Of a stretch of DNA of 64,000 nucleotides, positions 1-64,000 are shown piece after piece. The position numbers and the translations under genes are program-made. The stretch comes from Variovorax gracilis (GTDB lineage Bacteria; Pseudomonadota; Gammaproteobacteria; Burkholderiales; Burkholderiaceae_C). The stretch spans positions 124,001 to 188,000 of the forward strand of contig NZ_JASZYF010000010.1 of the NCBI RefSeq assembly GCF_030317115.1, given 5' to 3'. The first letter of the stretch is position 1; every line of letters starts with the position of its first letter. Under the pieces are notes generated by a model. That model was not told where the DNA came from and ran no database searches. It worked only from the letters and a program-made list of their open reading frames with translations.

Positions 1-1023
1 GACGTACTGTGCGATGGCCGTGCCCTTGACGATCGTCAGCATCCCGTTGCCCATGCCGTAGAACAGCACGAAGCACAGTGCGGCAACCGGATGGCCGGCG
101 CCGGCCAACAGCATGCAAAGTCCCAGCGGAATCAGGCACGGAATCAGCCGGTTCGCGAGGTGCAAGTCGAAGTGGTGTTCGAAGAAGTAGAGCAGGGCGC
201 GACCGAACACCTGCACGATGCCGATGCTCGCCGGCACCGCGATGGCCCAGGCCTCCGGCAACCCCGCGCCGCGCAGCAAGCTGACCATGTGGGGTGGCAG
301 GGCCGCGGTCACGGCCATGAGCAGGACGGTGAAGACGCCGATGAGCAGGAAGGGCGCGCTGCGCAGATGGTGCGCGACGGAAGGGCGATCGGTTGGGCGT
401 GCGCCTGCCGGTGGCTCGGCCCGGCGGCCCGGCGCGTTTCGCAGGATGCAGAAGTGCAGCGGGACGCACACGCAAAGGTGAATCCCGGCCAGCACCCACA
501 GCGCGTGCCGCCAGCCAAGCTTCGCGATCAGCCATGCGTCCAGCGGAATGAAGACGGTGCTCGCAAGCCCGCCCAGGAAGGTCAAGGTGATGATCGCGCG
601 CCGGAAATCGCTGGGAAAGCGCCGCGTGACGATCGAGAAGGCCGGGCTGTAGAGCGTCGCCGACAAGCCGGCGCCGAGCAGGAGCCACACGGCATAGAAG
701 CCCGCCGCGCCGTGCACGAAGCTGTGGAGCAGCAGGCCCGCCGCGATCACCAGCGAGCCGCCCGCCATGACTGCGCGTTCGTGGCCGCGATCGATCCAGC
801 GGCCCACGGTCCAGGCCATCGCACCTTCGGCCAGCAGCGCGAGACTGAAGGCGAGCGACGATTGCGCTCGGTCCAGGCCGAGTTCGCGTTCCACCGGCTC
901 CATCAGCAAGGCGAAGGTGTAGAAGACGCTGCCCCATGTGATGAGCTGGCCGACGGAGAGCCAGGCGACGAGGCGGCGGTCGTAGGGTGCGGGGGTGGGT
1001 GTCGTCGATGCTGAAAGGCCCAT
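1..1023 (-). CDS. MFS transporter, 3' end outside window
   Basis: The minus-strand frame is open from an ATG at 1021-1023 to the window edge (341 codons, no stop), so the C-terminus is missing. The product is hydrophobic, with about ten membrane segments visible and a hydrophilic loop near the middle, as expected for a 12-helix major facilitator. It resembles the bacterial MFS group often annotated as monocarboxylate- or oxalate/formate-like antiporters, but I cannot name a substrate. It is divergent from the LuxR/cupin regulator at 1123, with only 99 bp between the two starts, so that regulator is the obvious candidate for controlling it (inference from layout). Confidence 0.8.
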   Translation of the reverse strand, partial: MGLSASTTPTPAPYDRRLVAWLSVGQLITWGSVFYTFALLMEPVERELGLDRAQSSLAFSLALLAEGAMAWTVGRWIDRGHERAVMAGGSLVIAAGLLLHSFVHGAAGFYAVWLLLGAGLSATLYSPAFSIVTRRFPSDFRRAIITLTFLGGLASTVFIPLDAWLIAKLGWRHALWVLAGIHLCVCVPLHFCILRNAPGRRAEPPAGARPTDRPSVAHHLRSAPFLLIGVFTVLLMAVTAALPPHMVSLLRGAGLPEAWAIAVPASIGIVQVFGRALLYFFEHHFDLHLANRLIPCLIPLGLCMLLAGAGHPVAALCFVLFYGMGNGMLTIVKGTAIAQYV

Positions 1024-1101
1024 GGACTTCGGACTTTAGCGGGGCCGCCGGAGGGCAGCGCGGGTGCATACTGGCGGCGCCTTGCGCTTCGCGCGCGAGG
1101 C

Positions 1102-1113
1102 CCTTGCGCAAGG
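1102..1113. promoter_or_regulatory. 12-bp perfect palindrome overlapping the RBS of the LuxR/cupin gene
   Basis: CCTTGCGCAAGG is a perfect 12-bp palindrome in the 99-bp divergent region. Its right half overlaps the strong Shine-Dalgarno AAGGAGG (1110-1116) that sets the ATG at 1123. A protein bound here could block transcription or translation of the regulator and might act on the divergent MFS gene. In GC-rich DNA such a palindrome can occur by chance. Confidence 0.3.
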
Positions 1114-1122
1114 AGGTCTCTG

Positions 1123-2097
1123 ATGGACGCCATCGAACCCGCCGCCCCATCCGCCTTCGAGCTGGTGGTGCTCGATCCGTCAGGGCGTATCCGTTTCAGC
1201 GATGCCCGTGCTTGTTCGTGGCTTGCGCAAGGCACGACCGTGTGCAACGCGCATGGCGGCATCGCGGCCGCGGACCGTGCCACCCGCGAAGGCTTCGACC
1301 GGCTCATTCGTCGCACGCTGGAGGCTGGCGCCGCGCATCACGAGCCTGCCATGCCTCGCGTCATCCCCTTGCCACGACCGGGTCGCCTGCCCCTCATCGC
1401 GGTCGGACTGCCGATCACCGGCGGCGCAGCCCATGCGCTGGGTGCGGCCGTCCTGTTGCGCGATCCCGAGGTGGTCGATCTGCCGCCGCTGGCCGTCGTC
1501 TGCGAAATCTTCGGCCTGACGCGTGCGGAGGGTGCGATCGCGCTGGCCGTGGGAAACGGGCATGCGCTGAAGCAGATTGCCGAGTCGCGCCGCTGCAGCG
1601 TCAACACGGTGCGCACCCTGCTCGGCCGGGCCTTCGCGAAGACGGGATGCCGGCGCCAGGCGGATCTCGTGCGCGTGATGGGCGCGCTCGCGGAGTTGCG
1701 CGCAGCCGCCGATGGTTTCTCGGCCGGCCATGCCATGGCGTCCCTGCACGACAAGGCTCTGCGGCGCGCCAGCGAAAGCCGCGTGCGCGCGCTGCTGCAA
1801 CTGCCGCTGCGGGCGCCGCCGAACCAGCAGGCGCGCATCGTCTCGCGCGACTTCTCGCCGGGGGAGGCCACGGGCTTTCACGTGCACGGCTGCGGCCACG
1901 AGATCGTCTGTGTGCTCGACGGCGCGCTGACGATGGAATACGCGGGCGCCGGCGCAGGGCAGACCATCGCCGGCGAGGCCGTCTATGTCGCACCGGGCGT
2001 CGTTCACCAGGGGCGCAACCTCGACACGCTGCACAGCCTGTCGCTCTACCACGTGGGCATCGGGCCGGCAGGCTCGATCGATCGACGCAATCTCTGA
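1123..2097 (+). CDS. LuxR-type HTH / cupin fusion regulator
   Basis: 324 aa. Residues about 1-115 look like a degenerate PAS-like sensor region. Residues about 130-185 are a LuxR/GerE-type helix-turn-helix (LTRAEGAIALAV, then a recognition helix near VNTVRTLLGRAF). Residues about 238-312 form a cupin fold with a metal-ligand-like cluster HVHGCGHE (253-260) and a later His295 in PGVVHQ. A LuxR HTH followed by a C-terminal cupin is not a common order; the cupin probably binds a small molecule. A strong AAGGAGG seven bases upstream supports this ATG. The likely target is the divergent MFS gene. The effector is unknown. Confidence 0.75.
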   Translation: MDAIEPAAPSAFELVVLDPSGRIRFSDARACSWLAQGTTVCNAHGGIAAADRATREGFDRLIRRTLEAGAAHHEPAMPRVIPLPRPGRLPLIAVGLPITGGAAHALGAAVLLRDPEVVDLPPLAVVCEIFGLTRAEGAIALAVGNGHALKQIAESRRCSVNTVRTLLGRAFAKTGCRRQADLVRVMGALAELRAAADGFSAGHAMASLHDKALRRASESRVRALLQLPLRAPPNQQARIVSRDFSPGEATGFHVHGCGHEIVCVLDGALTMEYAGAGAGQTIAGEAVYVAPGVVHQGRNLDTLHSLSLYHVGIGPAGSIDRRNL

Positions 2098-2189
2098 AGC
2101 ATCGGCTCCTGCAAGTTGTCGTCCGATCGCATGACGACAGGCTGGCACGACATCCCTAGTCTGCGAGCGTACGGACCGAGGGGACTGAC

Positions 2190-3227
2190 ATGAACCGACG
2201 CACGCTCCTGTGGCTTTCCTGTGCATGGCTCGGGGCGGGGATCTCCGCGTGCGCCAGCCGGGGCGCGCAGCGGACCGGCACCGTCGCGGAAGACATGTAC
2301 ATCGACGCCGCCGACCCCGGCGTGCAACTCTTCCTGCGCAACCGGCATGCGATCGAACCGGTGAGCGCGCCGCCGGGGCGCACGGTGCTCTTCGTGCACG
2401 GCCTGACCTATCCCGGGCACACCTGCTTCGACCTCCCCCTCGGTGGCCGATCGTGGATGGAAGACCTTGCGCAGCGCGGTTTCGACACCTGGTGCGTGGA
2501 CCTGCGCGGGTACGGGCGATCGACACGTCCGGCAGCGATGGAGCAGCCGCCGGAGATGAATCCGCCGCTGCTCGACGCGGCCACCGGCACACGGGACCTG
2601 GCGTCGGCGGTCGATTTCATTTGCGCGCGTCGGGGTCTCGACCGAATCGTGATCGTTGCCTGGTCCTGGGGCACAGTGCTGGCCGCACGACATGCCGGGC
2701 GCCGGCCCGGCCAGGTCGAGCGCCTGGTGCTGTATGCGCCCGTCTGGCGCTGGCCCGGCGGTCCGGTGCCGCGCGCACCCGCGGGCGCCTACCGCCGCGT
2801 CACACGCGAGGCGGCGAGGCGCACCTGGGTCGACGGGGTGCCGACGGGTGAGCAGGATGCGCTGATCCCTGCGGGCTGGTTCGACCAATGGGCCGACGCC
2901 AACTGGGCCACCGACCCGCTGGGCGTCCAGGCGAATCCGCCTTTTCTTCGCGCGCCGAACGGCCCCTTGGTCGAAGTCGTGGCGCATTGGGGCGAAGGAC
3001 GCGATTTCTTCACGCCTTCCTCGATCGAGGCACCCACGCTGCTCGTGGTCGGCGCCTGGGACCGGACGACACCGCCGGCCATGGCGCGTGCGCTCGACCC
3101 TCTGCTGACGCGAGCGGGGAAGGCTCGCCTGGCAGTCTTGCCCGAAGGCACCCACCAGCTCTTTCTCGAGCGTCGGCGTGAAGCCCTGTTCGTGACAGTC
3201 AGGGAGTTTCTCGAAGAATCAGCGTAG
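2190..3227 (+). CDS. Alpha/beta hydrolase, putative lipoprotein
   Basis: 345 aa. The N-terminus has a short hydrophobic signal ending in a lipobox-like ISAC with Cys21, suggesting a lipid-anchored envelope protein. The fold signatures are the oxyanion FVHG (68-71), a nucleophile elbow AWSWG with Ser159, an Asp in VVGAWDRT and a catalytic His in EGTHQLF near the C-terminus. The class is serine hydrolase (esterase/lipase-like); the substrate is unknown. It lies 92 bp downstream of the LuxR/cupin gene, with its own start and no clear shared function. Confidence 0.75.
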   Translation: MNRRTLLWLSCAWLGAGISACASRGAQRTGTVAEDMYIDAADPGVQLFLRNRHAIEPVSAPPGRTVLFVHGLTYPGHTCFDLPLGGRSWMEDLAQRGFDTWCVDLRGYGRSTRPAAMEQPPEMNPPLLDAATGTRDLASAVDFICARRGLDRIVIVAWSWGTVLAARHAGRRPGQVERLVLYAPVWRWPGGPVPRAPAGAYRRVTREAARRTWVDGVPTGEQDALIPAGWFDQWADANWATDPLGVQANPPFLRAPNGPLVEVVAHWGEGRDFFTPSSIEAPTLLVVGAWDRTTPPAMARALDPLLTRAGKARLAVLPEGTHQLFLERRREALFVTVREFLEESA

Positions 3228-3253
3228 GAAAGGCCCAGCGAAGAATTGCCCGA

Positions 3254-4798
3254 TCAGCCAACCGCGCGCAGCGCCCGTCGGTACTGCACGGCCTCCGCGA
3301 CATGCGCCACTTCGACCGCTGGACTACCGGCCAGGTCAGCGATCGTTCGAGCCACCTTCAGCGCCCGGTGCGTGCTGCGCGCCGACCACCCCAGCTTTGC
3401 CGCCGCCGTGTGCATGAACTTCAACGCGTCCGGCGCCAGTCCGGCATGCCGGTCGATCTCCGCACCCTGCAACGACTGATTGGTCTTTCCCTGCCGCGCC
3501 AGTGCCCGTTCGCGCGCCTCGCCCGCGCGGTCGCGGATTGCATCAGTGGCTTCGCCGGCCGGTGAGGTGAGCAATTGCTCAGCCGATACCGCGGGCACCT
3601 CGATGTGGATATCGATGCGGTCCAGCAACGGGCCGCTGAGCTTGCCCTGGTAGCGGGACACCTGGTCGGGTGTGCAGCGGCAGGGCTTGAGCGCGGAGCC
3701 GAGGTAGCCGCAGGGGCAGGGGTTCATCGCCGCAATCAATTGGAAGCGCGCCGGAAATTCAGCGCGGCGGGCGGCACGGGCGATCGTGATGGTTCCGGTC
3801 TCCAGCGGCTCGCGCAGCGCCTCCAGCGAGGCCCGCGCGAACTCGGGAAACTCGTCCAGGAAGAGCACGCCGTGATGCGCCAGCGAAATCTCCCCAGGCC
3901 GCGGCGGTGAGCCGCCACCGACCAACGCCACGGCGCTGGCCGTGTGGTGCGGACTCGACGTCGGTCGTTGCATCCACCGTTCGACCGCGAAGCGTCCGCC
4001 GAGGCTGGCAACGGCGGCGCTTTCGAGCGCTTCCTGCACACTCATCGCAGGCAGCAATCCGGCGAACCGCTGCGCCAGCATCGACTTGCCCGAGCCCGGC
4101 GGGCCGACCAGCAGCAGGCTGTGGCCGCCGGCCGCCGCAATCTCCAGAGCGCGCTTGGCGCCGGCGTGGCCCTTCACGTCCGCGAGATCGGCGTGGCGCA
4201 GGGCCGGCCCTTGCGGCGCGGGCAGCACTCGGGCCCAGCCGTCATCGCCGGGCTCGGTTGGCAACGCGTCGCCATCGCATGGGGGAAGAAACTGCCGCAC
4301 GACATCCAGCAGATGCCGCGCGCCGTAGACCTCGGCGTCCGGCACCAGTGAGGCCTCTTGCGCGCTCTCGGCCGGCAGCACCAGCCGCGTCGCGACCCCA
4401 CTGACATGTAACGCGAGCGCCATGGCGAGCGCACCACGCACGGGCCTCAGTTGCCCTGAAAGAGAGAGTTCGCCGGCGAATTCATGACCGGCCAGCCGGG
4501 CCGCCTGGATCTGCCCGCTGGCCGCCAGGATGCCCAGGGCAATCGGCAAGTCGAAGCGTCCGGAATCCTTGGGCAGGTCCGCCGGCGCCAGATTGACCGT
4601 GATCCGCTTGTTGTTCGGGAATTCGAGACCCGCGTTCTGGATGGCCGACCGCACGCGTTCGCGCGCTTCCTTGACTTCCACATCGGCCAGGCCCACCAGC
4701 GTAAAGCTCGGCAAGCCGTTTGCCAGATGCACCTCAACCGTGACAACGGCCGCTTCGAGGCCCAGCAATGCGCGGCTTTGCACCAAAGACAGACTCAT
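3254..4798 (-). CDS. comM: YifB/ComM family Mg-chelatase-like AAA+ ATPase
   Basis: 514 aa, normal family length. The start is placed at MSLSLVQSRALLG (4798); a longer in-frame extension to 4969 is rejected because it would cross the promoter of the divergent porin gene. The N-terminal third is the ChlI/S16-like domain (VEVHLANGLPSFTLVGLAD). Walker A GPPGSGKS is at 232-239, a Walker B FLDEFPEF follows, and the C-terminal Mg-chelatase domain contains NPCPCGY. In naturally competent bacteria ComM is a hexameric helicase that extends branch migration of incoming single-stranded DNA; elsewhere its role is less clear. Confidence 0.92.
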   Translation of the reverse strand: MSLSLVQSRALLGLEAAVVTVEVHLANGLPSFTLVGLADVEVKEARERVRSAIQNAGLEFPNNKRITVNLAPADLPKDSGRFDLPIALGILAASGQIQAARLAGHEFAGELSLSGQLRPVRGALAMALALHVSGVATRLVLPAESAQEASLVPDAEVYGARHLLDVVRQFLPPCDGDALPTEPGDDGWARVLPAPQGPALRHADLADVKGHAGAKRALEIAAAGGHSLLLVGPPGSGKSMLAQRFAGLLPAMSVQEALESAAVASLGGRFAVERWMQRPTSSPHHTASAVALVGGGSPPRPGEISLAHHGVLFLDEFPEFARASLEALREPLETGTITIARAARRAEFPARFQLIAAMNPCPCGYLGSALKPCRCTPDQVSRYQGKLSGPLLDRIDIHIEVPAVSAEQLLTSPAGEATDAIRDRAGEARERALARQGKTNQSLQGAEIDRHAGLAPDALKFMHTAAAKLGWSARSTHRALKVARTIADLAGSPAVEVAHVAEAVQYRRALRAVG

Positions 4799-4896
4799 TC
4801 TTCTCCCTATCCCCAAGATGGTGCGTCCATCTCTTGATTCATTGTTACGACGTGCATCCTTGATCGCTGCCCGGCTCCGCAGGCTTGTTGACACTT

Positions 4897-4912
4897 TGGC
4901 ACGCTCCCTGCT
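4897..4912 (+). promoter_or_regulatory. Sigma-54 (-24/-12) promoter of the porin-glnK-amtB operon
   Basis: TGGCACG-CTCC-CTGCT matches the RpoN consensus TGGCACG-N4-TTGCW at all but one position, with GG at 4898-4899 and GC at 4910-4911, the required 12-bp offset. The predicted start is near 4923, giving a leader of about 38 nt before the ATG at 4961. This fits nitrogen-regulated glnK-amtB. I did not find a convincing NtrC site upstream; an IHF-like A/T stretch around 4830-4850 is only weakly similar. Confidence 0.8.
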
Positions 4913-4960
4913 TTGACATGGTTTCCAAACCACTTTCAAAACACTCCGAGGAGTCACTCG

Positions 4961-6200
<1,240 letters not shown>

Positions 6201-6227
6201 TACGCAAGGCACGAAAGACAAATCGAA

Positions 6228-7757
6228 ATGAAAAAATTCCTTGTTTCACTCGCGCTCGGCTTGAGCGTGCTGGCCGCCGGCACCTCCGGCTTTGCGCAGA
6301 CGGCCGCGGCACCCGCGGCCGAAGCGCCTGCTGCTGCCGCGCCCGCCGCGCCTGCAGCCGCAGCACCGGCTGCGGCCCCCGCGGCTGCAGCACCTGCCGA
6401 CGCTGCCGCTGCGCCCGCCGCAGCCGCACCTTCCTTCAACAAGGGTGACACCTCCTGGATGATGGTCTCCACGCTGCTGGTGATCATGATGACGATTCCC
6501 GGCCTCGCGCTGTTCTACGGCGGCCTGGTTCGCAGCAAGAACATGCTGTCGGTGCTGATGCAGGTGATGGTCACCTTCTCCATGATCGTCGTGCTGTGGC
6601 TCATCTACGGCTACAGCCTCGCGTTCACGGAGGGCAACTCCTTCATCGGCGGATTCGACCGGCTCTTCATGAAGGGGATCTTCGATCCGGCCACCGGTGT
6701 GTTCGCACCCGGCGCGACCTTCAGCAAGGGCGTGTACATCCCCGAACTCCTGTTCGCCGCCTTCCAGGCCACCTTCGCCGGCATCACCTGCTGCCTGATC
6801 GTCGGTGCCTTCGCCGAGCGCGTGAAATTCTCGGCCGTGCTGCTCTTCATGGTGATCTGGTTCACCTTCAGCTATGCGCCGATCGCGCACATGGTCTGGT
6901 TCTGGATGGGCCCGGACGCCTACACCAGCAAGGAAGTCGTCGACGCCATGAACGACAAGGCCGGTCTCATCTGGCAATGGGGCGCGCTCGACTTCGCGGG
7001 CGGCACGGTGGTGCACATCAACGCGGCCGTCGCCGGTCTCGTGGGTGCCTTCCTGATCGGCAAGCGCATCGGCTACGGCAAGGAATCCTTCACGCCGCAT
7101 TCGCTGACGCTCACGATGGTCGGTGCCTCCCTGCTGTGGGTGGGCTGGTTCGGCTTCAACGCCGGCTCCGCACTCGAAGCCGGCACCAGCGCCGTGCTGG
7201 CCTTCATGAACACCTTCTCGGCGACTGCCGCGGCGGTGCTGGCATGGTCCATCGGTGAAGCGCTGATGCGCGGCAAGGCCTCGATGCTGGGTGCCGCCTC
7301 GGGTGCCGTCGCCGGCCTCGTGGCGATCACGCCGGCTGCCGGCAACGTCGGCCTGATGGGCGCGATCGTCATCGGCTTCGTTGCCGGCTTCGCCTGCCTC
7401 TGGGGCGTCAACGGCCTCAAGAAGATGCTCGGCGCCGACGATTCGCTCGACGTGTTCGGCGTGCACGGTGTCGGCGGTATCGTCGGCGCCCTGCTGACCG
7501 GCGTGTTCAACACGCAATCGCTCGGCGGCCCCGGCCTCGTGGGCGACTGGGTCACGGCGGGCGTGATCTCCAACGGCATCGGCGCGCAGGTCTGGATCCA
7601 GCTCAAGGCTGTGGTGCTGACCGTCGTGTGGTCGGGCGTCGTGTCCTTCATCGCCTACAAGATCGCCGACCTCACGATCGGCCTGCGTGTGAGCGAAGAG
7701 GAAGAGCGCGAAGGCCTCGACATCTCGGCGCACGGCGAGACCGCGTACAACCGCTGA
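6228..7757 (+). CDS. amtB: Ammonium transporter AmtB with Ala/Pro-rich N-terminal spacer
   Basis: 509 aa. A signal peptide (res 1-24) is followed by an unusual low-complexity Ala/Pro segment of about 45 residues (25-69), then the 11-helix Amt core beginning near KGDTSWMMVSTLL. The conduction-pore twin histidines are His263 (VVHINAAVAG) and His413 (FGVHGVGG); Asp255 sits eight residues before the first, as in E. coli AmtB. The core is otherwise canonical. The low-complexity segment should sit periplasmically before the first core helix; its role is unknown. Regulated by GlnK from the adjacent gene. Confidence 0.95.
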   Translation: MKKFLVSLALGLSVLAAGTSGFAQTAAAPAAEAPAAAAPAAPAAAAPAAAPAAAAPADAAAAPAAAAPSFNKGDTSWMMVSTLLVIMMTIPGLALFYGGLVRSKNMLSVLMQVMVTFSMIVVLWLIYGYSLAFTEGNSFIGGFDRLFMKGIFDPATGVFAPGATFSKGVYIPELLFAAFQATFAGITCCLIVGAFAERVKFSAVLLFMVIWFTFSYAPIAHMVWFWMGPDAYTSKEVVDAMNDKAGLIWQWGALDFAGGTVVHINAAVAGLVGAFLIGKRIGYGKESFTPHSLTLTMVGASLLWVGWFGFNAGSALEAGTSAVLAFMNTFSATAAAVLAWSIGEALMRGKASMLGAASGAVAGLVAITPAAGNVGLMGAIVIGFVAGFACLWGVNGLKKMLGADDSLDVFGVHGVGGIVGALLTGVFNTQSLGGPGLVGDWVTAGVISNGIGAQVWIQLKAVVLTVVWSGVVSFIAYKIADLTIGLRVSEEEEREGLDISAHGETAYNR

Positions 7758-7763
7758 GTCCCG

Positions 7764-7804
7764 GCGGGCCGCAACTGCCGCGGCCCGCAACCGAAAAGTT
7801 TTTT
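7764..7804 (+). terminator. Rho-independent terminator 1 after amtB
   Basis: GCGGGCCGC (7764-7772) and GCGGCCCGC (7780-7788) form a perfect 9-bp stem with a 7-nt loop. A T6 tract follows at 7799-7804, about ten bases after the stem. Confidence 0.7.
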
Positions 7805-7831
7805 GTCAGCGAGAGTCTCCTTTGGATGTTC

Positions 7832-7867
7832 GGCCCGCACGTGCTCCGGCACCTGCGGGCCTTTTTT
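7832..7867 (+). terminator. Rho-independent terminator 2 after amtB
   Basis: GGCCCGCA (7832-7839) pairs with TGCGGGCC (7854-7861), with an inner GTGC/GCAC extension, followed directly by T6 (7862-7867). This is a textbook intrinsic terminator. Together with the one at 7764 it strongly insulates the amtB operon from the SMP-30 gene. Confidence 0.9.
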
Positions 7868-7894
7868 CGCGCTTTTTGGCCTAAGCTGCGGCTG

Positions 7895-8815
7895 ATGTGG
7901 ACCACGCTGAATGACAGCCTCAGCCAGCTCGGCGAGTCGCCCTTCTGGCATCCGGCCGAGAGGTCGCTCTACTGGCTGGACATTCCGGGACGTGCGGTGC
8001 TGCGCACGCGCGGCGACATCGCCGGACCCGAGGTCGAGCGATGGAGCCTGCCGACCGAGCCCGGCTGCATGGCGCCGGCGCGCACGGGCGGCCTGGTGAT
8101 CGCGCTGCGCGACGGCGTCTATCGTGCGCGGGAGTGGCGCGGCGAGCTCAAGCCCATCGCGCACGTCGACCACGACGCGAGCACGATGCGCTTCAACGAT
8201 GGCAAGTGCGATCCGCTCGGCCGGTTCTGGGCTGGCACCCTCAACGAGGCGAAGGACCGCGCCAACGCCGCGCTCTACTGCCTCGACGCACGCGGCGGCC
8301 GTGCGCCGACGCTGACGCAGATGGCCAACGAGGCGACCACCGCCAACGGCCTCGCCTTCTCCCCTGATGACACGACGGTCTACTGGGCCGACACCGCCGC
8401 GCATCGCGTACGCGCGTGGACGTGGGCGGCGCGGCCCAATCGGCTGTCGAACCCTCGCGTGTTCCAGCAGTTCGGCGACAAGCCTTCAGGCTGGACGGCG
8501 GAATCGCTCGTCCGCTACGAAGGCCGGCCCGACGGCGCCACCATCGACGCCGAGGGCCACTACTGGGTCGCGATGTTCGAGGGCGGCCAACTGCTTCGCT
8601 TCGCGCCCTCCGGCGAGCAGGTGTCGGCGCTGCCGACGCCCGTGCAATGTCCGACGATGCCGTGCTTCGGCGGTGACGACCTGCGCACGCTGTTCGTGAC
8701 CACCGCGCGGCGCGGCCGGCCGGCCGCTGAACTCGAACAGCGACCCGCGTCGGGTCACGTGCTGTCGGTCCGGGTGGCCACGCCCGGCTTGCCAGTTCGC
8801 TTCTTCGAGGACTGA
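7895..8815 (+). CDS. SMP-30/gluconolactonase/LRE family protein
   Basis: 306 aa; the ATG at 7895 is chosen because the longer frame would run through both terminators. Family marks are LGESPFWHPAERSLYWLDI near the N-terminus (metal-ligand Glu), RFNDGKCDPLGRFWAGT in the middle (metal-ligand Asn) and DGATIDAEGHYWVAMF (metal-ligand Asp). The family consists of six-bladed propeller lactonases that open sugar lactones and related esters using a divalent metal. It is followed by glcE after 28 bp, so it may be part of a glycolate/sugar-acid unit, though that link is only positional. No good RBS is visible. Confidence 0.85.
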   Translation: MWTTLNDSLSQLGESPFWHPAERSLYWLDIPGRAVLRTRGDIAGPEVERWSLPTEPGCMAPARTGGLVIALRDGVYRAREWRGELKPIAHVDHDASTMRFNDGKCDPLGRFWAGTLNEAKDRANAALYCLDARGGRAPTLTQMANEATTANGLAFSPDDTTVYWADTAAHRVRAWTWAARPNRLSNPRVFQQFGDKPSGWTAESLVRYEGRPDGATIDAEGHYWVAMFEGGQLLRFAPSGEQVSALPTPVQCPTMPCFGGDDLRTLFVTTARRGRPAAELEQRPASGHVLSVRVATPGLPVRFFED

Positions 8816-8843
8816 CCGGGCCGCTGGCGGTACGATCGCCGGC

Positions 8844-9941
8844 ATGGATCCAGCCCTTCGCCAGATCACCGAGCGCCTGCGCGCCGCTGCCGCCGACACC
8901 ACGACGCTTCGCATCCGCGGGGGCGGCACCAAGGATTTCTTTGGAGAGCCGCCGCAAGGCGAGCCGCTCTCCACCATCGACCTTGCTGGCATCACCAGCT
9001 ACGAGCCGAGCGAGCTGGTTGTCACCGCGCGCGCCGGCACGCCCCTGGCGGAACTCGAGGCCGTGCTGGCCGACAAGGGACAGTGCCTGGCCTTCGAGCC
9101 ACCGCGCTTCGGCGAAGGGGGGACGGTGGGTGGCATGGTCGCCGCCGGGCTCAGCGGGCCTTCGCGCGCGAGCGTGGGGTCGGTGCGCGACTACGTGCTC
9201 GGTGCCACGCTGGTCAACGGTCGCGGCGAGGTGCTCACCTTCGGCGGACAGGTCATGAAGAACGTCGCAGGCTACGACGTGTCGCGCGTGCTCGCCGGCT
9301 CGCTGGGCGTTCTCGGGCTCATCGCGGAAGTGAGCCTCAAGGTGCTGCCCGTCGCGCCCGCCGAGGCGACGCTGGAGTTCGCCTGCAGCCAGGCCGATGC
9401 GCTGCGCCTGCTCAATGAATGGGGTGGCCGGCCGCTGCCGCTGAACGCGAGCGTCTGGCGCGAGCGGGACGGCGAGGGCGTGTTGTCGCTGCGCCTGCGC
9501 GGCGCGGTGGCCGCGGTCGAAGCGGCCTGCAAGCACCTGGGCGGCGAGCGCCAGGGCGGCGAGCGCACGACCACGGGCTGGCAGTCCCTGCGCGACCAGC
9601 AGCACCCATGGTTCGGTGCGCGCGGCGCGCGCGACCTCTGGCGCCTGTCGGTGCCGCAGACCGCGCCGGTGCTCGATATCGACGGCACGCCCCTGATCGA
9701 GTGGCACGGCGGACAGCGCTGGTACCTCGCGCCGCCCGACCGCCGACCGCAACTTCGCGCAGCGGCCCGTGACGCAGGCGGCCATGCGACGCTGTTCATG
9801 CCCTCGGACATTCACGGCCAACGCGTGCTCGGCAGGTTCGACGCGCTGAGCCCCGCCGTCGAGCGCATCCACCGCGCGCTGATGAACGAGTTCGATCCTC
9901 ACGCCGTCTTCCATCGCGGACGGCTCTATCCCGCGGACTGA
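8844..9941 (+). CDS. glcE: Glycolate oxidase FAD-binding subunit GlcE
   Basis: 365 aa. The FAD-binding type 4 domain covers the first half (RIRGGGTKDFFG, then EGGTVGGMVAAGLSGP and GGQVMKNVAGYDVSRVLAGS). The C-terminal cap is short, as in GlcE compared with GlcD. With GlcD and GlcF it oxidises glycolate to glyoxylate at the membrane. glcF follows after 8 bp, but the catalytic glcD gene is not next to it: the SMP-30 gene occupies the expected place. Confidence 0.92.
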   Translation: MDPALRQITERLRAAAADTTTLRIRGGGTKDFFGEPPQGEPLSTIDLAGITSYEPSELVVTARAGTPLAELEAVLADKGQCLAFEPPRFGEGGTVGGMVAAGLSGPSRASVGSVRDYVLGATLVNGRGEVLTFGGQVMKNVAGYDVSRVLAGSLGVLGLIAEVSLKVLPVAPAEATLEFACSQADALRLLNEWGGRPLPLNASVWRERDGEGVLSLRLRGAVAAVEAACKHLGGERQGGERTTTGWQSLRDQQHPWFGARGARDLWRLSVPQTAPVLDIDGTPLIEWHGGQRWYLAPPDRRPQLRAAARDAGGHATLFMPSDIHGQRVLGRFDALSPAVERIHRALMNEFDPHAVFHRGRLYPAD

Positions 9942-9949
9942 CCCCACGC

Positions 9950-11188
9950 ATGCAAACTGAACTCGCTCCCGAATTCCAAGGCACCGCCGACGGCCGCGAA
10001 GCCGAGGCGATCCTGCGCAAATGCGTGCACTGCGGCTTCTGCACCGCCACCTGCCCGACCTATCAACTGCTCGGCGACGAGCTCGACGGACCGCGCGGGC
10101 GCATCTACCTGATCAAGCAGGTGCTCGAAGGCAAGGCGCCGACGCGCAGCACGCAGTTGCACCTCGACCGCTGCCTGACCTGCCGCAACTGCGAGAGCAC
10201 CTGCCCGAGCGGCGTGCAGTACGGCCACCTGGTCGACATCGGCCGCAAGATCGTCGATGAGAAGGTGGCCCGCCCGCCGCTCGAAAATGCGGTGCGCTGG
10301 ACACTGAAGGAAGCGCTCCCTTCGCCGCTCTTCGCGCCTGCGATGAAGCTCGGCCAGTCGGTGCGTGGCCTGCTGCCCGCCAAGCTCAAGGCCAAGGTGC
10401 CTGCGCCGCGGAAATCCGGCGCGTGGCCGACGCGCACGCATGAACGCAAGGTGCTGATGCTCGCAGGTTGCGTGCAGCCGTCGATGGCGCCCAACATCAA
10501 CAGCGCGACCGCGCGCGTACTTGACGCGGCCGGCATCCAGGCGGTCGTCGCAGCCAGCGCAGGATGTTGCGGGGCGGTGAAGTTCCACCTCAACGACCAC
10601 GAAGGCGGCAAGGCGCAGATGCGCGCCAACATCGACGCCTGGTGGCCGCAGGTCGAGCGCAAGGAGGTCGAGGCCATCGTGATGAACGCCTCCGGCTGCG
10701 GCGTCACGGTGCGCGAGTACGGCCACATGCTCAAGGATGACGCGGCCTACGCCGCCAAGGCCGAGCGCATCAGCGCGCTCACCCGGGACTTGAGCGAACT
10801 GCTGCCCGAACTGGTGCCTGTGCTGAAGGGGCGCGTCAACGCGCCGCGCGGCGTCATCGCCTACCACCCGCCCTGCACGCTGCAGCACGGGCAGAAGCTG
10901 CGGGGCGGCGTCGAGACGAACCTGCGCGCACTGGGCTTCGACGTGCAGGTGGCTCTCAACGAAGCGCACCTGTGCTGCGGGTCGGCGGGCACCTATTCGG
11001 TCCTGCAGCCCGAGCTGGCCTACCCGCTGCGCGACCGCAAGCTGGGTCATCTGAACCAGCTCAGGCCGACGACCATCGTGTCGGCCAACATCGGCTGCAT
11101 CACCCATCTGCAGAGCGGCAGCGAGACGCCGGTGCGGCATTGGGTCGAGCTTCTGGATGAAGCGTTGTCGGCGGCACCGACGGCCTGA
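9950..11188 (+). CDS. glcF: Glycolate oxidase iron-sulfur subunit GlcF
   Basis: 412 aa. Two 4Fe-4S ferredoxin motifs lie near the N-terminus (CVHCGFCTATCPT and CLTCRNCESTCPSG). Two CCG-type domains follow, with CCGAVKFH and CCGSAGTYS. This is the electron-transfer subunit passing electrons from the flavin subunits towards the quinone pool. It is translationally close to glcE (8-bp gap). Confidence 0.94.
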   Translation: MQTELAPEFQGTADGREAEAILRKCVHCGFCTATCPTYQLLGDELDGPRGRIYLIKQVLEGKAPTRSTQLHLDRCLTCRNCESTCPSGVQYGHLVDIGRKIVDEKVARPPLENAVRWTLKEALPSPLFAPAMKLGQSVRGLLPAKLKAKVPAPRKSGAWPTRTHERKVLMLAGCVQPSMAPNINSATARVLDAAGIQAVVAASAGCCGAVKFHLNDHEGGKAQMRANIDAWWPQVERKEVEAIVMNASGCGVTVREYGHMLKDDAAYAAKAERISALTRDLSELLPELVPVLKGRVNAPRGVIAYHPPCTLQHGQKLRGGVETNLRALGFDVQVALNEAHLCCGSAGTYSVLQPELAYPLRDRKLGHLNQLRPTTIVSANIGCITHLQSGSETPVRHWVELLDEALSAAPTA

Positions 11189-11275
11189 TCGCACATCCAC
11201 TGGGGGTCTGGTCCGACTCGCCGGAAGGCGGTGCAAAGTGAGCATGCATGTCGTGTTCACTATGGGAGTGTCTTC

Positions 11276-11716
11276 ATGCACGCCTCTTTTCGATTCATTC
11301 TGCGTGGCACGGTCGTTTGTGCCTGCGCGGTCGCACCTTGGGTGGTGCAGGCCCAGTCCGCCGCAGTTCCCGCCGTGGTGCCGGTGGTCGCGCCGACGAT
11401 GAAGAGCGACGGTTCCGGGCAGTATGTCTGCGGCGGCGTCGGGTCGGACGAATCCGTCGCCATGCGTGCCGCGATGAAGGACCATCCGCTATCGCTGCTT
11501 TTCGCTCGCGCCAGCGGTGCGTACCTGGCGGATGTCGCGGTGACGGTGAAGGATGCGGCCGGTGCCACCGCGTTGTCGCTGGTCTCGAACGGACCGATCT
11601 GCCACGTCGACCTGCCGCCCGGACGCTATACGGTCGAGGCAGTGGCCGACGGCGTCACGAAGAGCCAGGTCGTCACGCTCGGCAGCGGCTCGAAGACCGC
11701 CGACTTCCGCTTCTGA
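11276..11716 (+). CDS. Secreted protein with carboxypeptidase-regulatory-like domain
   Basis: 146 aa. A signal peptide ends near VVQAQS; GGGAG just upstream supports the ATG at 11276. The C-terminal half resembles a beta-sandwich of the carboxypeptidase regulatory-like type (AYLADVAVTVKDAAG, then DLPPGRYTVEAVADG). The N-terminal mature part (YVCGGVGSDESVAMRAAMKDHPLSLLF) is seen in small Burkholderiales periplasmic proteins of unknown role. No catalytic residues are evident. Function unknown; export to the periplasm is likely. Confidence 0.7.
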   Translation: MHASFRFILRGTVVCACAVAPWVVQAQSAAVPAVVPVVAPTMKSDGSGQYVCGGVGSDESVAMRAAMKDHPLSLLFARASGAYLADVAVTVKDAAGATALSLVSNGPICHVDLPPGRYTVEAVADGVTKSQVVTLGSGSKTADFRF

Positions 11717-11725
11717 AACACTGCA

Positions 11726-11745
11726 GCCGGCTTCCCCGAGCCGGC
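11726..11745. terminator. Hairpin between convergent genes
   Basis: GCCGGCT (11726-11732) pairs with AGCCGGC (11739-11745) around a 6-nt loop in the 42-bp gap between two convergent genes. There is no T-tract, so intrinsic termination would be weak. Confidence 0.4.
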
Positions 11746-11758
11746 GGGTGGGGGCGGG

Positions 11759-12244
11759 CTATGCCGCCAGCGCAGTCTCGATGTCGCGACTGATCGACTC
11801 GGGCTTGTCGAGCGGCGCATAGCGCCGGATGACCTGCCCGTCCTTGCCGATCAGGAACTTGGTGAAGTTCCACTTGATCGCCGTGCTGCCCAGGAAGCCC
11901 GGCGCTTCCTTTACCAGCCACTTGTAGAGCGGTGCCGCGCCCGAGCCATTGACGTCGATCTTCTCCATCATCGGAAAGCTGACGCCGTAGTTCTCCACGC
12001 AGAAGGCGCCGATCTCCTCGTTGGTACCCGGGTCCTGGTTGCCGAACTGGTTGGACGGGAATCCGAGCACCGCGAGGCCCTTGGCGGAGTACTTCTCGTA
12101 CAAGGCTTCCAGTCCCTCGAACTGCGGTGTGAATCCACACTTGCTGGCCGTGTTCACGATCAGCAGCACCTTGCCCTTGAACTTGGAGAGCGGCACCGGC
12201 TTGCCATCGATCTGGCGGGCTTCGAAGTCGTAGACGCTGGTCAT
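11759..12244 (-). CDS. Glutathione peroxidase family thiol peroxidase
   Basis: 161 aa, full family length. The peroxidatic Cys36 is in [11 protein letters not shown]; the catalytic Gln (FPSNQFG) and Trp/Asn (KWNFTKFL) complete the tetrad. The cysteine form and length match bacterial BtuE-like enzymes, which reduce peroxides with glutathione or thioredoxin in the cytoplasm or periplasm; no signal peptide is present. It overlaps the upstream EamA transporter by 4 bp (ATGA), so the two are translationally coupled. Confidence 0.93.
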
Positions 12245-13143
12245 GGCGTTTCTTTCTGAAGGGAGGAGGGTCGATCATCCTCGCCGCCCGGCGATCGCGC
12301 AAACGCCGACCACACCGCGGCCAGCACGATCAGTGCTCCGCCGATCCAGATCCGCGCGTCCATCGTCGCGGCGCCCAGCGCCACCGACGAGCCGCTGGCG
12401 AACAGCACCTCCGACAGCATGATCACGGAGGTCGCGCTCGCCGCCAGCCGCGCGGCGCCGTATTGCAGGCAGACGTTGGCGAAGACGAGGGCGATCCCCA
12501 GGATGAAGGCCCAGCCCCACCAGGCCGATGCCGCCAAGGGCGGCGGCGCGATGGCGCCCAGCGCCGTCCCGGCCAGCGCCGTCGCGCCGGCCACCAGCGC
12601 GCAGCCGCCGAACATGGCCAGCGCGCGCGATTCTCCGGGCGCGGTGCGCAGCCGCCGCAGCAGGATGTTGGTGACCGCAAAGCCGAAACCCGCCGCGACG
12701 CCGAGCCAGTCCGGCAGGCTCGACGGGATCGGCCACTCGGTCTGCGGCGTCTTCAGCACGACCGCCACGCCGATGAGCGCAAGCGCCACGCGTGCGAGCG
12801 ACGCCAAGGTCGGCCGCTCGCCCAGGAAGCCCCACGCCAGCAGCACGCTCCACAGCGGCATCAGGTAGAACAGCAGCACCACGCGCACCACGTCGCCCTG
12901 CGTCACGCCCCAATTGAATCCGACGTTGGTGAAGCCCGCCGCCAGCCCCAGCAGCACAAGCCCCGGCTGCTGAACGAAGACGTGCCACATGCTGCGGCGC
13001 AGCAGCGCCATCACCAGCGCGATCGCGGCATAGATCAGGCAGGTCGCCCACACCGGATGCAGACCGTGGTCTTCGATCTGCCGGAAAGGAAACCAGGAGA
13101 CGCCCCAGACGAAGGCGTTGAAGATCAGCGCAATGGCAGGCAA
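12241..13143 (-). CDS. EamA/DMT family transporter
   Basis: 300 aa with ten predicted membrane helices arranged as two five-helix EamA repeats (second repeat from about residue 150). It belongs to the drug/metabolite superfamily, usually exporters of amino acids or metabolites; the substrate is not deducible. It is in an operon with the downstream peroxidase (4-bp overlap) and starts 7 bp downstream of the lplT stop on the same strand, so all three may be co-transcribed. Confidence 0.88.
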
Positions 13144-13150
13144 GACGGGA

Positions 13151-14455
13151 TCAGTGGTGCTTGTCGCTGCGAGCGATGGCGAGCAGGTGCTCGACCTCTT
13201 CGGGGTACTTGCGCAGGTTGCTCATGTGCCAGCGCTTGATCAGCCACATGAAGCCCGCCACCACGACGCCGAAGGCGGTAATGGCCGCATAGGCCGACAT
13301 GCCGAGCCCGGTGCAGGCGCTGTAGAACGCACCCAGGATCAGGATGCAGGATTGCTCGTTGAAGTTCTGCACCGCGATGGAGCGACCGGCGCCCATCAGG
13401 TTGTGGCCGCGATGCTGGAGCAGCGCGTTCATGGGCACCACGAGAAAGCCGCCCAGGCCGCCCAGCAGGATCAGGAAGGGCACCGCCAGCCAGATGTTGC
13501 CGATGAAGTTCATGCCGATCACCAGCACGCCCATGCCGATGCCGAGCGGGATCACGCGGGTCGCCATGTCGAGCCGCATGCGCACCGAAGCGACGATCGC
13601 GCCGACCGCGGTGCCGATCGCGACCACGCCCGTCAGCGACGAGGCTTGCGCCGTGTTGTAGCCCAGCGCCAACGACGCCCACGCGAGCACGATGTACTTG
13701 AGGTTGCCGCCCGCGCCCCAGAACAGGGTCGTCGTCGCCAGCGAAATCTGCCCGAGCTTGTCGCGCCACAGGCGCGAATTGCAGTGCCAGAAATCAGGCA
13801 GCAGCGCGGCCACGTTGCGGACGAAGCTGTGCTGCGGGTTGGAGCGCAGCGGCCGCATCTCCACACCGGTGTCGGGGATGCGCGTGTTGAACCATGCGGC
13901 GATGATGTAGACCAGGATCAGCGCGGAGATCGCCGCTTCGGGCGGCGTGTCGATGCCCGTATTGATGACGGGGAAATCCAGGGAAAGCAGTTGGCTCGAC
14001 AGTGCGTGGCCCACGAGCTGGCCGCCGAGCACGATGCCGAGAATGATCGATGCGATGGTCAGGCCCTCGATCCAGCCATTGGCCTTGACCAGTTGAGAGG
14101 CGGGCAGCAACTCGGTCAGGATGCCGTACTTGGCCGGCGAGTAGGCCGCCGCGCCCAGCCCGACGATGGCGTAGGCGAGCAGCGGGTGAGAGCCGAACAG
14201 CATCATCACGCAGCCCACCACCTTGATCGCGTTGCTGATGAACATGACCTTGCCTTTGGGCAAGGCGTCGGCGAAGGCACCGACCAGCGGCGCCAGCGCC
14301 ACGTAGAAGATGGTGAAGATCGGCACCAGCGCAGCGCGTTGCCATTCGGGCGCGCCGTTGGTTCGCATCAGTTCCACGGCAGCAACGAAAAGCGCGTTGT
14401 CGGCCAGTGACGAAAAGAACTGGGCCGACATGATCGTGTAGAAACCGCGCTTCAT
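13151..14455 (-). CDS. lplT: Lysophospholipid transporter LplT
   Basis: 434 aa MFS-type flippase of the LplT family. The start [22 protein letters not shown] is typical; an upstream in-frame ATG (14554) is rejected because it overlaps the divergent promoter region. About 12 helices are visible, and [14 protein letters not shown] is a family-specific stretch. In E. coli it flips lysophosphatidylethanolamine inward for reacylation. No acyltransferase partner (aas) is adjacent here. It is divergent from alr. Confidence 0.9.
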
Positions 14456-14528
14456 CGATGGGCTGCTGGCCAGAAATTGAGACTGCTGGCGATAGTGGAA
14501 GAGGGGCCGCTTCCGTGGCGGCTGCGCG

Positions 14529-14554
14529 GTTATAGCATGGGGGTGCGGTGTCAA
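14529..14554 (-). promoter_or_regulatory. Possible sigma-70 promoter for lplT
   Basis: Read on the minus strand, TTGACA (14549-14554) precedes TATAAC (14529-14534), about 70 bp before the lplT start. The two hexamers are good but the 14-bp spacer is short, so strength is uncertain. Confidence 0.4.
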
Positions 14555-14626
14555 AATGGCGTGACGCGCCTGTCACTCTGGGCGCGTTTGTGTGAGTGTT
14601 TCCTGCTTTTCACAGGGTTTTTTACC

Positions 14627-15715
14627 GTGCCGCGTCCGATCCTCGCCACTGTCCATCTTGCTGCACTGCGGCACAACCTCGATCGCGCACGCCGCGCGGC
14701 GCTCGACTCGCGCGTGTGGGCCGTGGTCAAGGCCAATGCCTACGGCCATGGCATCGAGCGGGTCTTCGACGCCTTCCGGGCCGCCGACGGCTTCGCGCTG
14801 CTCGACCTGAAGGAGGCCGAACGTGTGCGCGCGCTCGGCTGGCGCGGCCCGGTCCTGCTGCTCGAAGGCGTCTTCGATGCGCGCGACCTGGAGCTGTGCT
14901 CGCGGCTCGATCTCTGGCACGCGGTGCATTGCGACGAGCAGATCGACATGCTGGCCGCCCACAAGACGCAGGCGCCGCAGCGCGTCTTCCTCAAGATGAA
15001 TTCGGGCATGAACCGGCTCGGTTTCACGCCCGAACGCTTCCGCTCGGCGTGGACGCGGCTGAACGCGCTGCCGCAAGTCGACGAGATCACGCTGATGACG
15101 CACTTCAGCGACGCCGACGGCGCGCGCGGCATCGCGCACCAGATCGAAGTCTTCGAGCGCATCACCCAAGACCTGCCGGGCGAGCGCTCGGTCGCCAACA
15201 GCGCCGCCACCTTGCGCCACGCGTCGACCACCCGCGCCGACTGGGTCCGCCCCGGCATCCTGCTGTACGGCAGCGCGCCGGACTTTCCCGAACACGACGC
15301 ACAGCACTGGCAGCTCCAGCCCGGCATGACGCTGTCGACGCAACTGATCGGCGTGCAGAACCTGAAGGCGGGCGACACCATCGGCTACGGATCGAGCTTC
15401 GCGGCAGACGGCCCGATGCGCATCGGCGTCGCCGCGGTCGGCTATGCCGACGGCTACCCGCGCCACTGCACGACCGGCACGCCCGTGCTGGTGAACGGCG
15501 TGCGCACTCGCATGGTAGGGCGCGTGAGCATGGACATGATCACGGTCGACCTGACGCCGGTGCCCGATGCCGGTTTCGGCAGCGAGGTGACGCTGTGGGG
15601 TCGCGCATCCAACGGCGCGCTGCTGTCCATCGACGACGTGGCGCAGGCCGCCGGCACGGTGGGCTACGAACTCATGTGCGCTGTCGCCATGCGGGTGCCC
15701 GCGACGGTCGATTGA
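14627..15715 (+). CDS. alr: Alanine racemase
   Basis: 362 aa. A GTG start at 14627 gives the usual N-terminus ([18 protein letters not shown]). The PLP lysine is Lys35 in [10 protein letters not shown]; the opposing catalytic tyrosine is in TIGYGSSF. It makes D-alanine for peptidoglycan. The longer frame starting at 14477 is not family-like. It ends 10 bp from the convergent catabolic cluster. In related Burkholderiales I recall radA following alr directly; here radA is 12 kb further on. Confidence 0.93.
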
Positions 15716-15725
15716 GAGGCGAGGG

Positions 15726-16703
15726 TCAGTAGAGGCCCGACTGCCTTGCCCGCAAGCGCGCCAGCCCGAGCAGCGCATCCGTGAACGGCGTCGGCACGCC
15801 GGCCCGTTGCCCCAGCTCTCGCACCGCCGAAACCAGCGCGTCGAGTTCGACCGCGCGCCCTGCTTCAACGTCCTGCAGCATCGAGGTCTTGAAAGCGCCC
15901 AGCTTGCGCGTGACGGCATGCCGGTCTTCGGGGCTCTCGGCGATGGGCACCCCGATGCGAGCACCGATCTCCTTCGCCTCCAGCATGATCGTGGAGATGA
16001 AGCCGCGCACCAGGTCGTCGTTGAGGATGAGGTCGGTCGTGGCGCCGGTCAGTGCGCTGATGGGGTTGACCGTCATGTTGCCCCAGAGCTTGTACCAGAC
16101 GTCTTTCTGAATCTGCGGCGAGAGCTTGGTGTCGATGCCCGCGCGCGCCAGCAGGTCGCGCAGCGCTTCAGCGCGCGGTGTCGCCTCCCCTGAGGGCTCG
16201 CCGATGATGAGTCCGTTGCCGAAGTGATGCCGCACCACGCCCGGCGCGTCGAGCGAGCAGCTCGCATGCACCACGCAGCCGATCACGTGCCTGGCGGGAA
16301 TGGCCGCGTCGATCTTGCCGCCCGGGTCGATGGCCTCGAGTTGCGCACCGGCCAGGCTGCCGCCGAAGCCGCCTTGCAGGAACCACCACGGCACGCCGTT
16401 CATGGCCGTGAGCACGATTGTTTCGGGGCCGAGCAGTGGCGCGATCTGCTGCGCGACGGCTGGCAGCGCTGGCGCCTTTACCGCTACGACCACCAGTTGC
16501 TGTACGCCCAATGCCTTTGGATCGCTGCTCGCGTTGACCGGCACCGACACGCGTGAATCGCCGCTCACCAGCGTCAGGCCGTCGCGCTTCAGTGCTTCGA
16601 GCGTCGCGCCACGCGCGACCACGTCGATCTCGCAACCCGCCTGCGCGAGCTTCGCGCCGATCCAGCCGCCGATGGCGCCGGCGCCGTAGATGCAAACCTT
16701 CAT
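15726..16703 (-). CDS. 2-dehydropantoate 2-reductase family protein (PanE/ApbA-like)
   Basis: 325 aa. Rossmann motif GAGAIGGWIGAKL lies at the N-terminus, and the catalytic Lys region KLWGNMTVNPISALTG marks the C-terminal ApbA domain. True PanE makes pantoate, but this copy is the last gene of a catabolic operon next to a class II aldolase and an IlvD-type dehydratase. It more likely reduces a 2-oxo acid intermediate or product there. The substrate is not known. Confidence 0.82.
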   Translation of the reverse strand: MKVCIYGAGAIGGWIGAKLAQAGCEIDVVARGATLEALKRDGLTLVSGDSRVSVPVNASSDPKALGVQQLVVVAVKAPALPAVAQQIAPLLGPETIVLTAMNGVPWWFLQGGFGGSLAGAQLEAIDPGGKIDAAIPARHVIGCVVHASCSLDAPGVVRHHFGNGLIIGEPSGEATPRAEALRDLLARAGIDTKLSPQIQKDVWYKLWGNMTVNPISALTGATTDLILNDDLVRGFISTIMLEAKEIGARIGVPIAESPEDRHAVTRKLGAFKTSMLQDVEAGRAVELDALVSAVRELGQRAGVPTPFTDALLGLARLRARQSGLY

Positions 16704-16710
16704 GATTCAG

Positions 16711-17502
16711 TCAGTTCTTGTAGGAAGAGTCGATGCGGTTGACCTGGCGAACAAGGGCGTCGAGCACGTCCCGGCCCGCACCGTGGTTCGGATTGAACTG
16801 CAGCGCATCGCGCGTGCACTTGCGCGCGACGTCTTCCGGCACCGGGATGGCGGCGCCCATCGAGAGGGTCGCCATCTGGATCTCGCAGGCGCGCTGCAGG
16901 GTCCAGAGAATGGCAAACGTCTGCGGCAGCGTCTCGCCCCAGGCCAGCAGCCCATGGTTGCGCAGGATCACTGCCTTGCGGTCGCCGATGCTTTTCAACA
17001 GGCGCGGCCCTTCGTCGGCATGGATCGTGATGCCCTCGAAGTCGTGGTACGCCACCATGTCGTGCAATTGCGCGGTATAGAAATTGGTCTGCTGCAGCCC
17101 GCCCTGCAGACAGGCCACCGCCACGCCCGCCGTCGTGTGCGTGTGCATCACGCAGTGCGCGTCGGCAAGTCCGTCGTGGATCGCGGCATGCACCGTGAAG
17201 CCGGCCGGGTTCACCGGCCAGGTCGACCCGTCGAGCACATTGCCGTGCAGGTCGATCTTCACGAGGTTGCTCGCGGTGACCTCGCTGTAGTGGAGGCCGA
17301 AGGGATTGATGAGGAACTGCTTCTCGCCGCCCGTCACCGTGTCGGGCAGCCGGACCGTGATGTGGTTGTAGATCATCTCGGTCCAGCCCAGCATCGCGAA
17401 CACGCGATAGCACGCCGCCAGCTCCAGCCGCGCCGCGCGCTCATCGGGGTGGAGGAGTCGATGGTCCAGTTCGGAGGTCGGCATGGCGGCAAGTGTGTTC
17501 AT
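16711..17502 (-). CDS. Class II aldolase/adducin family protein
   Basis: 263 aa; the start MNTLAAMPTSEL at 17502 replaces a longer frame that would pass through a repeat element. The family zinc ligands are visible in VMHTHTTAGVAV, and YNHITVRLPD and RNHGLLAWGET are typical of the bacterial adducin-like group. Members are L-fuculose-phosphate-type aldolases, decarboxylases or epimerases. It lies between a PanE-like reductase and a Bug receptor; the specific reaction is unknown. Confidence 0.85.
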   Translation of the reverse strand: MNTLAAMPTSELDHRLLHPDERAARLELAACYRVFAMLGWTEMIYNHITVRLPDTVTGGEKQFLINPFGLHYSEVTASNLVKIDLHGNVLDGSTWPVNPAGFTVHAAIHDGLADAHCVMHTHTTAGVAVACLQGGLQQTNFYTAQLHDMVAYHDFEGITIHADEGPRLLKSIGDRKAVILRNHGLLAWGETLPQTFAILWTLQRACEIQMATLSMGAAIPVPEDVARKCTRDALQFNPNHGAGRDVLDALVRQVNRIDSSYKN

Positions 17503-17557
17503 ATCAGTTCCTTCAAAAATCCGCCCCAACCCAACCAACCCGTCCGCAGCCCTTTCA

Positions 17558-17649
17558 GGAATACCGCGGAACCGGCTCCGCCGGTCCGCAGGTATCGCCC
17601 CCTGCAAGGGGGCGGGCGGCCACACGAAGTGGGCAAGCCTGGGGGTGTA
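17558..17649 (-). repeat. 3'-end hairpin repeat, copy R1
   Basis: Reading on the minus strand, this directly follows the TAG of the Bug receptor gene. It contains CCCCCAGGCTTGCCCACTTC, a CCCCCTTGCAGGGGG hairpin and a second hairpin (GCGGACCGGC / GCCGGTTCCGC). The same arrangement follows the histidine kinase stop (41171-41270) and the ABC ATPase stop (54712-54810). Confidence 0.75.
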
Positions 17650-18639
17650 CTAAGCCTCTGCCGTGAAGCCGATCTTCTTGACGATCGGCGCCCACATGGC
17701 GGTGTCCTTCTTCAGCAGTTCGGCCAACTCGGCCGGCGACGACGACATCGGCTCCAGCCCGAAGCCATGCAGGCCGTCGATCACTTCCTTGGTGCCCAGC
17801 GCGGTCTTCATTGCGCCGTTCAGGCGGTTCACGATCTCCGGCGAGGCCTTGGCCGGCAGGAAGAAGGCGAACCATTCGCTGAAAGCCATGTCCTTGAGCC
17901 CCTGCTCGCCGAACGTCGGCACATCGGGCGCGAAGCGGCTGCGCTTGGTGCCGGAGACGCCGAGAATACGGACCTTGCCGGTCGGCAGGTGCTGCGTGAT
18001 GTCGCCGATCGGGCCCGAGACGGCCGAGATGTTGCCGCCCAGCAGGTCGAGCATGGCCGGCTGCGTGCCGCGGTAGGCCGCGTGCTTGAGATCGACACCT
18101 GCGTTCTTGCCCAGCAGCGCGCCGATGAAGTGCGGGGTGGAGCCGGCCGCGGGCGAACCGAAGTTGCCGCCGGCGGGGTTGGCCTTCACCCACTCCAGGA
18201 ATTCGGGCACGGTCTTCACGCTCGTCGGCACGGCAGGCCCGACCGCGAAGCCGAAGTCGAAGATGCAGGCGAGCGACACGGGCGACAGATCGGTCACCGG
18301 GTCGTACGGCAGCTTCTTGTAGATGTGCGGATAGATCGTGAGGATCGAGGTCGGCGTCTGCAGGATGGTCGCGCCGTCAGCCGGCTGGCTCTTCACATAG
18401 GTGACGGCGATCTGGCCGCCCGCGCCGGTGCGGTTTTCCACCACCACGGTCTTGGCGTAGTCGGGCGCGAGCTTGGTCGCGAGGCGGCGGCAGGTCGTGT
18501 CGGAGGTGCCGCCGGCCGCGAAGCCGGTGATGATGCGCGCGGTCTCGATCGTCGCTTGCGCAAAGGCCTGCTGGCCGATGCTCGCGAGCAGCGCGGAGGC
18601 GCCGGTGGTTTGCAGCAGGCTGCGGCGTGTGAAGTTCAT
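17650..18639 (-). CDS. Bug/TctC-family tricarboxylate-type periplasmic receptor
   Basis: 329 aa. A twin-arginine-like signal (TRRSLLQTTGASAL) ends near AFAQ. The Bug-family start is recognisable (IITGFAAGGTSDTTCRRLA, then KTVVVENRTGAGGQIA). Bug proteins bind small carboxylates in the periplasm, normally for TctAB-type permeases; no tctA/tctB gene is present in this window. It lies inside the catabolic island between the IlvD-like and aldolase genes, so it may capture an aromatic or sugar acid handled by the operon. Confidence 0.9.
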   Translation of the reverse strand: MNFTRRSLLQTTGASALLASIGQQAFAQATIETARIITGFAAGGTSDTTCRRLATKLAPDYAKTVVVENRTGAGGQIAVTYVKSQPADGATILQTPTSILTIYPHIYKKLPYDPVTDLSPVSLACIFDFGFAVGPAVPTSVKTVPEFLEWVKANPAGGNFGSPAAGSTPHFIGALLGKNAGVDLKHAAYRGTQPAMLDLLGGNISAVSGPIGDITQHLPTGKVRILGVSGTKRSRFAPDVPTFGEQGLKDMAFSEWFAFFLPAKASPEIVNRLNGAMKTALGTKEVIDGLHGFGLEPMSSSPAELAELLKKDTAMWAPIVKKIGFTAEA

Positions 18640-18663
18640 GCGGATGTCTCCAAGGGTGGTGCT

Positions 18664-20400
18664 TCAGGACTCGTCGCGCAGCCAGGTGACTGCGCCGGAG
18701 TGGGTCACGGCGCCCTGGTGGCCAGGCCGCACGGTGAGGGCATATTTTTCCAGCAAGCCGCCATGCCGCACCCCCGCGTTTACCTCACGTTTCGCCAGCC
18801 GCGCGGCAATTTCCGCATCCGTCAATTCCACCGCGATGCTGCGCGCTTCCGCCCGCGCGTCGATCGCGATCACATCGCCATCCGTCAGTGCCGCGATCGG
18901 CCCTCCGTCGGCCGCCTCGGGCCCCGCGTAGCCGATGCAAAGTCCCCGCGTCGCACCCGAGAAGCGTCCGTCGGTCAGCAGCGCCACCTTGTCCCCCATG
19001 CCCTGCCCGTAGAGCAGCGCCGTGATGCCGAGCATCTCGCGCATGCCGGGACTGCCCTTGGGGCCCTCGTTGCGGATCACGATGACCTCGCCGGGTTCGT
19101 AGCGGCGGTTCTGCACCGCCGTCTGCGCCTCTTCCTCCGAATCGAAGACGCGTGCCGGGCCGCGGTGCACCAGCGTCTTCAGCCCCGCGGTCTTGAGCAG
19201 CGCGCCGTCGGGGCACAGGTTGCCCTTGAGCACGGCCAGGCCGCCGTCGCGCGACATCGGGTCGCCCGCCTTGCGCACCACGCGGCCATCGGGCTCGGCC
19301 GCGCCGGCCACTTCGTCGGCCAGCGTGCGGCCGGTGAAGGTCAATGCATCGCCGTGCAGATAGCCCTGCTCCAGCAGCGTGCGCAGGATCACGCCAGCAC
19401 CGCCGATATAGAACACGTCGCGCGCCAGGTACTTGCCACCCGGCCGCAGGTCGGCAATGAGCGGCGTGCGCGCGAACACCTCGGCCACGTCGTCCAGGTG
19501 GAACTTGATGCCCGCCTCGTGCGCGATCGCCGGAAGATGCAGCGCCGCGTTGGTCGAGCCGCCGGTGGCCGACACGACGGCGCAGGCGTTCTCCAGCGCC
19601 TTGCGCGTCACGATGTCGCGGGGCAGGGGGCTTTCGCCCATCACCGCACGCATCAGCGACTTCGCGGCGCGGCGCATCAGGGGCGCTCGCTCGCTGAAGA
19701 CGGCGGGCACCATGCTGGAGCCGATCGGGGCCAGGCCCAGCGCCTCGGACACCATGCCCATGGTGTTGGCGGTGAACTGGCCCGCGCAGGCGCCGGCCGT
19801 GGGCAGGCAGGCGCGGCTCATGGCTTCGAGTTCGTCCGCGGTGGCATCGCCGGCCAGCACCTTGCCGATGGTCTCGTAGGTGTCGACGACGTTGAGGTCG
19901 CGGCCGTCGGGGCCGGGCATCTGGCCGGGCAGTGCGGAGCCGCCGTGCACGAACACGCTCGGCACGTTGCAGCGAACCATCCCCATCATCAGGCCCGGCA
20001 GGTTCTTGTCGCAGGCGCCGATGGCGAAGATGCCGTCCCACTGGTGGCCGCGCGTCGAAGCCTCGACGCTGTCGGCGATCAGCTCGCGCGAAATCAGCGA
20101 GAAGCGCATGCCCGAATGCGCCATCGTGAGCCCGTCGCTCACCGACACCACGGGGCACTCGTGCGGCGTGCCGCCGCCGGCGTAGATGCCCGTCTTGGCG
20201 TGCTGCGCCTGCTCGCGCAGGTTCAGGTTGCAGGGGCTCATCTCGCCGCCGGTGTGGAACACCCCGATGTGCGGGCGCGCAATGTCCTCGTCGTCCTGGC
20301 CCAGCGCGTGCAGGAAGCTGCGCGTGGTCGCGCGGATCACGCCGTCGCGGATGGTCGCGGAGCGGAAGGGCTTGCGGCCCGTGTTCGAGGAATCGGTCAT
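18664..20400 (-). CDS. IlvD/Edd family dehydratase
   Basis: 578 aa, the length of dihydroxy-acid dehydratase. Iron-sulfur ligand cysteines are Cys57 (MSPCNLN), Cys130 (GACDKNLPG) and Cys205 ([12 protein letters not shown]); Lys132 is the carbamylated metal-site lysine. The start [12 protein letters not shown] is used rather than an upstream ATG at 20511 inside hpaI. It may be a second IlvD or, given its place in a catabolic operon beside an aldolase and a Bug receptor, a sugar-acid dehydratase. The sequence alone does not separate these. Confidence 0.85.
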
Positions 20401-20404
20401 CGCG

Positions 20405-21217
20405 TCAGTAAGTGCTGCTGCTCGCTGTCGTCGTCTTGGCGCCGCCCTTGAAGCGCGCCGCCAGGGCCGTGGTTGTCCGCACCAGCAGGTTGGTGTCGAG
20501 CCCGACGGCAACGAAGAGCGCGCCCAGGTCCAGGTACTTGCGCGCCAGCGTCTCGTCCGGCGTCAGGATGCCTGCCGCCTTGCCGGCGCGGTTGATTCGC
20601 GCGATGGCGTCCTCGATCGCCGCCTGCACGTCGGCATGGCCGGGGTTGCCCATGTGCCCCATCGAGGCCGACAGGTCTGCCGGGCCGATGAAGACGCCGT
20701 CGACGCCGTCCACGCCTGCGATGGCATCCAGGTTGGCGAGCGCCTCGCGCGTCTCGGCCTGCACCAGCAGGCAGACCCGGTCGTTCGCTTCCTTCGCATA
20801 GGCCGGATAGCGGCCCCAGCCCGACGCGCGCGCGCCGCCCATGCCGCGGATGCCGTCGGGCGGATAACGCATCGCGCGGACGATCGCCTTCGCCTGCTCG
20901 GGCGTGTCGACCATCGGCACCAGCAGCGTCTGCACGCCGAGGTCGAGGTACTGCTTGATCAGTGCCGTGCCGGCATCGCCATGCCCGAGCGGCACGCGCG
21001 CGATGGCGTTGGCGCCGGGGTACGCGGCGATCGCCTGCGCCTGCTGCAGGATGCTCTGCAGGCCGTTGGGTGAATGCTCGCCGTCGATCAGCAGCCAGTC
21101 GAAGCCGGCGCCGGCGCAGATTTCCGCGCTGTACGAATCGGCGAGGCCGAGCCACAGGCCGATCTGGGCGCGCTTGGCGGCGAGGGCTTGCTTGAAGGGG
21201 TTCGCAGGTGTTTGCAT
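20405..21217 (-). CDS. hpaI: 4-hydroxy-2-oxoheptanedioate aldolase HpaI
   Basis: 270 aa HpcH/HpaI aldolase. The pattern [20 protein letters not shown], then [12 protein letters not shown] and [17 protein letters not shown], is typical. It is a class II (metal-dependent) aldolase that cleaves 4-hydroxy-2-oxoheptane-1,7-dioate to pyruvate and succinic semialdehyde, the last step of homoprotocatechuate meta-cleavage. It is separated from hpaH by a short hairpin repeat (21231-21307) and is 4 bp from the IlvD-like gene. Confidence 0.92.
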
Positions 21218-21230
21218 GGTGTCTTTCAGT

Positions 21231-21307
21231 CGGCGCCGGGCCGCCCCAAGGCGACTGCGGCCCCCTCGGGGGGCAGCGCAGCACGCGAAGCGGCAAGCGT
21301 GGGGGCC
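21231..21307 (-). repeat. 3'-end hairpin repeat, variant copy R4
   Basis: On the minus strand it begins about ten bases after the hpaH stop with CCCCCACGCTTGCC, then TTCGCGTGCTGC and a CCCCCCGAGGGGGCC hairpin. It is related in design to R1-R3 (C-run, GCTTG, TTCG, G/C hairpin) but diverged. It sits between two operon genes. Confidence 0.6.
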
Positions 21308-21316
21308 ATGGTGGTC

Positions 21317-22120
21317 TCAGATGAAGCGGAAGGCAATGGAGCCGAGCGGTCCGTAGTCGGCGTGGAAAGTGTCGCCGGGCACGGCAGTCGTCGGTCGCGT
21401 GAAGGATCCGCCGAGCACCACCTCGCCGGCCTCCAGGCATTCGTCCCACGGCGCGAGCTTGTTGGCGAGCCAGGCCACGCCCGTCGCGGGATGGTTGAGC
21501 ACGGCAGCAGCCACGCCGGATTCCTCGATCACGCCGTTCTTGTAGAGCAGGGCGCTGACCCAGCGCAGGTCCACCGCGTCGGGCTTCACCGGGCGGCCGC
21601 CCATCACGATCCCGGCATTGGCCGCGTTGTCGGCGATGGTGTCGAACACTTTGCGCATCGCCTTCGTGTGGCGGTCGAACTGCTCGATGCGCGCGTCGAT
21701 GATCTCGATGGCCGGCACGACGTAGTCGGTGGCCGCCAGCACGTCGAAGATCGTCACGTCCGGCCCTTGCAGCCGCTTGCCCAGCACGAAGGCCAGCTCG
21801 ACCTCGATGCGCGGCGCGATGAAGCGCTTGAACGGGATGTCGCCGCCCTGCTCGAAGAACATGTCGTCGAGCAGCGTGCCGTAGTCCGGTTCGGTGATCT
21901 GGCTGGCCTGCTGCATCGCACGCGACGTCAGGCCGATCTTGTGGCCCTTGACGACGCGGCCCTCGGCGAGCTTGGTCTTCACCCATTCGCGCGAGATGGC
22001 GTAGCCGTCCTCGATGGTCATCTCGGGAAAGCGCTTGGAGAAGTGCTCGACCTGCACGCGCGACTTCTCGCTCTCGTGAAGCTCGGCGGCGAGTTGGTGG
22101 ATGACGTCGGGTGCGAGCAT
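21317..22120 (-). CDS. hpaH: 2-oxo-hept-3-ene-1,7-dioate hydratase HpaH
   Basis: 267 aa, MhpD/HpaH-type hydratase. Characteristic stretches are [30 protein letters not shown] and [23 protein letters not shown]. It adds water to 2-oxohept-3-enedioate to give the substrate of HpaI. It is in the homoprotocatechuate operon, 10 bp after hpaF. Confidence 0.93.
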
Positions 22121-22130
22121 GGACGGTTCG

Positions 22131-22535
22131 TTATTTGTTGAAGAGCGGATGCAGGTTGCTGTGCTTGCCGTCGTAGACCTGACCGGGGCTTTCGTCGATC
22201 TGCAGTGTGATGCCGATGTGTCGCCGTGCGAAGACCGGCTCGAAGTGACGCTTCGCCTGGTCGAGCAGCGCGTCGCCGATGCGCTTCTTCACCGCATCGG
22301 AGCGACCGGCGGCCATCCGCACATTGAGATAGACGAAGGCGTAGTCCGCCTTGCCGTCGGCCACCGCGTAGTGCGCGGCGGGGTAGGCCAGCACGCGCGT
22401 GCCCCCCGTCGGATAGACCTGCCTGCCTTCCTCGTCGCGCTGTTCGAGCATGGTGTCGGCGAGTGTGCGGCACAGCGCCGACATGTCGGTCTCGGGTTCG
22501 ATGTTCGGGGTGTAGAGAATCACCAGATGGGGCAT
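22131..22535 (-). CDS. hpaF: 5-carboxymethyl-2-hydroxymuconate delta-isomerase HpaF
   Basis: 134 aa. Starts [13 protein letters not shown], so Pro2 becomes the N-terminal catalytic proline after Met removal, as in the tautomerase fold. The C-terminal [21 protein letters not shown] matches the family. It isomerises 5-carboxymethyl-2-hydroxymuconate before decarboxylation. It lies between hpaD and hpaH in the operon. Confidence 0.93.
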
Positions 22536-22547
22536 GGTTCGCGCTCC

Positions 22548-23426
22548 TCAGGCCGTGGTGGCTGTCGCTGGCAGCGGTGTGACCGGAAAGATCGCATTGA
22601 TCTGCCCCGTGCCCGAGCTGCCGAAGTAGGGCGTGACGATCTCCGCCGGCGCCTCGTAGCGGTCCCAGCCCATCAGGCCGAGCAGCATCGCGGTGTCGTG
22701 CATGTCGCCTTCGCCCCAGCACTTGTCGGCGTACATCGGCAGCATGCCGATGAAGGTCTTCCAGTCACCGGCCTTCCAGAGCTCGACCACGCGATGGTCG
22801 ACTTGCTCCAGGAAGGGGTCGTACACCTTGTGCATGAACTCCGGCGCGCGGCCGTTGTCCGCGAAGTGGTGCGAGAGCGATCCGCTCGCGAACACAGCGA
22901 CCGTGCCGTCGTAGCGCTCTTCGATGGCACGGCGCACCGCCAGGCCGAAGCGGCCCGACTCGTGCAGATCGTGCCAGTCGCACCAGCCGCTGATGCTGAT
23001 CACCTTGTAGTGCTGGTCCGCATTCATGTAGCGCATCGGCACCAGCGTTCCGTATTCCAGGTCGAGCGTGGTGTCGCTGTGGGCGCGGCTCTTCACGCCC
23101 ATCTCGTTGGCCATGTCGCCGATCAGGTGGCCGAGCGTCGGGTTGCCCGGGTACGCGTACTTCATGTTCTTGATGAAGTGCGGCAGCTCGTTGCTGGTGT
23201 AGATGCCCTCGAACTTCGGGCCGCAGTTGATGTGGTATTCGCTGTTCACCTGCCAGTGGACGTCGAAGACCACGATGGTGTCGACGCCGAGCGCGCGGCA
23301 GCGGCGGTCGATCTCCTTGTGGCCGTTGATCGCGGCATCGCGGCATCCGAAGTTCGGGCCGGGAAGCTCCGACAGGTACATCGACGGCACGTGCGTGATC
23401 TTGGCTGCGAGTGCAAGCTTTCCCAT
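22548..23426 (-). CDS. hpaD: 3,4-dihydroxyphenylacetate 2,3-dioxygenase HpaD
   Basis: 292 aa; the start MGKLALAAKITHVPSM (23426) is used because the longer frame is a shadow inside hpaE. It belongs to the class III (LigB-like) extradiol enzymes, as E. coli HpaD does, with conserved His12 and His57 (FDVHWQVNSEYH). It opens the homoprotocatechuate ring between carbons 2 and 3 with Fe(II). It starts 1 bp after the hpaE stop, so translation is probably coupled. Confidence 0.93.
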   Translation of the reverse strand: MGKLALAAKITHVPSMYLSELPGPNFGCRDAAINGHKEIDRRCRALGVDTIVVFDVHWQVNSEYHINCGPKFEGIYTSNELPHFIKNMKYAYPGNPTLGHLIGDMANEMGVKSRAHSDTTLDLEYGTLVPMRYMNADQHYKVISISGWCDWHDLHESGRFGLAVRRAIEERYDGTVAVFASGSLSHHFADNGRAPEFMHKVYDPFLEQVDHRVVELWKAGDWKTFIGMLPMYADKCWGEGDMHDTAMLLGLMGWDRYEAPAEIVTPYFGSSGTGQINAIFPVTPLPATATTA

Positions 23427-23427
23427 C

Positions 23428-24885
23428 TCAGACTCCCCAGTGCGGAATGTGATGGCTGCCCAGCGAGACAGCGACATTCTTCGGCTCGCAGAAGACTTCG
23501 TAGCTCCAGGTGCCGCCTTCGCGCCCCGTGCCCGAGGCCTTCGTGCCGCCGAAGGGCTGGCGCAAGTCGCGCACGTTCTGGCTGTTGACGAAGCACATGC
23601 CGGCCTCGACCGCCGCCGCCACGCGATGGGCCTTGCCGATGTTCTCGGTCCATACGTAGCTCGACAGGCCATATTGGATGTCGTTAGCGAGCCGGATCGC
23701 ATCCGCCTCGTCCTTGAAGGGGATCAGGCAGGCGACCGGGCCGAAGATCTCGTCCTGCGCGATCTTCATGCGGTTGTCGACGTCGGCGAAGACGGTGGGC
23801 ATCACGTAGTTGCCGCGCTGAACGCGACCTGGCAACTCGGGTGCACCGAGGCCACCGCACAGCAGCGTGGCGCCTTCCTTCGGGCCCAGCTCGATGTAGC
23901 TGCGCACCTTGGCGAGGTGGCCCTGCGAAATCATCGGGCCCACGATGGTCTTCTCGTCCAGCGGATCGCCGACCGTGATGCGCCTGGCGCGCTCGGCGAA
24001 CTTCGCCGCGAAGTCGGCATAGATCGACTGCTGCACCAGGATGCGCGAGCCGGCCGTGCAGCGCTCGCCGTTGTTGCTGAAGATCATGAACACGGCGGCA
24101 TCCAGCGCACGGTCGAGGTCGGCATCGTCAAAGATCACGAAGGGGCTCTTGCCACCGAGTTCCATGCTGAACTTCTTGAGGCCCGCGCTCTGGACGATGC
24201 GGTTGCCCGTCGCCGTCGATCCGGTGAAGGAGATGGCCCGCACGTCGGGGTGCGCCACCAGAGGCTCGCCTGCCTCCTTGCCATACCCGTGCACGAGGTT
24301 CAGCACGCCGGGCGGAATGCCCGCTTCGAGCGCCAGCTCGCCCAGGCGCGCAGCGGTGAGCGGCGAGAGTTCGCTCATCTTGAGCACCGCCGTGTTGCCG
24401 AAGGCGAGGCAGGGCGCGACCTTCCACGTCGCCGTCATGAAAGGCACGTTCCATGGCGAGATCAGCGCGCACACGCCGACCGGATGGAACAGCGTGTAGT
24501 TCAGGTGCGTGGGCGTCGGGTAGGTGTGGCCGTCCACGCGGGTGCACATCTCCGCGAAGTAGTAGAAGTTGTCCGCCGCGCGCGGCACCAGTTGCTTCCC
24601 GGTCTGCGCGATGACCTGGCCGCAGTCGTTGGTCTCGGTCTGCGCGATCTCGGGCACGTTCTTCGCGATCAGGTCGCCGAGCTTGCGGATCAGCTTCGCG
24701 CGTTCGGGTGCGGGCATGCCGGCCCATTTCGGGAAGGCTTCCTTCGCGGCGGCCACGGCCGCGTTCACTTCGGCCTCGCCGCCCGAGGCGACTTCGGCCA
24801 GCACTTCCTGCGTGGCGGGGTTCACGGTCTGGAAGTAGTCGCGGCCGGCAACCGGCTTGCCGTTGATGAGGTGATCAATCTGCAT
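23428..24885 (-). CDS. hpaE: 5-carboxymethyl-2-hydroxymuconate semialdehyde dehydrogenase HpaE
   Basis: 485 aa, typical aldehyde dehydrogenase length. The catalytic Cys276 is in NNGERCTAGSR and the general base Glu242 in MELGGKSP; the NAD-binding FTGSTATGNRI is present. It oxidises the ring-cleavage semialdehyde with NAD. It lies between the second Bug receptor and hpaD. Confidence 0.94.
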   Translation of the reverse strand: MQIDHLINGKPVAGRDYFQTVNPATQEVLAEVASGGEAEVNAAVAAAKEAFPKWAGMPAPERAKLIRKLGDLIAKNVPEIAQTETNDCGQVIAQTGKQLVPRAADNFYYFAEMCTRVDGHTYPTPTHLNYTLFHPVGVCALISPWNVPFMTATWKVAPCLAFGNTAVLKMSELSPLTAARLGELALEAGIPPGVLNLVHGYGKEAGEPLVAHPDVRAISFTGSTATGNRIVQSAGLKKFSMELGGKSPFVIFDDADLDRALDAAVFMIFSNNGERCTAGSRILVQQSIYADFAAKFAERARRITVGDPLDEKTIVGPMISQGHLAKVRSYIELGPKEGATLLCGGLGAPELPGRVQRGNYVMPTVFADVDNRMKIAQDEIFGPVACLIPFKDEADAIRLANDIQYGLSSYVWTENIGKAHRVAAAVEAGMCFVNSQNVRDLRQPFGGTKASGTGREGGTWSYEVFCEPKNVAVSLGSHHIPHWGV

Positions 24886-24903
24886 GGGGATGTTCCTTCG
24901 GAT

Positions 24904-25881
24904 TCAGTCGAGCCGGATCTCGCGCGAGGCGATCAGCGCATGCCATTTCTTGCGCTCCGACTGCACATAACTGTTCATCTCGGCGGCGTCGGTCGGGCGG
25001 GCTTCCCAGCCCGCGTCGAACAGCTTCTGGCGCACGGTGGGGTCGTTCATGGCTTTCAGCAGATCGGTGCCGAGCTTCGCTTGAATGTCCTTCGATGTCG
25101 CTGCGGGCGCCACCAGCCCTTGCCACGTGTAGGCCTCGACGGCCGCCAGTCCAAGCTCCTTGGCGGTCGGCACCTGCGGCAGTTGCGGCACGCGCTCGCC
25201 CGACATCGCGAGCAGCGGCACCACCTTGCCGGCCTTCACGGCGCTGATGCCGCTGGGCAGGTCGAGCATCATCAGCGGGACCTGGCCGCCCATCAGATCC
25301 TGCAGCGCCGGGGCGCCGCCCTTGTAGGGCACGTGCAGCAGCGACACGCCGGCCTCGCGCTGGAACAGCTCCAGCGCCAGGTGGTGCGGGCTGCCGGCGC
25401 CCGGCGTGGCGATGCTGTACTTGCCCGGGTCTTTCTTGAGTGCGGCGATCAGCGACTTGGCATCGGCGAATCCCGCGCCGGGTGCCGCCGTGATGATCAG
25501 GGGCGAGCGCCCCATCATGCCGAGCGCGACGAAGTCCTTCTCGGCGTCGTAGGGCAGCTTCTTGTAGAGCACGGGGTTGTAGACGAGCACGCCGTTGTCG
25601 GCCGAGAACACCGTGTAGCCGTCGCCCGGCGAACGCGACACGTTCTCGGAAGCAATGATGGCCGCTGCCCCGGGCCGGTTGTCGACCAGCACGGGTTGGC
25701 CGATCAGCTGCGACAACTGCGTGCCCGCCGTGCGCGCCAGGAAGTCGGTGCCGCCGCCGGCCGGATAGCCGACCACCCATCGCACCGGCTTGGCCGGGTA
25801 GCTTTGCGCAGCGGCGTCCATTGCCACTGCCGATGCCGTCAATGCAACCATCGCGGTCGCAAGCCTGAATATTCTTTTCAT
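24904..25881 (-). CDS. Bug/TctC-family periplasmic receptor within the hpa operon
   Basis: 325 aa. Sec signal peptide (IFRLATAMVALTASAVAMDAA) then the Bug start SYPAKPVRWVVGYPAGGGTD and QPVLVDNRPGAAAI. GGGAGA before the ATG at 25881 supports this start over one at 25932. It is embedded between hpaG2 and hpaE, so it is likely a receptor for an aromatic acid such as 4-hydroxyphenylacetate or homoprotocatechuate (inference). No cognate TctAB is in the window. Confidence 0.9.
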   Translation of the reverse strand: MKRIFRLATAMVALTASAVAMDAAAQSYPAKPVRWVVGYPAGGGTDFLARTAGTQLSQLIGQPVLVDNRPGAAAIIASENVSRSPGDGYTVFSADNGVLVYNPVLYKKLPYDAEKDFVALGMMGRSPLIITAAPGAGFADAKSLIAALKKDPGKYSIATPGAGSPHHLALELFQREAGVSLLHVPYKGGAPALQDLMGGQVPLMMLDLPSGISAVKAGKVVPLLAMSGERVPQLPQVPTAKELGLAAVEAYTWQGLVAPAATSKDIQAKLGTDLLKAMNDPTVRQKLFDAGWEARPTDAAEMNSYVQSERKKWHALIASREIRLD

Positions 25882-25918
25882 GTTGTCTCCCTTCTCCGGT
25901 TGAAAAAACCGCAGGCGC

Positions 25919-26671
25919 TCAACCCGCGGCAATGGTGTTGACCAGCGCGCCGATCTGCGCGATCTCGGTCACGATGACGTCGCCGGGGCGACAGTCGACC
26001 ACGCCGTCCGGCGTGCCCGTCAGGATGACGTCGCCGGGCGACAACGTCATGAAGCTGCTGAAGTACTCGATGAGAAAGGGCGCGTCGAAGATCATGTCCT
26101 TCGTGTTGCCCGACTGCGTGACCTTGCCGTTGACCGTGGTGCTGAGCGCCAGGGCCATCGGGTCGGCAACGTCCTTGGCATCCACCAGCCAGGGGCCGAT
26201 CGGCGTGCAGGTGTCGCGGTTCTTCACGCGCAGGTTGGGGCGATACCAGTTCTCCAGGTAGTCGCGGATCGCGTAGTCGTTGGCGACCGTATAGCCGCCG
26301 ATGAAGTCGTAGGCGTCGTCGCGCTTCACCTTGCGTGCGGTCTTGCCGACGACGATCACCAGCTCGCATTCGTAGTGCATGAACTGCACGTCCGCAGGGC
26401 GGCGCGTGAGCTGGCGGTGGCCGGTCAGCGTGCTCTCGCCCTTGACGAAAACCAAAGGCTCCTCGGGCGCCTTGAACTCCAGCTCCTTGGCATGGTCGGC
26501 ATAGTTGAGGCCCAACGCGAGGATGGTGCGCGGGCGCGCCACCGGTGCCAGCGGCGGCAGCCACGTCACGACATCGGGCGCCAGCAAGCGGCCATCGGAC
26601 AGCCGCAGCCGGCCCTCGTCCTCCACGGCGTCATGCACCGCGCCTTCGTACAGGATGCGCGCGTGCTTCAT
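25919..26671 (-). CDS. hpaG2: HpaG C-terminal-type half: decarboxylase/isomerase, FAH family
   Basis: 250 aa fumarylacetoacetate hydrolase-family protein. Metal-site and family stretches are ALGLNYADHAKEL, HYECELVIVVGKTARKV and LSPGDVILTGTPDGV. In E. coli C, HpaG is a single two-domain protein; here the halves are separate genes overlapping by 4 bp (ATGA). This half corresponds to the decarboxylase part acting on the tricarboxylate product. Confidence 0.9.
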   Translation of the reverse strand: MKHARILYEGAVHDAVEDEGRLRLSDGRLLAPDVVTWLPPLAPVARPRTILALGLNYADHAKELEFKAPEEPLVFVKGESTLTGHRQLTRRPADVQFMHYECELVIVVGKTARKVKRDDAYDFIGGYTVANDYAIRDYLENWYRPNLRVKNRDTCTPIGPWLVDAKDVADPMALALSTTVNGKVTQSGNTKDMIFDAPFLIEYFSSFMTLSPGDVILTGTPDGVVDCRPGDVIVTEIAQIGALVNTIAAG

Positions 26672-27291
26672 GCTTGCTCCTTCACCAGCGTGTTGACCAG
26701 CGTCTCGAAGCCCGGCGCGCTGATCTCGATGCGGTCACCGGCGCGAGCCAGCGGGCGGCCGGCGTCGCAGCCGAGCATCAGCACCTCGCCGTGCGCGAGC
26801 GTCATGAAGTCGCCGACATCGGCCAGAAGCTGCGAGGCGCTGCGCACCGTCTGCGAGAAATCGACCGACTGCTTCAGTTCGCCGTTGATGCGAACTTCGA
26901 GCTTGAACTGCGCCGGGTCGGCCACCTCCTGCGCATCGCGCATGGCCGGACCGATGCCCAGGAAGCCATCGACGCACTTGAACTTGACCGGCGGCCGGAA
27001 GAAGCTCGCATGCGGGATCGACAGGTCGTTCATCAGCACGAAGCCTTCGACGTCGTTGTCGGCGCCGATCACCATGGCGATGGTGGCGCCGACCTCGACG
27101 GCATCGACGTTTGCCGGCACGGTGATCGCGCTGCCGTGCGGGCTCCAGGTGTTGGCGGTCTTGACGAAGAGCACCGGCGCCTTCGGCGGCGCCTTGTAGG
27201 GCGCCTGGCTCATCTGCGGCGCGAGTGCCTCGACTTCCGCGCGGAAGTTCAGCAGCACGCCGTAGACGGTGCCTGTGGGGGTGTAGCTCAT
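26668..27291 (-). CDS. hpaG1: HpaG N-terminal-type half, FAH family
   Basis: 207 aa; MSYTPTGTVYGVLLNF at 27291 is the start. It is a shorter FAH-family domain (VGATIAMVIGADNDV, MLGCDAGRPLARAGDRIEISAPG), matching the N-terminal half of the fused HpaG. It overlaps hpaR upstream and hpaG2 downstream by 4 bp each, so the three are translationally coupled. Confidence 0.9.
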   Translation of the reverse strand: MSYTPTGTVYGVLLNFRAEVEALAPQMSQAPYKAPPKAPVLFVKTANTWSPHGSAITVPANVDAVEVGATIAMVIGADNDVEGFVLMNDLSIPHASFFRPPVKFKCVDGFLGIGPAMRDAQEVADPAQFKLEVRINGELKQSVDFSQTVRSASQLLADVGDFMTLAHGEVLMLGCDAGRPLARAGDRIEISAPGFETLVNTLVKEQA

Positions 27292-27725
27292 GGTTGTGGT
27301 TGCTCCAGTGCGATGAGTTCGTCGAGCAGCGCATAGAGCTGGGCCAGCTTTTCCTTGCCCATCGTCTCTTCCATCCAGTCGTAGTGCGCCTCGATGCTGG
27401 TCGACAGCTTCTTCACCAGCTTGCGGCCGTGCGCCGTGGCCTCGACCACGGTGCGACGCTGGTCCTCCGGGTCGCGGCTGCGCGTGATGAGTTCGTCGCG
27501 TTCCATCCGCGCAAGCACGCCGGTGAGGCTGGGGCCGAGGATGAAGGCCTCGCGCGCCACGCGACCGGTCTCGACTGCGCCGTGTTCGCCGAGCACGCGC
27601 AGCACGCGCCACTGCTGGTCCGACAACGCATGCTCGCGCAGGCTGGGCCGTGTGTGGCCCATCACGGCCTCGCGGGCCTGCAGCAGCAGGCGGGGCAGAT
27701 TGCGGTGGGTAAAGGGCGTGCTCAT
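27288..27725 (-). CDS. hpaR: Homoprotocatechuate operon repressor HpaR (MarR family)
   Basis: 145 aa winged-helix MarR protein. The start FTHRNLPRLLLQAREAVM and the recognition region GPSLTGVLARMERDELITRSRDPEDQRR are typical of HpaR. It represses the hpa genes until an aromatic inducer (4-hydroxy- or 3,4-dihydroxyphenylacetate in known systems) binds. It is the first gene of the minus-strand operon; a perfect 16-bp palindrome lies 13 bp upstream. Confidence 0.93.
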   Translation of the reverse strand: MSTPFTHRNLPRLLLQAREAVMGHTRPSLREHALSDQQWRVLRVLGEHGAVETGRVAREAFILGPSLTGVLARMERDELITRSRDPEDQRRTVVEATAHGRKLVKKLSTSIEAHYDWMEETMGKEKLAQLYALLDELIALEQPQP

Positions 27726-27738
27726 GGGGCCTTGATTT

Positions 27739-27754
27739 ATTTAACATGTTAAAT
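27739..27754. promoter_or_regulatory. Probable HpaR operator
   Basis: ATTTAACATGTTAAAT is a perfect 16-bp palindrome in an A/T-rich patch that stands out from the surrounding GC-rich DNA, 14 bp upstream of the hpaR start. MarR proteins bind such sites over their own promoter. It is in the intergenic region shared with divergent radA. Confidence 0.75.
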
Positions 27755-27838
27755 GATTGATGACGAGGCGATCCTCGGGTTAACCCTTTGGCGACCCGCT
27801 GGTGCAGAGAGCGTCGGCAGCCCTCCTACACTCGTCTC

Positions 27839-29230
<1,392 letters not shown>

Positions 29231-29248
29231 GTGCCGGCTGGCCGTGCA

Positions 29249-30154
29249 TCACAGGCCCGCATCCCAGTAGGGCGGGTCGCCGAACGCGGCCTTGAGCGCA
29301 TCGGTCATCGCCCGCAGCTTCGCCGAAGGCGACCGGCCTTCGGGATGCGCGACATATAAGAACTCCTCCTCCGCGGGAAGACCGATGTCGATGGCAAGCA
29401 GCCGTCCGGCGCGCAAGGACTCCCCGACGATGAACGTAGGCAGCAGCGCGATGCCCAGTCCCGCCTCGCAGGCGTCCCGCATCATGTCGCCGTTGTTCAC
29501 TCGCAGGGCCCGCGACGCGCGCACGGACACCAGCTCGCCATCGCGGCGGAACTGCCAGTCGGCCACGCCACGGTTCGTATAGAACACGCCCCGGTGGCGC
29601 TGCAAATCCTCGACGCTGGAGGGTCGGCCATGCTGCTCGATGTAGTCCGGCGAGGCGACGAGCGCCCGGCGGCTGCGGGCCAGCGTCCACGCCACCAGAC
29701 GCGAATCGACAAGCGGTCCGTTCCGGACCACGCCGTCATAGCCTTCCGATGCGGCATCGATGCGTCGATCGTCGAGTTCGAGCGTCAGCTCGATCCCGGG
29801 ATGGGCCGCGATGAACGGATACAGCGCCGGACCCAGGTGCATGCGCCCAAAGGTGACTGGCGCGGAAATCCGCAGCGGCCCGACCAGCGTGCCGCGCCGC
29901 TGCGCCAGCTCGGTGGCAGCCTCCTCGACGTCCCGCATGATGGCCGAGGCTCGCGCCAGAAAGGTGTCGCCGTCTTCGGTGAGCGTGAGCTTGCGCGTCG
30001 AGCGGTGCAGCAGGCGAACGCCCAGTTCCTTTTCAAGATCAGCGAGGCGCTCGCTGACGACTGACTTGGAGAGATTCAGTCGCCGCGATGCCTCGCTGAT
30101 GGAGCCCGACTCCGCGACCGCCACGAAGGTGGCCAGGCCGTCCAGCTTCACCAT
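29249..30154 (-). CDS. LysR family transcriptional regulator
   Basis: 301 aa. An N-terminal winged HTH (FVAVAESGSISEASRRLNLSKSVVSERLADLEKELG) is followed by a LysR substrate-binding domain starting about residue 90. It resembles the CrgA-like subgroup that often controls neighbouring oxidoreductases. It starts 6 bp downstream of the SDR gene on the same strand, so it is likely its operon partner rather than the usual divergent arrangement. Confidence 0.9.
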   Translation of the reverse strand: MVKLDGLATFVAVAESGSISEASRRLNLSKSVVSERLADLEKELGVRLLHRSTRKLTLTEDGDTFLARASAIMRDVEEAATELAQRRGTLVGPLRISAPVTFGRMHLGPALYPFIAAHPGIELTLELDDRRIDAASEGYDGVVRNGPLVDSRLVAWTLARSRRALVASPDYIEQHGRPSSVEDLQRHRGVFYTNRGVADWQFRRDGELVSVRASRALRVNNGDMMRDACEAGLGIALLPTFIVGESLRAGRLLAIDIGLPAEEEFLYVAHPEGRSPSAKLRAMTDALKAAFGDPPYWDAGL

Positions 30155-30160
30155 GCCCGA

Positions 30161-30925
30161 TCAGGTGCGGGTGATGGATGCACCGCCATCGACCAGCGAT
30201 GCCGTGCCGGTGACGAACGCCGAGTCGTCCGAGGCGAGATACAGCACGGAGCGAGCCAGTTCTTCCGGCGTCGCCACGCGCTTGAGCGCATGGAGGTTCG
30301 TGACGAAGGACTGCGACTCCTTGGAGTTGTTCATGCTGCGGTACATGTCGGTATCGACGGCGCCCGGCAGGATCGCATTCACGCGCACCTTTTGCGGCCC
30401 GTATTCGGCTGCGAGCGCCTGGGTGAGGCCGATGAGCCCCGCCTTGCTCGCCGCGTAGGCCGCCACGCCCGGAAACGCGAAGGTGTGGCCGACGAAGGTG
30501 GATGTGAAGATGACCGAGCCGCCGCCGTTCTCCAGCATCTGTGCGACCTGATGCTTGGCGCCGAGGAAGGCGCCGGTCAGGTTGATCGCCAGGGTGTCGG
30601 TCCAGCCGGCTTCCGAGACCCCCGTGCTGGGGCCGCCTTCGCCCAGGGTGCCTGCGTTGTTGAAGGCGATGTCGAGGCGGCCGTAGGTCGACACGGCCAG
30701 CGCGACGAGGGCACGCGCGTAGTCTTCGGAGCGCACATCGCCTGCCAGTGCGACCGCATGGCCACCGGCGGCGCGAATCTCTGCGACGAGTTTTTCCAGC
30801 TCGGCCGCCCGGCGCGCGCCGACGACCAGCTTGGCGCCTTCCGCCGCGAAGAGCTTCGCGGTGGCATGGCCGATGCCGGCGCTGGCGCCGGTGATGAGAG
30901 CTACTTTTCCTTCGAGACGGTTCAC
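30161..30925 (-). CDS. Short-chain dehydrogenase/reductase
   Basis: 254 aa classical SDR. The cofactor motif is TGASAGIGHAT (res 13-23), NNAG is present, and the catalytic Ser/Tyr/Lys lie in TSTFVGHTF and YAASK. Early residues GARR suggest NADP preference. The substrate is unknown. It is divergent from a TetR regulator at 31117 and followed by a LysR gene; either may control it. Confidence 0.9.
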   Translation of the reverse strand: MNRLEGKVALITGASAGIGHATAKLFAAEGAKLVVGARRAAELEKLVAEIRAAGGHAVALAGDVRSEDYARALVALAVSTYGRLDIAFNNAGTLGEGGPSTGVSEAGWTDTLAINLTGAFLGAKHQVAQMLENGGGSVIFTSTFVGHTFAFPGVAAYAASKAGLIGLTQALAAEYGPQKVRVNAILPGAVDTDMYRSMNNSKESQSFVTNLHALKRVATPEELARSVLYLASDDSAFVTGTASLVDGGASITRT

Positions 30926-30942
30926 GATTCGATCCTTGGTTG

Positions 30943-30959
30943 CTGATCGAATTGATCAG
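30943..30959. promoter_or_regulatory. Inverted repeat upstream of the SDR gene
   Basis: CTGATC-GAATT-GATCAG, perfect 6-bp arms with a 5-bp centre, 18 bp upstream of the SDR start. It is a candidate operator for the LysR or TetR neighbour; which of them is not visible. Confidence 0.4.
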
Positions 30960-31069
30960 ATGCAGTCAGTATGGAGACCGGCAGTCGTTCGCGGTAGACG
31001 TCGAATACCGATACTGGCTTCCGGAAAAACCGAACAATCGCCCGCGTTCGTAGACAAGTGTCAGTTTCA

Positions 31070-31090
31070 GTGAATTTTTGTTCACCAAAA
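31070..31090. promoter_or_regulatory. Overlapping inverted repeats upstream of the TetR gene
   Basis: GTGAA-N6-TTCAC (31070-31085) overlaps TTTTG-ttcac-CAAAA (31076-31090). Both lie 27-47 bp before the GTG of the TetR gene, where autoregulatory TetR operators usually sit. A TAAGAT hexamer (31104-31109) only 8 bp before the GTG could be a -10 of a leaderless transcript. Confidence 0.45.
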
Positions 31091-31116
31091 GGCCGACAGG
31101 CACTAAGATCGCGCCC

Positions 31117-31689
31117 GTGAAACCCAAGGACGACGAAAAGCTCCGCGCCATCGCCGAGGCCACGTTCACGCTGGTCGAGCAGACCGGCCTGAGCGGCCTG
31201 ACCATGGCCGCCATCGCGCGCGAGGCCGGCCTGGCCACGGGCACGCTGTACGTCTACTTCAAGTCGAAGGAAGAGTTGATGGTCGCGCTCTACGAGCAGG
31301 CCAAGACCACGACGACCGCCAGCCTCATGCACGGCGACGACCCCAAGGCCCCGTTTCGCAGCCGATTCCGGCACATGTGGATGAACTGGCTCGAACACCG
31401 CCTGACGCACTACGCGCAGGTCGTGTTCCTGGAGCAGTACTACAACTCGCCCTGGTTCAGCGAAGAGAGCCGCAATCTCTCCGCCCGGCTCATCAAGGAC
31501 TGGGTCGACCTGATCGAGTCGGCCAAGGCGCACCAGATCCTGAAGGACGTGCCCACCGTCCTGCTGATCAACAGCTTCGGCGGCTCCGTGCGAGAGACCG
31601 CCAACCTGCTTCGCTCCGGCGCGCTGGCCCGCACGGACGAGAACCTGGCAATGGCCTTCGGGCTCTGCTGGGACGGCATCAAGGCCTGA
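31117..31689 (+). CDS. TetR family transcriptional regulator
   Basis: 190 aa from the GTG at 31117; a TTG at 31078 would add 13 residues over the putative operator and is less likely. The N-terminal TetR HTH is clear (LSGLTMAAIAREAGLATGTLYVYFKSKEELM). The C-terminal ligand domain resembles AcrR-like members (FSEESRNLSARLIKDWV). iorA follows 75 bp downstream with its own promoter; the regulator is therefore well placed to control iorAB and the divergent SDR. Confidence 0.88.
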   Translation: MKPKDDEKLRAIAEATFTLVEQTGLSGLTMAAIAREAGLATGTLYVYFKSKEELMVALYEQAKTTTTASLMHGDDPKAPFRSRFRHMWMNWLEHRLTHYAQVVFLEQYYNSPWFSEESRNLSARLIKDWVDLIESAKAHQILKDVPTVLLINSFGGSVRETANLLRSGALARTDENLAMAFGLCWDGIKA

Positions 31690-31694
31690 GCCAC

Positions 31695-31723
31695 TTGACC
31701 TGACCCTGGCACAGGTCTATTGT
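31695..31723 (+). promoter_or_regulatory. Sigma-70 promoter for iorAB
   Basis: TTGACC (31695-31700) and TATTGT (31718-31723) are spaced by the ideal 17 bp, directly after the TetR stop. The predicted start near 31730 gives a leader of about 35 nt before the iorA ATG. Confidence 0.6.
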
Positions 31724-31764
31724 TTGGCCGAACCAATATTCACCGAAGAAGAGGAAACCCCACC

Positions 31765-32238
31765 ATGACCACCCTCCACATCAACGGCAAGGACCGGCAA
31801 GTCGATGCCGACCCTTCCACCCCCATCCTCTGGGCCTTGCGCGACACGCTCGGCATGACAGGCACCAAGTTCGGTTGCGGCGCGGCGCTGTGCGGCGCCT
31901 GCACCGTGCACCTCAACGGCCAGGCGATCCGCTCGTGCGTGACGCCCATCTCCGCCGCGGCGGGGCAGAAGATCACCACCATCGAAGCAGTCACCGATGG
32001 CGGCGACAAGGTCGGCAAGGCCGTGCACGACGCGTGGGTCAAGCATGACGTGGCGCAGTGCGGCTACTGCCAGAGCGGTCAGATCATGTCGGCCACCGCC
32101 TTCCTGAAGACGGTCGCGCCCGGCAAGCTGCCCAGCGAGGCCGAGATCGATTCAGCCATGGCCGGCAACATCTGCCGCTGCGGCACCTACGCGCGCATCC
32201 GCGCCGCGGTCGCCGACGCCGCCAAGACGCTGGCTTGA
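31765..32238 (+). CDS. iorA: 2Fe-2S subunit of a molybdenum hydroxylase (IorA-like)
   Basis: 157 aa. Plant-type 2Fe-2S ligands FGCGAALCGACTVHLNG and the second cluster CGYCQSGQIM...NICRCGTYARI are complete. GAGGAAA upstream supports ATG 31765. It carries electrons from the molybdopterin subunit encoded 14 bp downstream. Family substrates include isoquinoline, other N-heterocycles and aldehydes, so the symbol is given by architecture only. No FAD subunit is present, as in the two-subunit IorAB type; a separate cytochrome acceptor is not encoded here. Confidence 0.88.
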   Translation: MTTLHINGKDRQVDADPSTPILWALRDTLGMTGTKFGCGAALCGACTVHLNGQAIRSCVTPISAAAGQKITTIEAVTDGGDKVGKAVHDAWVKHDVAQCGYCQSGQIMSATAFLKTVAPGKLPSEAEIDSAMAGNICRCGTYARIRAAVADAAKTLA

Positions 32239-32252
32239 AGAAGGAGATCACC

Positions 32253-34505
32253 ATGAACTTCGATCAAGCGACCTTCGAGCTGCCCGCCAACCTCCGCGCG
32301 CTGATGACGCGCCAGGAGGACACCACCGAACCCGCCGGCCTGCCGCGCCGCAGCTTCCTGAAGCTCACGGCGGTGAGCGGCTTCGCGCTCGGCGTCTTCC
32401 CGATGGGCGCGCTCGCGCAGGACACGAGCGCGGCGGCCGCCAAGCCGGCCGGCCTGAAGCCGCTGCAGCAGCCCGCCGCCTTCGTGCGCATCGACCGCGA
32501 CGGCACGACCACCATCACCATCAACCGGCTCGACTTCGGGCAGGGAGTGCAGACCGGGTTGCCGATGATCCTGGCCGAAGAACTCGACGCCGACTGGTCC
32601 AAGGTCAAGAGCGTTCACGGCACCAACGACCCGGCCTACGTCGATCCCGCCTTCGGCATGCACATCACGGGCGGCTCGGGCTCCATCAAGAACTCGTACA
32701 CCCAATACCGCGAACTCGGCGCCCGCACCCGCGCGATGCTGGTGAGCGCGGCCGCGGCACAGTGGAAGGTGGATGCCGCGACGCTGCAGACGCGCAACGG
32801 CGTCGTCATCGGCCCCGGCGGCAAGCAACTCGGCTATGGCGAACTGGCCGAGGCGGCCATGAAGCTGCCGGTGCCCGAGACCGTCAAGCTCAAGGACCCG
32901 AAGGACTTCCGCCTCATCGGCAAGCCCACCGGCCGCCTCGACGCGCAGGCCAAGTCCAGCGGCCACCAGGATTACGGCATCGACATGCGCCTGCCCGGCA
33001 TGCTGACCGCCGTCGTGTCTCATCCGCCGGTGTTCGGCGCCAAGCTCAAGGCGGTGGACGACAGCGCCGCAAAGGCGATCAAGGGCGTCAAGGCCGTGCT
33101 GCGCGTGCCGCTGGATCGCGGTGCCGAAGGCGTGGCCGTCGTCGCCGACGGCTACTGGGCCGCCAAGCAGGGCCGCGATGCGCTCAAGCTCGAATGGGAC
33201 ACCAGCGCCGTCGAGAAGGTCGACAGCGAGAAGCAGCTTGCGCAATACCGCGAACTCGCGACCAAGCCGGGCAAGCGCAAGTACGACGCCGACGTCTCGA
33301 AGCTCGCCAGCGCGCCGCACAAGATCGAAGCCGAGTTCGTCTTCCCCTACCTCGCGCACGCGCCGATGGAGCCGCTCAACTGCACCGTCAGCCTCGCGGG
33401 AGGCAAGGTGGAAGTGTGGACGGGCACGCAGATGCCGGGCATCGACGGCATGGCGGCTGCGAAGGTGCTGGGCGTGCCGCCCGAGAGCGTCAAGGTCCAT
33501 GTGCAGATGGCGGGCGGCGGCTTCGGCCGTCGCGGCCTGCTGACCAGCGACTACGTGGCCGAGGCCTGCGGCGTCGTCAAGGCCGCGCAGGCGGCGGGTG
33601 TCCATGCGCCGATCCGCACGCTGTGGAGCCGCGAGGACGACATCAAGGGCGGCTACTACCGCCCGATGCACCTTCACACCGCGAAGATCGGCTTCGACGC
33701 ACAGGGCAAGGTCACCGGCTGGGACCACGTCATCGTCGGCCAGTCGCTGCTGATGGGCAGCATGTTCGAGCCGATGATGGTCAAGGACGGCATCGACGCC
33801 ACGGCCGTCGAAGGCATGAAGGAGCCTTACGACGTCCCGATGCGGCTCACGGTGCATCACCCCAAGCTCAACGTGCCGGTGCTGTGGTGGCGCAGCGTGG
33901 GCTCGACCCACACGGCGTTCGTCATGGAAACGCTGCTCGACGAGATCGCCCGCACCACCAGGCAGGACCCGGTCGCGTACCGCATGAAGCTGATCGGCGA
34001 CCAGCACCCGCGCCACAAGGCGGCGCTGCAACTGGCGGTGGACAAGTCCGGCTACGGCAAGAAGACGCTCGCAACGGGCCGGGCCTGGGGCGTGGCGGTG
34101 CACGAATCCTTCAACTCGGTGGTGGCGTACGTCGTCGAAGCCTCGGTGAAGGACGGCACGCCCATGCTGCACAGCGTGACGGCGGGCGTGCACTGCAATC
34201 TGGTGGTCAACCCGAAGAGCGTGGAAGCGCAAGTGCAGGGTGGGGCAGTGATGGGGCTGTCGATGTGCCTGCCTGGTGCGGCCATCACGCTGAAGGATGG
34301 GGTGGTGCAGCAGAGCAATTTCGGGGACTTCGTTGTGCCGCGCATCACGGATATGCCGCAGATTGCGGTGCACATCGTGCCGAGTGCTGATGCGCCTACC
34401 GGCATGGGTGAGCCGGGGTTGCCGCCGCTGGCGCCGGCGTTTGCGAATGCGGTGGCGGCGATTACGGGGAAGCCTGTGCGGGAGTTGCCTTTCAAGTTGG
34501 CTTGA
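32253..34505 (+). CDS. iorB: Molybdopterin-binding subunit of a molybdenum hydroxylase (IorB-like)
   Basis: 750 aa. A twin-arginine signal lies unusually deep (RRSFLKLT near residue 32), so the holoenzyme is probably exported folded with IorA. The molybdopterin domain shows the duplicated aldehyde-oxidase-type core (SGHQDYGIDMRLPGM, MAGGGFGRRG, and the C-terminal TGMGEPGLPPLAPAFANA with the active-site Glu). AAGGAGA precedes the ATG. The substrate is unknown. The last 250 bp use noticeably more G-ending and rarer codons than the rest. Confidence 0.88.
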   Translation: MNFDQATFELPANLRALMTRQEDTTEPAGLPRRSFLKLTAVSGFALGVFPMGALAQDTSAAAAKPAGLKPLQQPAAFVRIDRDGTTTITINRLDFGQGVQTGLPMILAEELDADWSKVKSVHGTNDPAYVDPAFGMHITGGSGSIKNSYTQYRELGARTRAMLVSAAAAQWKVDAATLQTRNGVVIGPGGKQLGYGELAEAAMKLPVPETVKLKDPKDFRLIGKPTGRLDAQAKSSGHQDYGIDMRLPGMLTAVVSHPPVFGAKLKAVDDSAAKAIKGVKAVLRVPLDRGAEGVAVVADGYWAAKQGRDALKLEWDTSAVEKVDSEKQLAQYRELATKPGKRKYDADVSKLASAPHKIEAEFVFPYLAHAPMEPLNCTVSLAGGKVEVWTGTQMPGIDGMAAAKVLGVPPESVKVHVQMAGGGFGRRGLLTSDYVAEACGVVKAAQAAGVHAPIRTLWSREDDIKGGYYRPMHLHTAKIGFDAQGKVTGWDHVIVGQSLLMGSMFEPMMVKDGIDATAVEGMKEPYDVPMRLTVHHPKLNVPVLWWRSVGSTHTAFVMETLLDEIARTTRQDPVAYRMKLIGDQHPRHKAALQLAVDKSGYGKKTLATGRAWGVAVHESFNSVVAYVVEASVKDGTPMLHSVTAGVHCNLVVNPKSVEAQVQGGAVMGLSMCLPGAAITLKDGVVQQSNFGDFVVPRITDMPQIAVHIVPSADAPTGMGEPGLPPLAPAFANAVAAITGKPVRELPFKLA

Positions 34506-34946
34506 GGGGTCGATGGCGCGTGTGCCAGTTGCAATCGCGCTGGCATGCCGCGCAAGTCACGTAGGCAAATTGGAAGCCCGACAATTTTTTTACGGCCGAA
34601 GCCGCAGTTGCGTTTAGCCTGCGGCTTCTTCGTTCGTGCCTCAGTTTTTGGCGGCACGGACGAGAGGGCGAAGGTCCTGCCTGTTTCTGGCAAATGGTTG
34701 CCCGGTCTTCCAACCCGTTAAAGCTGCCGCCACTGTCTGGAAGCGGGGCGGCGCCTTCCCGCTGCCCTGAGACACCGACGCGCGTGGCCAACTCCCCGAA
34801 AGTACCGTCGCCAATTTCGCGTGTTGATGTGGCGGCGACTCGATCAACTCACCATCACCATTTTCAGAATATTCCGATGTAGGACCGCCGCTGATTGCTT
34901 CGCAGCGCCGCTAGGCTGACCGCTTTCCTTACGCGCTCGCCTAACG
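34506..34946. other. 441-bp intergenic region without a gene
   Basis: No convincing coding frame. It contains a perfect 10-bp inverted repeat, GAAGCCGCAG (34598-34607) / CTGCGGCTTC (34619-34628), with an 11-nt loop. On the plus strand its T-run comes before rather than after the stem, so it is not a standard terminator for iorB. Nothing else is recognisable. Confidence 0.5.
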
Positions 34947-35657
34947 ATGAAAATTGCCGCAGTTCTTGTCGTCACTGCCCTGGCCTCCAACGCCCCAGTC
35001 CATGCCGCTGGCGAAGCGACGGCACCGCGCCGCACCATCGAGATTCGGGAATTCCAATGCAACGAATTGGCATTGGTGCGCTACGGCGAGCTTGCCTTCG
35101 TGCGCGCCTGCGCAAAGGCCTTGAACAGTCTGCCGGTGGCCGACTATGCGGACGTCTGCAATGACATGGCTTCAGGCGCTGCAAACCTGTACCAATGGGT
35201 CACGCTGCTCTGGAAGCGAAACTGGTCCCGCCAGGCGGTCTTCCATCCGTGGCAGCGCGGTCGCTTCTTGCTGGAGGTGCCCTGCAGTTCCGGCGCCTAC
35301 AACTTGTCGTCGATCTTCTTCGACTACGACGAGCGAAAGCTGCCGGCCACCGTCGCAGCCATTCGCTTCCCGCATCCGGACGGCTCCTCGCGCTTCGACA
35401 TCTACAACCGCGGCCGTGGCCCGCAACGCGGTCACTTGGTCGAGTGGGCCAAGGCGCGCGGCATGGGCGACGCGGGCTACTACGCGCGCTACAACCTGGA
35501 CAAGGAAACGCTGCGACCGACCCTGGTCGAAGCCATGGAAAAAACTGCCTGGGATGGCAAGGACCCATTTCAATGGGACGGCCGCCTCTCCCACAAGCCG
35601 AGGGGCATGACCTGGCAGCGGGTCTACCCGCCGGGCGCGTCGCCTTCGCGCCGGTAG
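34947..35657 (+). CDS. Secreted hypothetical protein
   Basis: 236 aa with a short signal peptide (MKIAAVLVVTALASNAPVHA). The mature protein has several cysteines (QCNE, FVRACAKAL, DVCNDM, EVPCSSGAYN) that could form disulfides, and a central stretch (EVPCSSGAYNLSSIFFDYDE) somewhat like DUF1176-type periplasmic proteins; that link is weak. No enzyme motif is seen. Function unknown. It is the first of three plus-strand genes with no obvious common role. Confidence 0.65.
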   Translation: MKIAAVLVVTALASNAPVHAAGEATAPRRTIEIREFQCNELALVRYGELAFVRACAKALNSLPVADYADVCNDMASGAANLYQWVTLLWKRNWSRQAVFHPWQRGRFLLEVPCSSGAYNLSSIFFDYDERKLPATVAAIRFPHPDGSSRFDIYNRGRGPQRGHLVEWAKARGMGDAGYYARYNLDKETLRPTLVEAMEKTAWDGKDPFQWDGRLSHKPRGMTWQRVYPPGASPSRR

Positions 35658-35693
35658 TGGGATAGTAGAGGGCCATCGGCAAGGAGCCCTCGC

Positions 35694-36341
35694 ATGCCCA
35701 AACTCCGCGTTCAAAGTTTCAGCGTCTCCCTCGACGGCTACGGCGCCGGTCCGAGCCAGGATCTCCAGAATCCGCTCGGCATTCGCGGCCCTGAACTGAT
35801 GGAATGGCTCTTCCATACCCGCATGTGGCTCAACATGTCCGGCCAGGGCGCTGGCGAGACGGGCGTCGACAACCGCCTCGCGGAGCAGGGCTTCGACGGC
35901 GTCGGCGCATGGATCCTCGGACGCAACATGTTCGGCCCGGTTCGCGGCCCATGGCCGGACGACAGCTGGAAGGGCTGGTGGGGCGACGAGCCGCCGTATC
36001 ACACCCCCGTGTTCGTGCTCACACACCATCCGCGCGCGCCGCTCGCGATGGCGGGAGGCACGGAGTTCCGCTTCGTCACCGAAGGCATTCACGCGGCTCT
36101 GGAGCAGGCGAAGGCCGCAGCGAGTGGTCGCGACGTGCGGCTTGGGGGTGGCGTGTCCACGGTGCGTCAGTACCTGAGCGCGGGGCTGATCGATGAGCTG
36201 CATCTGGCCCTTCGGCCCGTGCTCCTGGGCGCAGGAGAGAATCTTTTCCAGGGGCTCGACCTGCCTGCCTTGGGCTACGAGTGCTCGGAAAGCGTCGCCG
36301 GCGAGCGGGCCACGCACATGTTCTTGCGCAAGCGTCCGTAA
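35694..36341 (+). CDS. Dihydrofolate reductase / RibD C-terminal family protein
   Basis: 215 aa. It starts KLRVQSFSVSLDGY and contains GAWILGRNMFG and GGGVSTVRQYLSAGLIDELHL, the pattern of the RibD C-terminal/DHFR-like fold that binds NADPH. Such stand-alone proteins are common and mostly uncharacterised; this one is not the housekeeping DHFR. It has its own RBS (AAGGAG) and sits 36 bp after the preceding gene. Confidence 0.85.
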   Translation: MPKLRVQSFSVSLDGYGAGPSQDLQNPLGIRGPELMEWLFHTRMWLNMSGQGAGETGVDNRLAEQGFDGVGAWILGRNMFGPVRGPWPDDSWKGWWGDEPPYHTPVFVLTHHPRAPLAMAGGTEFRFVTEGIHAALEQAKAAASGRDVRLGGGVSTVRQYLSAGLIDELHLALRPVLLGAGENLFQGLDLPALGYECSESVAGERATHMFLRKRP

Positions 36342-36370
36342 GCGGCTGGGCGCCGAGCGACAATCCGCGC

Positions 36371-36847
36371 ATGAATTTCGGAAGAATCCTCGTCCCCGTC
36401 GGCGGACTGATCCTGCTCGGCGTGGCCTATCGTAGCTACGGCTGGGCCGGCGTGGCGCTCGTCGGCGGCGCGATCGTCATGTTCCTGCTGCTGCATTTCA
36501 ACCGCGCGATGCAGGTGCTCAAACGCGCCACCGACCGCCCCATGGGCACCGTCGCGAGCGCGGTGATGCTCAATGCCAAACTGAAGCCGAAGGTCAATCT
36601 GCTGCACGTGGTCGCGATGACGCGCGCGCTGGGCGAGCTTCGCACGCCCGAGAACACTCAGCCTGAAGTGTTCCGCTGGACCGATGCCGGCGGCTCATGG
36701 GTCGACGCGACTTTCGTGGGCGGCAAGCTCACCGAATGGACGCTGGTGCGGCCCCAGCAGCCCGAGGACGATGCGCCCCGGTCCGATGAGTCGAGCGCCG
36801 ACGCCATCAAACCGGGCGCGACTGACGCGCTGCGGCCTCCGGTCTAG
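36371..36847 (+). CDS. Small membrane protein of unknown function
   Basis: 158 aa; the start MNFGRILVPVGGLILLG (36371) is favoured over an upstream in-frame ATG at 36281 inside the previous gene. Two N-terminal helices (about 6-42) precede a soluble region ending in a charged, Pro-rich tail. No family is recognised with certainty. Confidence 0.65.
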   Translation: MNFGRILVPVGGLILLGVAYRSYGWAGVALVGGAIVMFLLLHFNRAMQVLKRATDRPMGTVASAVMLNAKLKPKVNLLHVVAMTRALGELRTPENTQPEVFRWTDAGGSWVDATFVGGKLTEWTLVRPQQPEDDAPRSDESSADAIKPGATDALRPPV

Positions 36848-36879
36848 CAGCGCTCGTCGCGAAAAACGGGTGCCGGCAC

Positions 36880-36898
36880 TACAATACAGAAATCTGTA
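36880..36898. promoter_or_regulatory. vapBC promoter -10 overlapped by an operator palindrome
   Basis: A -10-like TACAAT (36880-36885) runs into TACAGA-AA-TCTGTA (36885-36898), a perfect inverted repeat with 6-bp arms, 35 bp before the vapB ATG. Toxin-antitoxin complexes typically repress by binding such a site. No good -35 is seen. Confidence 0.6.
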
Positions 36899-36932
36899 CT
36901 CGCACCCAGCGATCTGCGATCAAGGCCTGTTC

Positions 36933-37172
36933 ATGAAGACCACGCTAAACCTCAACGACGCATTGTTGACCGAAGCCAAGGCGTTGGCCGCGCAGCAGCG
37001 CACGAGTCTGACGCGTCTGATTGAAGAAGGGCTGCAACTGCGCCTGCGTTCACGCCCGCCTCAAAAGAGATCCGTCCGCCTACCTGTCTACCGAGGTAAG
37101 GGCGGGTTGGCCTCGGGGCTCGACGGATTGAGCAACAAGGCGATGTTGGACGCCGCCGACAGTGACGCCTGA
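36933..37172 (+). CDS. vapB: VapB-like antitoxin (ribbon-helix-helix)
   Basis: 79 aa. The N-terminus MKTTLNLNDALLTEAKALAAQQ has the ribbon-helix-helix pattern; the C-terminal half is basic and probably wraps the toxin. AAGG upstream sets the start. It overlaps the PIN-domain gene by 11 bp, the usual antitoxin-first order. The palindrome at 36885 is the likely autoregulatory site. Confidence 0.8.
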   Translation: MKTTLNLNDALLTEAKALAAQQRTSLTRLIEEGLQLRLRSRPPQKRSVRLPVYRGKGGLASGLDGLSNKAMLDAADSDA

Positions 37173-37596
37173 TGTCAACGTGCTGGTCGCTGCTTCCCGT
37201 AGCGATCATCCTCACTATGCAGCGGCCCGTAGATGGCTCGAAGGCGCCGTCGCCAGCGCAACTCAAGGAAGGCCGCTGAAGCTCCAACCGATGGTGATTG
37301 CGAGCTTCCTGAGGCTTGTGACGCATCCGAAGATATTTGTGAACCCGACGCCGACCATCGAGGCCTTGCGCTTCGTGGACGCGCTGCTAAGCGCACCGGG
37401 TGTGGAGCAAGCGGCGCTCGGCGCCGAGTGGACCGCATTTCGCGAAATGTGCGCTGACAATGCACTTGGCGCGAACGACATACCCGATGCGTGGCTGGCT
37501 GCCGCGGTCATCCATCAAGGCGAGCATTTGGTCACGTTCGACGGCGACTTCAAACGGCTGCTTTCGAGAGTGCAGTTCACGAGACTCGCGGCCTGA
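37162..37596 (+). CDS. vapC: VapC-like PIN-domain toxin
   Basis: 144 aa from a GTG. PIN acidic residues are recognisable: Asp4 in TPDVNVLVAA, a mid-protein Glu, and Asp residues in NDIPDAWLAAAV and TFDGDFKRL. PIN toxins cleave RNA with Mg; targets vary (tRNA, rRNA). It is encoded directly after its antitoxin. Confidence 0.85.
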   Translation: MTPDVNVLVAASRSDHPHYAAARRWLEGAVASATQGRPLKLQPMVIASFLRLVTHPKIFVNPTPTIEALRFVDALLSAPGVEQAALGAEWTAFREMCADNALGANDIPDAWLAAAVIHQGEHLVTFDGDFKRLLSRVQFTRLAA

Positions 37597-37632
37597 AGGC
37601 GGCCGCGAGGCCGGCAGCCGAAGGGGACGTGG

Positions 37633-38640
37633 CTAGAACGGCGCCGATTCGTCGGCCAGCGCTTCCTCGGCATTGGCCTTCGCCTGCGCGCCTGCAGTAG
37701 CAGCAGGCGCCGCATCGGCCGATGCCGTACCCAGCCGCATCTCGCCGCCCAGGGCTTCCAGCAATTCCGGCACGAGCTGCCCGAGTTCGCCGGTGGCGAT
37801 CGCGGCATCCGCGTCGAAGTTGTCTTCCTTGCCTCCCGAAGAAGAAGCCGGCGCATCGTCCAGCGTGCCTTCGAGGAACACGATCTTGCGGATCTGCAGG
37901 CCTTCTGTCAGCTCGAAGGACACGCGGTCGTCCCATGTCATCGCGAGCCGGGTCGGGCGCTTGCCGTCGGCGATGTGCTGGCGCACTTCCTCGATGTCGA
38001 GCGGGTGCTTGGCGTAGCGCACCACGGCCTTCGATTCGTCGCTGGCCTTGAGTTCGCATTCGCGGTCGATGGTGAAGCCGGCGGGCGGCTCCTGGCTCGA
38101 CAGCCACTCCGACATGGCGACGGCGGGCTCGATCTGCGTGTTGACGAGCGAGACGGCGAAGCCGTCGAGCGCCTTCACCAGGTTCGTCACCACTTCATCG
38201 GCGCGTGCCGCGTTGCTGGAGTTGACGACGAGCCGGCGCGCGGCCGGGTCGATCCACACCGCGACGCGGGCGTGGCGGGTGAAGGCCAGGGGCAGCAGTT
38301 CGAGGGTGATGTCCTCCTTGAGCTCCTTCTTTTCCTTCTTGCCGGGCTTGCGGCCGGTGGTGGCCTCGATCTGCGCGGCGCGTTCCTCGACCTTGCGGCG
38401 CACGACGGAAGCCGGCAGGGCCTTGGTTTCGACCATGAATTCGAGCAGCCACTGGCCGCCGATGGATTCGGCGAGCGGGCCATGTTCCTGGCCACGAGGT
38501 TCGACCCAGCCTGCGGATTTTTCCTGCGAGGGGCTGCAGGGGACGAAGCGCTGCGTGCCGAGGCCCTGCTCGACCTGGTCGAGCGACTGCGACCACGTCG
38601 CTTCGATGCGGTAGACGATGACGTTCTTGAAGACGGACAC
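37633..38640 (-). CDS. rdgC: Recombination-associated protein RdgC
   Basis: 335 aa from a GTG at 38640 (VSVFKNVIVYRI, the family start). Typical segments are GQWLLEFMVETKALPASVV, EDITLELLPLAFTR and VWIDPAARRLVVNSS. RdgC forms a ring on double-stranded DNA and limits RecA. The C-terminal tail beyond about residue 300 is Ala/Glu-rich, slightly longer than in E. coli (303 aa). It is divergent from ilvE. Confidence 0.93.
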   Translation of the reverse strand: MSVFKNVIVYRIEATWSQSLDQVEQGLGTQRFVPCSPSQEKSAGWVEPRGQEHGPLAESIGGQWLLEFMVETKALPASVVRRKVEERAAQIEATTGRKPGKKEKKELKEDITLELLPLAFTRHARVAVWIDPAARRLVVNSSNAARADEVVTNLVKALDGFAVSLVNTQIEPAVAMSEWLSSQEPPAGFTIDRECELKASDESKAVVRYAKHPLDIEEVRQHIADGKRPTRLAMTWDDRVSFELTEGLQIRKIVFLEGTLDDAPASSSGGKEDNFDADAAIATGELGQLVPELLEALGGEMRLGTASADAAPAATAGAQAKANAEEALADESAPF

Positions 38641-38753
38641 TGAAACCCTTTGATGGCTGATTGGCAAAGCTGTGCATTGTCGGTGCGGCGGAAACGGGCG
38701 CCGCCGTAAAATCGAAAGCTTTTGCGACATACCAACGCCTGAGGACCAAGAAC

Positions 38754-39692
38754 ATGAGCGCGCTGCCCCCCGCACTGGACGACCGTGACGGCAAGATCTG
38801 GATGGACGGTGATCTCGTGGACTGGCGCGAAGCCAAGATCCACGTGCTGACCCACACGCTGCACTACGGCTGCGGCGTTTTCGAGGGCGTCCGCGCCTAC
38901 AACACGGTCAATGGCACCGCGATCTTCCGCCTGGCCGAGCACACGGAACGCCTCTTCAACAGCGCCAAGATCCTGCGCATGAAGATCCCGTTCACGCCCG
39001 AGCAGGTCAACGAGGCCCAGAAACAGGTGGTGCGCGAGAACAAGCTCGACAGCTGCTACCTGCGCCCCTTGGTGTGGATCGGCTCCGAAAAGCTCGGCGT
39101 CAGCCCCAAGGGCAACCGCATCCACGCGATGGTCGCTGCCTGGTCCTGGGGCGCGTACCTCGGCGACGAGGGCATGAAGCGCGGCATCCGCGTCAAGACC
39201 TCCAGCTTCACGCGCCACCACGTCAACATCACGATGACGCAGGCCAAGGCGGTGAGCAACTACAGCAATTCGATCCTCGCCAACATGGAAGCGCTGGATG
39301 ACGGCTACGACGAGGCCCTGCTGCTCGATTCGAGCGGTTTCGTCTCCGAAGGCGCGGGCGAGAACGTGTTCGTGGTCAAGGGCGGCGTGGTCTACACGCC
39401 CGACCTGTCGGCCGGCGCGCTCAACGGCATCACCCGCAACACCATCCTGCACATCTGCAAGGACCTCGGCATCGAAGTCGTGCAGAAGCGCATCACGCGC
39501 GACGAGGTCTACATCGCCGACGAGGCCTTCTTCACCGGCACGGCCGCCGAAGTCACGCCGATCCGCGAACTCGACCGTGTCGAGATCGGCATCGGATCGC
39601 GCGGCCCCGTCACCGAGAAGATCCAGAACGCGTTCTTCGACATCGTGAACGGACGCAATCCCAAGTACGCCCACTGGCTCACGAAGGTCTGA
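38754..39692 (+). CDS. ilvE: Branched-chain amino acid aminotransferase
   Basis: 312 aa class IV PLP aminotransferase. Lys165 in MTQAKAVSNY is the Schiff-base lysine; HYGCGVFEGVRAY and the C-terminal FFTGTAAEVTPI are conserved. It makes Val, Leu and Ile from their 2-oxo acids with glutamate. ATG 38754 (MSALPPALDDRDGKIW) is favoured over an upstream frame. It is followed after 5 bp by the zinc-finger gene. Confidence 0.94.
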   Translation: MSALPPALDDRDGKIWMDGDLVDWREAKIHVLTHTLHYGCGVFEGVRAYNTVNGTAIFRLAEHTERLFNSAKILRMKIPFTPEQVNEAQKQVVRENKLDSCYLRPLVWIGSEKLGVSPKGNRIHAMVAAWSWGAYLGDEGMKRGIRVKTSSFTRHHVNITMTQAKAVSNYSNSILANMEALDDGYDEALLLDSSGFVSEGAGENVFVVKGGVVYTPDLSAGALNGITRNTILHICKDLGIEVVQKRITRDEVYIADEAFFTGTAAEVTPIRELDRVEIGIGSRGPVTEKIQNAFFDIVNGRNPKYAHWLTKV

Positions 39693-39697
39693 AGCCC

Positions 39698-39910
39698 ATG
39701 TCCAGCCCCAAATCCGTGATCGAACTGCTCGCCAAGGACCTGAACGACCAAGGCGGCGTTTTCTGCCCGAACCCCAAGGCCGACATGCCGCTGTGGAGCG
39801 CGCACCCAAAGGTCTATCTCGACGTCGCCCGCACGGGCGAAGCCAAGTGCCCTTATTGCGGCACGGTGTACCGCCTCAAAGCGGGCGAAGCGGTGGGACA
39901 CCACCACTGA
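39698..39910 (+). CDS. CHCC-type zinc-finger domain protein
   Basis: 70 aa. Zinc ligands Cys23, His36, Cys51 and Cys54 match the zf-CHCC domain (FCPNPKADMPLWSAHPKVYLD...CPYCGTVYRL), related to mitochondrial NDUFS6. Short stand-alone copies are widespread in Proteobacteria, often beside ilvE; the role is unknown. Its last 35 bp overlap the convergent O-antigen ligase gene. Confidence 0.9.
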   Translation: MSSPKSVIELLAKDLNDQGGVFCPNPKADMPLWSAHPKVYLDVARTGEAKCPYCGTVYRLKAGEAVGHHH

Positions 39911-41132
39911 CACGTTCTTCGCGGCGCGGCACCAGTCCGCGCCAAGAATCGCCCGGCTCCTGCGCCAGCCGCAGGTAGACCATCCCCACCCACAGGATCG
40001 CGAGCCCGATCTGGGCGTCGCGCAGCGCGGAGTTCACCATGGTGGCGATCAGCACGATGAGCGTCGCGACGAAGGCGTAGCGCCCGGCCATGTCGTCCCG
40101 CTTCCACGCCACCCAGACGCTCATGAGGATGATCGCCAGCAGGCTGAGCGCGCCGGGCACGCCACCCTGCGCACCCATCCACAGGAAGTCGTTGTGGGGC
40201 ATGTTCTTGTAGTCCAGCAGCTTCGGCCCGCGCAGGTGCCACTGCTCGGTCCAGCCGCCGATGCCCCAGCCCGCGAAGGGCCGGTCGATGATCATGCGGG
40301 CGGTGTCGCGGTACATGTAGTAGCGCACCACCCAGCTGGCCTCCGAAATCTCGCCCGCCTGCGCCGCCTCGATCTCCTGGATGCCGACCGCGAACTTCTG
40401 CTGCACCACGGGTGAGTTCCACAACCCGGCCGCTGCGACCACGCCGCCCACCATCAGCACCACCGCCAGCACCTTGAGTTGCCGGCGCCATTGATGTACG
40501 CAGGCAGCAGGGATCGCCAGCAGAAGCGCCAGCAGCGAGGTGCGCGAAGGCAGGGTGAAGGTGATGATCGCGATCACCGCCGGAATCAGCGCAAAGGCCA
40601 AGGCGGCCCGGCCGGGGCGATGCTCGGAGAGCGCCTTGAGCCCATACACCGCTGCGGTCGCGGCCATGATGGTGAACAGAAGGGCATTGCTGATCGACTT
40701 GTTGCCGATCAGGATCAGCACGCCGCGCCACGGCTCCAGCATCGGAAAGCCGACCGTGTAGTACAGCGCGATCATGACGATGTTGACGAGCCCCATGATC
40801 CAAAAGCCGCGCACGGCCCAGATCGCCTCTTCGCGCGTGAGCGCCAGCGCCATCAGCACGGTGGCCGCGATGCGCAGGCCGTGGAACAGGTTCGACGCGG
40901 TCTCGGGGTAGTAGGGGCCCAGCGCCAGGATGACCAGCGTCCACGCCACGTAGGCCATGACGGGCCACCACATCGGGTTGTTGCGCAGCCGGACCGCCCG
41001 CTCGCGCCATCCGCCGGCAACCACGAGCGTGATCAGCAGCAGCACGGCCGCAAAGTACGTCACGCCAACCGGCATGAACACCGTCAGCCCCCAGAACATG
41101 GCCGCGGGCCCGACGAGTCTCGATCTCTGCAT
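39876..41132 (-). CDS. O-antigen ligase/polymerase family membrane protein (WaaL-like)
   Basis: 418 aa with about 12 membrane helices and one large periplasmic loop containing FAGWGIGGWTEQW and HNDFLWMGAQGGVPG, the Wzy_C/WaaL signature region. It probably joins an undecaprenyl-linked glycan to lipid A-core or a protein. The start MQRSRLVGPAAMFW (41132) is used. Its 3' end overlaps the CHCC gene on the other strand by 35 bp. No other glycan genes are in the window, so the linked substrate is unknown. Confidence 0.85.
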   Translation of the reverse strand: MQRSRLVGPAAMFWGLTVFMPVGVTYFAAVLLLITLVVAGGWRERAVRLRNNPMWWPVMAYVAWTLVILALGPYYPETASNLFHGLRIAATVLMALALTREEAIWAVRGFWIMGLVNIVMIALYYTVGFPMLEPWRGVLILIGNKSISNALLFTIMAATAAVYGLKALSEHRPGRAALAFALIPAVIAIITFTLPSRTSLLALLLAIPAACVHQWRRQLKVLAVVLMVGGVVAAAGLWNSPVVQQKFAVGIQEIEAAQAGEISEASWVVRYYMYRDTARMIIDRPFAGWGIGGWTEQWHLRGPKLLDYKNMPHNDFLWMGAQGGVPGALSLLAIILMSVWVAWKRDDMAGRYAFVATLIVLIATMVNSALRDAQIGLAILWVGMVYLRLAQEPGDSWRGLVPRREERVSGGVPPLRPL

Positions 41133-41170
41133 CGCCGGAATTCTAGTGGCGCCCCCAGCCGTGTCCCGTT

Positions 41171-41270
41171 CGTGAAACACCGCGGGTCCGGCTCCGCCGG
41201 CCCGCCGGTGTTGCCCCCAGCGAGGGGGTAGGCGAAGCGACACGAAGTGCGCGAAGCCTGGGGGAGGCGC
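41171..41270 (-). repeat. 3'-end hairpin repeat, copy R2
   Basis: On the minus strand it starts directly after the TAA of the histidine kinase gene with GCGCCTCCCCCAGGCTTCGC. A CCCCCTCGCTGGGGG hairpin and a GCCGGCGGAGCCGG block follow. Same order as R1 and R3. Confidence 0.75.
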
Positions 41271-42452
41271 TTAGTGCGGCAGCGTGATGACGAAGCTCGC
41301 GCCGCCGCCGGGACGGTCTTCGCAGCGCACGCTGCCGCCGTGGCGCTCGGTGATCGACTTCACCAGGGCGAGGCCGAGGCCGACGCCACCGTTGCGTTCG
41401 CTCGCGCCAGGCAGGCGGTAGAAGGGCTCGAAGATGCGTTCGCGCAGCGCGGCGGGGACACCCGGGCCGCGGTCATTGACTCGAATCTCCGCCTGGCCGG
41501 CGCGGCTGCCGATCTCCACGCTGGTCTCGCCGGCGCCGTAGCGGCGCGCGTTCTCGAGCAGATTGCGAATCGCCCGGCGCAACAGGCGCGGCACGCCTCG
41601 CACCGTGAGGGTGTCGTTGTTCGTGCCTTCCCTGACTTCCAGGTCAGCATCGACGCGCGCGCATTCCTCGGCCGCAAGGCCCGTGAGGTCGACTGTCTCG
41701 ACCGTGCCCATGTCGGCTTCCTTCGCGTCCAGCCGGCTCGCGAGCAAGATCTCGTCGATCAACTGGTCGAGTTCGCCGATGTTGCGAGAAATCTCCTCTC
41801 GCGCGCCGGGGCTGGGACGATCGCCCATCAGCTCCAGGCCCATGCGGATGCGCGTGAGCGGGGAGCGCAGTTCATGCGAGGCATTGGCGAGCAGCGACTT
41901 GTGCGAGCGCACCAGTTCCTCGATGCGTGCCGCCGCCGCGTTGAAGCCGTTGGACAGATCGGCCACTTCGTCCTGCCCTTCTTCGGCGACGCGCACCGAC
42001 AGGTCGCCTTCGCCCCAGCGCTGCACGCCCCGCTGCAGTGTTTCGAGACGCTTGGTCAGCCGGCGCACGATCGGGTAGACGCCGAGCGCGACCGCTACGC
42101 CGACGAGCGCCACCATCCAGCCCAGCCCGAAGGGCGTGCGCCAGGGCGCCATGCCGCCGCCCGGCGGGCGTTCGCGCGGCGCCACCTGCAGCGAGAGCGC
42201 TCGTCCGTCGTTGAGCGTGACGTCGAATTCGAGTCCCTGGCCCGGCACGCGCATCGCCTTGCCGTGGCCGATGGGCTGGTCCTTGCCGTCGAGCACGACC
42301 ACTTCGCGCGGCACGGGCGCGAGCCGCTCGCGCTCGTTCTCGGCGGCTTCGCGAACGATCCAGTTGGCCGTCAGCGTGAGGATGAACACGCCGGCGACCA
42401 CCGCCAGCCAGATGCGGACATAGAGATGCCGCCTGTAGAGCTTGAGCAGCAT
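41271..42452 (-). CDS. Sensor histidine kinase (CpxA/RstB-like)
   Basis: 393 aa; start MLLKLYRRHLYVRIWL. Helix 1 about 13-33, periplasmic sensor about 34-106, helix 2 about 107-129, HAMP about 130-183. HisKA has phospho-acceptor His193 in ANASHELRSPLTR; the ATPase domain shows NLLENARRYG and GVGLGLALVKS. It lies 4 bp after the response regulator gene, so it is their cognate kinase. The small periplasmic domain probably senses envelope state; the signal is not known. Confidence 0.93.
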   Translation of the reverse strand: MLLKLYRRHLYVRIWLAVVAGVFILTLTANWIVREAAENERERLAPVPREVVVLDGKDQPIGHGKAMRVPGQGLEFDVTLNDGRALSLQVAPRERPPGGGMAPWRTPFGLGWMVALVGVAVALGVYPIVRRLTKRLETLQRGVQRWGEGDLSVRVAEEGQDEVADLSNGFNAAAARIEELVRSHKSLLANASHELRSPLTRIRMGLELMGDRPSPGAREEISRNIGELDQLIDEILLASRLDAKEADMGTVETVDLTGLAAEECARVDADLEVREGTNNDTLTVRGVPRLLRRAIRNLLENARRYGAGETSVEIGSRAGQAEIRVNDRGPGVPAALRERIFEPFYRLPGASERNGGVGLGLALVKSITERHGGSVRCEDRPGGGASFVITLPH

Positions 42453-42456
42453 CGCG

Positions 42457-43170
42457 TCAGTCTTGCTGCTTGCCGAACACGTAGCCCACACCGCGCACCG
42501 TCAGGATGCGCTTGGGGTTCTTGGCGTCGACCTCTATTGCGGCGCGGATGCGGCCCATGTGGACGTCGATCGAGCGGTCGAATGCTTCGAGCTCGCGGCC
42601 GCGCACGGCTTCCATGATCTGGTCGCGGGTAAGCACCCGGCCGGCGCGCTCGGCCATCGCGACCAGCAGGTCGAACTGGTAGGAGGTGAGGTCGGCGGGC
42701 TCGCCGCCGACGGTGACCGTGCGGGCGTTGCGGTCGATTTCCAGCGTGCCGAAACGCAGCACCGACGGCGCGCTCGCATCGGCCGCGGTCTCGCCGCGCC
42801 GGCGCAGCACCGCGCGGATGCGGGCGAGCAGTTCGCGCGGCTCGAAGGGCTTGGGCAGGTAGTCGTCGGCTCCGATCTCGAGGCCGATGATGCGGTCCAT
42901 CGGGTCGCCCTTGGCGGTGAGCATCAGCACCGACACCTTGGCGAGGCCGTTGGGCAGCGCGCGGATGCGGCGGCAGATCTCCAGGCCGTCAGTGTCCGGC
43001 AGCATCAGGTCGAGGATGACGAGGTCGGGCGATCGCTGCTGCAACTGCTCGAGCCCGCTGGCGCCGTCGGCCGCGTGGGTGAAGCCGAAGCCGGACTGCG
43101 TCAGGTACTCGCCCACCATCTGCGCCAGGCGGGCGTCGTCTTCGATCATCAGGAGTTGAGGGGTGCTCAT
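42457..43170 (-). CDS. OmpR-family response regulator, CpxR-like
   Basis: 237 aa. The receiver has phospho-acceptor Asp54 (VILDLMLPDTDG); the winged helix has AFDRSIDVHMGRIRA and LTVRGVGYVFG. Segments such as GLEIGADDYLPKPFEPRELLARIRA and FDRSIDVHM are close to E. coli CpxR. A GTAAA-N5-GTAAA site, the CpxR box, lies 106 bp upstream. The CpxR-like name is based on these similarities and not on a tree. Confidence 0.93.
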   Translation of the reverse strand: MSTPQLLMIEDDARLAQMVGEYLTQSGFGFTHAADGASGLEQLQQRSPDLVILDLMLPDTDGLEICRRIRALPNGLAKVSVLMLTAKGDPMDRIIGLEIGADDYLPKPFEPRELLARIRAVLRRRGETAADASAPSVLRFGTLEIDRNARTVTVGGEPADLTSYQFDLLVAMAERAGRVLTRDQIMEAVRGRELEAFDRSIDVHMGRIRAAIEVDAKNPKRILTVRGVGYVFGKQQD

Positions 43171-43275
43171 GGGTGATTGTCCTTCGCGCTCGGGGCGCTG
43201 CGGTGTGGCCTGGAGAAGGGCCAGCGTCTCAAGTCCTAGGTTCTCCCCGCGGCGCCAAGCAGGCTTGAACGCTGC

Positions 43276-43290
43276 GTAAAGTTGCGTAAA
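43276..43290. promoter_or_regulatory. CpxR-box-like direct repeat
   Basis: GTAAA-GTTGC-GTAAA matches the E. coli CpxR consensus GTAAA-N5-GTAAA exactly; the repeats extend to TGCGTAAA with a 10-bp period. Located in the 138-bp gap upstream of the response regulator, fitting autoregulation. Confidence 0.65.
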
Positions 43291-43308
43291 CGTTGCCGCC
43301 CCGGCTTG

Positions 43309-44940
43309 TCAGCCCGGCTCGAAAAGCATGGCTTCCGACGGGGCGTCCGAGCGGAGTCGGGCTGGTTTCTCCGCCAGCAAGGTGCCGAGTTCACCGGCCG
43401 CGAGAGTCGGATTGTCGTGCCTTGCGCGCTCCAGGATTTCCATCGCCAGCGCGCGCAGTCGTTCTGCGGAAGCCCGCATGCGCGCCTTGAAGGCCTCGTC
43501 GTCCAGCCGGTCGTTCAGGCTGCGATTGAGTTCCGCGAACCATGGGAGCGCCGCCTGGTCCAGCATCACCGGCCGATTGCGCCGGCGGCTGACACCAGAC
43601 CACGCGCGCAGGAAGTCCTGCACCGCGAAGTTGAGGCGCTGGCAATCCTGCAGTTCCTCGCGCAGGCTGCCCAGCACGGCCATGTCGGTGAGCCGTTGCT
43701 GGAAGAAGATCTGCGACAGCACGCCCCAGTAGTAGGTGTAGTCCCAGATCACCTTGACCGGCAGCACCTCCGGATCGCCGAAGAGCGGGTACTGGTCGGT
43801 GTAGAGCGCGAGCGTGCTCTCGTAGAACGAGTGGTAGATCTGGTCGTAGAGCTGGGCCCGGGCCTCCAGCGCGTGCCCCGCGCGGTCGTGCGCGATCAGG
43901 TCGGTGATGTAGGTGTTGCCCACCGCGATGAAATCGCTGCCCGGCGAATAGAAGGGGTCGAGAAAAAGCCCGGCCTCGCCGGTCAGCGCCCAACGCTTGC
44001 CCGAGAACACCTGCTTGCAACCGTACGAGAAGTTGCGAAAGAAGGCGAAGTCCTGAAGCAGGTGGCGCTTGCCGTCGAGTTCGTCATACAGGCGAGGCTG
44101 CCAGGTCTGGAACCACTGCATCGCCTTGTCGAAAGTGTCCATGGTGTCGAGCGGGTGCAGGCGCGGGTCGGCGACGATGCCGACCGAATGCGATCCCGAA
44201 GCCAGCGGAATCAGCCAGACCCAGTAGCCCGCGCCGACCAGGTGATTGGTCGAGAGCCAACGCGCCCGGGGCTCGCAGCGCGCACGCCATGCCGGGTCGT
44301 CCGACCAGTCGTCGATGGTGATGCGGTCGCCGATGCGGAACCACACCGCATTGCAGTCATGCGCATTGGCCTGCGCGAGCCCGAGCTTGCGCTTGAGCAT
44401 GCCGGCGCGGCCGCAGGCGTCGACCAGCCAGCGGGCATGCACGGTGTGCGTTTTGCCCTCCTGCGACCATTCGATTCGATGCGGCTGGTGCGCGTCCTCG
44501 GCGAGCTCGAGCGAGCGCACCATCGCGCTGTCGACGAAGCGCACGCCGTTGCGCGCGGCCTCCTCGCCCAGGTAGTTCTCGAAGATGCCGCGGTCGATCT
44601 GGTAGCTCGGTACCGAAAGGTAGCGGCTCGCGCCGACCTCCGTCACCTGGTCGATGTCGCGCCGGCCTTCGCTGAAGAAGAAGCGGAAGCCGAACTTGCG
44701 AAGCTGCGCGCCGTGCATGTGCGGCCGGAGGCCGAGCACCGTGTCGAAGTAGTGGGCGCCGATCTCGACCGAGGACTCGCCCACCTTGTGCGCCGCGTGC
44801 GGCACCGGATGCGCGCGGCGCTCCAGCACCACCACGTCGATGTCGGCGAAGCGCCGCTTGAGTTGCAGTGCCAGGGTCAGCCCCGCGAGTCCCCCGCCCA
44901 TGATGACGACGTCATGCTGGTGGGGGGGGGTCGCGGTCAT
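43309..44940 (-). CDS. Flavin-dependent halogenase-family oxidoreductase
   Basis: 543 aa. FAD motif GGGLAG is at 15-20 (VVIMGGGLAGLTLAL). A WxWxIP-type motif is present as YWVWLIPL, the classic mark of flavin-dependent halogenases. Lys82 in LRKFGFRF is at about the position of the catalytic lysine (Lys79) of tryptophan halogenases. The substrate is probably an acyl-carrier-bound aryl/polyene rather than tryptophan, given the adjacent ketosynthase pair. A C9 run at 44922-44930 crosses codons 4-7 and could shift the frame. Confidence 0.8.
   Translation of the reverse strand: MTATPPHQHDVVIMGGGLAGLTLALQLKRRFADIDVVVLERRAHPVPHAAHKVGESSVEIGAHYFDTVLGLRPHMHGAQLRKFGFRFFFSEGRRDIDQVTEVGASRYLSVPSYQIDRGIFENYLGEEAARNGVRFVDSAMVRSLELAEDAHQPHRIEWSQEGKTHTVHARWLVDACGRAGMLKRKLGLAQANAHDCNAVWFRIGDRITIDDWSDDPAWRARCEPRARWLSTNHLVGAGYWVWLIPLASGSHSVGIVADPRLHPLDTMDTFDKAMQWFQTWQPRLYDELDGKRHLLQDFAFFRNFSYGCKQVFSGKRWALTGEAGLFLDPFYSPGSDFIAVGNTYITDLIAHDRAGHALEARAQLYDQIYHSFYESTLALYTDQYPLFGDPEVLPVKVIWDYTYYWGVLSQIFFQQRLTDMAVLGSLREELQDCQRLNFAVQDFLRAWSGVSRRRNRPVMLDQAALPWFAELNRSLNDRLDDEAFKARMRASAERLRALAMEILERARHDNPTLAAGELGTLLAEKPARLRSDAPSEAMLFEPG
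44922..44930 (-). repeat. C9 homopolymer in the halogenase 5' coding region
   Basis: Nine G on the plus strand (nine C in the coding strand) at codons 4-7 of the gene starting at 44940. It is the longest mononucleotide run I noticed in the window. A change of one base would frameshift the protein almost at its start. Confidence 0.8.
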
Positions 44941-44945
44941 GGGGT

Positions 44946-45779
44946 TCAGCTCTGCGCTTCGAGCTGCAGTTCGGGCTGCAGGTCCAGTCGCAACGACAGC
45001 GCGGCCGACAGCGGCAGCGCGAGCGATTCGGCCTTGCCGCGCGCGAGCGCTTCGAACAGGGGCAGCGCGTCGGCCATCGCGTTGACCTTCAGGGCGCGCG
45101 CAGCGTCGGTGCGCAGGGTCGGTGCCGGCGTGGCCCCGGGCGCGAGTGACCATTCGAAGGCAGCGACGGTGCGCTCGGTGCGCCTCGGCGAGATCACGAG
45201 CGCCACCGCGAGCAGGTCGCGGCTGGCGGTCACTGAGGCCAGCGCGCCCACGGCGGGCATGTCGTAGCCCGCCAGGAGCACGGCGCGCTGGTCGGCCGCG
45301 CATTGCGCCGCGGCTTCGAGCAGGCCGGAGGCGAAGGTGCTCTCGTAGGCGGTCAGGGAGTTGCTGGCCGCCATGCAGCCGGTGCCGATCGTCCAGTAGC
45401 CCACGGCCGCGTTGTGCACCGAGTTGTGGAACTTGATCGGCGACAGCAGCTTCGGATCGCTCGCCAGCGTGCCGCACATGTAGTCGTTGATGCCGAGGTC
45501 GCCGTGCGCCGATGCAAAGACGCACGGCAGGTCCGCTGCGTTGCGGCCCGAGGCGGCGACCGCCGCTGCCGCGACTTCGAGCGCCAGCGCCACCGTGTCG
45601 GGCGCGCGGCGCCGTTCGGCGGGCGCAAGCACCTGTGGCGAGGGCCGCTTGGCCGGTGGATCGGCCGGTGTGGCTTCGCCACGGAACACGGCGCTGGCCA
45701 GTTCCCATCCGGGCAGGCTGGGCGCCCAGAAGGCCGGGCCTTCGATGAAGAGAGTGGGGGTCTTGTGTGTAGCGCTCAT
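44946..45779 (-). CDS. Beta-ketoacyl synthase chain-length-factor-like protein
   Basis: 277 aa. It has thiolase-fold features (NDYMCGTLASDPKLLSPIKFHNSVHNAAVGYWTIGTGC) but lacks the full catalytic set and is much shorter than a ketosynthase, as in the chain-length-factor proteins of aryl polyene clusters. It would pair with the ketosynthase encoded upstream, with which it overlaps by 4 bp. The halogenase-like gene follows after 5 bp. Confidence 0.78.
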   Translation of the reverse strand: MSATHKTPTLFIEGPAFWAPSLPGWELASAVFRGEATPADPPAKRPSPQVLAPAERRRAPDTVALALEVAAAAVAASGRNAADLPCVFASAHGDLGINDYMCGTLASDPKLLSPIKFHNSVHNAAVGYWTIGTGCMAASNSLTAYESTFASGLLEAAAQCAADQRAVLLAGYDMPAVGALASVTASRDLLAVALVISPRRTERTVAAFEWSLAPGATPAPTLRTDAARALKVNAMADALPLFEALARGKAESLALPLSAALSLRLDLQPELQLEAQS

Positions 45780-46969
45780 GCTGCGGCTCCCTTGCCGAAG
45801 ATCAGGGAGCAGTTGTTGCCGCCAAAACCGAAGGAATTGCTCAGTGCGTAGCGCACCTCGCCGCGCGCGGGTTGCAGCTTGATCTGCGGCCCGCACTCGG
45901 CATCGAGCGTGGTGGTGTTGACGGTGCCCGGCTTCAGCCCGGTTTCGATCGCCAGGAGGCTGATGACGGCCTCGACGATGCCCGCAGCGCCCAGCGTGTG
46001 GCCCGTGAAGCCCTTGGTCGAGCTCGCATGGGTGGTGTCGGGGAAGCGCCGTGCGACCAGCGCGCCTTCGACTTCGTCGTTCTTCGTGCTGGCCGTGCCG
46101 TGCATGTTGATGTAGTCGATGGCATCGGTCTTCAGGCCGGCGCGCGCGAGCGCGTCGTCCATTGCCTTTTCGGCGCCCAGGCCCTCGGGGTGGGGTGTGG
46201 ACATGTGGTGCGCATCGCTCGCCTCGCCATAGCCCAGCAGTTCGAGCTTGCCGGGGCCACGCTCCACCAGCGCGAAGCCGGCAGCCTCGCCCAGGCTGAT
46301 TCCGTTGCGGCCGGCATCGAAGGGCCGGCAGGGCTCGGGCGACACCAGTTCGAGCGAGTTGAAGCCGAACAGCACGCTGCCGCAGAGCGTATCGACGCCA
46401 CCGACTACGGCCGCGTCGACCAGCCCCAGGCGAATCAGCCGCTCGGCCGACGCGAACACCTTGGCGCTCGACGAGCAGGCGGTCGAGATCGTCTCGGCCG
46501 GACCCTCGAGGCCCAGCGCGTCCTGGACGAACATCGTGAGCGAATGGGGCGTGTGGACCTTCGGCCGGCGCTGGTCGGCGGGGAATGCACCGTCGTCGAG
46601 CCGGGTGTAGGCCTCCTCGGTCTCGCCGATGCTCGATGTCGAGGTGCCGAGAATCAGCGCGATGCGAGCCGGCCCGTAGCGCTCGCGCGCGGCCGCCACT
46701 GCGTCCATGAAGCCGTCGGCCTGCAGGCCGAGCCAGGCCAGCCGGTTGTTGCGGCAGTCCCAACTCGCGAGGTGCTGCGGCAGGCGGAGTTCTTCGAGGC
46801 CATCGACACGCCCGATCCAGGTCGGCAGCGGCGTCGGTCCGAAGTCATTGGCGCGCAGCCCGCTGCGCGACTGTTCGAGCGCTGAAAGGAGGGCGGTCTT
46901 GCCCACACCGACCGACGAAGTCGCGGTGAAGGCGCTGATCTGCAAGGGGGGTATGCGTGAAGGTGACAC
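45776..46969 (-). CDS. Beta-ketoacyl-ACP synthase, aryl polyene type
   Basis: 397 aa if started at the GTG at 46969 (VSPSRIPPLQISAFTATSSVG); the ATG at 47086 would add an unlikely leader. Active-site Cys165 lies in STACSSSAK, with His in MHGTASTKNDE and Lys/His in SSTKGFTGHTLGAAG, so it is a complete ketosynthase. It condenses malonyl-ACP units. No ACP, ketoreductase, dehydratase or ligase is encoded nearby, so the three-gene set is not a complete pathway. Confidence 0.85.
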   Translation of the reverse strand: MSPSRIPPLQISAFTATSSVGVGKTALLSALEQSRSGLRANDFGPTPLPTWIGRVDGLEELRLPQHLASWDCRNNRLAWLGLQADGFMDAVAAARERYGPARIALILGTSTSSIGETEEAYTRLDDGAFPADQRRPKVHTPHSLTMFVQDALGLEGPAETISTACSSSAKVFASAERLIRLGLVDAAVVGGVDTLCGSVLFGFNSLELVSPEPCRPFDAGRNGISLGEAAGFALVERGPGKLELLGYGEASDAHHMSTPHPEGLGAEKAMDDALARAGLKTDAIDYINMHGTASTKNDEVEGALVARRFPDTTHASSTKGFTGHTLGAAGIVEAVISLLAIETGLKPGTVNTTTLDAECGPQIKLQPARGEVRYALSNSFGFGGNNCSLIFGKGAAA

Positions 46970-47110
46970 GGTGGAGGCGGATGAATAAATAACGGTAGCG
47001 TGCAAAACATCACAGCGTACCAGCCAGCCGGCCAGGGCCGCGTCGGCGAATGTCCCGGCTTGTCGCAGGGTGGGCATGTGGCGCATGGGCGCAGGCGCCC
47101 GGCCGAAGGC

Positions 47111-47554
47111 TCAGGGCAAGGCGCCCAGATGGGCCTGGGCCGCCGTCGCGAGCTTCTGGTCGAAGGTCGCCAGCGGCGCCTTCAGCTCTGCCGCGAGCCA
47201 GAGATAGGCCGCGTCGTAGGCCGACAGCGCGTAGCGGGCCGCGAGCTGGTACTGCGCGCCCGGATCGACCGGATGCAGTTCGAGGTCGTACTCGACATAG
47301 TCGGCCAGGGCCAGGGCGACGGAATCCGAAGGCCAGTCCTGCTGCCGCTTCTTGAGCGCCACGCTGACGATCTCGTGATCGAGCAGGTTTGGCGCGTGCA
47401 GGCTGAAGCCGGCGAGCCGTGCGAGGGCTTCGTCGCGCGCGGGTTCATCGAACAGGATGGCGCTCAGGGCGCTGCAGTCCACCACCAGGGGCGGGCGCAT
47501 CCGGTACGACGCCGGCGGCTCGGCGACGAAGAGCGCGTTCGGTGCGGCGCTCAC
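47111..47554 (-). CDS. vapC: PIN-domain toxin VapC, second module
   Basis: 147 aa. PIN residues: Asp in LVVDCSALSAILF, Glu in the middle helix (DHEIVSVAL), Asp in SAYDAAYLWLA and in ATFDQKLA. It starts within the last 4 bp of its antitoxin gene. Unrelated in sequence to the module at 37162 apart from the fold. Confidence 0.87.
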   Translation of the reverse strand: MSAAPNALFVAEPPASYRMRPPLVVDCSALSAILFDEPARDEALARLAGFSLHAPNLLDHEIVSVALKKRQQDWPSDSVALALADYVEYDLELHPVDPGAQYQLAARYALSAYDAAYLWLAAELKAPLATFDQKLATAAQAHLGALP

Positions 47555-47877
47555 CGGGCGTCCCGGTCCGCGCGAATGATGTCGACGGCGCTCGGGCCGG
47601 ACGCGATGGGTTGCGGGAAGCGCGCGCGGTGTTCGGTGGCGATCTGCTCGATGGACTTGCTCCCGCGCCGTATCACGCGCCGGGCGTTCCAGCCGGCATC
47701 CGGGCCGCGCGCGGCGGGACCCGCCGGGGTGGCGACCGATCGCGCTTCCGTTTCGTTGGCCGCCTGTTCGATGATGGCCATCAGCTCGCCCTGCAACGAG
47801 CGATGGTTGCGAGCAGCGCGCTGCCGCAGCCGCTCAGCCAGTTCCTCTGGCACGTCCTTCACCGAGAGATTTGCCAT
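47551..47877 (-). CDS. vapB: Antitoxin of the second VapBC module (FitA-like RHH)
   Basis: 108 aa. MANLSVKDVPEELAERLRQRAARNHRSLQGELMAIIE is a FitA/VapB-type ribbon-helix-helix. The tail is longer than usual for a VapB and Pro/Arg-rich. Direct repeats over the promoter at 47883-47909 suggest autoregulation. Confidence 0.83.
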   Translation of the reverse strand: MANLSVKDVPEELAERLRQRAARNHRSLQGELMAIIEQAANETEARSVATPAGPAARGPDAGWNARRVIRRGSKSIEQIATEHRARFPQPIASGPSAVDIIRADRDAR

Positions 47878-47882
47878 GGTGC

Positions 47883-47909
47883 CTCCAAAATGGAGCCATT
47901 ATGGCGCCA
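47883..47909. promoter_or_regulatory. Candidate operator of the second VapBC module
   Basis: CTCCA-AAA-TGGAG (47883-47895) is followed by palindrome TGGCGCCA (47902-47909). Two copies of ATGGnGCCA (47890 and 47901) flank a -10-like CATAAT on the minus strand, just ahead of the antitoxin start. Confidence 0.5.
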
Positions 47910-47911
47910 CT

Positions 47912-49279
47912 TCAGGTGATCGTTGCGCTGGATGACCCTTGGGGCGCCACCCGCCCGTTGCCATTCGTCCGCGACGCCAGCGCCACCAGCACCAGCACCG
48001 GCACGCCCAGCGCCGCCGTGCCGACAAAGAAGGCGTGATACCCGTAGAGGTCCACGAACTTGCCCGAGTAGCCCGCGATGAACTTCGGCAGCAGCAGCAT
48101 CAACGAACTGAAGAGTGCGTACTGCGTCGCCGAATAGCTGATGTTGGTCAGGCTCGAAAGATAGGCGATGAAGGCCGCCGATGCGATGCCGCCGGCCAGG
48201 TTGTCGGCCGAAACCACCAGCACCAGGGCGGTCAGGTCGTGGCCGCGCGACGCGAGGCCCGCAAAGAGCAGGTTGCTCGCTGCGCTCAGCACGGCGCCCA
48301 GCATCAGCACCCGCATCACGCCGAGCCGCATCGACAGGACGCCGCCGACGAAGGCACCGACCAGCGTCATGATCACGCCGTAGATCTTGCTGACCGTCGC
48401 CACCTCGTCCTTGGTGAAGCCCATGTCGACATAGAACGGGTTGGCCATGATGCCCATCACCACGTCGCTGATCCGGTAGACGGCGATCAGCGACAGGATC
48501 AGCACCGCCTGCCATTTGTAGCGGCGGATGAAATCGGCGAAGGGTTCGATCAGCACGCTCTCCAGCCAGGCGCCGACCGTCTTGGGCTGGGGCAGCGCGA
48601 CGCGCGCGGGTTCGGGCGAGAGGAGCACGGTGAGCACGCCCACCGCCATCGATGCGGCCATCACGAGATAGGCCGTTTTCCAGGCGTTGTCCTGGTAGCC
48701 GACGAGGCCGGGCAATTCGGCCCAGGCCGCTACCCACAAAACGCCGGCGCCGGCCCAGATCATCGCCAGCCGATAACCCGTCTGGTACGCGGCGGCCAGC
48801 GCGGCCTGCTTGCGCGCGGCGGCGGATTCGATGCGAAAGGCGTCGAGCGCGATGTCCTGCGTGGCGGACCCGAAGGCGACCAGCAGGGCGCACCAGACCA
48901 GCGGAGGCAGGCCGTCGCGCGGATCGTTGTAGGCCATGCCGGCAAGCCCTGCGATGACGGCCATCTGCGCCAGCAGCAGCCAGCCGCGACGGCGCCCGAG
49001 CAGCGTGGTCAGTGGCGGGATCGGCAGCCGGTCCACCAGCGGCGCCCACACCCACTTGAAGCCGTAGGCGAGCCCGACCCAGCTCAGGAAGCCGATGGTG
49101 GTGCGATCGATGCCTGCCTCGCGCAGGCGGAAGCTCAGCGTGCCGAGCACCAGCAGCAGCGGCAGTCCCGCGGAAAAGCCCAGCGCCAGCATGCGCAGCG
49201 TCGCAGGTTCGAGATAGACCTTGAGCGCGTCGCGCCAGGGCAGGGAAGGTGGGGCTTCGTCAGCCGATGGTGCGGGCAT
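47912..49279 (-). CDS. ampG: AmpG-family muropeptide MFS transporter
   Basis: 455 aa, about 12 helices. The N-terminal RMLALGFSAGLPLLLVLGTLSFRLREAGIDR and ATQDIALDAFRIE are AmpG signatures. It imports anhydro-muropeptides for cell-wall recycling and, where AmpR/AmpC exist, beta-lactamase induction; neither is in the window. ATG 49279 is used because longer frames cross the divergent protease promoter. The gap to that gene is only 36 bp. Confidence 0.92.
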   Translation of the reverse strand: MPAPSADEAPPSLPWRDALKVYLEPATLRMLALGFSAGLPLLLVLGTLSFRLREAGIDRTTIGFLSWVGLAYGFKWVWAPLVDRLPIPPLTTLLGRRRGWLLLAQMAVIAGLAGMAYNDPRDGLPPLVWCALLVAFGSATQDIALDAFRIESAAARKQAALAAAYQTGYRLAMIWAGAGVLWVAAWAELPGLVGYQDNAWKTAYLVMAASMAVGVLTVLLSPEPARVALPQPKTVGAWLESVLIEPFADFIRRYKWQAVLILSLIAVYRISDVVMGIMANPFYVDMGFTKDEVATVSKIYGVIMTLVGAFVGGVLSMRLGVMRVLMLGAVLSAASNLLFAGLASRGHDLTALVLVVSADNLAGGIASAAFIAYLSSLTNISYSATQYALFSSLMLLLPKFIAGYSGKFVDLYGYHAFFVGTAALGVPVLVLVALASRTNGNGRVAPQGSSSATIT

Positions 49280-49315
49280 TGAACAAATGTCGTTGGGGCT
49301 CCTTATTATTCCCGC

Positions 49316-50149
49316 ATGTGTTTCCTCTGCGAGTTTCGTTCCGGTCTTCCGCACGGTCGGCGTGCATTCCTGCTCGCGGCGGGCGCCGCCGTGGCCGCAC
49401 CTGCACTGGCGCAGGTTGACGTCGGCGAGGCGTCGATGGCGCGCAACATCGTCCCGGCGGAGAACGTCGAGCAGGCCGGCGTCCAGCAATATCACCAGCT
49501 TCTGGCGCAAGCCCGTGCAAAGGGCGCGCTCGCTCCCGACGGCAATGCCCAATCGCAGCGGCTGCGCGCCATCGCCGGGAAGATCATTCCCTTCACCCCC
49601 CAGTGGAATCCGCGCGCGGCGTCCTGGAAGTGGGAAGTCAACCTGATCGGCAGCAAGCAGATCAATGCCTTCTGCATGCCGGGCGGCAAGATCGCCTTCT
49701 TCACCGGCATCCTCGACCAGTTGAAGCTCAGCGACGATGAAGTCGCGATGGTCATGGGCCATGAGATGGCGCACGCACTGCGCGAGCATGCGCGGGCGCG
49801 GCTTGCGAAGAACGCGGGAACCGGGGCGGTGCTGTCGATCACCGCGCAGTTGCTCGGCTTGGGCCAGGCCGGCGACCTGGCGGCCCGCGCCGGCACGCAG
49901 CTCATCACGCTGAAGTTCAGCCGCAGCGACGAGACCGACGCCGACCTGGTCGGGCTCGAACTGGCGGCTCGTGCGGGTTTCGACCCGAAGGCTTCGGTGT
50001 CGCTGTGGACCAAGATGGCGAAGGCTTCGAAGAGCGAGGGCGCACTTGGCTTCCTCTCGACGCATCCGAGCGGACCGGACCGCATCAAGGTGCTGCAGGC
50101 GAACGTGCCGAAGGTCGAGGGCCTGTACCAGGCCAGCCGGCGCGGCTGA
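49316..50149 (+). CDS. M48 family metalloprotease, exported
   Basis: 277 aa. An N-terminal RRAFLLAAGAAVAAPALAQ is a signal with a twin-arginine look. The zinc site is HEMAH (149-153) with a third ligand Glu in SDETDADLVG. It is of the LoiP/YggG size class, periplasmic proteases of outer-membrane quality control. No membrane helices beyond the signal. Confidence 0.9.
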   Translation: MCFLCEFRSGLPHGRRAFLLAAGAAVAAPALAQVDVGEASMARNIVPAENVEQAGVQQYHQLLAQARAKGALAPDGNAQSQRLRAIAGKIIPFTPQWNPRAASWKWEVNLIGSKQINAFCMPGGKIAFFTGILDQLKLSDDEVAMVMGHEMAHALREHARARLAKNAGTGAVLSITAQLLGLGQAGDLAARAGTQLITLKFSRSDETDADLVGLELAARAGFDPKASVSLWTKMAKASKSEGALGFLSTHPSGPDRIKVLQANVPKVEGLYQASRRG

Positions 50150-50156
50150 CGCAACG

Positions 50157-50180
50157 CGACGCCCGAACGCTCGGGTGTCG
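50157..50180. terminator. Inverted repeat after the M48 protease gene
   Basis: CGACGCCCGA-ACGC-TCGGGTGTCG, 10-bp arms with one mismatch, 8 bp after the stop codon. No T-run, so either a Rho-type or weak terminator, or an activator site for the promoter at 50219. Confidence 0.4.
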
Positions 50181-50218
50181 TCGATCACGAACCTGCAGGG
50201 TCGGACGGCGACCCCCGT

Positions 50219-50234
50219 TGGCACATCCTTTGCA
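50219..50234 (+). promoter_or_regulatory. Sigma-54 promoter of the atzF operon
   Basis: TGGCACA-TCCT-TTGCA fits TGGCACG-N4-TTGCW with a single deviation; GG (50220-50221) and GC (50232-50233) are 12 bp apart. The predicted start is near 50245. Ureide degradation genes of this type are commonly nitrogen-controlled. No clear NtrC site is visible upstream. Confidence 0.75.
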
Positions 50235-50239
50235 TGTCA

Positions 50240-50253
50240 TCTTGTACACAAGA
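50240..50253. promoter_or_regulatory. FCD/GntR-type operator over the atzF start site
   Basis: TCTTGTACACAAGA: 6-bp arms TCTTGT / ACAAGA around a 2-bp centre, followed by CAGGA. The centre lies 13.5 bp after the C of the -12 element, i.e. at about +2. The same element at the same distance recurs at 56957-56970. Core TTGT-ACAA resembles sites of FadR-type GntR regulators; a member is encoded at 63416. Confidence 0.7.
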
Positions 50254-50264
50254 CAGGATGCTTG

Positions 50265-51989
50265 ATGATGGTGCATGAAAGGGGCTTGTCCGAGCGCGGG
50301 CCCAAGACCTCGTTGAAGGAGTTGGCTGCGGCGGCGTGGATCGTCCGGCTGGAGTCGCCGCTGCGTGGCGCCGGCGCGGGGCCGCTCGCGGGTCTTCGCT
50401 TTGCCGTCAAGGACAACATCGACGTCGCCGGCGTGCCCACCACCGCCGCCTGCCCTGCCTTTGCGCGCACGCCGACCGAGCATGCGTACGTGGTGCAGCG
50501 GCTGCTCGATGCCGGTGCGGATCTGCTGGGCAAGACCAATCTCGACCAGTTCGCCTGCGGCCTCAACGGCACGCGCTCGCCTTATGGGGCGGTGCCGAAC
50601 AGCTTCGATGCGCGCTATGTGTCGGGCGGATCGAGTTCGGGGTCGGCCTATGCGGTGGCGACCGGACAGGTCGATTTCGCACTGGGTACGGACACGGCGG
50701 GCTCTGGCCGTGTGCCCGCGGGGCTCAACAACATCGTCGGCATCAAGCCGTCGCGCGGATTGCTCAGCGCCCGAGGCGTGGTGCCGGCCGCGCAGAGCGT
50801 GGATTGCGTGTCGATCTTCGCGCGCACTGTGGGCATGGCGGCTCGCGTGTTGCAGGCCGCAATGGGCTTCGACGCGGAAGACCCGTACTCGCGCAGCTTC
50901 TCGCTCGCGACACAGCCCTTCCCCGCAAGCTTCCGCTTCGGCGTGCCGACGGCGCTGCGCTTCTTCGGCGACAGCCAGTCGGCCGCTGCCTTTGACCGCG
51001 CCATCGAGCAGATGAAGGCGCTCGGCGGCACACCGGTCGCGATCGACTACGCGCCGCTGGCCGAGGCCGCCGCACTGCTCTACGACAGTGCGCTCGTCGC
51101 CGAGCGCTACGCTGCCGTGCGCGAGTTCTTCGACGCGCATGAAGCCGACGTGGTCGAGCCCGTGCGCAGCATCCTCGCGAAGGGCCGCGACTACAGCGCC
51201 TCCGACTTCGTCGACGCACGCATCCAGTTGCAAGCACTCGGCCAGCGTGCCACTGCCATGTGGGGCGACATCGACCTCCTGCTCGTGCCGACCGCACCGA
51301 CGCATTGCACGATCGAGGCGATGCAGGCCGACCCGGTCGCACTCAATCGGAATCTCGGCGAGTACACGAACTTCGTGAACCTGCTCGACTACGCGGCGAT
51401 CTCCGTGCCGGCCAGTCTGCGAGAGGACGGGCTGCCCTTCGGCATCACGATGATCGGCCGCTGCGGCAGCGACTTGCAACTTGCCGAACTCGGGCAGCGC
51501 TTCCATCACGCGACCGGGCTGCCGCTCGGTGCGACGGGCGAGCCGATGCCGGCGGCCGAATCGCTGGCAGTCATTGCGGCCGCGCAGACAGTCAAGGTGG
51601 CGGTGGTCGGCGCGCATCTGTCGGGCATGCCGCTCAATTCGCAGTTGACCGATCGTGGAGCGCGGCTCCTGGCCGCCACGCACACCGCACCGCTGTACCG
51701 GCTCTATGCCTTGCCCGGCACCGTACCGCCCAAGCCCGGCCTGCTGCGCGTACAGCCCGGCGAGGGCGCAGCGATTGCGCTGGAGATCTGGGAGATGCCG
51801 ATCACTCAGTACGGCAGTTTCGTCGCTCTCATTCCAGCGCCGCTGGGCATCGGCAGCCTCACGCTGGCCGACGGCAGCAGCGTGCAGGGCTTCCTGTGCG
51901 AAGCGCTCGCGGTTGCGGGCGCCGACGACATCACGCGTCTCGGCGGGTGGCGGGCGTACATCGCTTCGCGTGCTGCGCAGGCCGCCTGA
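50265..51989 (+). CDS. atzF: Allophanate hydrolase AtzF
   Basis: 574 aa (or 573 from a second ATG at 50268). Amidase-signature triad Lys49 (FAVKDNIDVAG), Ser123 (SGGSSSGSA) and Ser147 (GTDTAGSGRV). The C-terminal domain (from about 440) is the AtzF-specific region with EIWEMPITQYGSF. It hydrolyses allophanate (urea-1-carboxylate) to ammonia and CO2, the last step of biuret, carboxybiuret and cyanuric acid use. First gene of the operon. No urea carboxylase is adjacent, which supports the biuret route over urea amidolyase. Confidence 0.93.
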   Translation: MMVHERGLSERGPKTSLKELAAAAWIVRLESPLRGAGAGPLAGLRFAVKDNIDVAGVPTTAACPAFARTPTEHAYVVQRLLDAGADLLGKTNLDQFACGLNGTRSPYGAVPNSFDARYVSGGSSSGSAYAVATGQVDFALGTDTAGSGRVPAGLNNIVGIKPSRGLLSARGVVPAAQSVDCVSIFARTVGMAARVLQAAMGFDAEDPYSRSFSLATQPFPASFRFGVPTALRFFGDSQSAAAFDRAIEQMKALGGTPVAIDYAPLAEAAALLYDSALVAERYAAVREFFDAHEADVVEPVRSILAKGRDYSASDFVDARIQLQALGQRATAMWGDIDLLLVPTAPTHCTIEAMQADPVALNRNLGEYTNFVNLLDYAAISVPASLREDGLPFGITMIGRCGSDLQLAELGQRFHHATGLPLGATGEPMPAAESLAVIAAAQTVKVAVVGAHLSGMPLNSQLTDRGARLLAATHTAPLYRLYALPGTVPPKPGLLRVQPGEGAAIALEIWEMPITQYGSFVALIPAPLGIGSLTLADGSSVQGFLCEALAVAGADDITRLGGWRAYIASRAAQAA

Positions 51990-52032
51990 GCCAATCAAGA
52001 CCTGTCATTTCAAGAACCCTCCGGAGTAATCA

Positions 52033-53046
52033 ATGGCCTTCAAAGACTCATCGCCTTCCATCGCAGTGCCGGCCTCGCGGCGTCAGGTGCTCCAGGCGGG
52101 TGCGGCCGGCCTGGCCGTGATCGCGGCACCGGCGCTCGTGCGTGCACAGGCGGCGACGAAGATCCGTATCGGCTACTGGCCCATCGCCGCGGGGCTGCCG
52201 TTCTATGCCGCCGTGGAGCAGGGCTACTTCAAGAGCGCCGGCCTGGATGTCGAAGTGCAGCGCTTCGCCGGCGCGCAGCAGATCATGGAAGCCATGCTGT
52301 CCGAACGCTGCGACGGAAGCGCCAACGGCACGGGTTCGGCCAATATCGCGATCGGCGAAATCGCCGCGCCGGGCAGCTTCAAGATCTTCTGTTCCAACCC
52401 GAGCAACGCAAAGAACGTGCTCGACGAGATGCTGGTGCCGACGGCCAGCACCGCAAAGACCATGGCCGATCTCAAGGGCAAGCGCGTTGCGTCCGGCCCC
52501 GGCATCCAGAACGTGACCTTGGCCAAGACCGTGCTGGAGCGCGGCGGTGCGACCGGCGCCACGGTCGTCGAACTGCCGATCGGCCAGCACGTCGCCGCGC
52601 TGGCTGCCGGGCAGGTCGACGGCTGCTACACCCTGGAGCCCACCGGCACGATCGGCCGCCTCAACGGCAGCACGCGAGTGCTGGAGGCGGGCGTGATCGC
52701 CAAATACGTGCTGGGCGATCCGATGGCGCCGTGGTTCGGCGGCTCGGCTTCCCTGACCTCGGCGTTCATCAAGAAGAACCCCGACGCCGCGAAGAAGTTC
52801 ATCACTGCCTACGGCCAGGGCGTGGCCTACGTGCGCAGCAAGCCGAACGACGCTCGCCAGTACCTGAAGGGCTACACCGCCATCGAAGGCCCGCTCACCG
52901 GCGAAGTGCCGCTGGCGGCCTACACCATGTACAACGAGTTCACGCCGGCCGACGTGGCGCACTTCCAGAAGTTCTTCGACCTGTTCTCGGAAAAAGGCAT
53001 CTTCTCGTCGCGCCTGATGGTCGACTCGATGCTCTACAAGGGGTAA
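52033..53046 (+). CDS. ABC transporter substrate-binding protein (NMT1/SsuA-like)
   Basis: 337 aa. A signal with a twin-arginine pair (SRRQVLQAGAAGLAVIA) precedes the NMT1/ThiY-type fold (IRIGYWPIAAGLPFYAAVEQGYFKSAGLDVEV). This class binds nitrate, sulfonates, pyrimidines or ureides. Coupled with the permease and ATPase downstream. The substrate is inferred as a ureide such as biuret or carboxybiuret. Confidence 0.88.
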   Translation: MAFKDSSPSIAVPASRRQVLQAGAAGLAVIAAPALVRAQAATKIRIGYWPIAAGLPFYAAVEQGYFKSAGLDVEVQRFAGAQQIMEAMLSERCDGSANGTGSANIAIGEIAAPGSFKIFCSNPSNAKNVLDEMLVPTASTAKTMADLKGKRVASGPGIQNVTLAKTVLERGGATGATVVELPIGQHVAALAAGQVDGCYTLEPTGTIGRLNGSTRVLEAGVIAKYVLGDPMAPWFGGSASLTSAFIKKNPDAAKKFITAYGQGVAYVRSKPNDARQYLKGYTAIEGPLTGEVPLAAYTMYNEFTPADVAHFQKFFDLFSEKGIFSSRLMVDSMLYKG

Positions 53047-53050
53047 GGAC

Positions 53051-53881
53051 ATGAGCACTCCCGCGTCATCGGGCGCCGCACCCTGGGCACCGCCGGCCGC
53101 CACAGCGGCCTCTGCGCCGCCACGCGAATCGCACTGGGTCAAGGCGCTGCCCTTCATCGGCCCGGTCGTGCTGTTCATCGTCTGGGACCTGGCTGTCCGG
53201 CTGGGCTTCATCAAGGCGATCCTCCTTCCGATGCCGGCGGACACCATTGGCACCTTGCTGTCTGGCCTGGCGGGCGGTCCGCTGCTGACCGACTTCGCGG
53301 TGACCGTCTGGCGCACGCTGCAGGCCTTCCTCATCGCAGCCATCGTCGGCGTGCCGCTCGGCGTGCTGCTCGGCAGCAACGAGAAGGCCTATCGCAGTGT
53401 CGAGTTCCTGATCGACTTCTTCCGCTCCACGCCATCCTCCGCGCTCATCCCTCTGTTCCTGATGATCTTCGGCGTGTCGGACGTCAACAAGGTCGCGATC
53501 GCGGCTTTCGGCGCGCTGCTCATCGTGGTGTTCAACAGCGCCTACGGCGTGATGAACGCGCGCAAGCAGCGCGTGATGGCGGCCAAGGTGATGGGCGCAT
53601 CGCGCTGGCAGATCTTCCGCGACGTGCTGGTGTGGGAAAGCCTGCAGCCGAGCTTCGTCGGCCTGCGTTCGGCGGTGTCGATGGCGCTCGTGATCGTGAT
53701 CGTGGCCGAGATGTTCATCGGCTCCGACAGCGGCCTCGGCCACCGCATCATCAACTCGCAGCAGGTGATGAACGTGAAGGACATGTACGCGTCCATCCTC
53801 GCGGCCGGCGCGCTCGGCTATGCGCTCAACATCCTCTTCCTGCTGGCCGAGCGCCGCATCGTGCACTGGAGCGGACGATGA
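53051..53881 (+). CDS. ABC transporter permease (SsuC/TauC-like)
   Basis: 276 aa, six helices and the EAA loop near AAKVMGASRWQIFRDVLVWESLQPSFVGLR, typical of binding-protein-dependent inner-membrane components. It starts 4 bp after the binding protein gene and overlaps the ATPase gene by 4 bp (ATGA). Confidence 0.9.
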   Translation: MSTPASSGAAPWAPPAATAASAPPRESHWVKALPFIGPVVLFIVWDLAVRLGFIKAILLPMPADTIGTLLSGLAGGPLLTDFAVTVWRTLQAFLIAAIVGVPLGVLLGSNEKAYRSVEFLIDFFRSTPSSALIPLFLMIFGVSDVNKVAIAAFGALLIVVFNSAYGVMNARKQRVMAAKVMGASRWQIFRDVLVWESLQPSFVGLRSAVSMALVIVIVAEMFIGSDSGLGHRIINSQQVMNVKDMYASILAAGALGYALNILFLLAERRIVHWSGR

Positions 53882-54708
53882 GAGCCGTCGACAACGTCAT
53901 CAACGGGCCCGTCTATGCCGACGTGCCCAAGCCCGTCTTCACGCCCGGCCCGGCCGGCACGCACATCACCATCCGGGGACTTACCAAGTACTTCGCGGGC
54001 TGGCCGCTTTACGAGAACTTCGACCTCGACATCCCCAAGCACAAGATCGTTTCGGTCTTCGGGCCGAACGGCTGCGGGAAGTCGACGCTGATCAACATGA
54101 TCGCGGGGCTGATCCCGATCGACTCGGGCGAGATCCTGTTCGACGGCAAGTCGCTCAAGGACACCAAGATCGGGTACGTGTTCCAGAACTACCGCGAGGC
54201 GATGTTCCCGTGGATGCGCACCATCGACAACATCGCCTATCCGCTGAAGCTCGAAGGTCGTTCCAAGGCCGAGGTGGACCGGCGCATGCAGGAGCTCGTG
54301 GCTTCCTTCGACGTCAAGTTCGACCTCAAGCGTTATCCCTACGAATTGTCGGGCGGGCAGCAGCAGACCGCTTCGATCATGCGCGCGCTGGCGCCGAATC
54401 CGGAGGTGCTGTTCCTCGACGAGCCTTTCTCGGCGCTCGACTTCGAGATGACGCTCTTCATCCGCGAGAAGCTGCAGGAAGTGTTCATGCAGACCGGCAC
54501 GACGATGCTGCTGGTCTCGCACGACCTGGAGGAGGCCGTGTACCTGGCCGACCAGGTGTTGCTGCTGACCAAGCGGCCGACCAAGGTGGCGGAGATCCTG
54601 GACTACGGCGATGCGCGACCGCGCACGCTGGAGACGCTGAGTTCGGCAAGCTTCGTCAGCATGAAGAAGCTGAGCCTGGAAATCTTCCAGCGCGAAGTGC
54701 GCCGATGA
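53878..54708 (+). CDS. ABC transporter ATP-binding protein (SsuB/TauB-like)
   Basis: 276 aa. Walker A GPNGCGKST, signature LSGGQQQTA, Walker B VLFLDEP, switch His in VSHDLEEAV. The start MRAVDNVINGPVY overlaps the permease stop. It energises the importer of the upstream binding protein. The gene is followed directly by a hairpin repeat (54712-54810) before atzG. Confidence 0.92.
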   Translation: MRAVDNVINGPVYADVPKPVFTPGPAGTHITIRGLTKYFAGWPLYENFDLDIPKHKIVSVFGPNGCGKSTLINMIAGLIPIDSGEILFDGKSLKDTKIGYVFQNYREAMFPWMRTIDNIAYPLKLEGRSKAEVDRRMQELVASFDVKFDLKRYPYELSGGQQQTASIMRALAPNPEVLFLDEPFSALDFEMTLFIREKLQEVFMQTGTTMLLVSHDLEEAVYLADQVLLLTKRPTKVAEILDYGDARPRTLETLSSASFVSMKKLSLEIFQREVRR

Positions 54709-54711
54709 ATA

Positions 54712-54810
54712 TGGCACACCCCCAGGCTTGCCCACTTCATGTGGCCGCCCACCCGGTTGCAGGGGGGCAACACCAGCGGACCTGCGGAGCCGGTTCCGCG
54801 GTGTTTCCCG
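54712..54810 (+). repeat. 3'-end hairpin repeat, copy R3
   Basis: It starts four bases after the TGA of the ABC ATPase gene with GCACACCCCCAGGCTTGCCC. A GGTTGCAGGGGGGCAAC block and a CGGAGCCGGTTCCGCGG hairpin follow. It is nearly identical in design to R1 on the other strand. In this copy it sits inside an operon, between the ATPase gene and atzG. Confidence 0.75.
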
Positions 54811-54871
54811 GACGGGCATGGCTTCGCCGCCAGTCGCCCGCCAATTGACGCTTAGCGGATCGGAGGATGGC

Positions 54872-55078
54872 ATGACGCCCGCACAGATCGAATCCCATGT
54901 GGATGCCACCTCGGCTGCCCTGGGCCTGCGCTTGCGGCCCGACCACCGTCCCGGCGTCGTGCGCTTCTTCGGGTTGGCCGCGGAGTTCGCCGCGCTCGTG
55001 GAGGCCGTGCCGCTCGGCCCGCACGACGAGTCGGCGGTGAACTTCACGCCGGTCACGCCAAGGGAGCATGAAGCATGA
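54872..55078 (+). CDS. atzG: AtzG-like small subunit (DUF4089)
   Basis: 68 aa; the start MTPAQIESHVDATSAALGLRL (54872) fits GGAGG just upstream. Its size and its place just before AtzE with a 4-bp overlap match AtzG/HpxX, the small partner of the AtzE amidase. It probably evolved from a GatC-like protein and stabilises the complex. Confidence 0.85.
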   Translation: MTPAQIESHVDATSAALGLRLRPDHRPGVVRFFGLAAEFAALVEAVPLGPHDESAVNFTPVTPREHEA

Positions 55079-56514
55079 GCGCCGCGCCGGACGCCATCGC
55101 GGCCCTGCTCCTGAAGGATGGCTGCGCCATGGCGACCGCCGTGCAGTCCAAGGCAGTCAGCGCCGTAGCGCTTGTTCAGGCCAGCCTGGATCGCATCGAG
55201 GCGACGAACGGTCGGGTGAACGCCTTCACCGACGTGGTCCGTGAGCGCGCGCTGCGGCGGGCTGCACAAATCGATGCCTCGCTGTTCTCGGACAGGGGCG
55301 CTCGCACGCGCGAACTGCCGCTGCTCGGCGTGCCCTTCGCGGTGAAGAACCTGTTCGACATCGCGGGCCTGCCGACGCTGGCCGGCTCGAAGATCGAGCG
55401 CGAGAGCTCCCCGGCGCGCAGCGATGCCGAGCTGGTCCGCAGGCTCGAAAACGCCGGCGCCGTGCTGGTCGGCGCGCTCAACATGGACGAGTACGCCTAC
55501 GGCTTCACCACCGAAAACAGCCACGTCGGCGCGGCGCACAACCCGCACGATCTGTCGCGCATTGCCGGTGGGTCGTCTGGCGGCTCCGGCGCCGCGGTGG
55601 CCGCGGGGCAGGTGCCGCTGACGCTGGGTTCGGACACCAACGGATCGATCCGCGTGCCGGCCTCGCTGTGCGGCGTGTTCGGCCTCAAGCCCACTTTCGG
55701 CCGCCTGCCGCGCACGGGCAGCTATCCCTTCGTGTCGAGCCTCGATCACCTGGGTCCCTTCGCGCGCTCGGTGCGCGATCTCGCGCTGGCCTATGACCTG
55801 ATGCAGGGACCGGAAACCGCCGGCCTGCACGATCCCGGCTGCGCGCAACGCGCGGTCGAGCCGGTGACGCCCGCCATCGGACGCGGCCTGCAAGGGCTGC
55901 GCATCGGTGTGCTCGGCGGCTACTTTCGCGAACGCGCCCAACCCGAGGCGCTGACCGCCGTCGACGCCGTCGCGCAGGCCCTGGGCGCGAGCCAGACGGT
56001 CGAGCTGCCGATGGTCGAGGCCGGGCGTGCAGCGGCCTTCCTCATCACCAATTCCGAAGGCGCCGCACTGCACCTGCCGGACCTGCGCACTCGCGCCCAA
56101 GACTTCGAGCCTTTGTCGCGCGACCGGTTTCTCGCCGGTGCGCTGCTTCCGGCTGCGTGGATTGCGCGTGCGCAGCGTGTGCGGCGGCTCTACGCGGAGC
56201 AGGTCGGGCGGCTGTTCGAGCGATTCGACGTGCTGCTCGCCGCCGCCACGCCCTGCGCGGCGACGCCCATCGGCGCCGAATGGTTCGAGATCAACGGCCA
56301 GCGCCTGCCCGTGCGCCCCAGCATGGGCGTGCTGACCCAACCCATCTCGTGCATCGGCCTGCCGGTCTGCGCCGTGCCGGTGTGGGGCGCCCACCCGGAC
56401 CTGCCGATCGGCGTGCAGGTCATTGCCGCGCCCTGGAGAGAAGACCTCGTGCTGCGCGTCGCCGCCGCACTCGAAGCGGCCGGCGTGGTGCAAGCGCCGG
56501 TGGCCGCGCTCTGA
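55075..56514 (+). CDS. atzE: AtzE-family amidase (1-carboxybiuret hydrolase)
   Basis: 479 aa. Amidase-signature triad Lys91 (FAVKNLFDIAG), Ser167 (GGSSGGSG) and Ser191 (GSDTNGSIRVPA). AtzE with AtzG deaminates 1-carboxybiuret; the hpx homologue HpxY acts in purine/allantoin metabolism, so the exact ureide is uncertain. Gene order atzG-atzE-hpxZ is conserved in such loci. Confidence 0.88.
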   Translation: MSAAPDAIAALLLKDGCAMATAVQSKAVSAVALVQASLDRIEATNGRVNAFTDVVRERALRRAAQIDASLFSDRGARTRELPLLGVPFAVKNLFDIAGLPTLAGSKIERESSPARSDAELVRRLENAGAVLVGALNMDEYAYGFTTENSHVGAAHNPHDLSRIAGGSSGGSGAAVAAGQVPLTLGSDTNGSIRVPASLCGVFGLKPTFGRLPRTGSYPFVSSLDHLGPFARSVRDLALAYDLMQGPETAGLHDPGCAQRAVEPVTPAIGRGLQGLRIGVLGGYFRERAQPEALTAVDAVAQALGASQTVELPMVEAGRAAAFLITNSEGAALHLPDLRTRAQDFEPLSRDRFLAGALLPAAWIARAQRVRRLYAEQVGRLFERFDVLLAAATPCAATPIGAEWFEINGQRLPVRPSMGVLTQPISCIGLPVCAVPVWGAHPDLPIGVQVIAAPWREDLVLRVAAALEAAGVVQAPVAAL

Positions 56515-56526
56515 CAAAAGGAAGCG

Positions 56527-56907
56527 ATGAACACCCCCATCAATCTGCCCGAAGTGTTGGCCGAAGTGACGGCCGCCTTCGAGCGCTATGAAGATGCACT
56601 CGTCCACAACAAGGTCGAGATCCTCGACGAGCTGTTCTGGAACAGCCCGCACACCTTGCGCTATGGCGCCACCGAGAACCTCTACGGCTACCAGGAGATC
56701 CAGGCCTTTCGTGCATCGCGCCCATCGCAGGGCCTGGCGCGCGAGATCCTGCGCACCGTCATCACGACCTTCGGCCACGATTTCGCCACCGCCAACGTCG
56801 AATTCCGTCGCGAGGGAAGCACAAAGACGGGGCGCCAGAGCCAGACATGGATGCGCACCGCCCAAGGCTGGCGCGTCGTGGCCGCGCATGTGAGCCTGAT
56901 CGGCTGA
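56527..56907 (+). CDS. hpxZ: HpxZ-like NTF2-fold protein
   Basis: 126 aa. The pattern [46 protein letters not shown] is typical of HpxZ/AtzH-type (DUF3225) proteins. These accompany AtzE; AtzH from an s-triazine strain is reported as a 1,3-dicarboxyurea decarboxylase, which would make allophanate for AtzF. That role is proposed here by context. Confidence 0.85.
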
Positions 56908-56935
56908 TTTCTTCGCCAAAACCGTCGATTTGCGC

Positions 56936-56951
56936 TGGTACGGTTTATGCA
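56936..56951 (+). promoter_or_regulatory. Sigma-54-like promoter of the BMP-ABC/biuH operon
   Basis: TGGTACG-GTTT-ATGCA deviates at two positions from consensus but keeps GG (56937-56938) and GC (56949-56950) 12 bp apart. The copy upstream of atzF is better; the shared layout with the operator supports this one. Predicted start near 56962. Confidence 0.65.
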
Positions 56952-56956
56952 CACCG

Positions 56957-56970
56957 TCTTGTATCCAAGA
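56957..56970. promoter_or_regulatory. FCD/GntR-type operator over the second operon start
   Basis: TCTTGTATCCAAGA followed by CAGGA. Arms TCTTG / CAAGA with a 4-bp centre. Distance from the -12 C to the repeat centre is 13.5 bp, the same as in the atzF copy (50240-50253). Confidence 0.7.
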
Positions 56971-57018
56971 CAGGACTACCCGGCCTCCGAACCCTCCCAC
57001 ATCTTCAGGAGCAGCAGC

Positions 57019-58134
57019 ATGAGCCAGTTCAATCGTCGCGATTCCCTCAAGTCCCTTGCAGCACTGGCCTCCGCCACCACGCTGGGTGGATGGAGTGCCC
57101 TCGCCAGCGCGCAGAAGCCGCTGACGGTCGGCGTGATCTACGTCGGCCCGCGCGACGACTACGGCTACAACCAGGCACATGCGCAGGCCGCGGCCGAATT
57201 GAAGAAGCTGCCCGGCATCAAGGTGGTCGAGGAAGAGAACGTGCCCGAGACCGCGGCCGTGCAGAAGACCATGACCGGCATGATCGCGCAGGACGGCGCG
57301 GGACTGCTCTTTCCCACGTCCTTCGGCTATTTCGATCCGCACATCCTGGCCGTGGCGCCGAAGAATCCGGATGTGCGCTTCTCGCATTGCGGGGGTCTCT
57401 GGACCGAAGGCAAGCATCCCAAGAACGTGGGCAGTTTCTTCGGCTACATCGACGAGTGCCAGTTCCTCAACGGCGTGATCGCCGGCCACATGACGAAGAG
57501 CAACAAGATTGCGTTCGTCGCGGCCAAGCCGATCCCGCAGGTGCTGCGCAATATCAACGCCTTCACGATGGGCGCACGCTCGGTGAAGCCCGGCATCACT
57601 TGCAGCGTGATCTTCACGGGGGACTGGTCGATGGCGGTCAAGGAGGCAGAGGCAACCAACAGCCTCGCCGACCAGGGCTGCGATGTGTTCACGATGCACG
57701 TCGACGGCCCGAAGGTGATCGTCGAGACGGCCGCCAAGCGCGGCAAGATGGTGTGCGGCTACCACGCGAGCCAGGCCAAGCTGGCTCCCAACGCGTACCT
57801 CACCGGCGCTGAATGGAACTGGCTCACGGCGTACAAGACCGTCGTCGAGGCGGCGCAGACCGGCAAGCCGCATCCGAATTTCCTCCGCGGTGGCCTGAAG
57901 GAAGGCTACGTGAAGATGTCGCCCTACGGCCCGATGGTGACCGACGCGGCCAAGAAGAACGCTGACGACATCAAGGCCAAGATGCTCGCCGGCACCTTCG
58001 ACATCTTCAGCGGCCCGCTGAAGGACAACAAGGGCGCGGTCGTGATCGCGGGTGGCAAGACGCTCAAGCAGACGGACCTGGAGTTGGAGAAGATGAACTA
58101 CCTGGTCGAGGGTGTGGTCGGCTCCATCGGATGA
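57019..58134 (+). CDS. BMP-family ABC substrate-binding protein
   Basis: 371 aa. A twin-arginine-like signal (NRRDSLKSLAALASATT) precedes a BMP/PnrA fold (VGVIYVGPRDDYGYNQAHAQAA, then VRFSHCGGLW and GSFFGYIDECQFLNGVIAGHM). BMP proteins usually bind nucleosides or purine breakdown products. AGGAG before ATG 57019 fixes the start, later than an in-frame ATG at 56947 within the promoter. It feeds the permeases and ATPase encoded downstream. Confidence 0.88.
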   Translation: MSQFNRRDSLKSLAALASATTLGGWSALASAQKPLTVGVIYVGPRDDYGYNQAHAQAAAELKKLPGIKVVEEENVPETAAVQKTMTGMIAQDGAGLLFPTSFGYFDPHILAVAPKNPDVRFSHCGGLWTEGKHPKNVGSFFGYIDECQFLNGVIAGHMTKSNKIAFVAAKPIPQVLRNINAFTMGARSVKPGITCSVIFTGDWSMAVKEAEATNSLADQGCDVFTMHVDGPKVIVETAAKRGKMVCGYHASQAKLAPNAYLTGAEWNWLTAYKTVVEAAQTGKPHPNFLRGGLKEGYVKMSPYGPMVTDAAKKNADDIKAKMLAGTFDIFSGPLKDNKGAVVIAGGKTLKQTDLELEKMNYLVEGVVGSIG

Positions 58135-58146
58135 AGTGGTTCACCC

Positions 58147-58175
58147 GCCGCGGCATTCCCGGAAGGGGCTGCGGC
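58147..58175 (+). terminator. Stem-loop between the binding protein and permease genes
   Basis: GCCGC (58147-58151) pairs with GCGGC (58171-58175), extended inward by G-U and GC/GC pairs. There is no T-run. It may raise the level of the binding protein relative to the permeases, as is common in ABC operons. Confidence 0.35.
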
Positions 58176-58201
58176 AGTACTGACTGACCAAGGCCATCAT
58201 C

Positions 58202-59287
58202 ATGCGAAACACCCTGCGAGAAATCGCACTGCCAGTGTTCGCCATCGCGGCGGCGCTGCTCCTGTTCGGCGTGTTCGTCTGGTTCGCCGGCGTGAGCCCG
58301 CTGGAGGTGTGGGTCATCCTCTTCAAGGGTGCGTTCGGCGACTGGTTCTCCTGGCAGAACACGCTGCAGCGGGCGGCGCCGTTGATGCTCACGGCGCTGT
58401 GCGTCGCGATCCCTGCGCGCGCGGGCCTGGTGATCATCGGCGGTGAGGGCGCGGTCGTGCTGGGCGGCCTGGCCTGCGCTGCATTGCCGTACCTCTTGCC
58501 GCTGCCTGCCCATATGGCAGGCACGGTGGCGCTGTGCATCGCGGGCGCGGTCGCCGGTGCCGCGTGGATCGCGCTCGCGGGATGGCTTCGCCAATACCGC
58601 GGCATCAACGAGACCATCAGCAGCCTGTTGCTCGCGTATGTCGCGATCGGCCTCTTCAAGCACCTGGTCGAAGGGGTGCTGCGTGATCCGGCCAGCCTCA
58701 ACAAACCCGCGACGCGCTCGCTCGCGGACGGGCTGGCGATCGGCGGCATCGGCGGTTCCGATGTGCATTGGGGGCTGGTGATCGGCGTGGTCGCGTGCCT
58801 GGTGTCGGGGCTGTGGCTGAGGGCGACCGCTTCGGGCTTCTCGGTGCGCGTGGTCGGCGGCAATCCGCGCACCGCGCAACTGGTCGGCCTGCCGGCCAAC
58901 CGGCTCATCCTCGCGGCCTGCGGTCTGGGCGGCGCCTGTGCCGGTGTCGCCGGTGCGGTGGAGGTGGCGGCAGTCCATACCAACGCCAATGCGTCGCTGA
59001 TCGCGGGCTATGGCTACGCGGGCATTCTGGTGTCGTTCATCGCGCGTCACAACCCGGTGGCGGTGATTCCCGTCGCGATCCTGTTCGGCGGCTTCGGCGC
59101 CGCAGGCAGCCTGCTGCAAAGGCGGCTCGGCCTGCCCGACGCGTCGGTGCTGGTGCTGCAGGGGATGGCTTTCGTGCTGATTCTGGCGAGCGAAGGCTTG
59201 CGCATGATCGATTGGAAGGCGCTGTTCAAGAACCGCGCGCCCCTTGTCGCACAGTCCGCGCCGTTGGCGAAGGAGGTCGCGCAATGA
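58202..59287 (+). CDS. ABC transporter permease 1 of the BMP-type importer
   Basis: 361 aa, about ten helices, of the sugar/nucleoside branched-chain-like permease family (ARAGLVIIGGEGAVVLGGLA, then FSVRVVGGNPRTAQLVGL). Pairs with the 59284 gene to form the channel. Its stop overlaps that gene by 4 bp. Confidence 0.88.
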   Translation: MRNTLREIALPVFAIAAALLLFGVFVWFAGVSPLEVWVILFKGAFGDWFSWQNTLQRAAPLMLTALCVAIPARAGLVIIGGEGAVVLGGLACAALPYLLPLPAHMAGTVALCIAGAVAGAAWIALAGWLRQYRGINETISSLLLAYVAIGLFKHLVEGVLRDPASLNKPATRSLADGLAIGGIGGSDVHWGLVIGVVACLVSGLWLRATASGFSVRVVGGNPRTAQLVGLPANRLILAACGLGGACAGVAGAVEVAAVHTNANASLIAGYGYAGILVSFIARHNPVAVIPVAILFGGFGAAGSLLQRRLGLPDASVLVLQGMAFVLILASEGLRMIDWKALFKNRAPLVAQSAPLAKEVAQ

Positions 59288-60204
59288 CCGCCGACCAATG
59301 GATCGCGCTGATTGCCGGCATCGTCGGCGGTGCCTTGCGCGTCGGGGCGCCCTTTCTCTTCGTGAGCCTGGGCGAGTGCCTGACCGAGAAATCGGGCCGC
59401 ATCAACCTCGGCCTCGAAGGCGTGCTCGTGCTCTCGGCGATGGCATCTTTCGGCGGCGCATGGCTCACCGGATCGGCATGGCTGGGCGTGCTGATCGGCG
59501 GCATGGTTGGCGCGGCGCTGGCCTTGCTGCACGGCCTGCTGTGTTCGCTCGACCGGGTTAACGACGTCGCGACCGGCATCGCGCTGATGCTGTTCGGAAC
59601 TGGTCTTGCGTTCTACCTGGGCAAGCCGTTGATCCAGCCACAGGCGCCGCAACTGCCGGCGATCCCGCTGGGCAACTGGAGCGACAACCCGGTCATCCGC
59701 TCGGCCCTGCAGGTGAATTCGCTGGTGCCCGTCGGCATCGCGCTCGCGGTGCTGCTGTGGTGGGGCTTTGCGCGCACGCGCGCCGGCCTGCTCGTGCGCA
59801 TGGCCGGCGATTCGGCGAACGCGACGCGCGCGTTGGGCTACTCCGTCGCCGGTTTGCGCGTCGCGGCCACCACGGCGGGCGGCTTCATCGCAGGGTTGGG
59901 AGGCGCATCGCTCACCCTGTTCTATCCGGGCAGTTGGAACGAAGGCATCTCCAGCGGGCAGGGCCTGATTGCGGTGGCGCTGGTGATCTTTGCGCGCTGG
60001 AGCCCGCTGCGATGCATCGGCGCGGCGCTGCTCTTCGGCGGCGCGGGCGCCATCGGTCCCGCGCTGCAATCGATCGGCGTGGGCTGGGGGTATCACCTCT
60101 TCAACACCGTGCCCTATGTGCTCACGCTCGTTATCCTCGTGCTGACGTGCAAGCCGGGCAGCGTGGCCGCAGGAAGTCCCGGCGAGCTTTCGTCCACACG
60201 TTGA
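59284..60204 (+). CDS. ABC transporter permease 2 of the BMP-type importer
   Basis: 306 aa, hydrophobic, same family as the previous gene ([40 protein letters not shown]). It is in a 4-bp overlap with permease 1 and 11 bp before biuH, which links transport to hydrolysis. Confidence 0.88.
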
Positions 60205-60215
60205 ACTGCCGACCC

Positions 60216-60932
60216 ATGAGTGCTTCCACAACGCCACCCGAGTGCTTCGTCGCCGCCAACCCGTACCCGTGGCCCTACAACGGCGCGCTGCGGCCCGACA
60301 ACACCGCGCTCATCGTGATCGACATGCAGACGGACTTCTGCGGCAAGGGCGGGTATGTCGATGTGATGGGCTACGACCTCTCGCTGGTGCAGGCGCCGAT
60401 CGAGCCGATTGCGCGCACGCTGGCGCGGTTGCGGCCGCTGGGCTTTCACATCATCCACACGCGCGAGGGGCATCGCCCCGATCTCGCCGACCTGCCGGCC
60501 AACAAGCGCTGGCGTTCGCGGCAGATCGGTGCCGAGGGCGTTGGCATCGGCGACGCAGGGCCGTGCGGGCGCATCCTGGTTCGCGGCGAGCCGGGGTGGG
60601 AAATCATCCCTGCGCTCGCGCCGCTCGACGGTGAAGTCGTCATCGACAAGCCGGGCAAGGGATCGTTCTACGCAACGGACCTCGAACTGGTGCTGCGCAC
60701 CCGCGGCATCGAGAACCTGATCCTGGCCGGCATCACGACCGACGTGTGCGTGCACACGACGATGCGTGACGCCAACGACCGCGGGTTCGAGTGTCTGCTG
60801 CTGTCGGATTGCACGGCGGCGACCGACCATGGCAACCATCTCGCGGCGCTCAAGATGATCACCATGCAGGGCGGCGTGTTCGGTGCGCATGCGCCCTCGG
60901 GTGCCTTGCTCGACGCGCTGTCGGCGTTTTAG
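60216..60932 (+). CDS. biuH: Biuret amidohydrolase BiuH-like cysteine hydrolase
   Basis: 238 aa isochorismatase-fold hydrolase. Triad Asp36 (VIDMQTDF), Lys145 ([10 protein letters not shown]) and Cys178 (TTDVCVHT). Long stretches such as YNGALRPDN and [14 protein letters not shown] match what I recall of the Rhizobium BiuH sequence, with catalytic positions shifted by only three. BiuH turns biuret into allophanate and ammonia, feeding AtzF. Placed between the permease and ATPase genes. Confidence 0.87.
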
Positions 60933-60950
60933 GACGGAGAGGTCCCGCAC

Positions 60951-62561
60951 ATGATCGCCCCGGTCGACCCGCTCCCTCCCACCACCGGCGCGCTGGCGCT
61001 GGACACCTACGAGCTGACCAAGCGCTTCGGCACTTTCACGGCGATGGACCGGGTGACGATGCATGTCGAACCCGGCACGGTGCACGCGCTGCTCGGCGAG
61101 AACGGCGCGGGCAAGAGCACGCTGGTGAAGTGCGTGGCAGGCTTCCAGCGCGCCGAGGAGGGGAGCATCCTGATCGACGGCCGCGAGCAGGACATCGCGA
61201 ACCCGATCGTCGCGCGCGCGCTGGGCATCGGCATGGTCTACCAGCACTTCACGCTGGCGCCGGGAATGACGGTCGCGGAGAACCTGTTGCTGGCCGGCGG
61301 CAAGACGCCGGCGGTGATCGACTGGAAGACGACGCGCGCCGAGCTCACGCGGTTTCTGGCGACGACGCCCTTCAGCCTGGACCTCGACATGCGGCCGTCC
61401 GAACTGGCTGCGGGCGAGAAGCAGAAGCTGGAGTTGCTGAAGCAGCTCTACCTGAAGCCGCGCCTGTTGATCCTGGACGAGCCGACCTCGGTCCTGACGC
61501 CGCAGGAGGCCGACGAGGTGCTGGGGCACGTGCGCGAGTTCGCGCGCAGCGGGTTGTGCACGGTGCTGATCATCACGCACAAGTTCCGGGAGGTGATGTC
61601 GTATGCCGACAGCGTGACGGTCCTGCGCCGTGGCAAGGCGGTGCACCACTGCAAGGTCTCCGAGACGAATCCCGCCAGGCTCGCCGCGGCCATGATGGGT
61701 GAGGGCGAGGCGCCGCCGCCCGAAGGCGATACGGCGGCACCGGTCGGCCGCGCGTTGCACGCGATGAACGACACGGCCGCGGATGCGCCCATTGCATTGC
61801 GAGTCGAAGGACTGCAGGCGCAGGGCGATCGGGGAACGCTGGCGGTGCATGACCTGAGTCTCAGCGTGCGCTCGGGCGAGATCCTGGGCGTGGCGGGTGT
61901 CTCGGGCAATGGTCAACGCGAGCTGGTGGAGGCGCTGGTGGGCCAGCGGCCGAGGCTGGCCGGGCAGGTGACGGTGATGGGCGAGCCCTATGCCGCGCGG
62001 CGCGAGGAGAACCGGCGCCTGAAGGTTCGCAGCCTTCCCGAGGAGCCGTTGCGCAATGCCTGTGTCGGTGACCTGAGCGTCGCGGAGAACATGGCGTTGC
62101 GGGATTTCGATCAACCACCGTTGGCTTGGAAGGCATTCGGTGCCGGGGTACTCAACTTCCCCCTGTGGCGCAGCAGGGCGCGCGAGTGGATTGCCGAGTA
62201 CGGGGTCAAGACACAGGGGGAAGGCGCGCCGATTCGCTCGCTCTCCGGTGGCAACGTGCAGCGCGCGGTGCTTGCGCGCGAACTGGCCGGTGACATCAAT
62301 GTGCTGATCGCGGCGAATCCCGTGTTCGGGCTGGATTTCGCGGCTGTCGCGGAAATCCACAGCCGCATCGTGCAGGTGCGGGCGCGGGGCGGGGCTGTCC
62401 TGCTGATCAGCGAGGACCTCGATGAACTGCTGGAGATGGCGGATCGCATCGTTGTCATGAGCGAAGGGCGCGTGGTGTTCGAGACCGCTGCCGCGACCGC
62501 CGAGAGACACGTGCTGGGGGCGCACATGGGGGGCGGGGATCACTCTGCGGTGGCTGCATGA
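60951..62561 (+). CDS. ABC transporter ATPase with two nucleotide-binding domains
   Basis: 536 aa. Domain 1: Walker [10 protein letters not shown], a non-standard signature LAAGEKQK, Walker B LLILDEP. Domain 2: a degenerate Walker A (GVSGNGQRE) and signature LSGGNVQRA. This arrangement is normal for sugar/nucleoside ABC ATPases of the BMP class. It powers the importer formed with the two permeases. Confidence 0.9.
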
Positions 62562-62575
62562 GTCGGTTGCTGCCG

Positions 62576-62725
62576 CATGGGGGGTGCCCGGCAGGCGGCG
62601 CCGGCTGGGCGACCCCGCTGCGCCGGCCCTTCGGGCTCCCTTGCGGTGCTCGCTTCAGGCGGGGTCCGCGCAAACTCGCTTCGCTCGGATACGCGCGGCC
62701 CTTTTTCCGCCTTCGGCCGATGCCG
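62576..62725 (+). repeat. Intergenic GC-rich repeat (second family)
   Basis: After the ATPase stop there is a run of CGGC/GCCG blocks containing CCCTTCGGGCTCCCTTGCGG and CAAACTCGCTTCGCTCGG. It is of a kind I have seen as dispersed intergenic elements in Comamonadaceae, unlike R1-R4. No open frame is convincing here. Confidence 0.5.
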
Positions 62726-62739
62726 AACGAAAGCCATCC

Positions 62740-63405
62740 ATGCAACTAGAAGCCAACCCCTTCCCCTACGAATTCGATCCGGCAAAGACCGCCTTGGTCC
62801 TCATCGACATGCAGAGGGACTTCATCGAACCGGGTGGGTTCGGCGAAACCCTGGGCAACGATGTCTCGCTGCTCGAAGCCATCGTCCCCGCCACGAAAAG
62901 GACGTTGGAAGCCTGGCGGGAAGCAGGCGGCCTGGTGGTCCACACGCGCGAGGCGCACAAGTCCGATCTTTCGGACTGTCCACCCGCCAAGCGCAATCGC
63001 GGCAATCCGACCTTGCGCATCGGCGACGCAGGGCCGATGGGGCGCATCCTCGTGATGGGTGAACCGGGCAACCAGATCATCGACGCGCTCGCACCGATCG
63101 AAGGCGAGATCGTTGTCGACAAGCCCGGCAAAGGCGCCTTCTACGCCACCGGCCTGCACGAGATGCTGAAGCGGCGCGGCATCACGCATCTGCTGTTCGG
63201 CGGCGTGACCACCGAAGTCTGCGTGCAGACCAGCATGCGCGAAGCCAACGACCGCGGCTACGACTGCCTGCTGCTGGAAGACTGCACCGAGAGCTACTTT
63301 CCCGCCTTCAAGGCAGCCGCCGTCGAGATGATCCGCGCCCAGGGTGCCATCGTCGGCTGGACCGCGCCGAGTGCCGCACTTCTGGCTGCGCTCGGCAAGC
63401 ACTAA
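62740..63405 (+). CDS. Second isochorismatase-fold cysteine hydrolase (possible triuret hydrolase)
   Basis: 221 aa. Triad Asp23 (LIDMQRDF), Lys128 ([10 protein letters not shown]) and Cys161 (TTEVCVQT). It shares the DAGP.GRIL, GEPG and ANDRGY blocks with the BiuH-like protein but lacks its [12 protein letters not shown] start and PANKRWR region. Related enzymes include triuret hydrolase (TrtA), ureidoacrylate hydrolase and others. In this locus triuret or carboxybiuret is the best guess; no direct evidence. The RBS is weak. Confidence 0.8.
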
Positions 63406-63415
63406 CATCCCCCTC

Positions 63416-64000
63416 GTGTCCTCTGTCCGATTTCCTCCCGTCCCCGCCGACCCCGCGGCTCCGGATCCCGCGTTCCGCACGCGAGCCGATCAGGTGTACG
63501 CCCAACTCAAGCGCGACGTGGCCGAGTTCAGCCTGGTGCCAGGCGACCGGTTCACCGAGAACGAAATCAGCGAACGGCTCGGCGTCTCGCGCACGCCGGT
63601 GCGGCAGGCGCTGTTCAGGCTGCAGCAGGAAGGCTTTGTCGAAGTGCTGTTTCGCAGCGGCTGGCGCGTGCTGCCCTTCGACTTCGACCAGTTCGAACAA
63701 CTCTACGACCTGCGCATGGTGCTGGAGACCACGGCTGTGCACCGGCTCTGCGAAAGCGACCACCGCGTCGATCGCAGCCTGGTCGAAGCGCTGGCCGGCA
63801 TCTGGCTGGTGCCGGCAGCGTTGCGCAGCGCCGACACCGTGCAGGTGGCGCAGTGGGACGAGGAGTTTCATTGCTCGCTCGTCGCCGCCGCCGGCAACGC
63901 CGAGATGGCGCGCGTGCATCGCGATGTGACGGACCGCATCCGCATCATCCGCCGGCTCGACTTCACCAAGCAGCCGCGCATCGACGCCACCTACGACGAG
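63416..64000 (+). CDS. GntR family regulator, FCD type, 3' end outside window
   Basis: Open from a GTG at 63416 to the window edge (195 codons). The N-terminal winged helix is standard (YAQLKRDVAEFSLVPGDRFTENEISERLGVSRTPVRQAL). The C-terminal FCD domain begins at LYDLRMVLETTAVHRL, with the EFHCSLV metal-site His region. It starts 10 bp after the cysteine hydrolase gene. It is the likely ligand-sensing repressor or activator for the operators at 50240 and 56957. Confidence 0.88.
   Translation, partial: MSSVRFPPVPADPAAPDPAFRTRADQVYAQLKRDVAEFSLVPGDRFTENEISERLGVSRTPVRQALFRLQQEGFVEVLFRSGWRVLPFDFDQFEQLYDLRMVLETTAVHRLCESDHRVDRSLVEALAGIWLVPAALRSADTVQVAQWDEEFHCSLVAAAGNAEMARVHRDVTDRIRIIRRLDFTKQPRIDATYDE

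Follow-up and report, generated by a model that had tools for sequence, protein, structure and literature searches.

A conserved promoter-operator design, predicted to combine sigma-54 with a GntR/FCD regulator, in a putative triuret/biuret cluster of Variovorax gracilis

Two promoters of a predicted nitrogen-scavenging cluster of Variovorax gracilis, P1 and P2, appear by their sequences to share an old conserved design, kept across part of the Burkholderiales. They are probably sigma-54 promoters, each provided with an operator for the GntR/FCD repressor encoded by the cluster itself, and the combined module looks like a real two-input switch. The window analysed is a stretch of 64,000 nucleotides, and all coordinates refer to it.

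Table 1. Predicted features of the window
Feature	Position	Strand	Basis or remark
P1, sigma-54 type -24/-12 element TTGGCAC-ATCCT-TTGCA	50218..50234	+	sequence, conservation in relatives
O1, operator TCTTGTACACAAGA	50240..50253	+	sequence, conservation
Conserved downstream element, GGATGC (50256-50261) and TGGTGCA (50269-50275)	50256..50275	+	
atzF, allophanate hydrolase	50265..51989	+	above curated cut-off of TIGR02713; start 50265 or 50268
NMT1/SsuA-type substrate-binding protein of an ABC importer	52033..53046	+	
Permease and ATPase genes of the NMT1/SsuA-type importer	53051..54708	+	
AtzG-like subunit	54872..55078	+	PF13318
atzE-family amidohydrolase	55075..56514	+	above cut-off
AtzH/HpxZ-like protein	56527..56907	+	HpxZ above cut-off; presumed to be AtzH from its position
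P2, sigma-54 type element CTGGTAC-GGTTT-ATGCA	56935..56951	+	sequence, conservation in relatives
O2, operator TCTTGTATCCAAGA	56957..56970	+	sequence, conservation
BMP-type binding protein	57019..58134	+	closest solved structure AtzT (6pi5)
Two permease genes of the BMP-type importer	58202..60204	+	open reading frames; role by neighbourhood
biuH, biuret amidohydrolase	60216..60932	+	above NF050097 cut-off; exact start presumed
ATPase gene of the BMP-type importer	60951..62561	+	open reading frame; family by sequence reading
trtA-like cysteine hydrolase (triuret hydrolase)	62740..63405	+	best match 6xix
gntR, GntR/FCD regulator	63416..64000, on to 64162 beyond the window	+	GTG start presumed

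The genes listed in Table 1 form a predicted triuret/biuret/allophanate cluster (TrtA, BiuH, AtzEG, AtzH, AtzF and two importers) with a terminal GntR/FCD regulator. The genes for the three predicted activities of triuret degradation, trtA, biuH and atzF, occur together in it. The trtA-like protein scores below the BiuH cut-off, and the structure it matches best, 6XIX, is TrtA. The gntR gene, 3' of trtA, is the last of the cluster, and its product lies above the cut-offs of PF00392 and PF07729, which identify a GntR protein with an FCD domain. No AtzD cyanuric acid hydrolase was seen among the window genes scanned; cyanuric acid was considered as the substrate, and the extra gene found in relatives is a formamidase and not AtzD.

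Both promoters contain GG-N10-GC; P1 fits TGGCAC-N5-TTGCA exactly and P2 fits it with two mismatches. Transcription would start near 50245 at P1 and near 56962 at P2, with the centre of O1 at about +2.5 relative to this predicted start. A previous sequence-only reading of this DNA had stated that the same composite element occurs at the two promoters, with 13.5 bp between the C of the -12 block and the centre of the repeat. Re-reading of the sequence found the former correct to the base and confirmed the latter at both P1/O1 and P2/O2. CAGGA, which directly follows the repeat at both promoters and had been counted as part of the module, is not conserved, TTTGGA, ATTGGA and TATGGA being frequent at P1 of relatives, and because of this variation it was dropped as a component of the operator. 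Another conserved element starts with it at P1, where it may also serve as a Shine-Dalgarno site.

The composite element is not due to chance. The 7.78-Mb genome contains three copies of the palindrome TCTTGNNNNCAAGA. Two of them are O1 and O2; the third, on contig 42, has no adjoining sigma-54 element and was ruled out as a member of the regulon. When 101 Variovorax genomes were scanned with TGG-N9-TGC-N7-CTTGN4CAAG, 83 places were found in 65 genomes, as compared with a single place for the reversed pattern; two of the 83 (contig 82 of G029 and contig 519 of G098) are unlike sigma-54 sites and lie away from atzF. With a stricter -24/-12 pattern and the spacing to the operator left free over 27 values, the same genomes gave 82 places, 79 of them at the reported spacing, and none for the reversed pattern.

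The P1 module was present in 79 of the 82 genomes of this set that bear atzF, 64 exact P1 places being paired with atzF positions by reading both lists. Of 31 named loci, mostly from other Comamonadaceae, 27 likewise carry it with precisely the reported spacing; this count refers to the best 80 of 579 candidates and to loci with at least 60% identity in atzF and at least 120 bp before it (of the named ones, L071 falls outside). Among 55 non-redundant P1 promoters, the positions of the -24 block, the -12 block and the operator are conserved, while the bases between and upstream of these vary; the same was seen for P2 in 16 non-redundant sequences, though P2 is without the module in many relatives. 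G029 and L041 have kept the operator and the genes and have lost the stretch between the -24 block and the operator.

The exact spacing asserted in the sequence-only reading is kept within the Variovorax/Comamonadaceae group. Farther away, in Rubrivivax, Rhizobacter and others, a distant group where the operator resembles TGGTATACCA, the distance from the -12 block at P1 varies from 14.5 to 17.5 bp, so that the strict geometry is clade-specific; this variation hints at steric blocking. Distances of 10.5, 15.5 and 12.5 bp were found in L048 (Ramlibacter), L108 (Bordetella) and L090 (Albitalea), respectively. The operators of the distant group are changed alike at both promoters (14 sequences of P1 and 7 of P2, the group having been chosen partly by its operator, GTATACC), and the helix-turn-helix of its GntR protein differs too. 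The weight of this agreement is limited, since the change of regulator and operator amounts to essentially one evolutionary step, and since in L090 and L097 a helix of the VREAL type goes with CTTG-type operators. The word 'duplicated', taken as a recent copy, is not supported: the module is present at P1 and at P2 in either group, so that the promoter pair looks ancestral, P2 having apparently been lost or changed in many genomes.

Sites of FadR-subfamily GntR proteins consist of TKGT/ACMA boxes (PMC4494728). O1 contains TTGT-AC-ACAA, which fits this palindrome, O2 contains TTGT-AT-CCAA, with one box changed, and the operators of relatives are TTGTATACAA and TGGTATACCA. Our preferred explanation is supported by this fit together with the GntR/FCD nature of the linked regulator. 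When nitrogen is limiting, P1 and P2 would be opened by an activator of sigma-54, for which NtrC is the likeliest candidate. Without substrate, a GntR dimer bound to O1 or O2, which would cover about -5 to +9, would sit on the start site and block either opening by the polymerase or promoter escape, until a compound of the pathway (triuret, biuret, carboxybiuret or allophanate) freed it from the operator. Since gntR ends the P2 operon, the repressor would limit its own synthesis. If this is correct, P1 and P2 represent a natural AND switch, responding to nitrogen shortage and substrate, and a described control region for triuret/biuret use governing a small regulon of two operons; no such region for bacteria was found described in open PMC papers.

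We considered the possibility that the promoters depend on sigma-54, but that GntR is an activator or a dual regulator, or that another protein binds the palindrome. The gntR and atzF genes co-occur almost perfectly across genomes, so that co-occurrence cannot single out gntR as the partner, and one assembly in which gntR was not found (G053, 88% complete) carries the P1 module. Against this, a site that covers the transcription start is what one would expect for a repressor, the palindrome matches the FadR-subfamily consensus, and the difference in the GntR helix-turn-helix between the groups goes with a difference in the operators at P1 and P2; we regard this alternative as unlikely. Still less credence can be given to the idea that a housekeeping promoter operates here and that the -24/-12-like blocks are kept for another DNA-binding protein. 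In the V. gracilis genome the strict sigma-54 consensus is not significantly enriched by itself (12 places versus 8 for the reversed pattern), which means that the sigma-54 assignment rests on conservation across genomes, and G029 is without a normal -12 block. Yet what is kept, in 55 non-redundant promoters as well as in the distant group, is precisely TGGCAC and TTGCA with the GG-N10-GC distance, whereas the bases that separate them vary, and related cyanuric acid operons are reported to be sigma-54 dependent (PMC6834077).

The proposed sigma-54/GntR switch would follow principles of which other bacteria already provide examples. CbrAB is one of the activators of the Pseudomonas hutU operon. 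This operon, which serves in the use of histidine as a nitrogen and carbon source, is also activated by NtrBC, and HutC, a GntR-family repressor relieved by substrate and recognizing TGTA-N2-TACA, protects a region overlapping its sigma-54 site (PMC12977541). The likeness lies in a GntR-family regulator, whose binding is predicted in our case, at the sigma-54 promoter of a nitrogen-source operon. HutC belongs to another GntR subfamily than the FCD-containing regulator and to another pathway, and the V. gracilis operator is centred on the predicted start site. The sequence-only reading is supported in taking the composite of RpoN-type promoter and start-site operator, linked to a GntR regulator among genes for nitrogen scavenging, to be real, but not in calling a combination of this kind unusual.

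In Pseudomonas sp. ADP, the operons atzDGEHF and atzRSTUVW are described as depending on sigma-54, with induction when nitrogen runs out and control by a pathway-specific regulator; their enzymes are related to those of the present cluster, and both systems have a binding protein of the BMP type, AtzT in Pseudomonas (PMC6834077). That regulator is the LysR-type AtzR, which activates one operon, whereas V. gracilis has a GntR regulator, TrtA and BiuH, and the AtzD of the Pseudomonas system was not seen among the window genes scanned. In Rhizobiales, atzF belongs to a predicted NtrC regulon, with no GntR operator described in the accessible part of PMC5343134. The same enzymes are encoded together in trtA-biuH-atzF clusters of Herbaspirillum, Rhizobium and nitrifiers (PMC7948467), and gntR is annotated among the biuH neighbours of nitrifiers (PMC12625717); the accessible parts of these two papers describe no promoter or operator. 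GntR is absent from the text of PMC5806882.

The genome has one copy of rpoN, an NtrC (identified over its first 120 residues) and 18 sigma-54 activator domains, of which 14 are strong. The one pattern tried for activator sites was that of NtrC, with the E. coli consensus as its model. With this pattern, no conserved site was found upstream of P1 in 63 promoters, matches at 11 of 14 positions occurring in 5 of 63 (1.1 expected) and at 10 of 14 in 13 of 63 (8.2 expected). Two NtrC-like sites of P1, at -230 and -155, were discarded, as they lie inside the upstream gene and recur at these places in near relatives only. Across the genome the consensus was too loose (522 places per strand versus 155 for the control), and of the 20 loci that it returned one lay no more than 350 bp from a sigma-54 element. 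Searches of the literature for NtrC sites of Burkholderiales or for AtzR gave nothing useful, and no NtrC site consensus was found in the available part of PMC5491218.

The conserved element downstream of P1 is of interest in this respect. Its two blocks together form a TGC-N11-GCA dyad, NtrC-like and centred at +23; in 56 of 63 promoters it agrees with at least 11 of the 14 positions of the NtrC pattern. In the window, 11 of 14 positions agree with TGCACCA-N3-TGGTGCA, the right half being full and the left half reduced to TGC. The atzF promoter might accordingly be read as a three-part switch, with a sigma-54 core, a start-site GntR operator and an NtrC-type enhancer dyad in the leader, a proposal that we consider rather doubtful. 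If it were true, repressor and activator would meet within about 40 bp, and a distant upstream enhancer would be unneeded. Some other activators bind downstream of their own promoters, and a 2009 report by Porrua is said to describe a sigma-54 promoter, that of atzR, without an upstream activator site. With no visible conserved enhancer and an NtrC-like dyad at +23, the P1 leader offers a testable case of sigma-54 activation without the usual upstream site.

The downstream element could instead be a second GntR subsite, which is compatible with the two-input switch and seems to us a distinct possibility, if short of probable. In the distant group, GTGCAC or GCGCAC stands 12 bp from the operator centre at 13 of 14 P1 promoters, and GTGCAC at 6 of 7 P2 promoters (the seventh has GCGCCC); GTGCAC retains the GT-N2-AC core, and the 12 bp are maintained though the distance from operator to -12 block varies at P1 of this group. 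This interpretation fits less well with the group of V. gracilis, which has GGATGC at this place, without GT-N2-AC, and no such block at P2, nor does it account for the widespread agreement of the dyad with the NtrC pattern. Finally, two observations speak against the view that TGGTGCA is conserved only as coding sequence: all 55 proteins have Val as their second residue, encoded by GTG in 54, with variable residues after it, and in L086, L087 and L095 the frame stops after five codons while the element is unchanged.

Every coordinate that the sequence-only reading had assigned to the two promoters, P1 and P2, was borne out by reading the sequence. At both, a TCTTG-N4-CAAGA palindrome (the operators O1 and O2, respectively) is centred 13.5 bp past the C of the -12 element. 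Sigma-54 transcription usually begins 12 nt after this C and, if it does so here, O1 and O2 would span about -5 to +9 relative to the start. In most Variovorax the operator centres differ, P1 having TACA and P2 having TATC, which perhaps gives the two sites different affinities.

Promoter features in the window
Feature	Position	Remark
P1 -24/-12 pair	50218-50234	GG-N10-GC
P1 predicted +1	near 50245	if the usual sigma-54 start distance applies
O1 centre	50246-50249	differs from O2
GGATGC-N7-TGGTGCA element	50256-50275	downstream of O1; NtrC-like
P2 -24/-12 pair	56935-56951	GG-N10-GC
P2 predicted +1	near 56962	if the usual sigma-54 start distance applies
O2 centre	56963-56966	differs from O1

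P1 is followed by atzF (allophanate hydrolase) and an ABC importer whose binding protein is of the NMT1/SsuA type, then by an AtzG-like subunit, AtzE and an AtzH/HpxZ-like protein. P2 leads into a BMP-type importer (AtzT is the solved structure nearest to its binding protein), then the biuret amidohydrolase BiuH, a second cysteine hydrolase closest to the triuret hydrolase TrtA, and a GntR/FCD regulator. The latter likely starts at a GTG 10 nt past trtA and ends 162 bases outside the window. No AtzD was found among the scanned cluster genes of the window. The cluster is one for triuret, biuret and allophanate nitrogen scavenging. Several relatives carry a formamidase-type gene between the importer and biuH that the window's lineage lacks; the extra gene reads as an amidase in L041, L044, L045, L048, L039 and L083, and a family scan identified that of L044 (about 15100-16400) as a formamidase.

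TCTTGN4CAAGA occurs at three sites in the 7.78-Mb genome (the window lies on contig 2), two of which are O1 and O2. The third (L005, 6268-6281; G000 contig 42) stands ahead of a short reading frame, which we take to resemble an antitoxin. Across 101 genomes of the genus, the fixed-spacing composite of -24/-12 pair and palindrome was found at 83 places in 65 genomes, two of these places being unlike this promoter, versus one place for the reversed pattern. With the distance from -12 to operator left free over 27 values, 79 of 82 places in the same genomes had the reported spacing. The P1 module was present in 79 of the 82 genomes with atzF: 64 exact, 14 whose palindrome arms carry one or two changes, and G053, found on fetching. 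In G029 (locus L122) the stretch between -24 and the operator upstream of atzF is gone, a natural loss also seen in L041 (Variovorax paradoxus ISL-3), and as a result TTGTA of the operator falls at the -12 place. The remaining two genomes, G075 and G100, are interrupted by contig ends. The exact P2 composite was present in 17 of 101 genomes, with variants in further ones, and is absent from many.

Wider relatives were gathered with AtzE (best 80 of 579 loci, the nearest named ones being Variovorax), and the 31 whose atzF reached at least 60% identity and had sufficient DNA ahead of it were compared. A sigma-54 element with no more than two mismatches was found in 29, and the operator at 13.5 bp in 27; besides Variovorax, the latter include Pseudorhodoferax, Xenophilus, Hydrogenophaga, Curvibacter, Polaromonas, Rhodoferax, Ramlibacter and Caenimonas. 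The exceptions were L041 (with the lesion of G029), L048 (10.5 bp), L108 (15.5 bp) and L096 (Pseudomonas helleri), which has neither sigma-54 element nor operator. A more distant group (Rubrivivax, Rhizobacter, Piscinibacter, Aquincola and others; atzF at about 50-55%) has a sigma-54-like element 14.5-17.5 bp ahead of the operator centre at P1 in 14 loci, chosen by their GTATACC operator, and the same operator at seven P2 promoters. The spacing that the earlier reading had called exact holds in 27 of the 31 loci, but other relatives tolerate 10.5 to 17.5 bp, which suggests that the polymerase is blocked rather than contacted precisely.

The comparison with the distant group also showed that P1 and P2 operators match within each genome, and that operator and regulator both differ between groups, the GntR helix-turn-helix being unlike that of the window's group. 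This joint change is the main, indirect support for binding of the palindrome by GntR; it amounts to essentially a single evolutionary step, and L090 and L097 break any simple residue rule linking helix-turn-helix to operator. gntR was found in 65 of 65 genomes with the composite, and the exact composite in none of 18 without gntR. This adds little, because gntR and atzF co-occur almost perfectly and because G053 (assembly 88% complete) has the module with one change but no gntR match.

P1 of the window's group carries a further element at fixed places past the operator (GGATGC in 48 and TGGTGCA in 52 of 55 non-redundant promoters), which may be a downstream site of the NtrC type or a further GntR subsite, or may have a role in the mRNA. 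Its two halves form a TGC-N11-GCA dyad centred at +23, resembling the GCACCA-N3-TGGTGC described for NtrC in Pseudomonas (PMC12977541). NtrC-like dyads (at least 11 of 14 positions) lie at +5 to +45 in 56 of 63 promoters, versus 0.31 expected from Markov-shuffled controls, and within 330 bp upstream of P1 in 5 of 63, versus 1.1 expected. As a control, the nrtA promoters of the genus keep TGGTGC and GCAC-type sites at about -105 to -156 (18 of 20 loci, those where a sigma-54 element was found); in L167 and L185-L204 paired NtrC-like sites are kept about 105-156 bp upstream of the sigma-54 element of this nitrate-type importer. The P1 element overlaps the start of atzF, yet coding fails to explain it in L086, L087 and L095, since the frame through it stops after five codons and the element is kept. 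Promoters of the distant group have GTGCAC or GCGCAC 12 bp off the operator centre (13 of 14 at P1 and 6 of 7 at P2), a place that stays constant though the distance of the P1 operator from -12 varies. This links the block with the operator and, in that group, speaks for a second GntR subsite.

In the best-supported mechanism, nitrogen limitation would act on P1 and P2 through sigma-54, and the substrate would lift a repression exerted at the start site. The genome has one rpoN; its matches to the sigma-54 activator domain number 18 (14 strong), and one of them is NtrC as judged by its first 120 residues. This kind of control is already known. The GntR-family repressor HutC is described as protecting DNA overlapping the sigma-54 site at hutU (PMC12977541), sigma-54 dependence and induction by nitrogen starvation are described for the two operons of the AtzR cyanuric acid system (PMC6834077), atzF is listed as a predicted member of the NtrC regulon in Rhizobiales (PMC5343134), and in nitrifiers the annotated neighbours of biuH include a gntR gene (PMC12625717). 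Joint control of triuret/biuret genes by GntR and sigma-54 did not appear in the titles and opening abstracts of the open PMC literature searched. Elsewhere in the window, at 5862-7748, a glnK-like gene is accompanied by one for an ammonium transporter, the sole PF00909 match of the genome.
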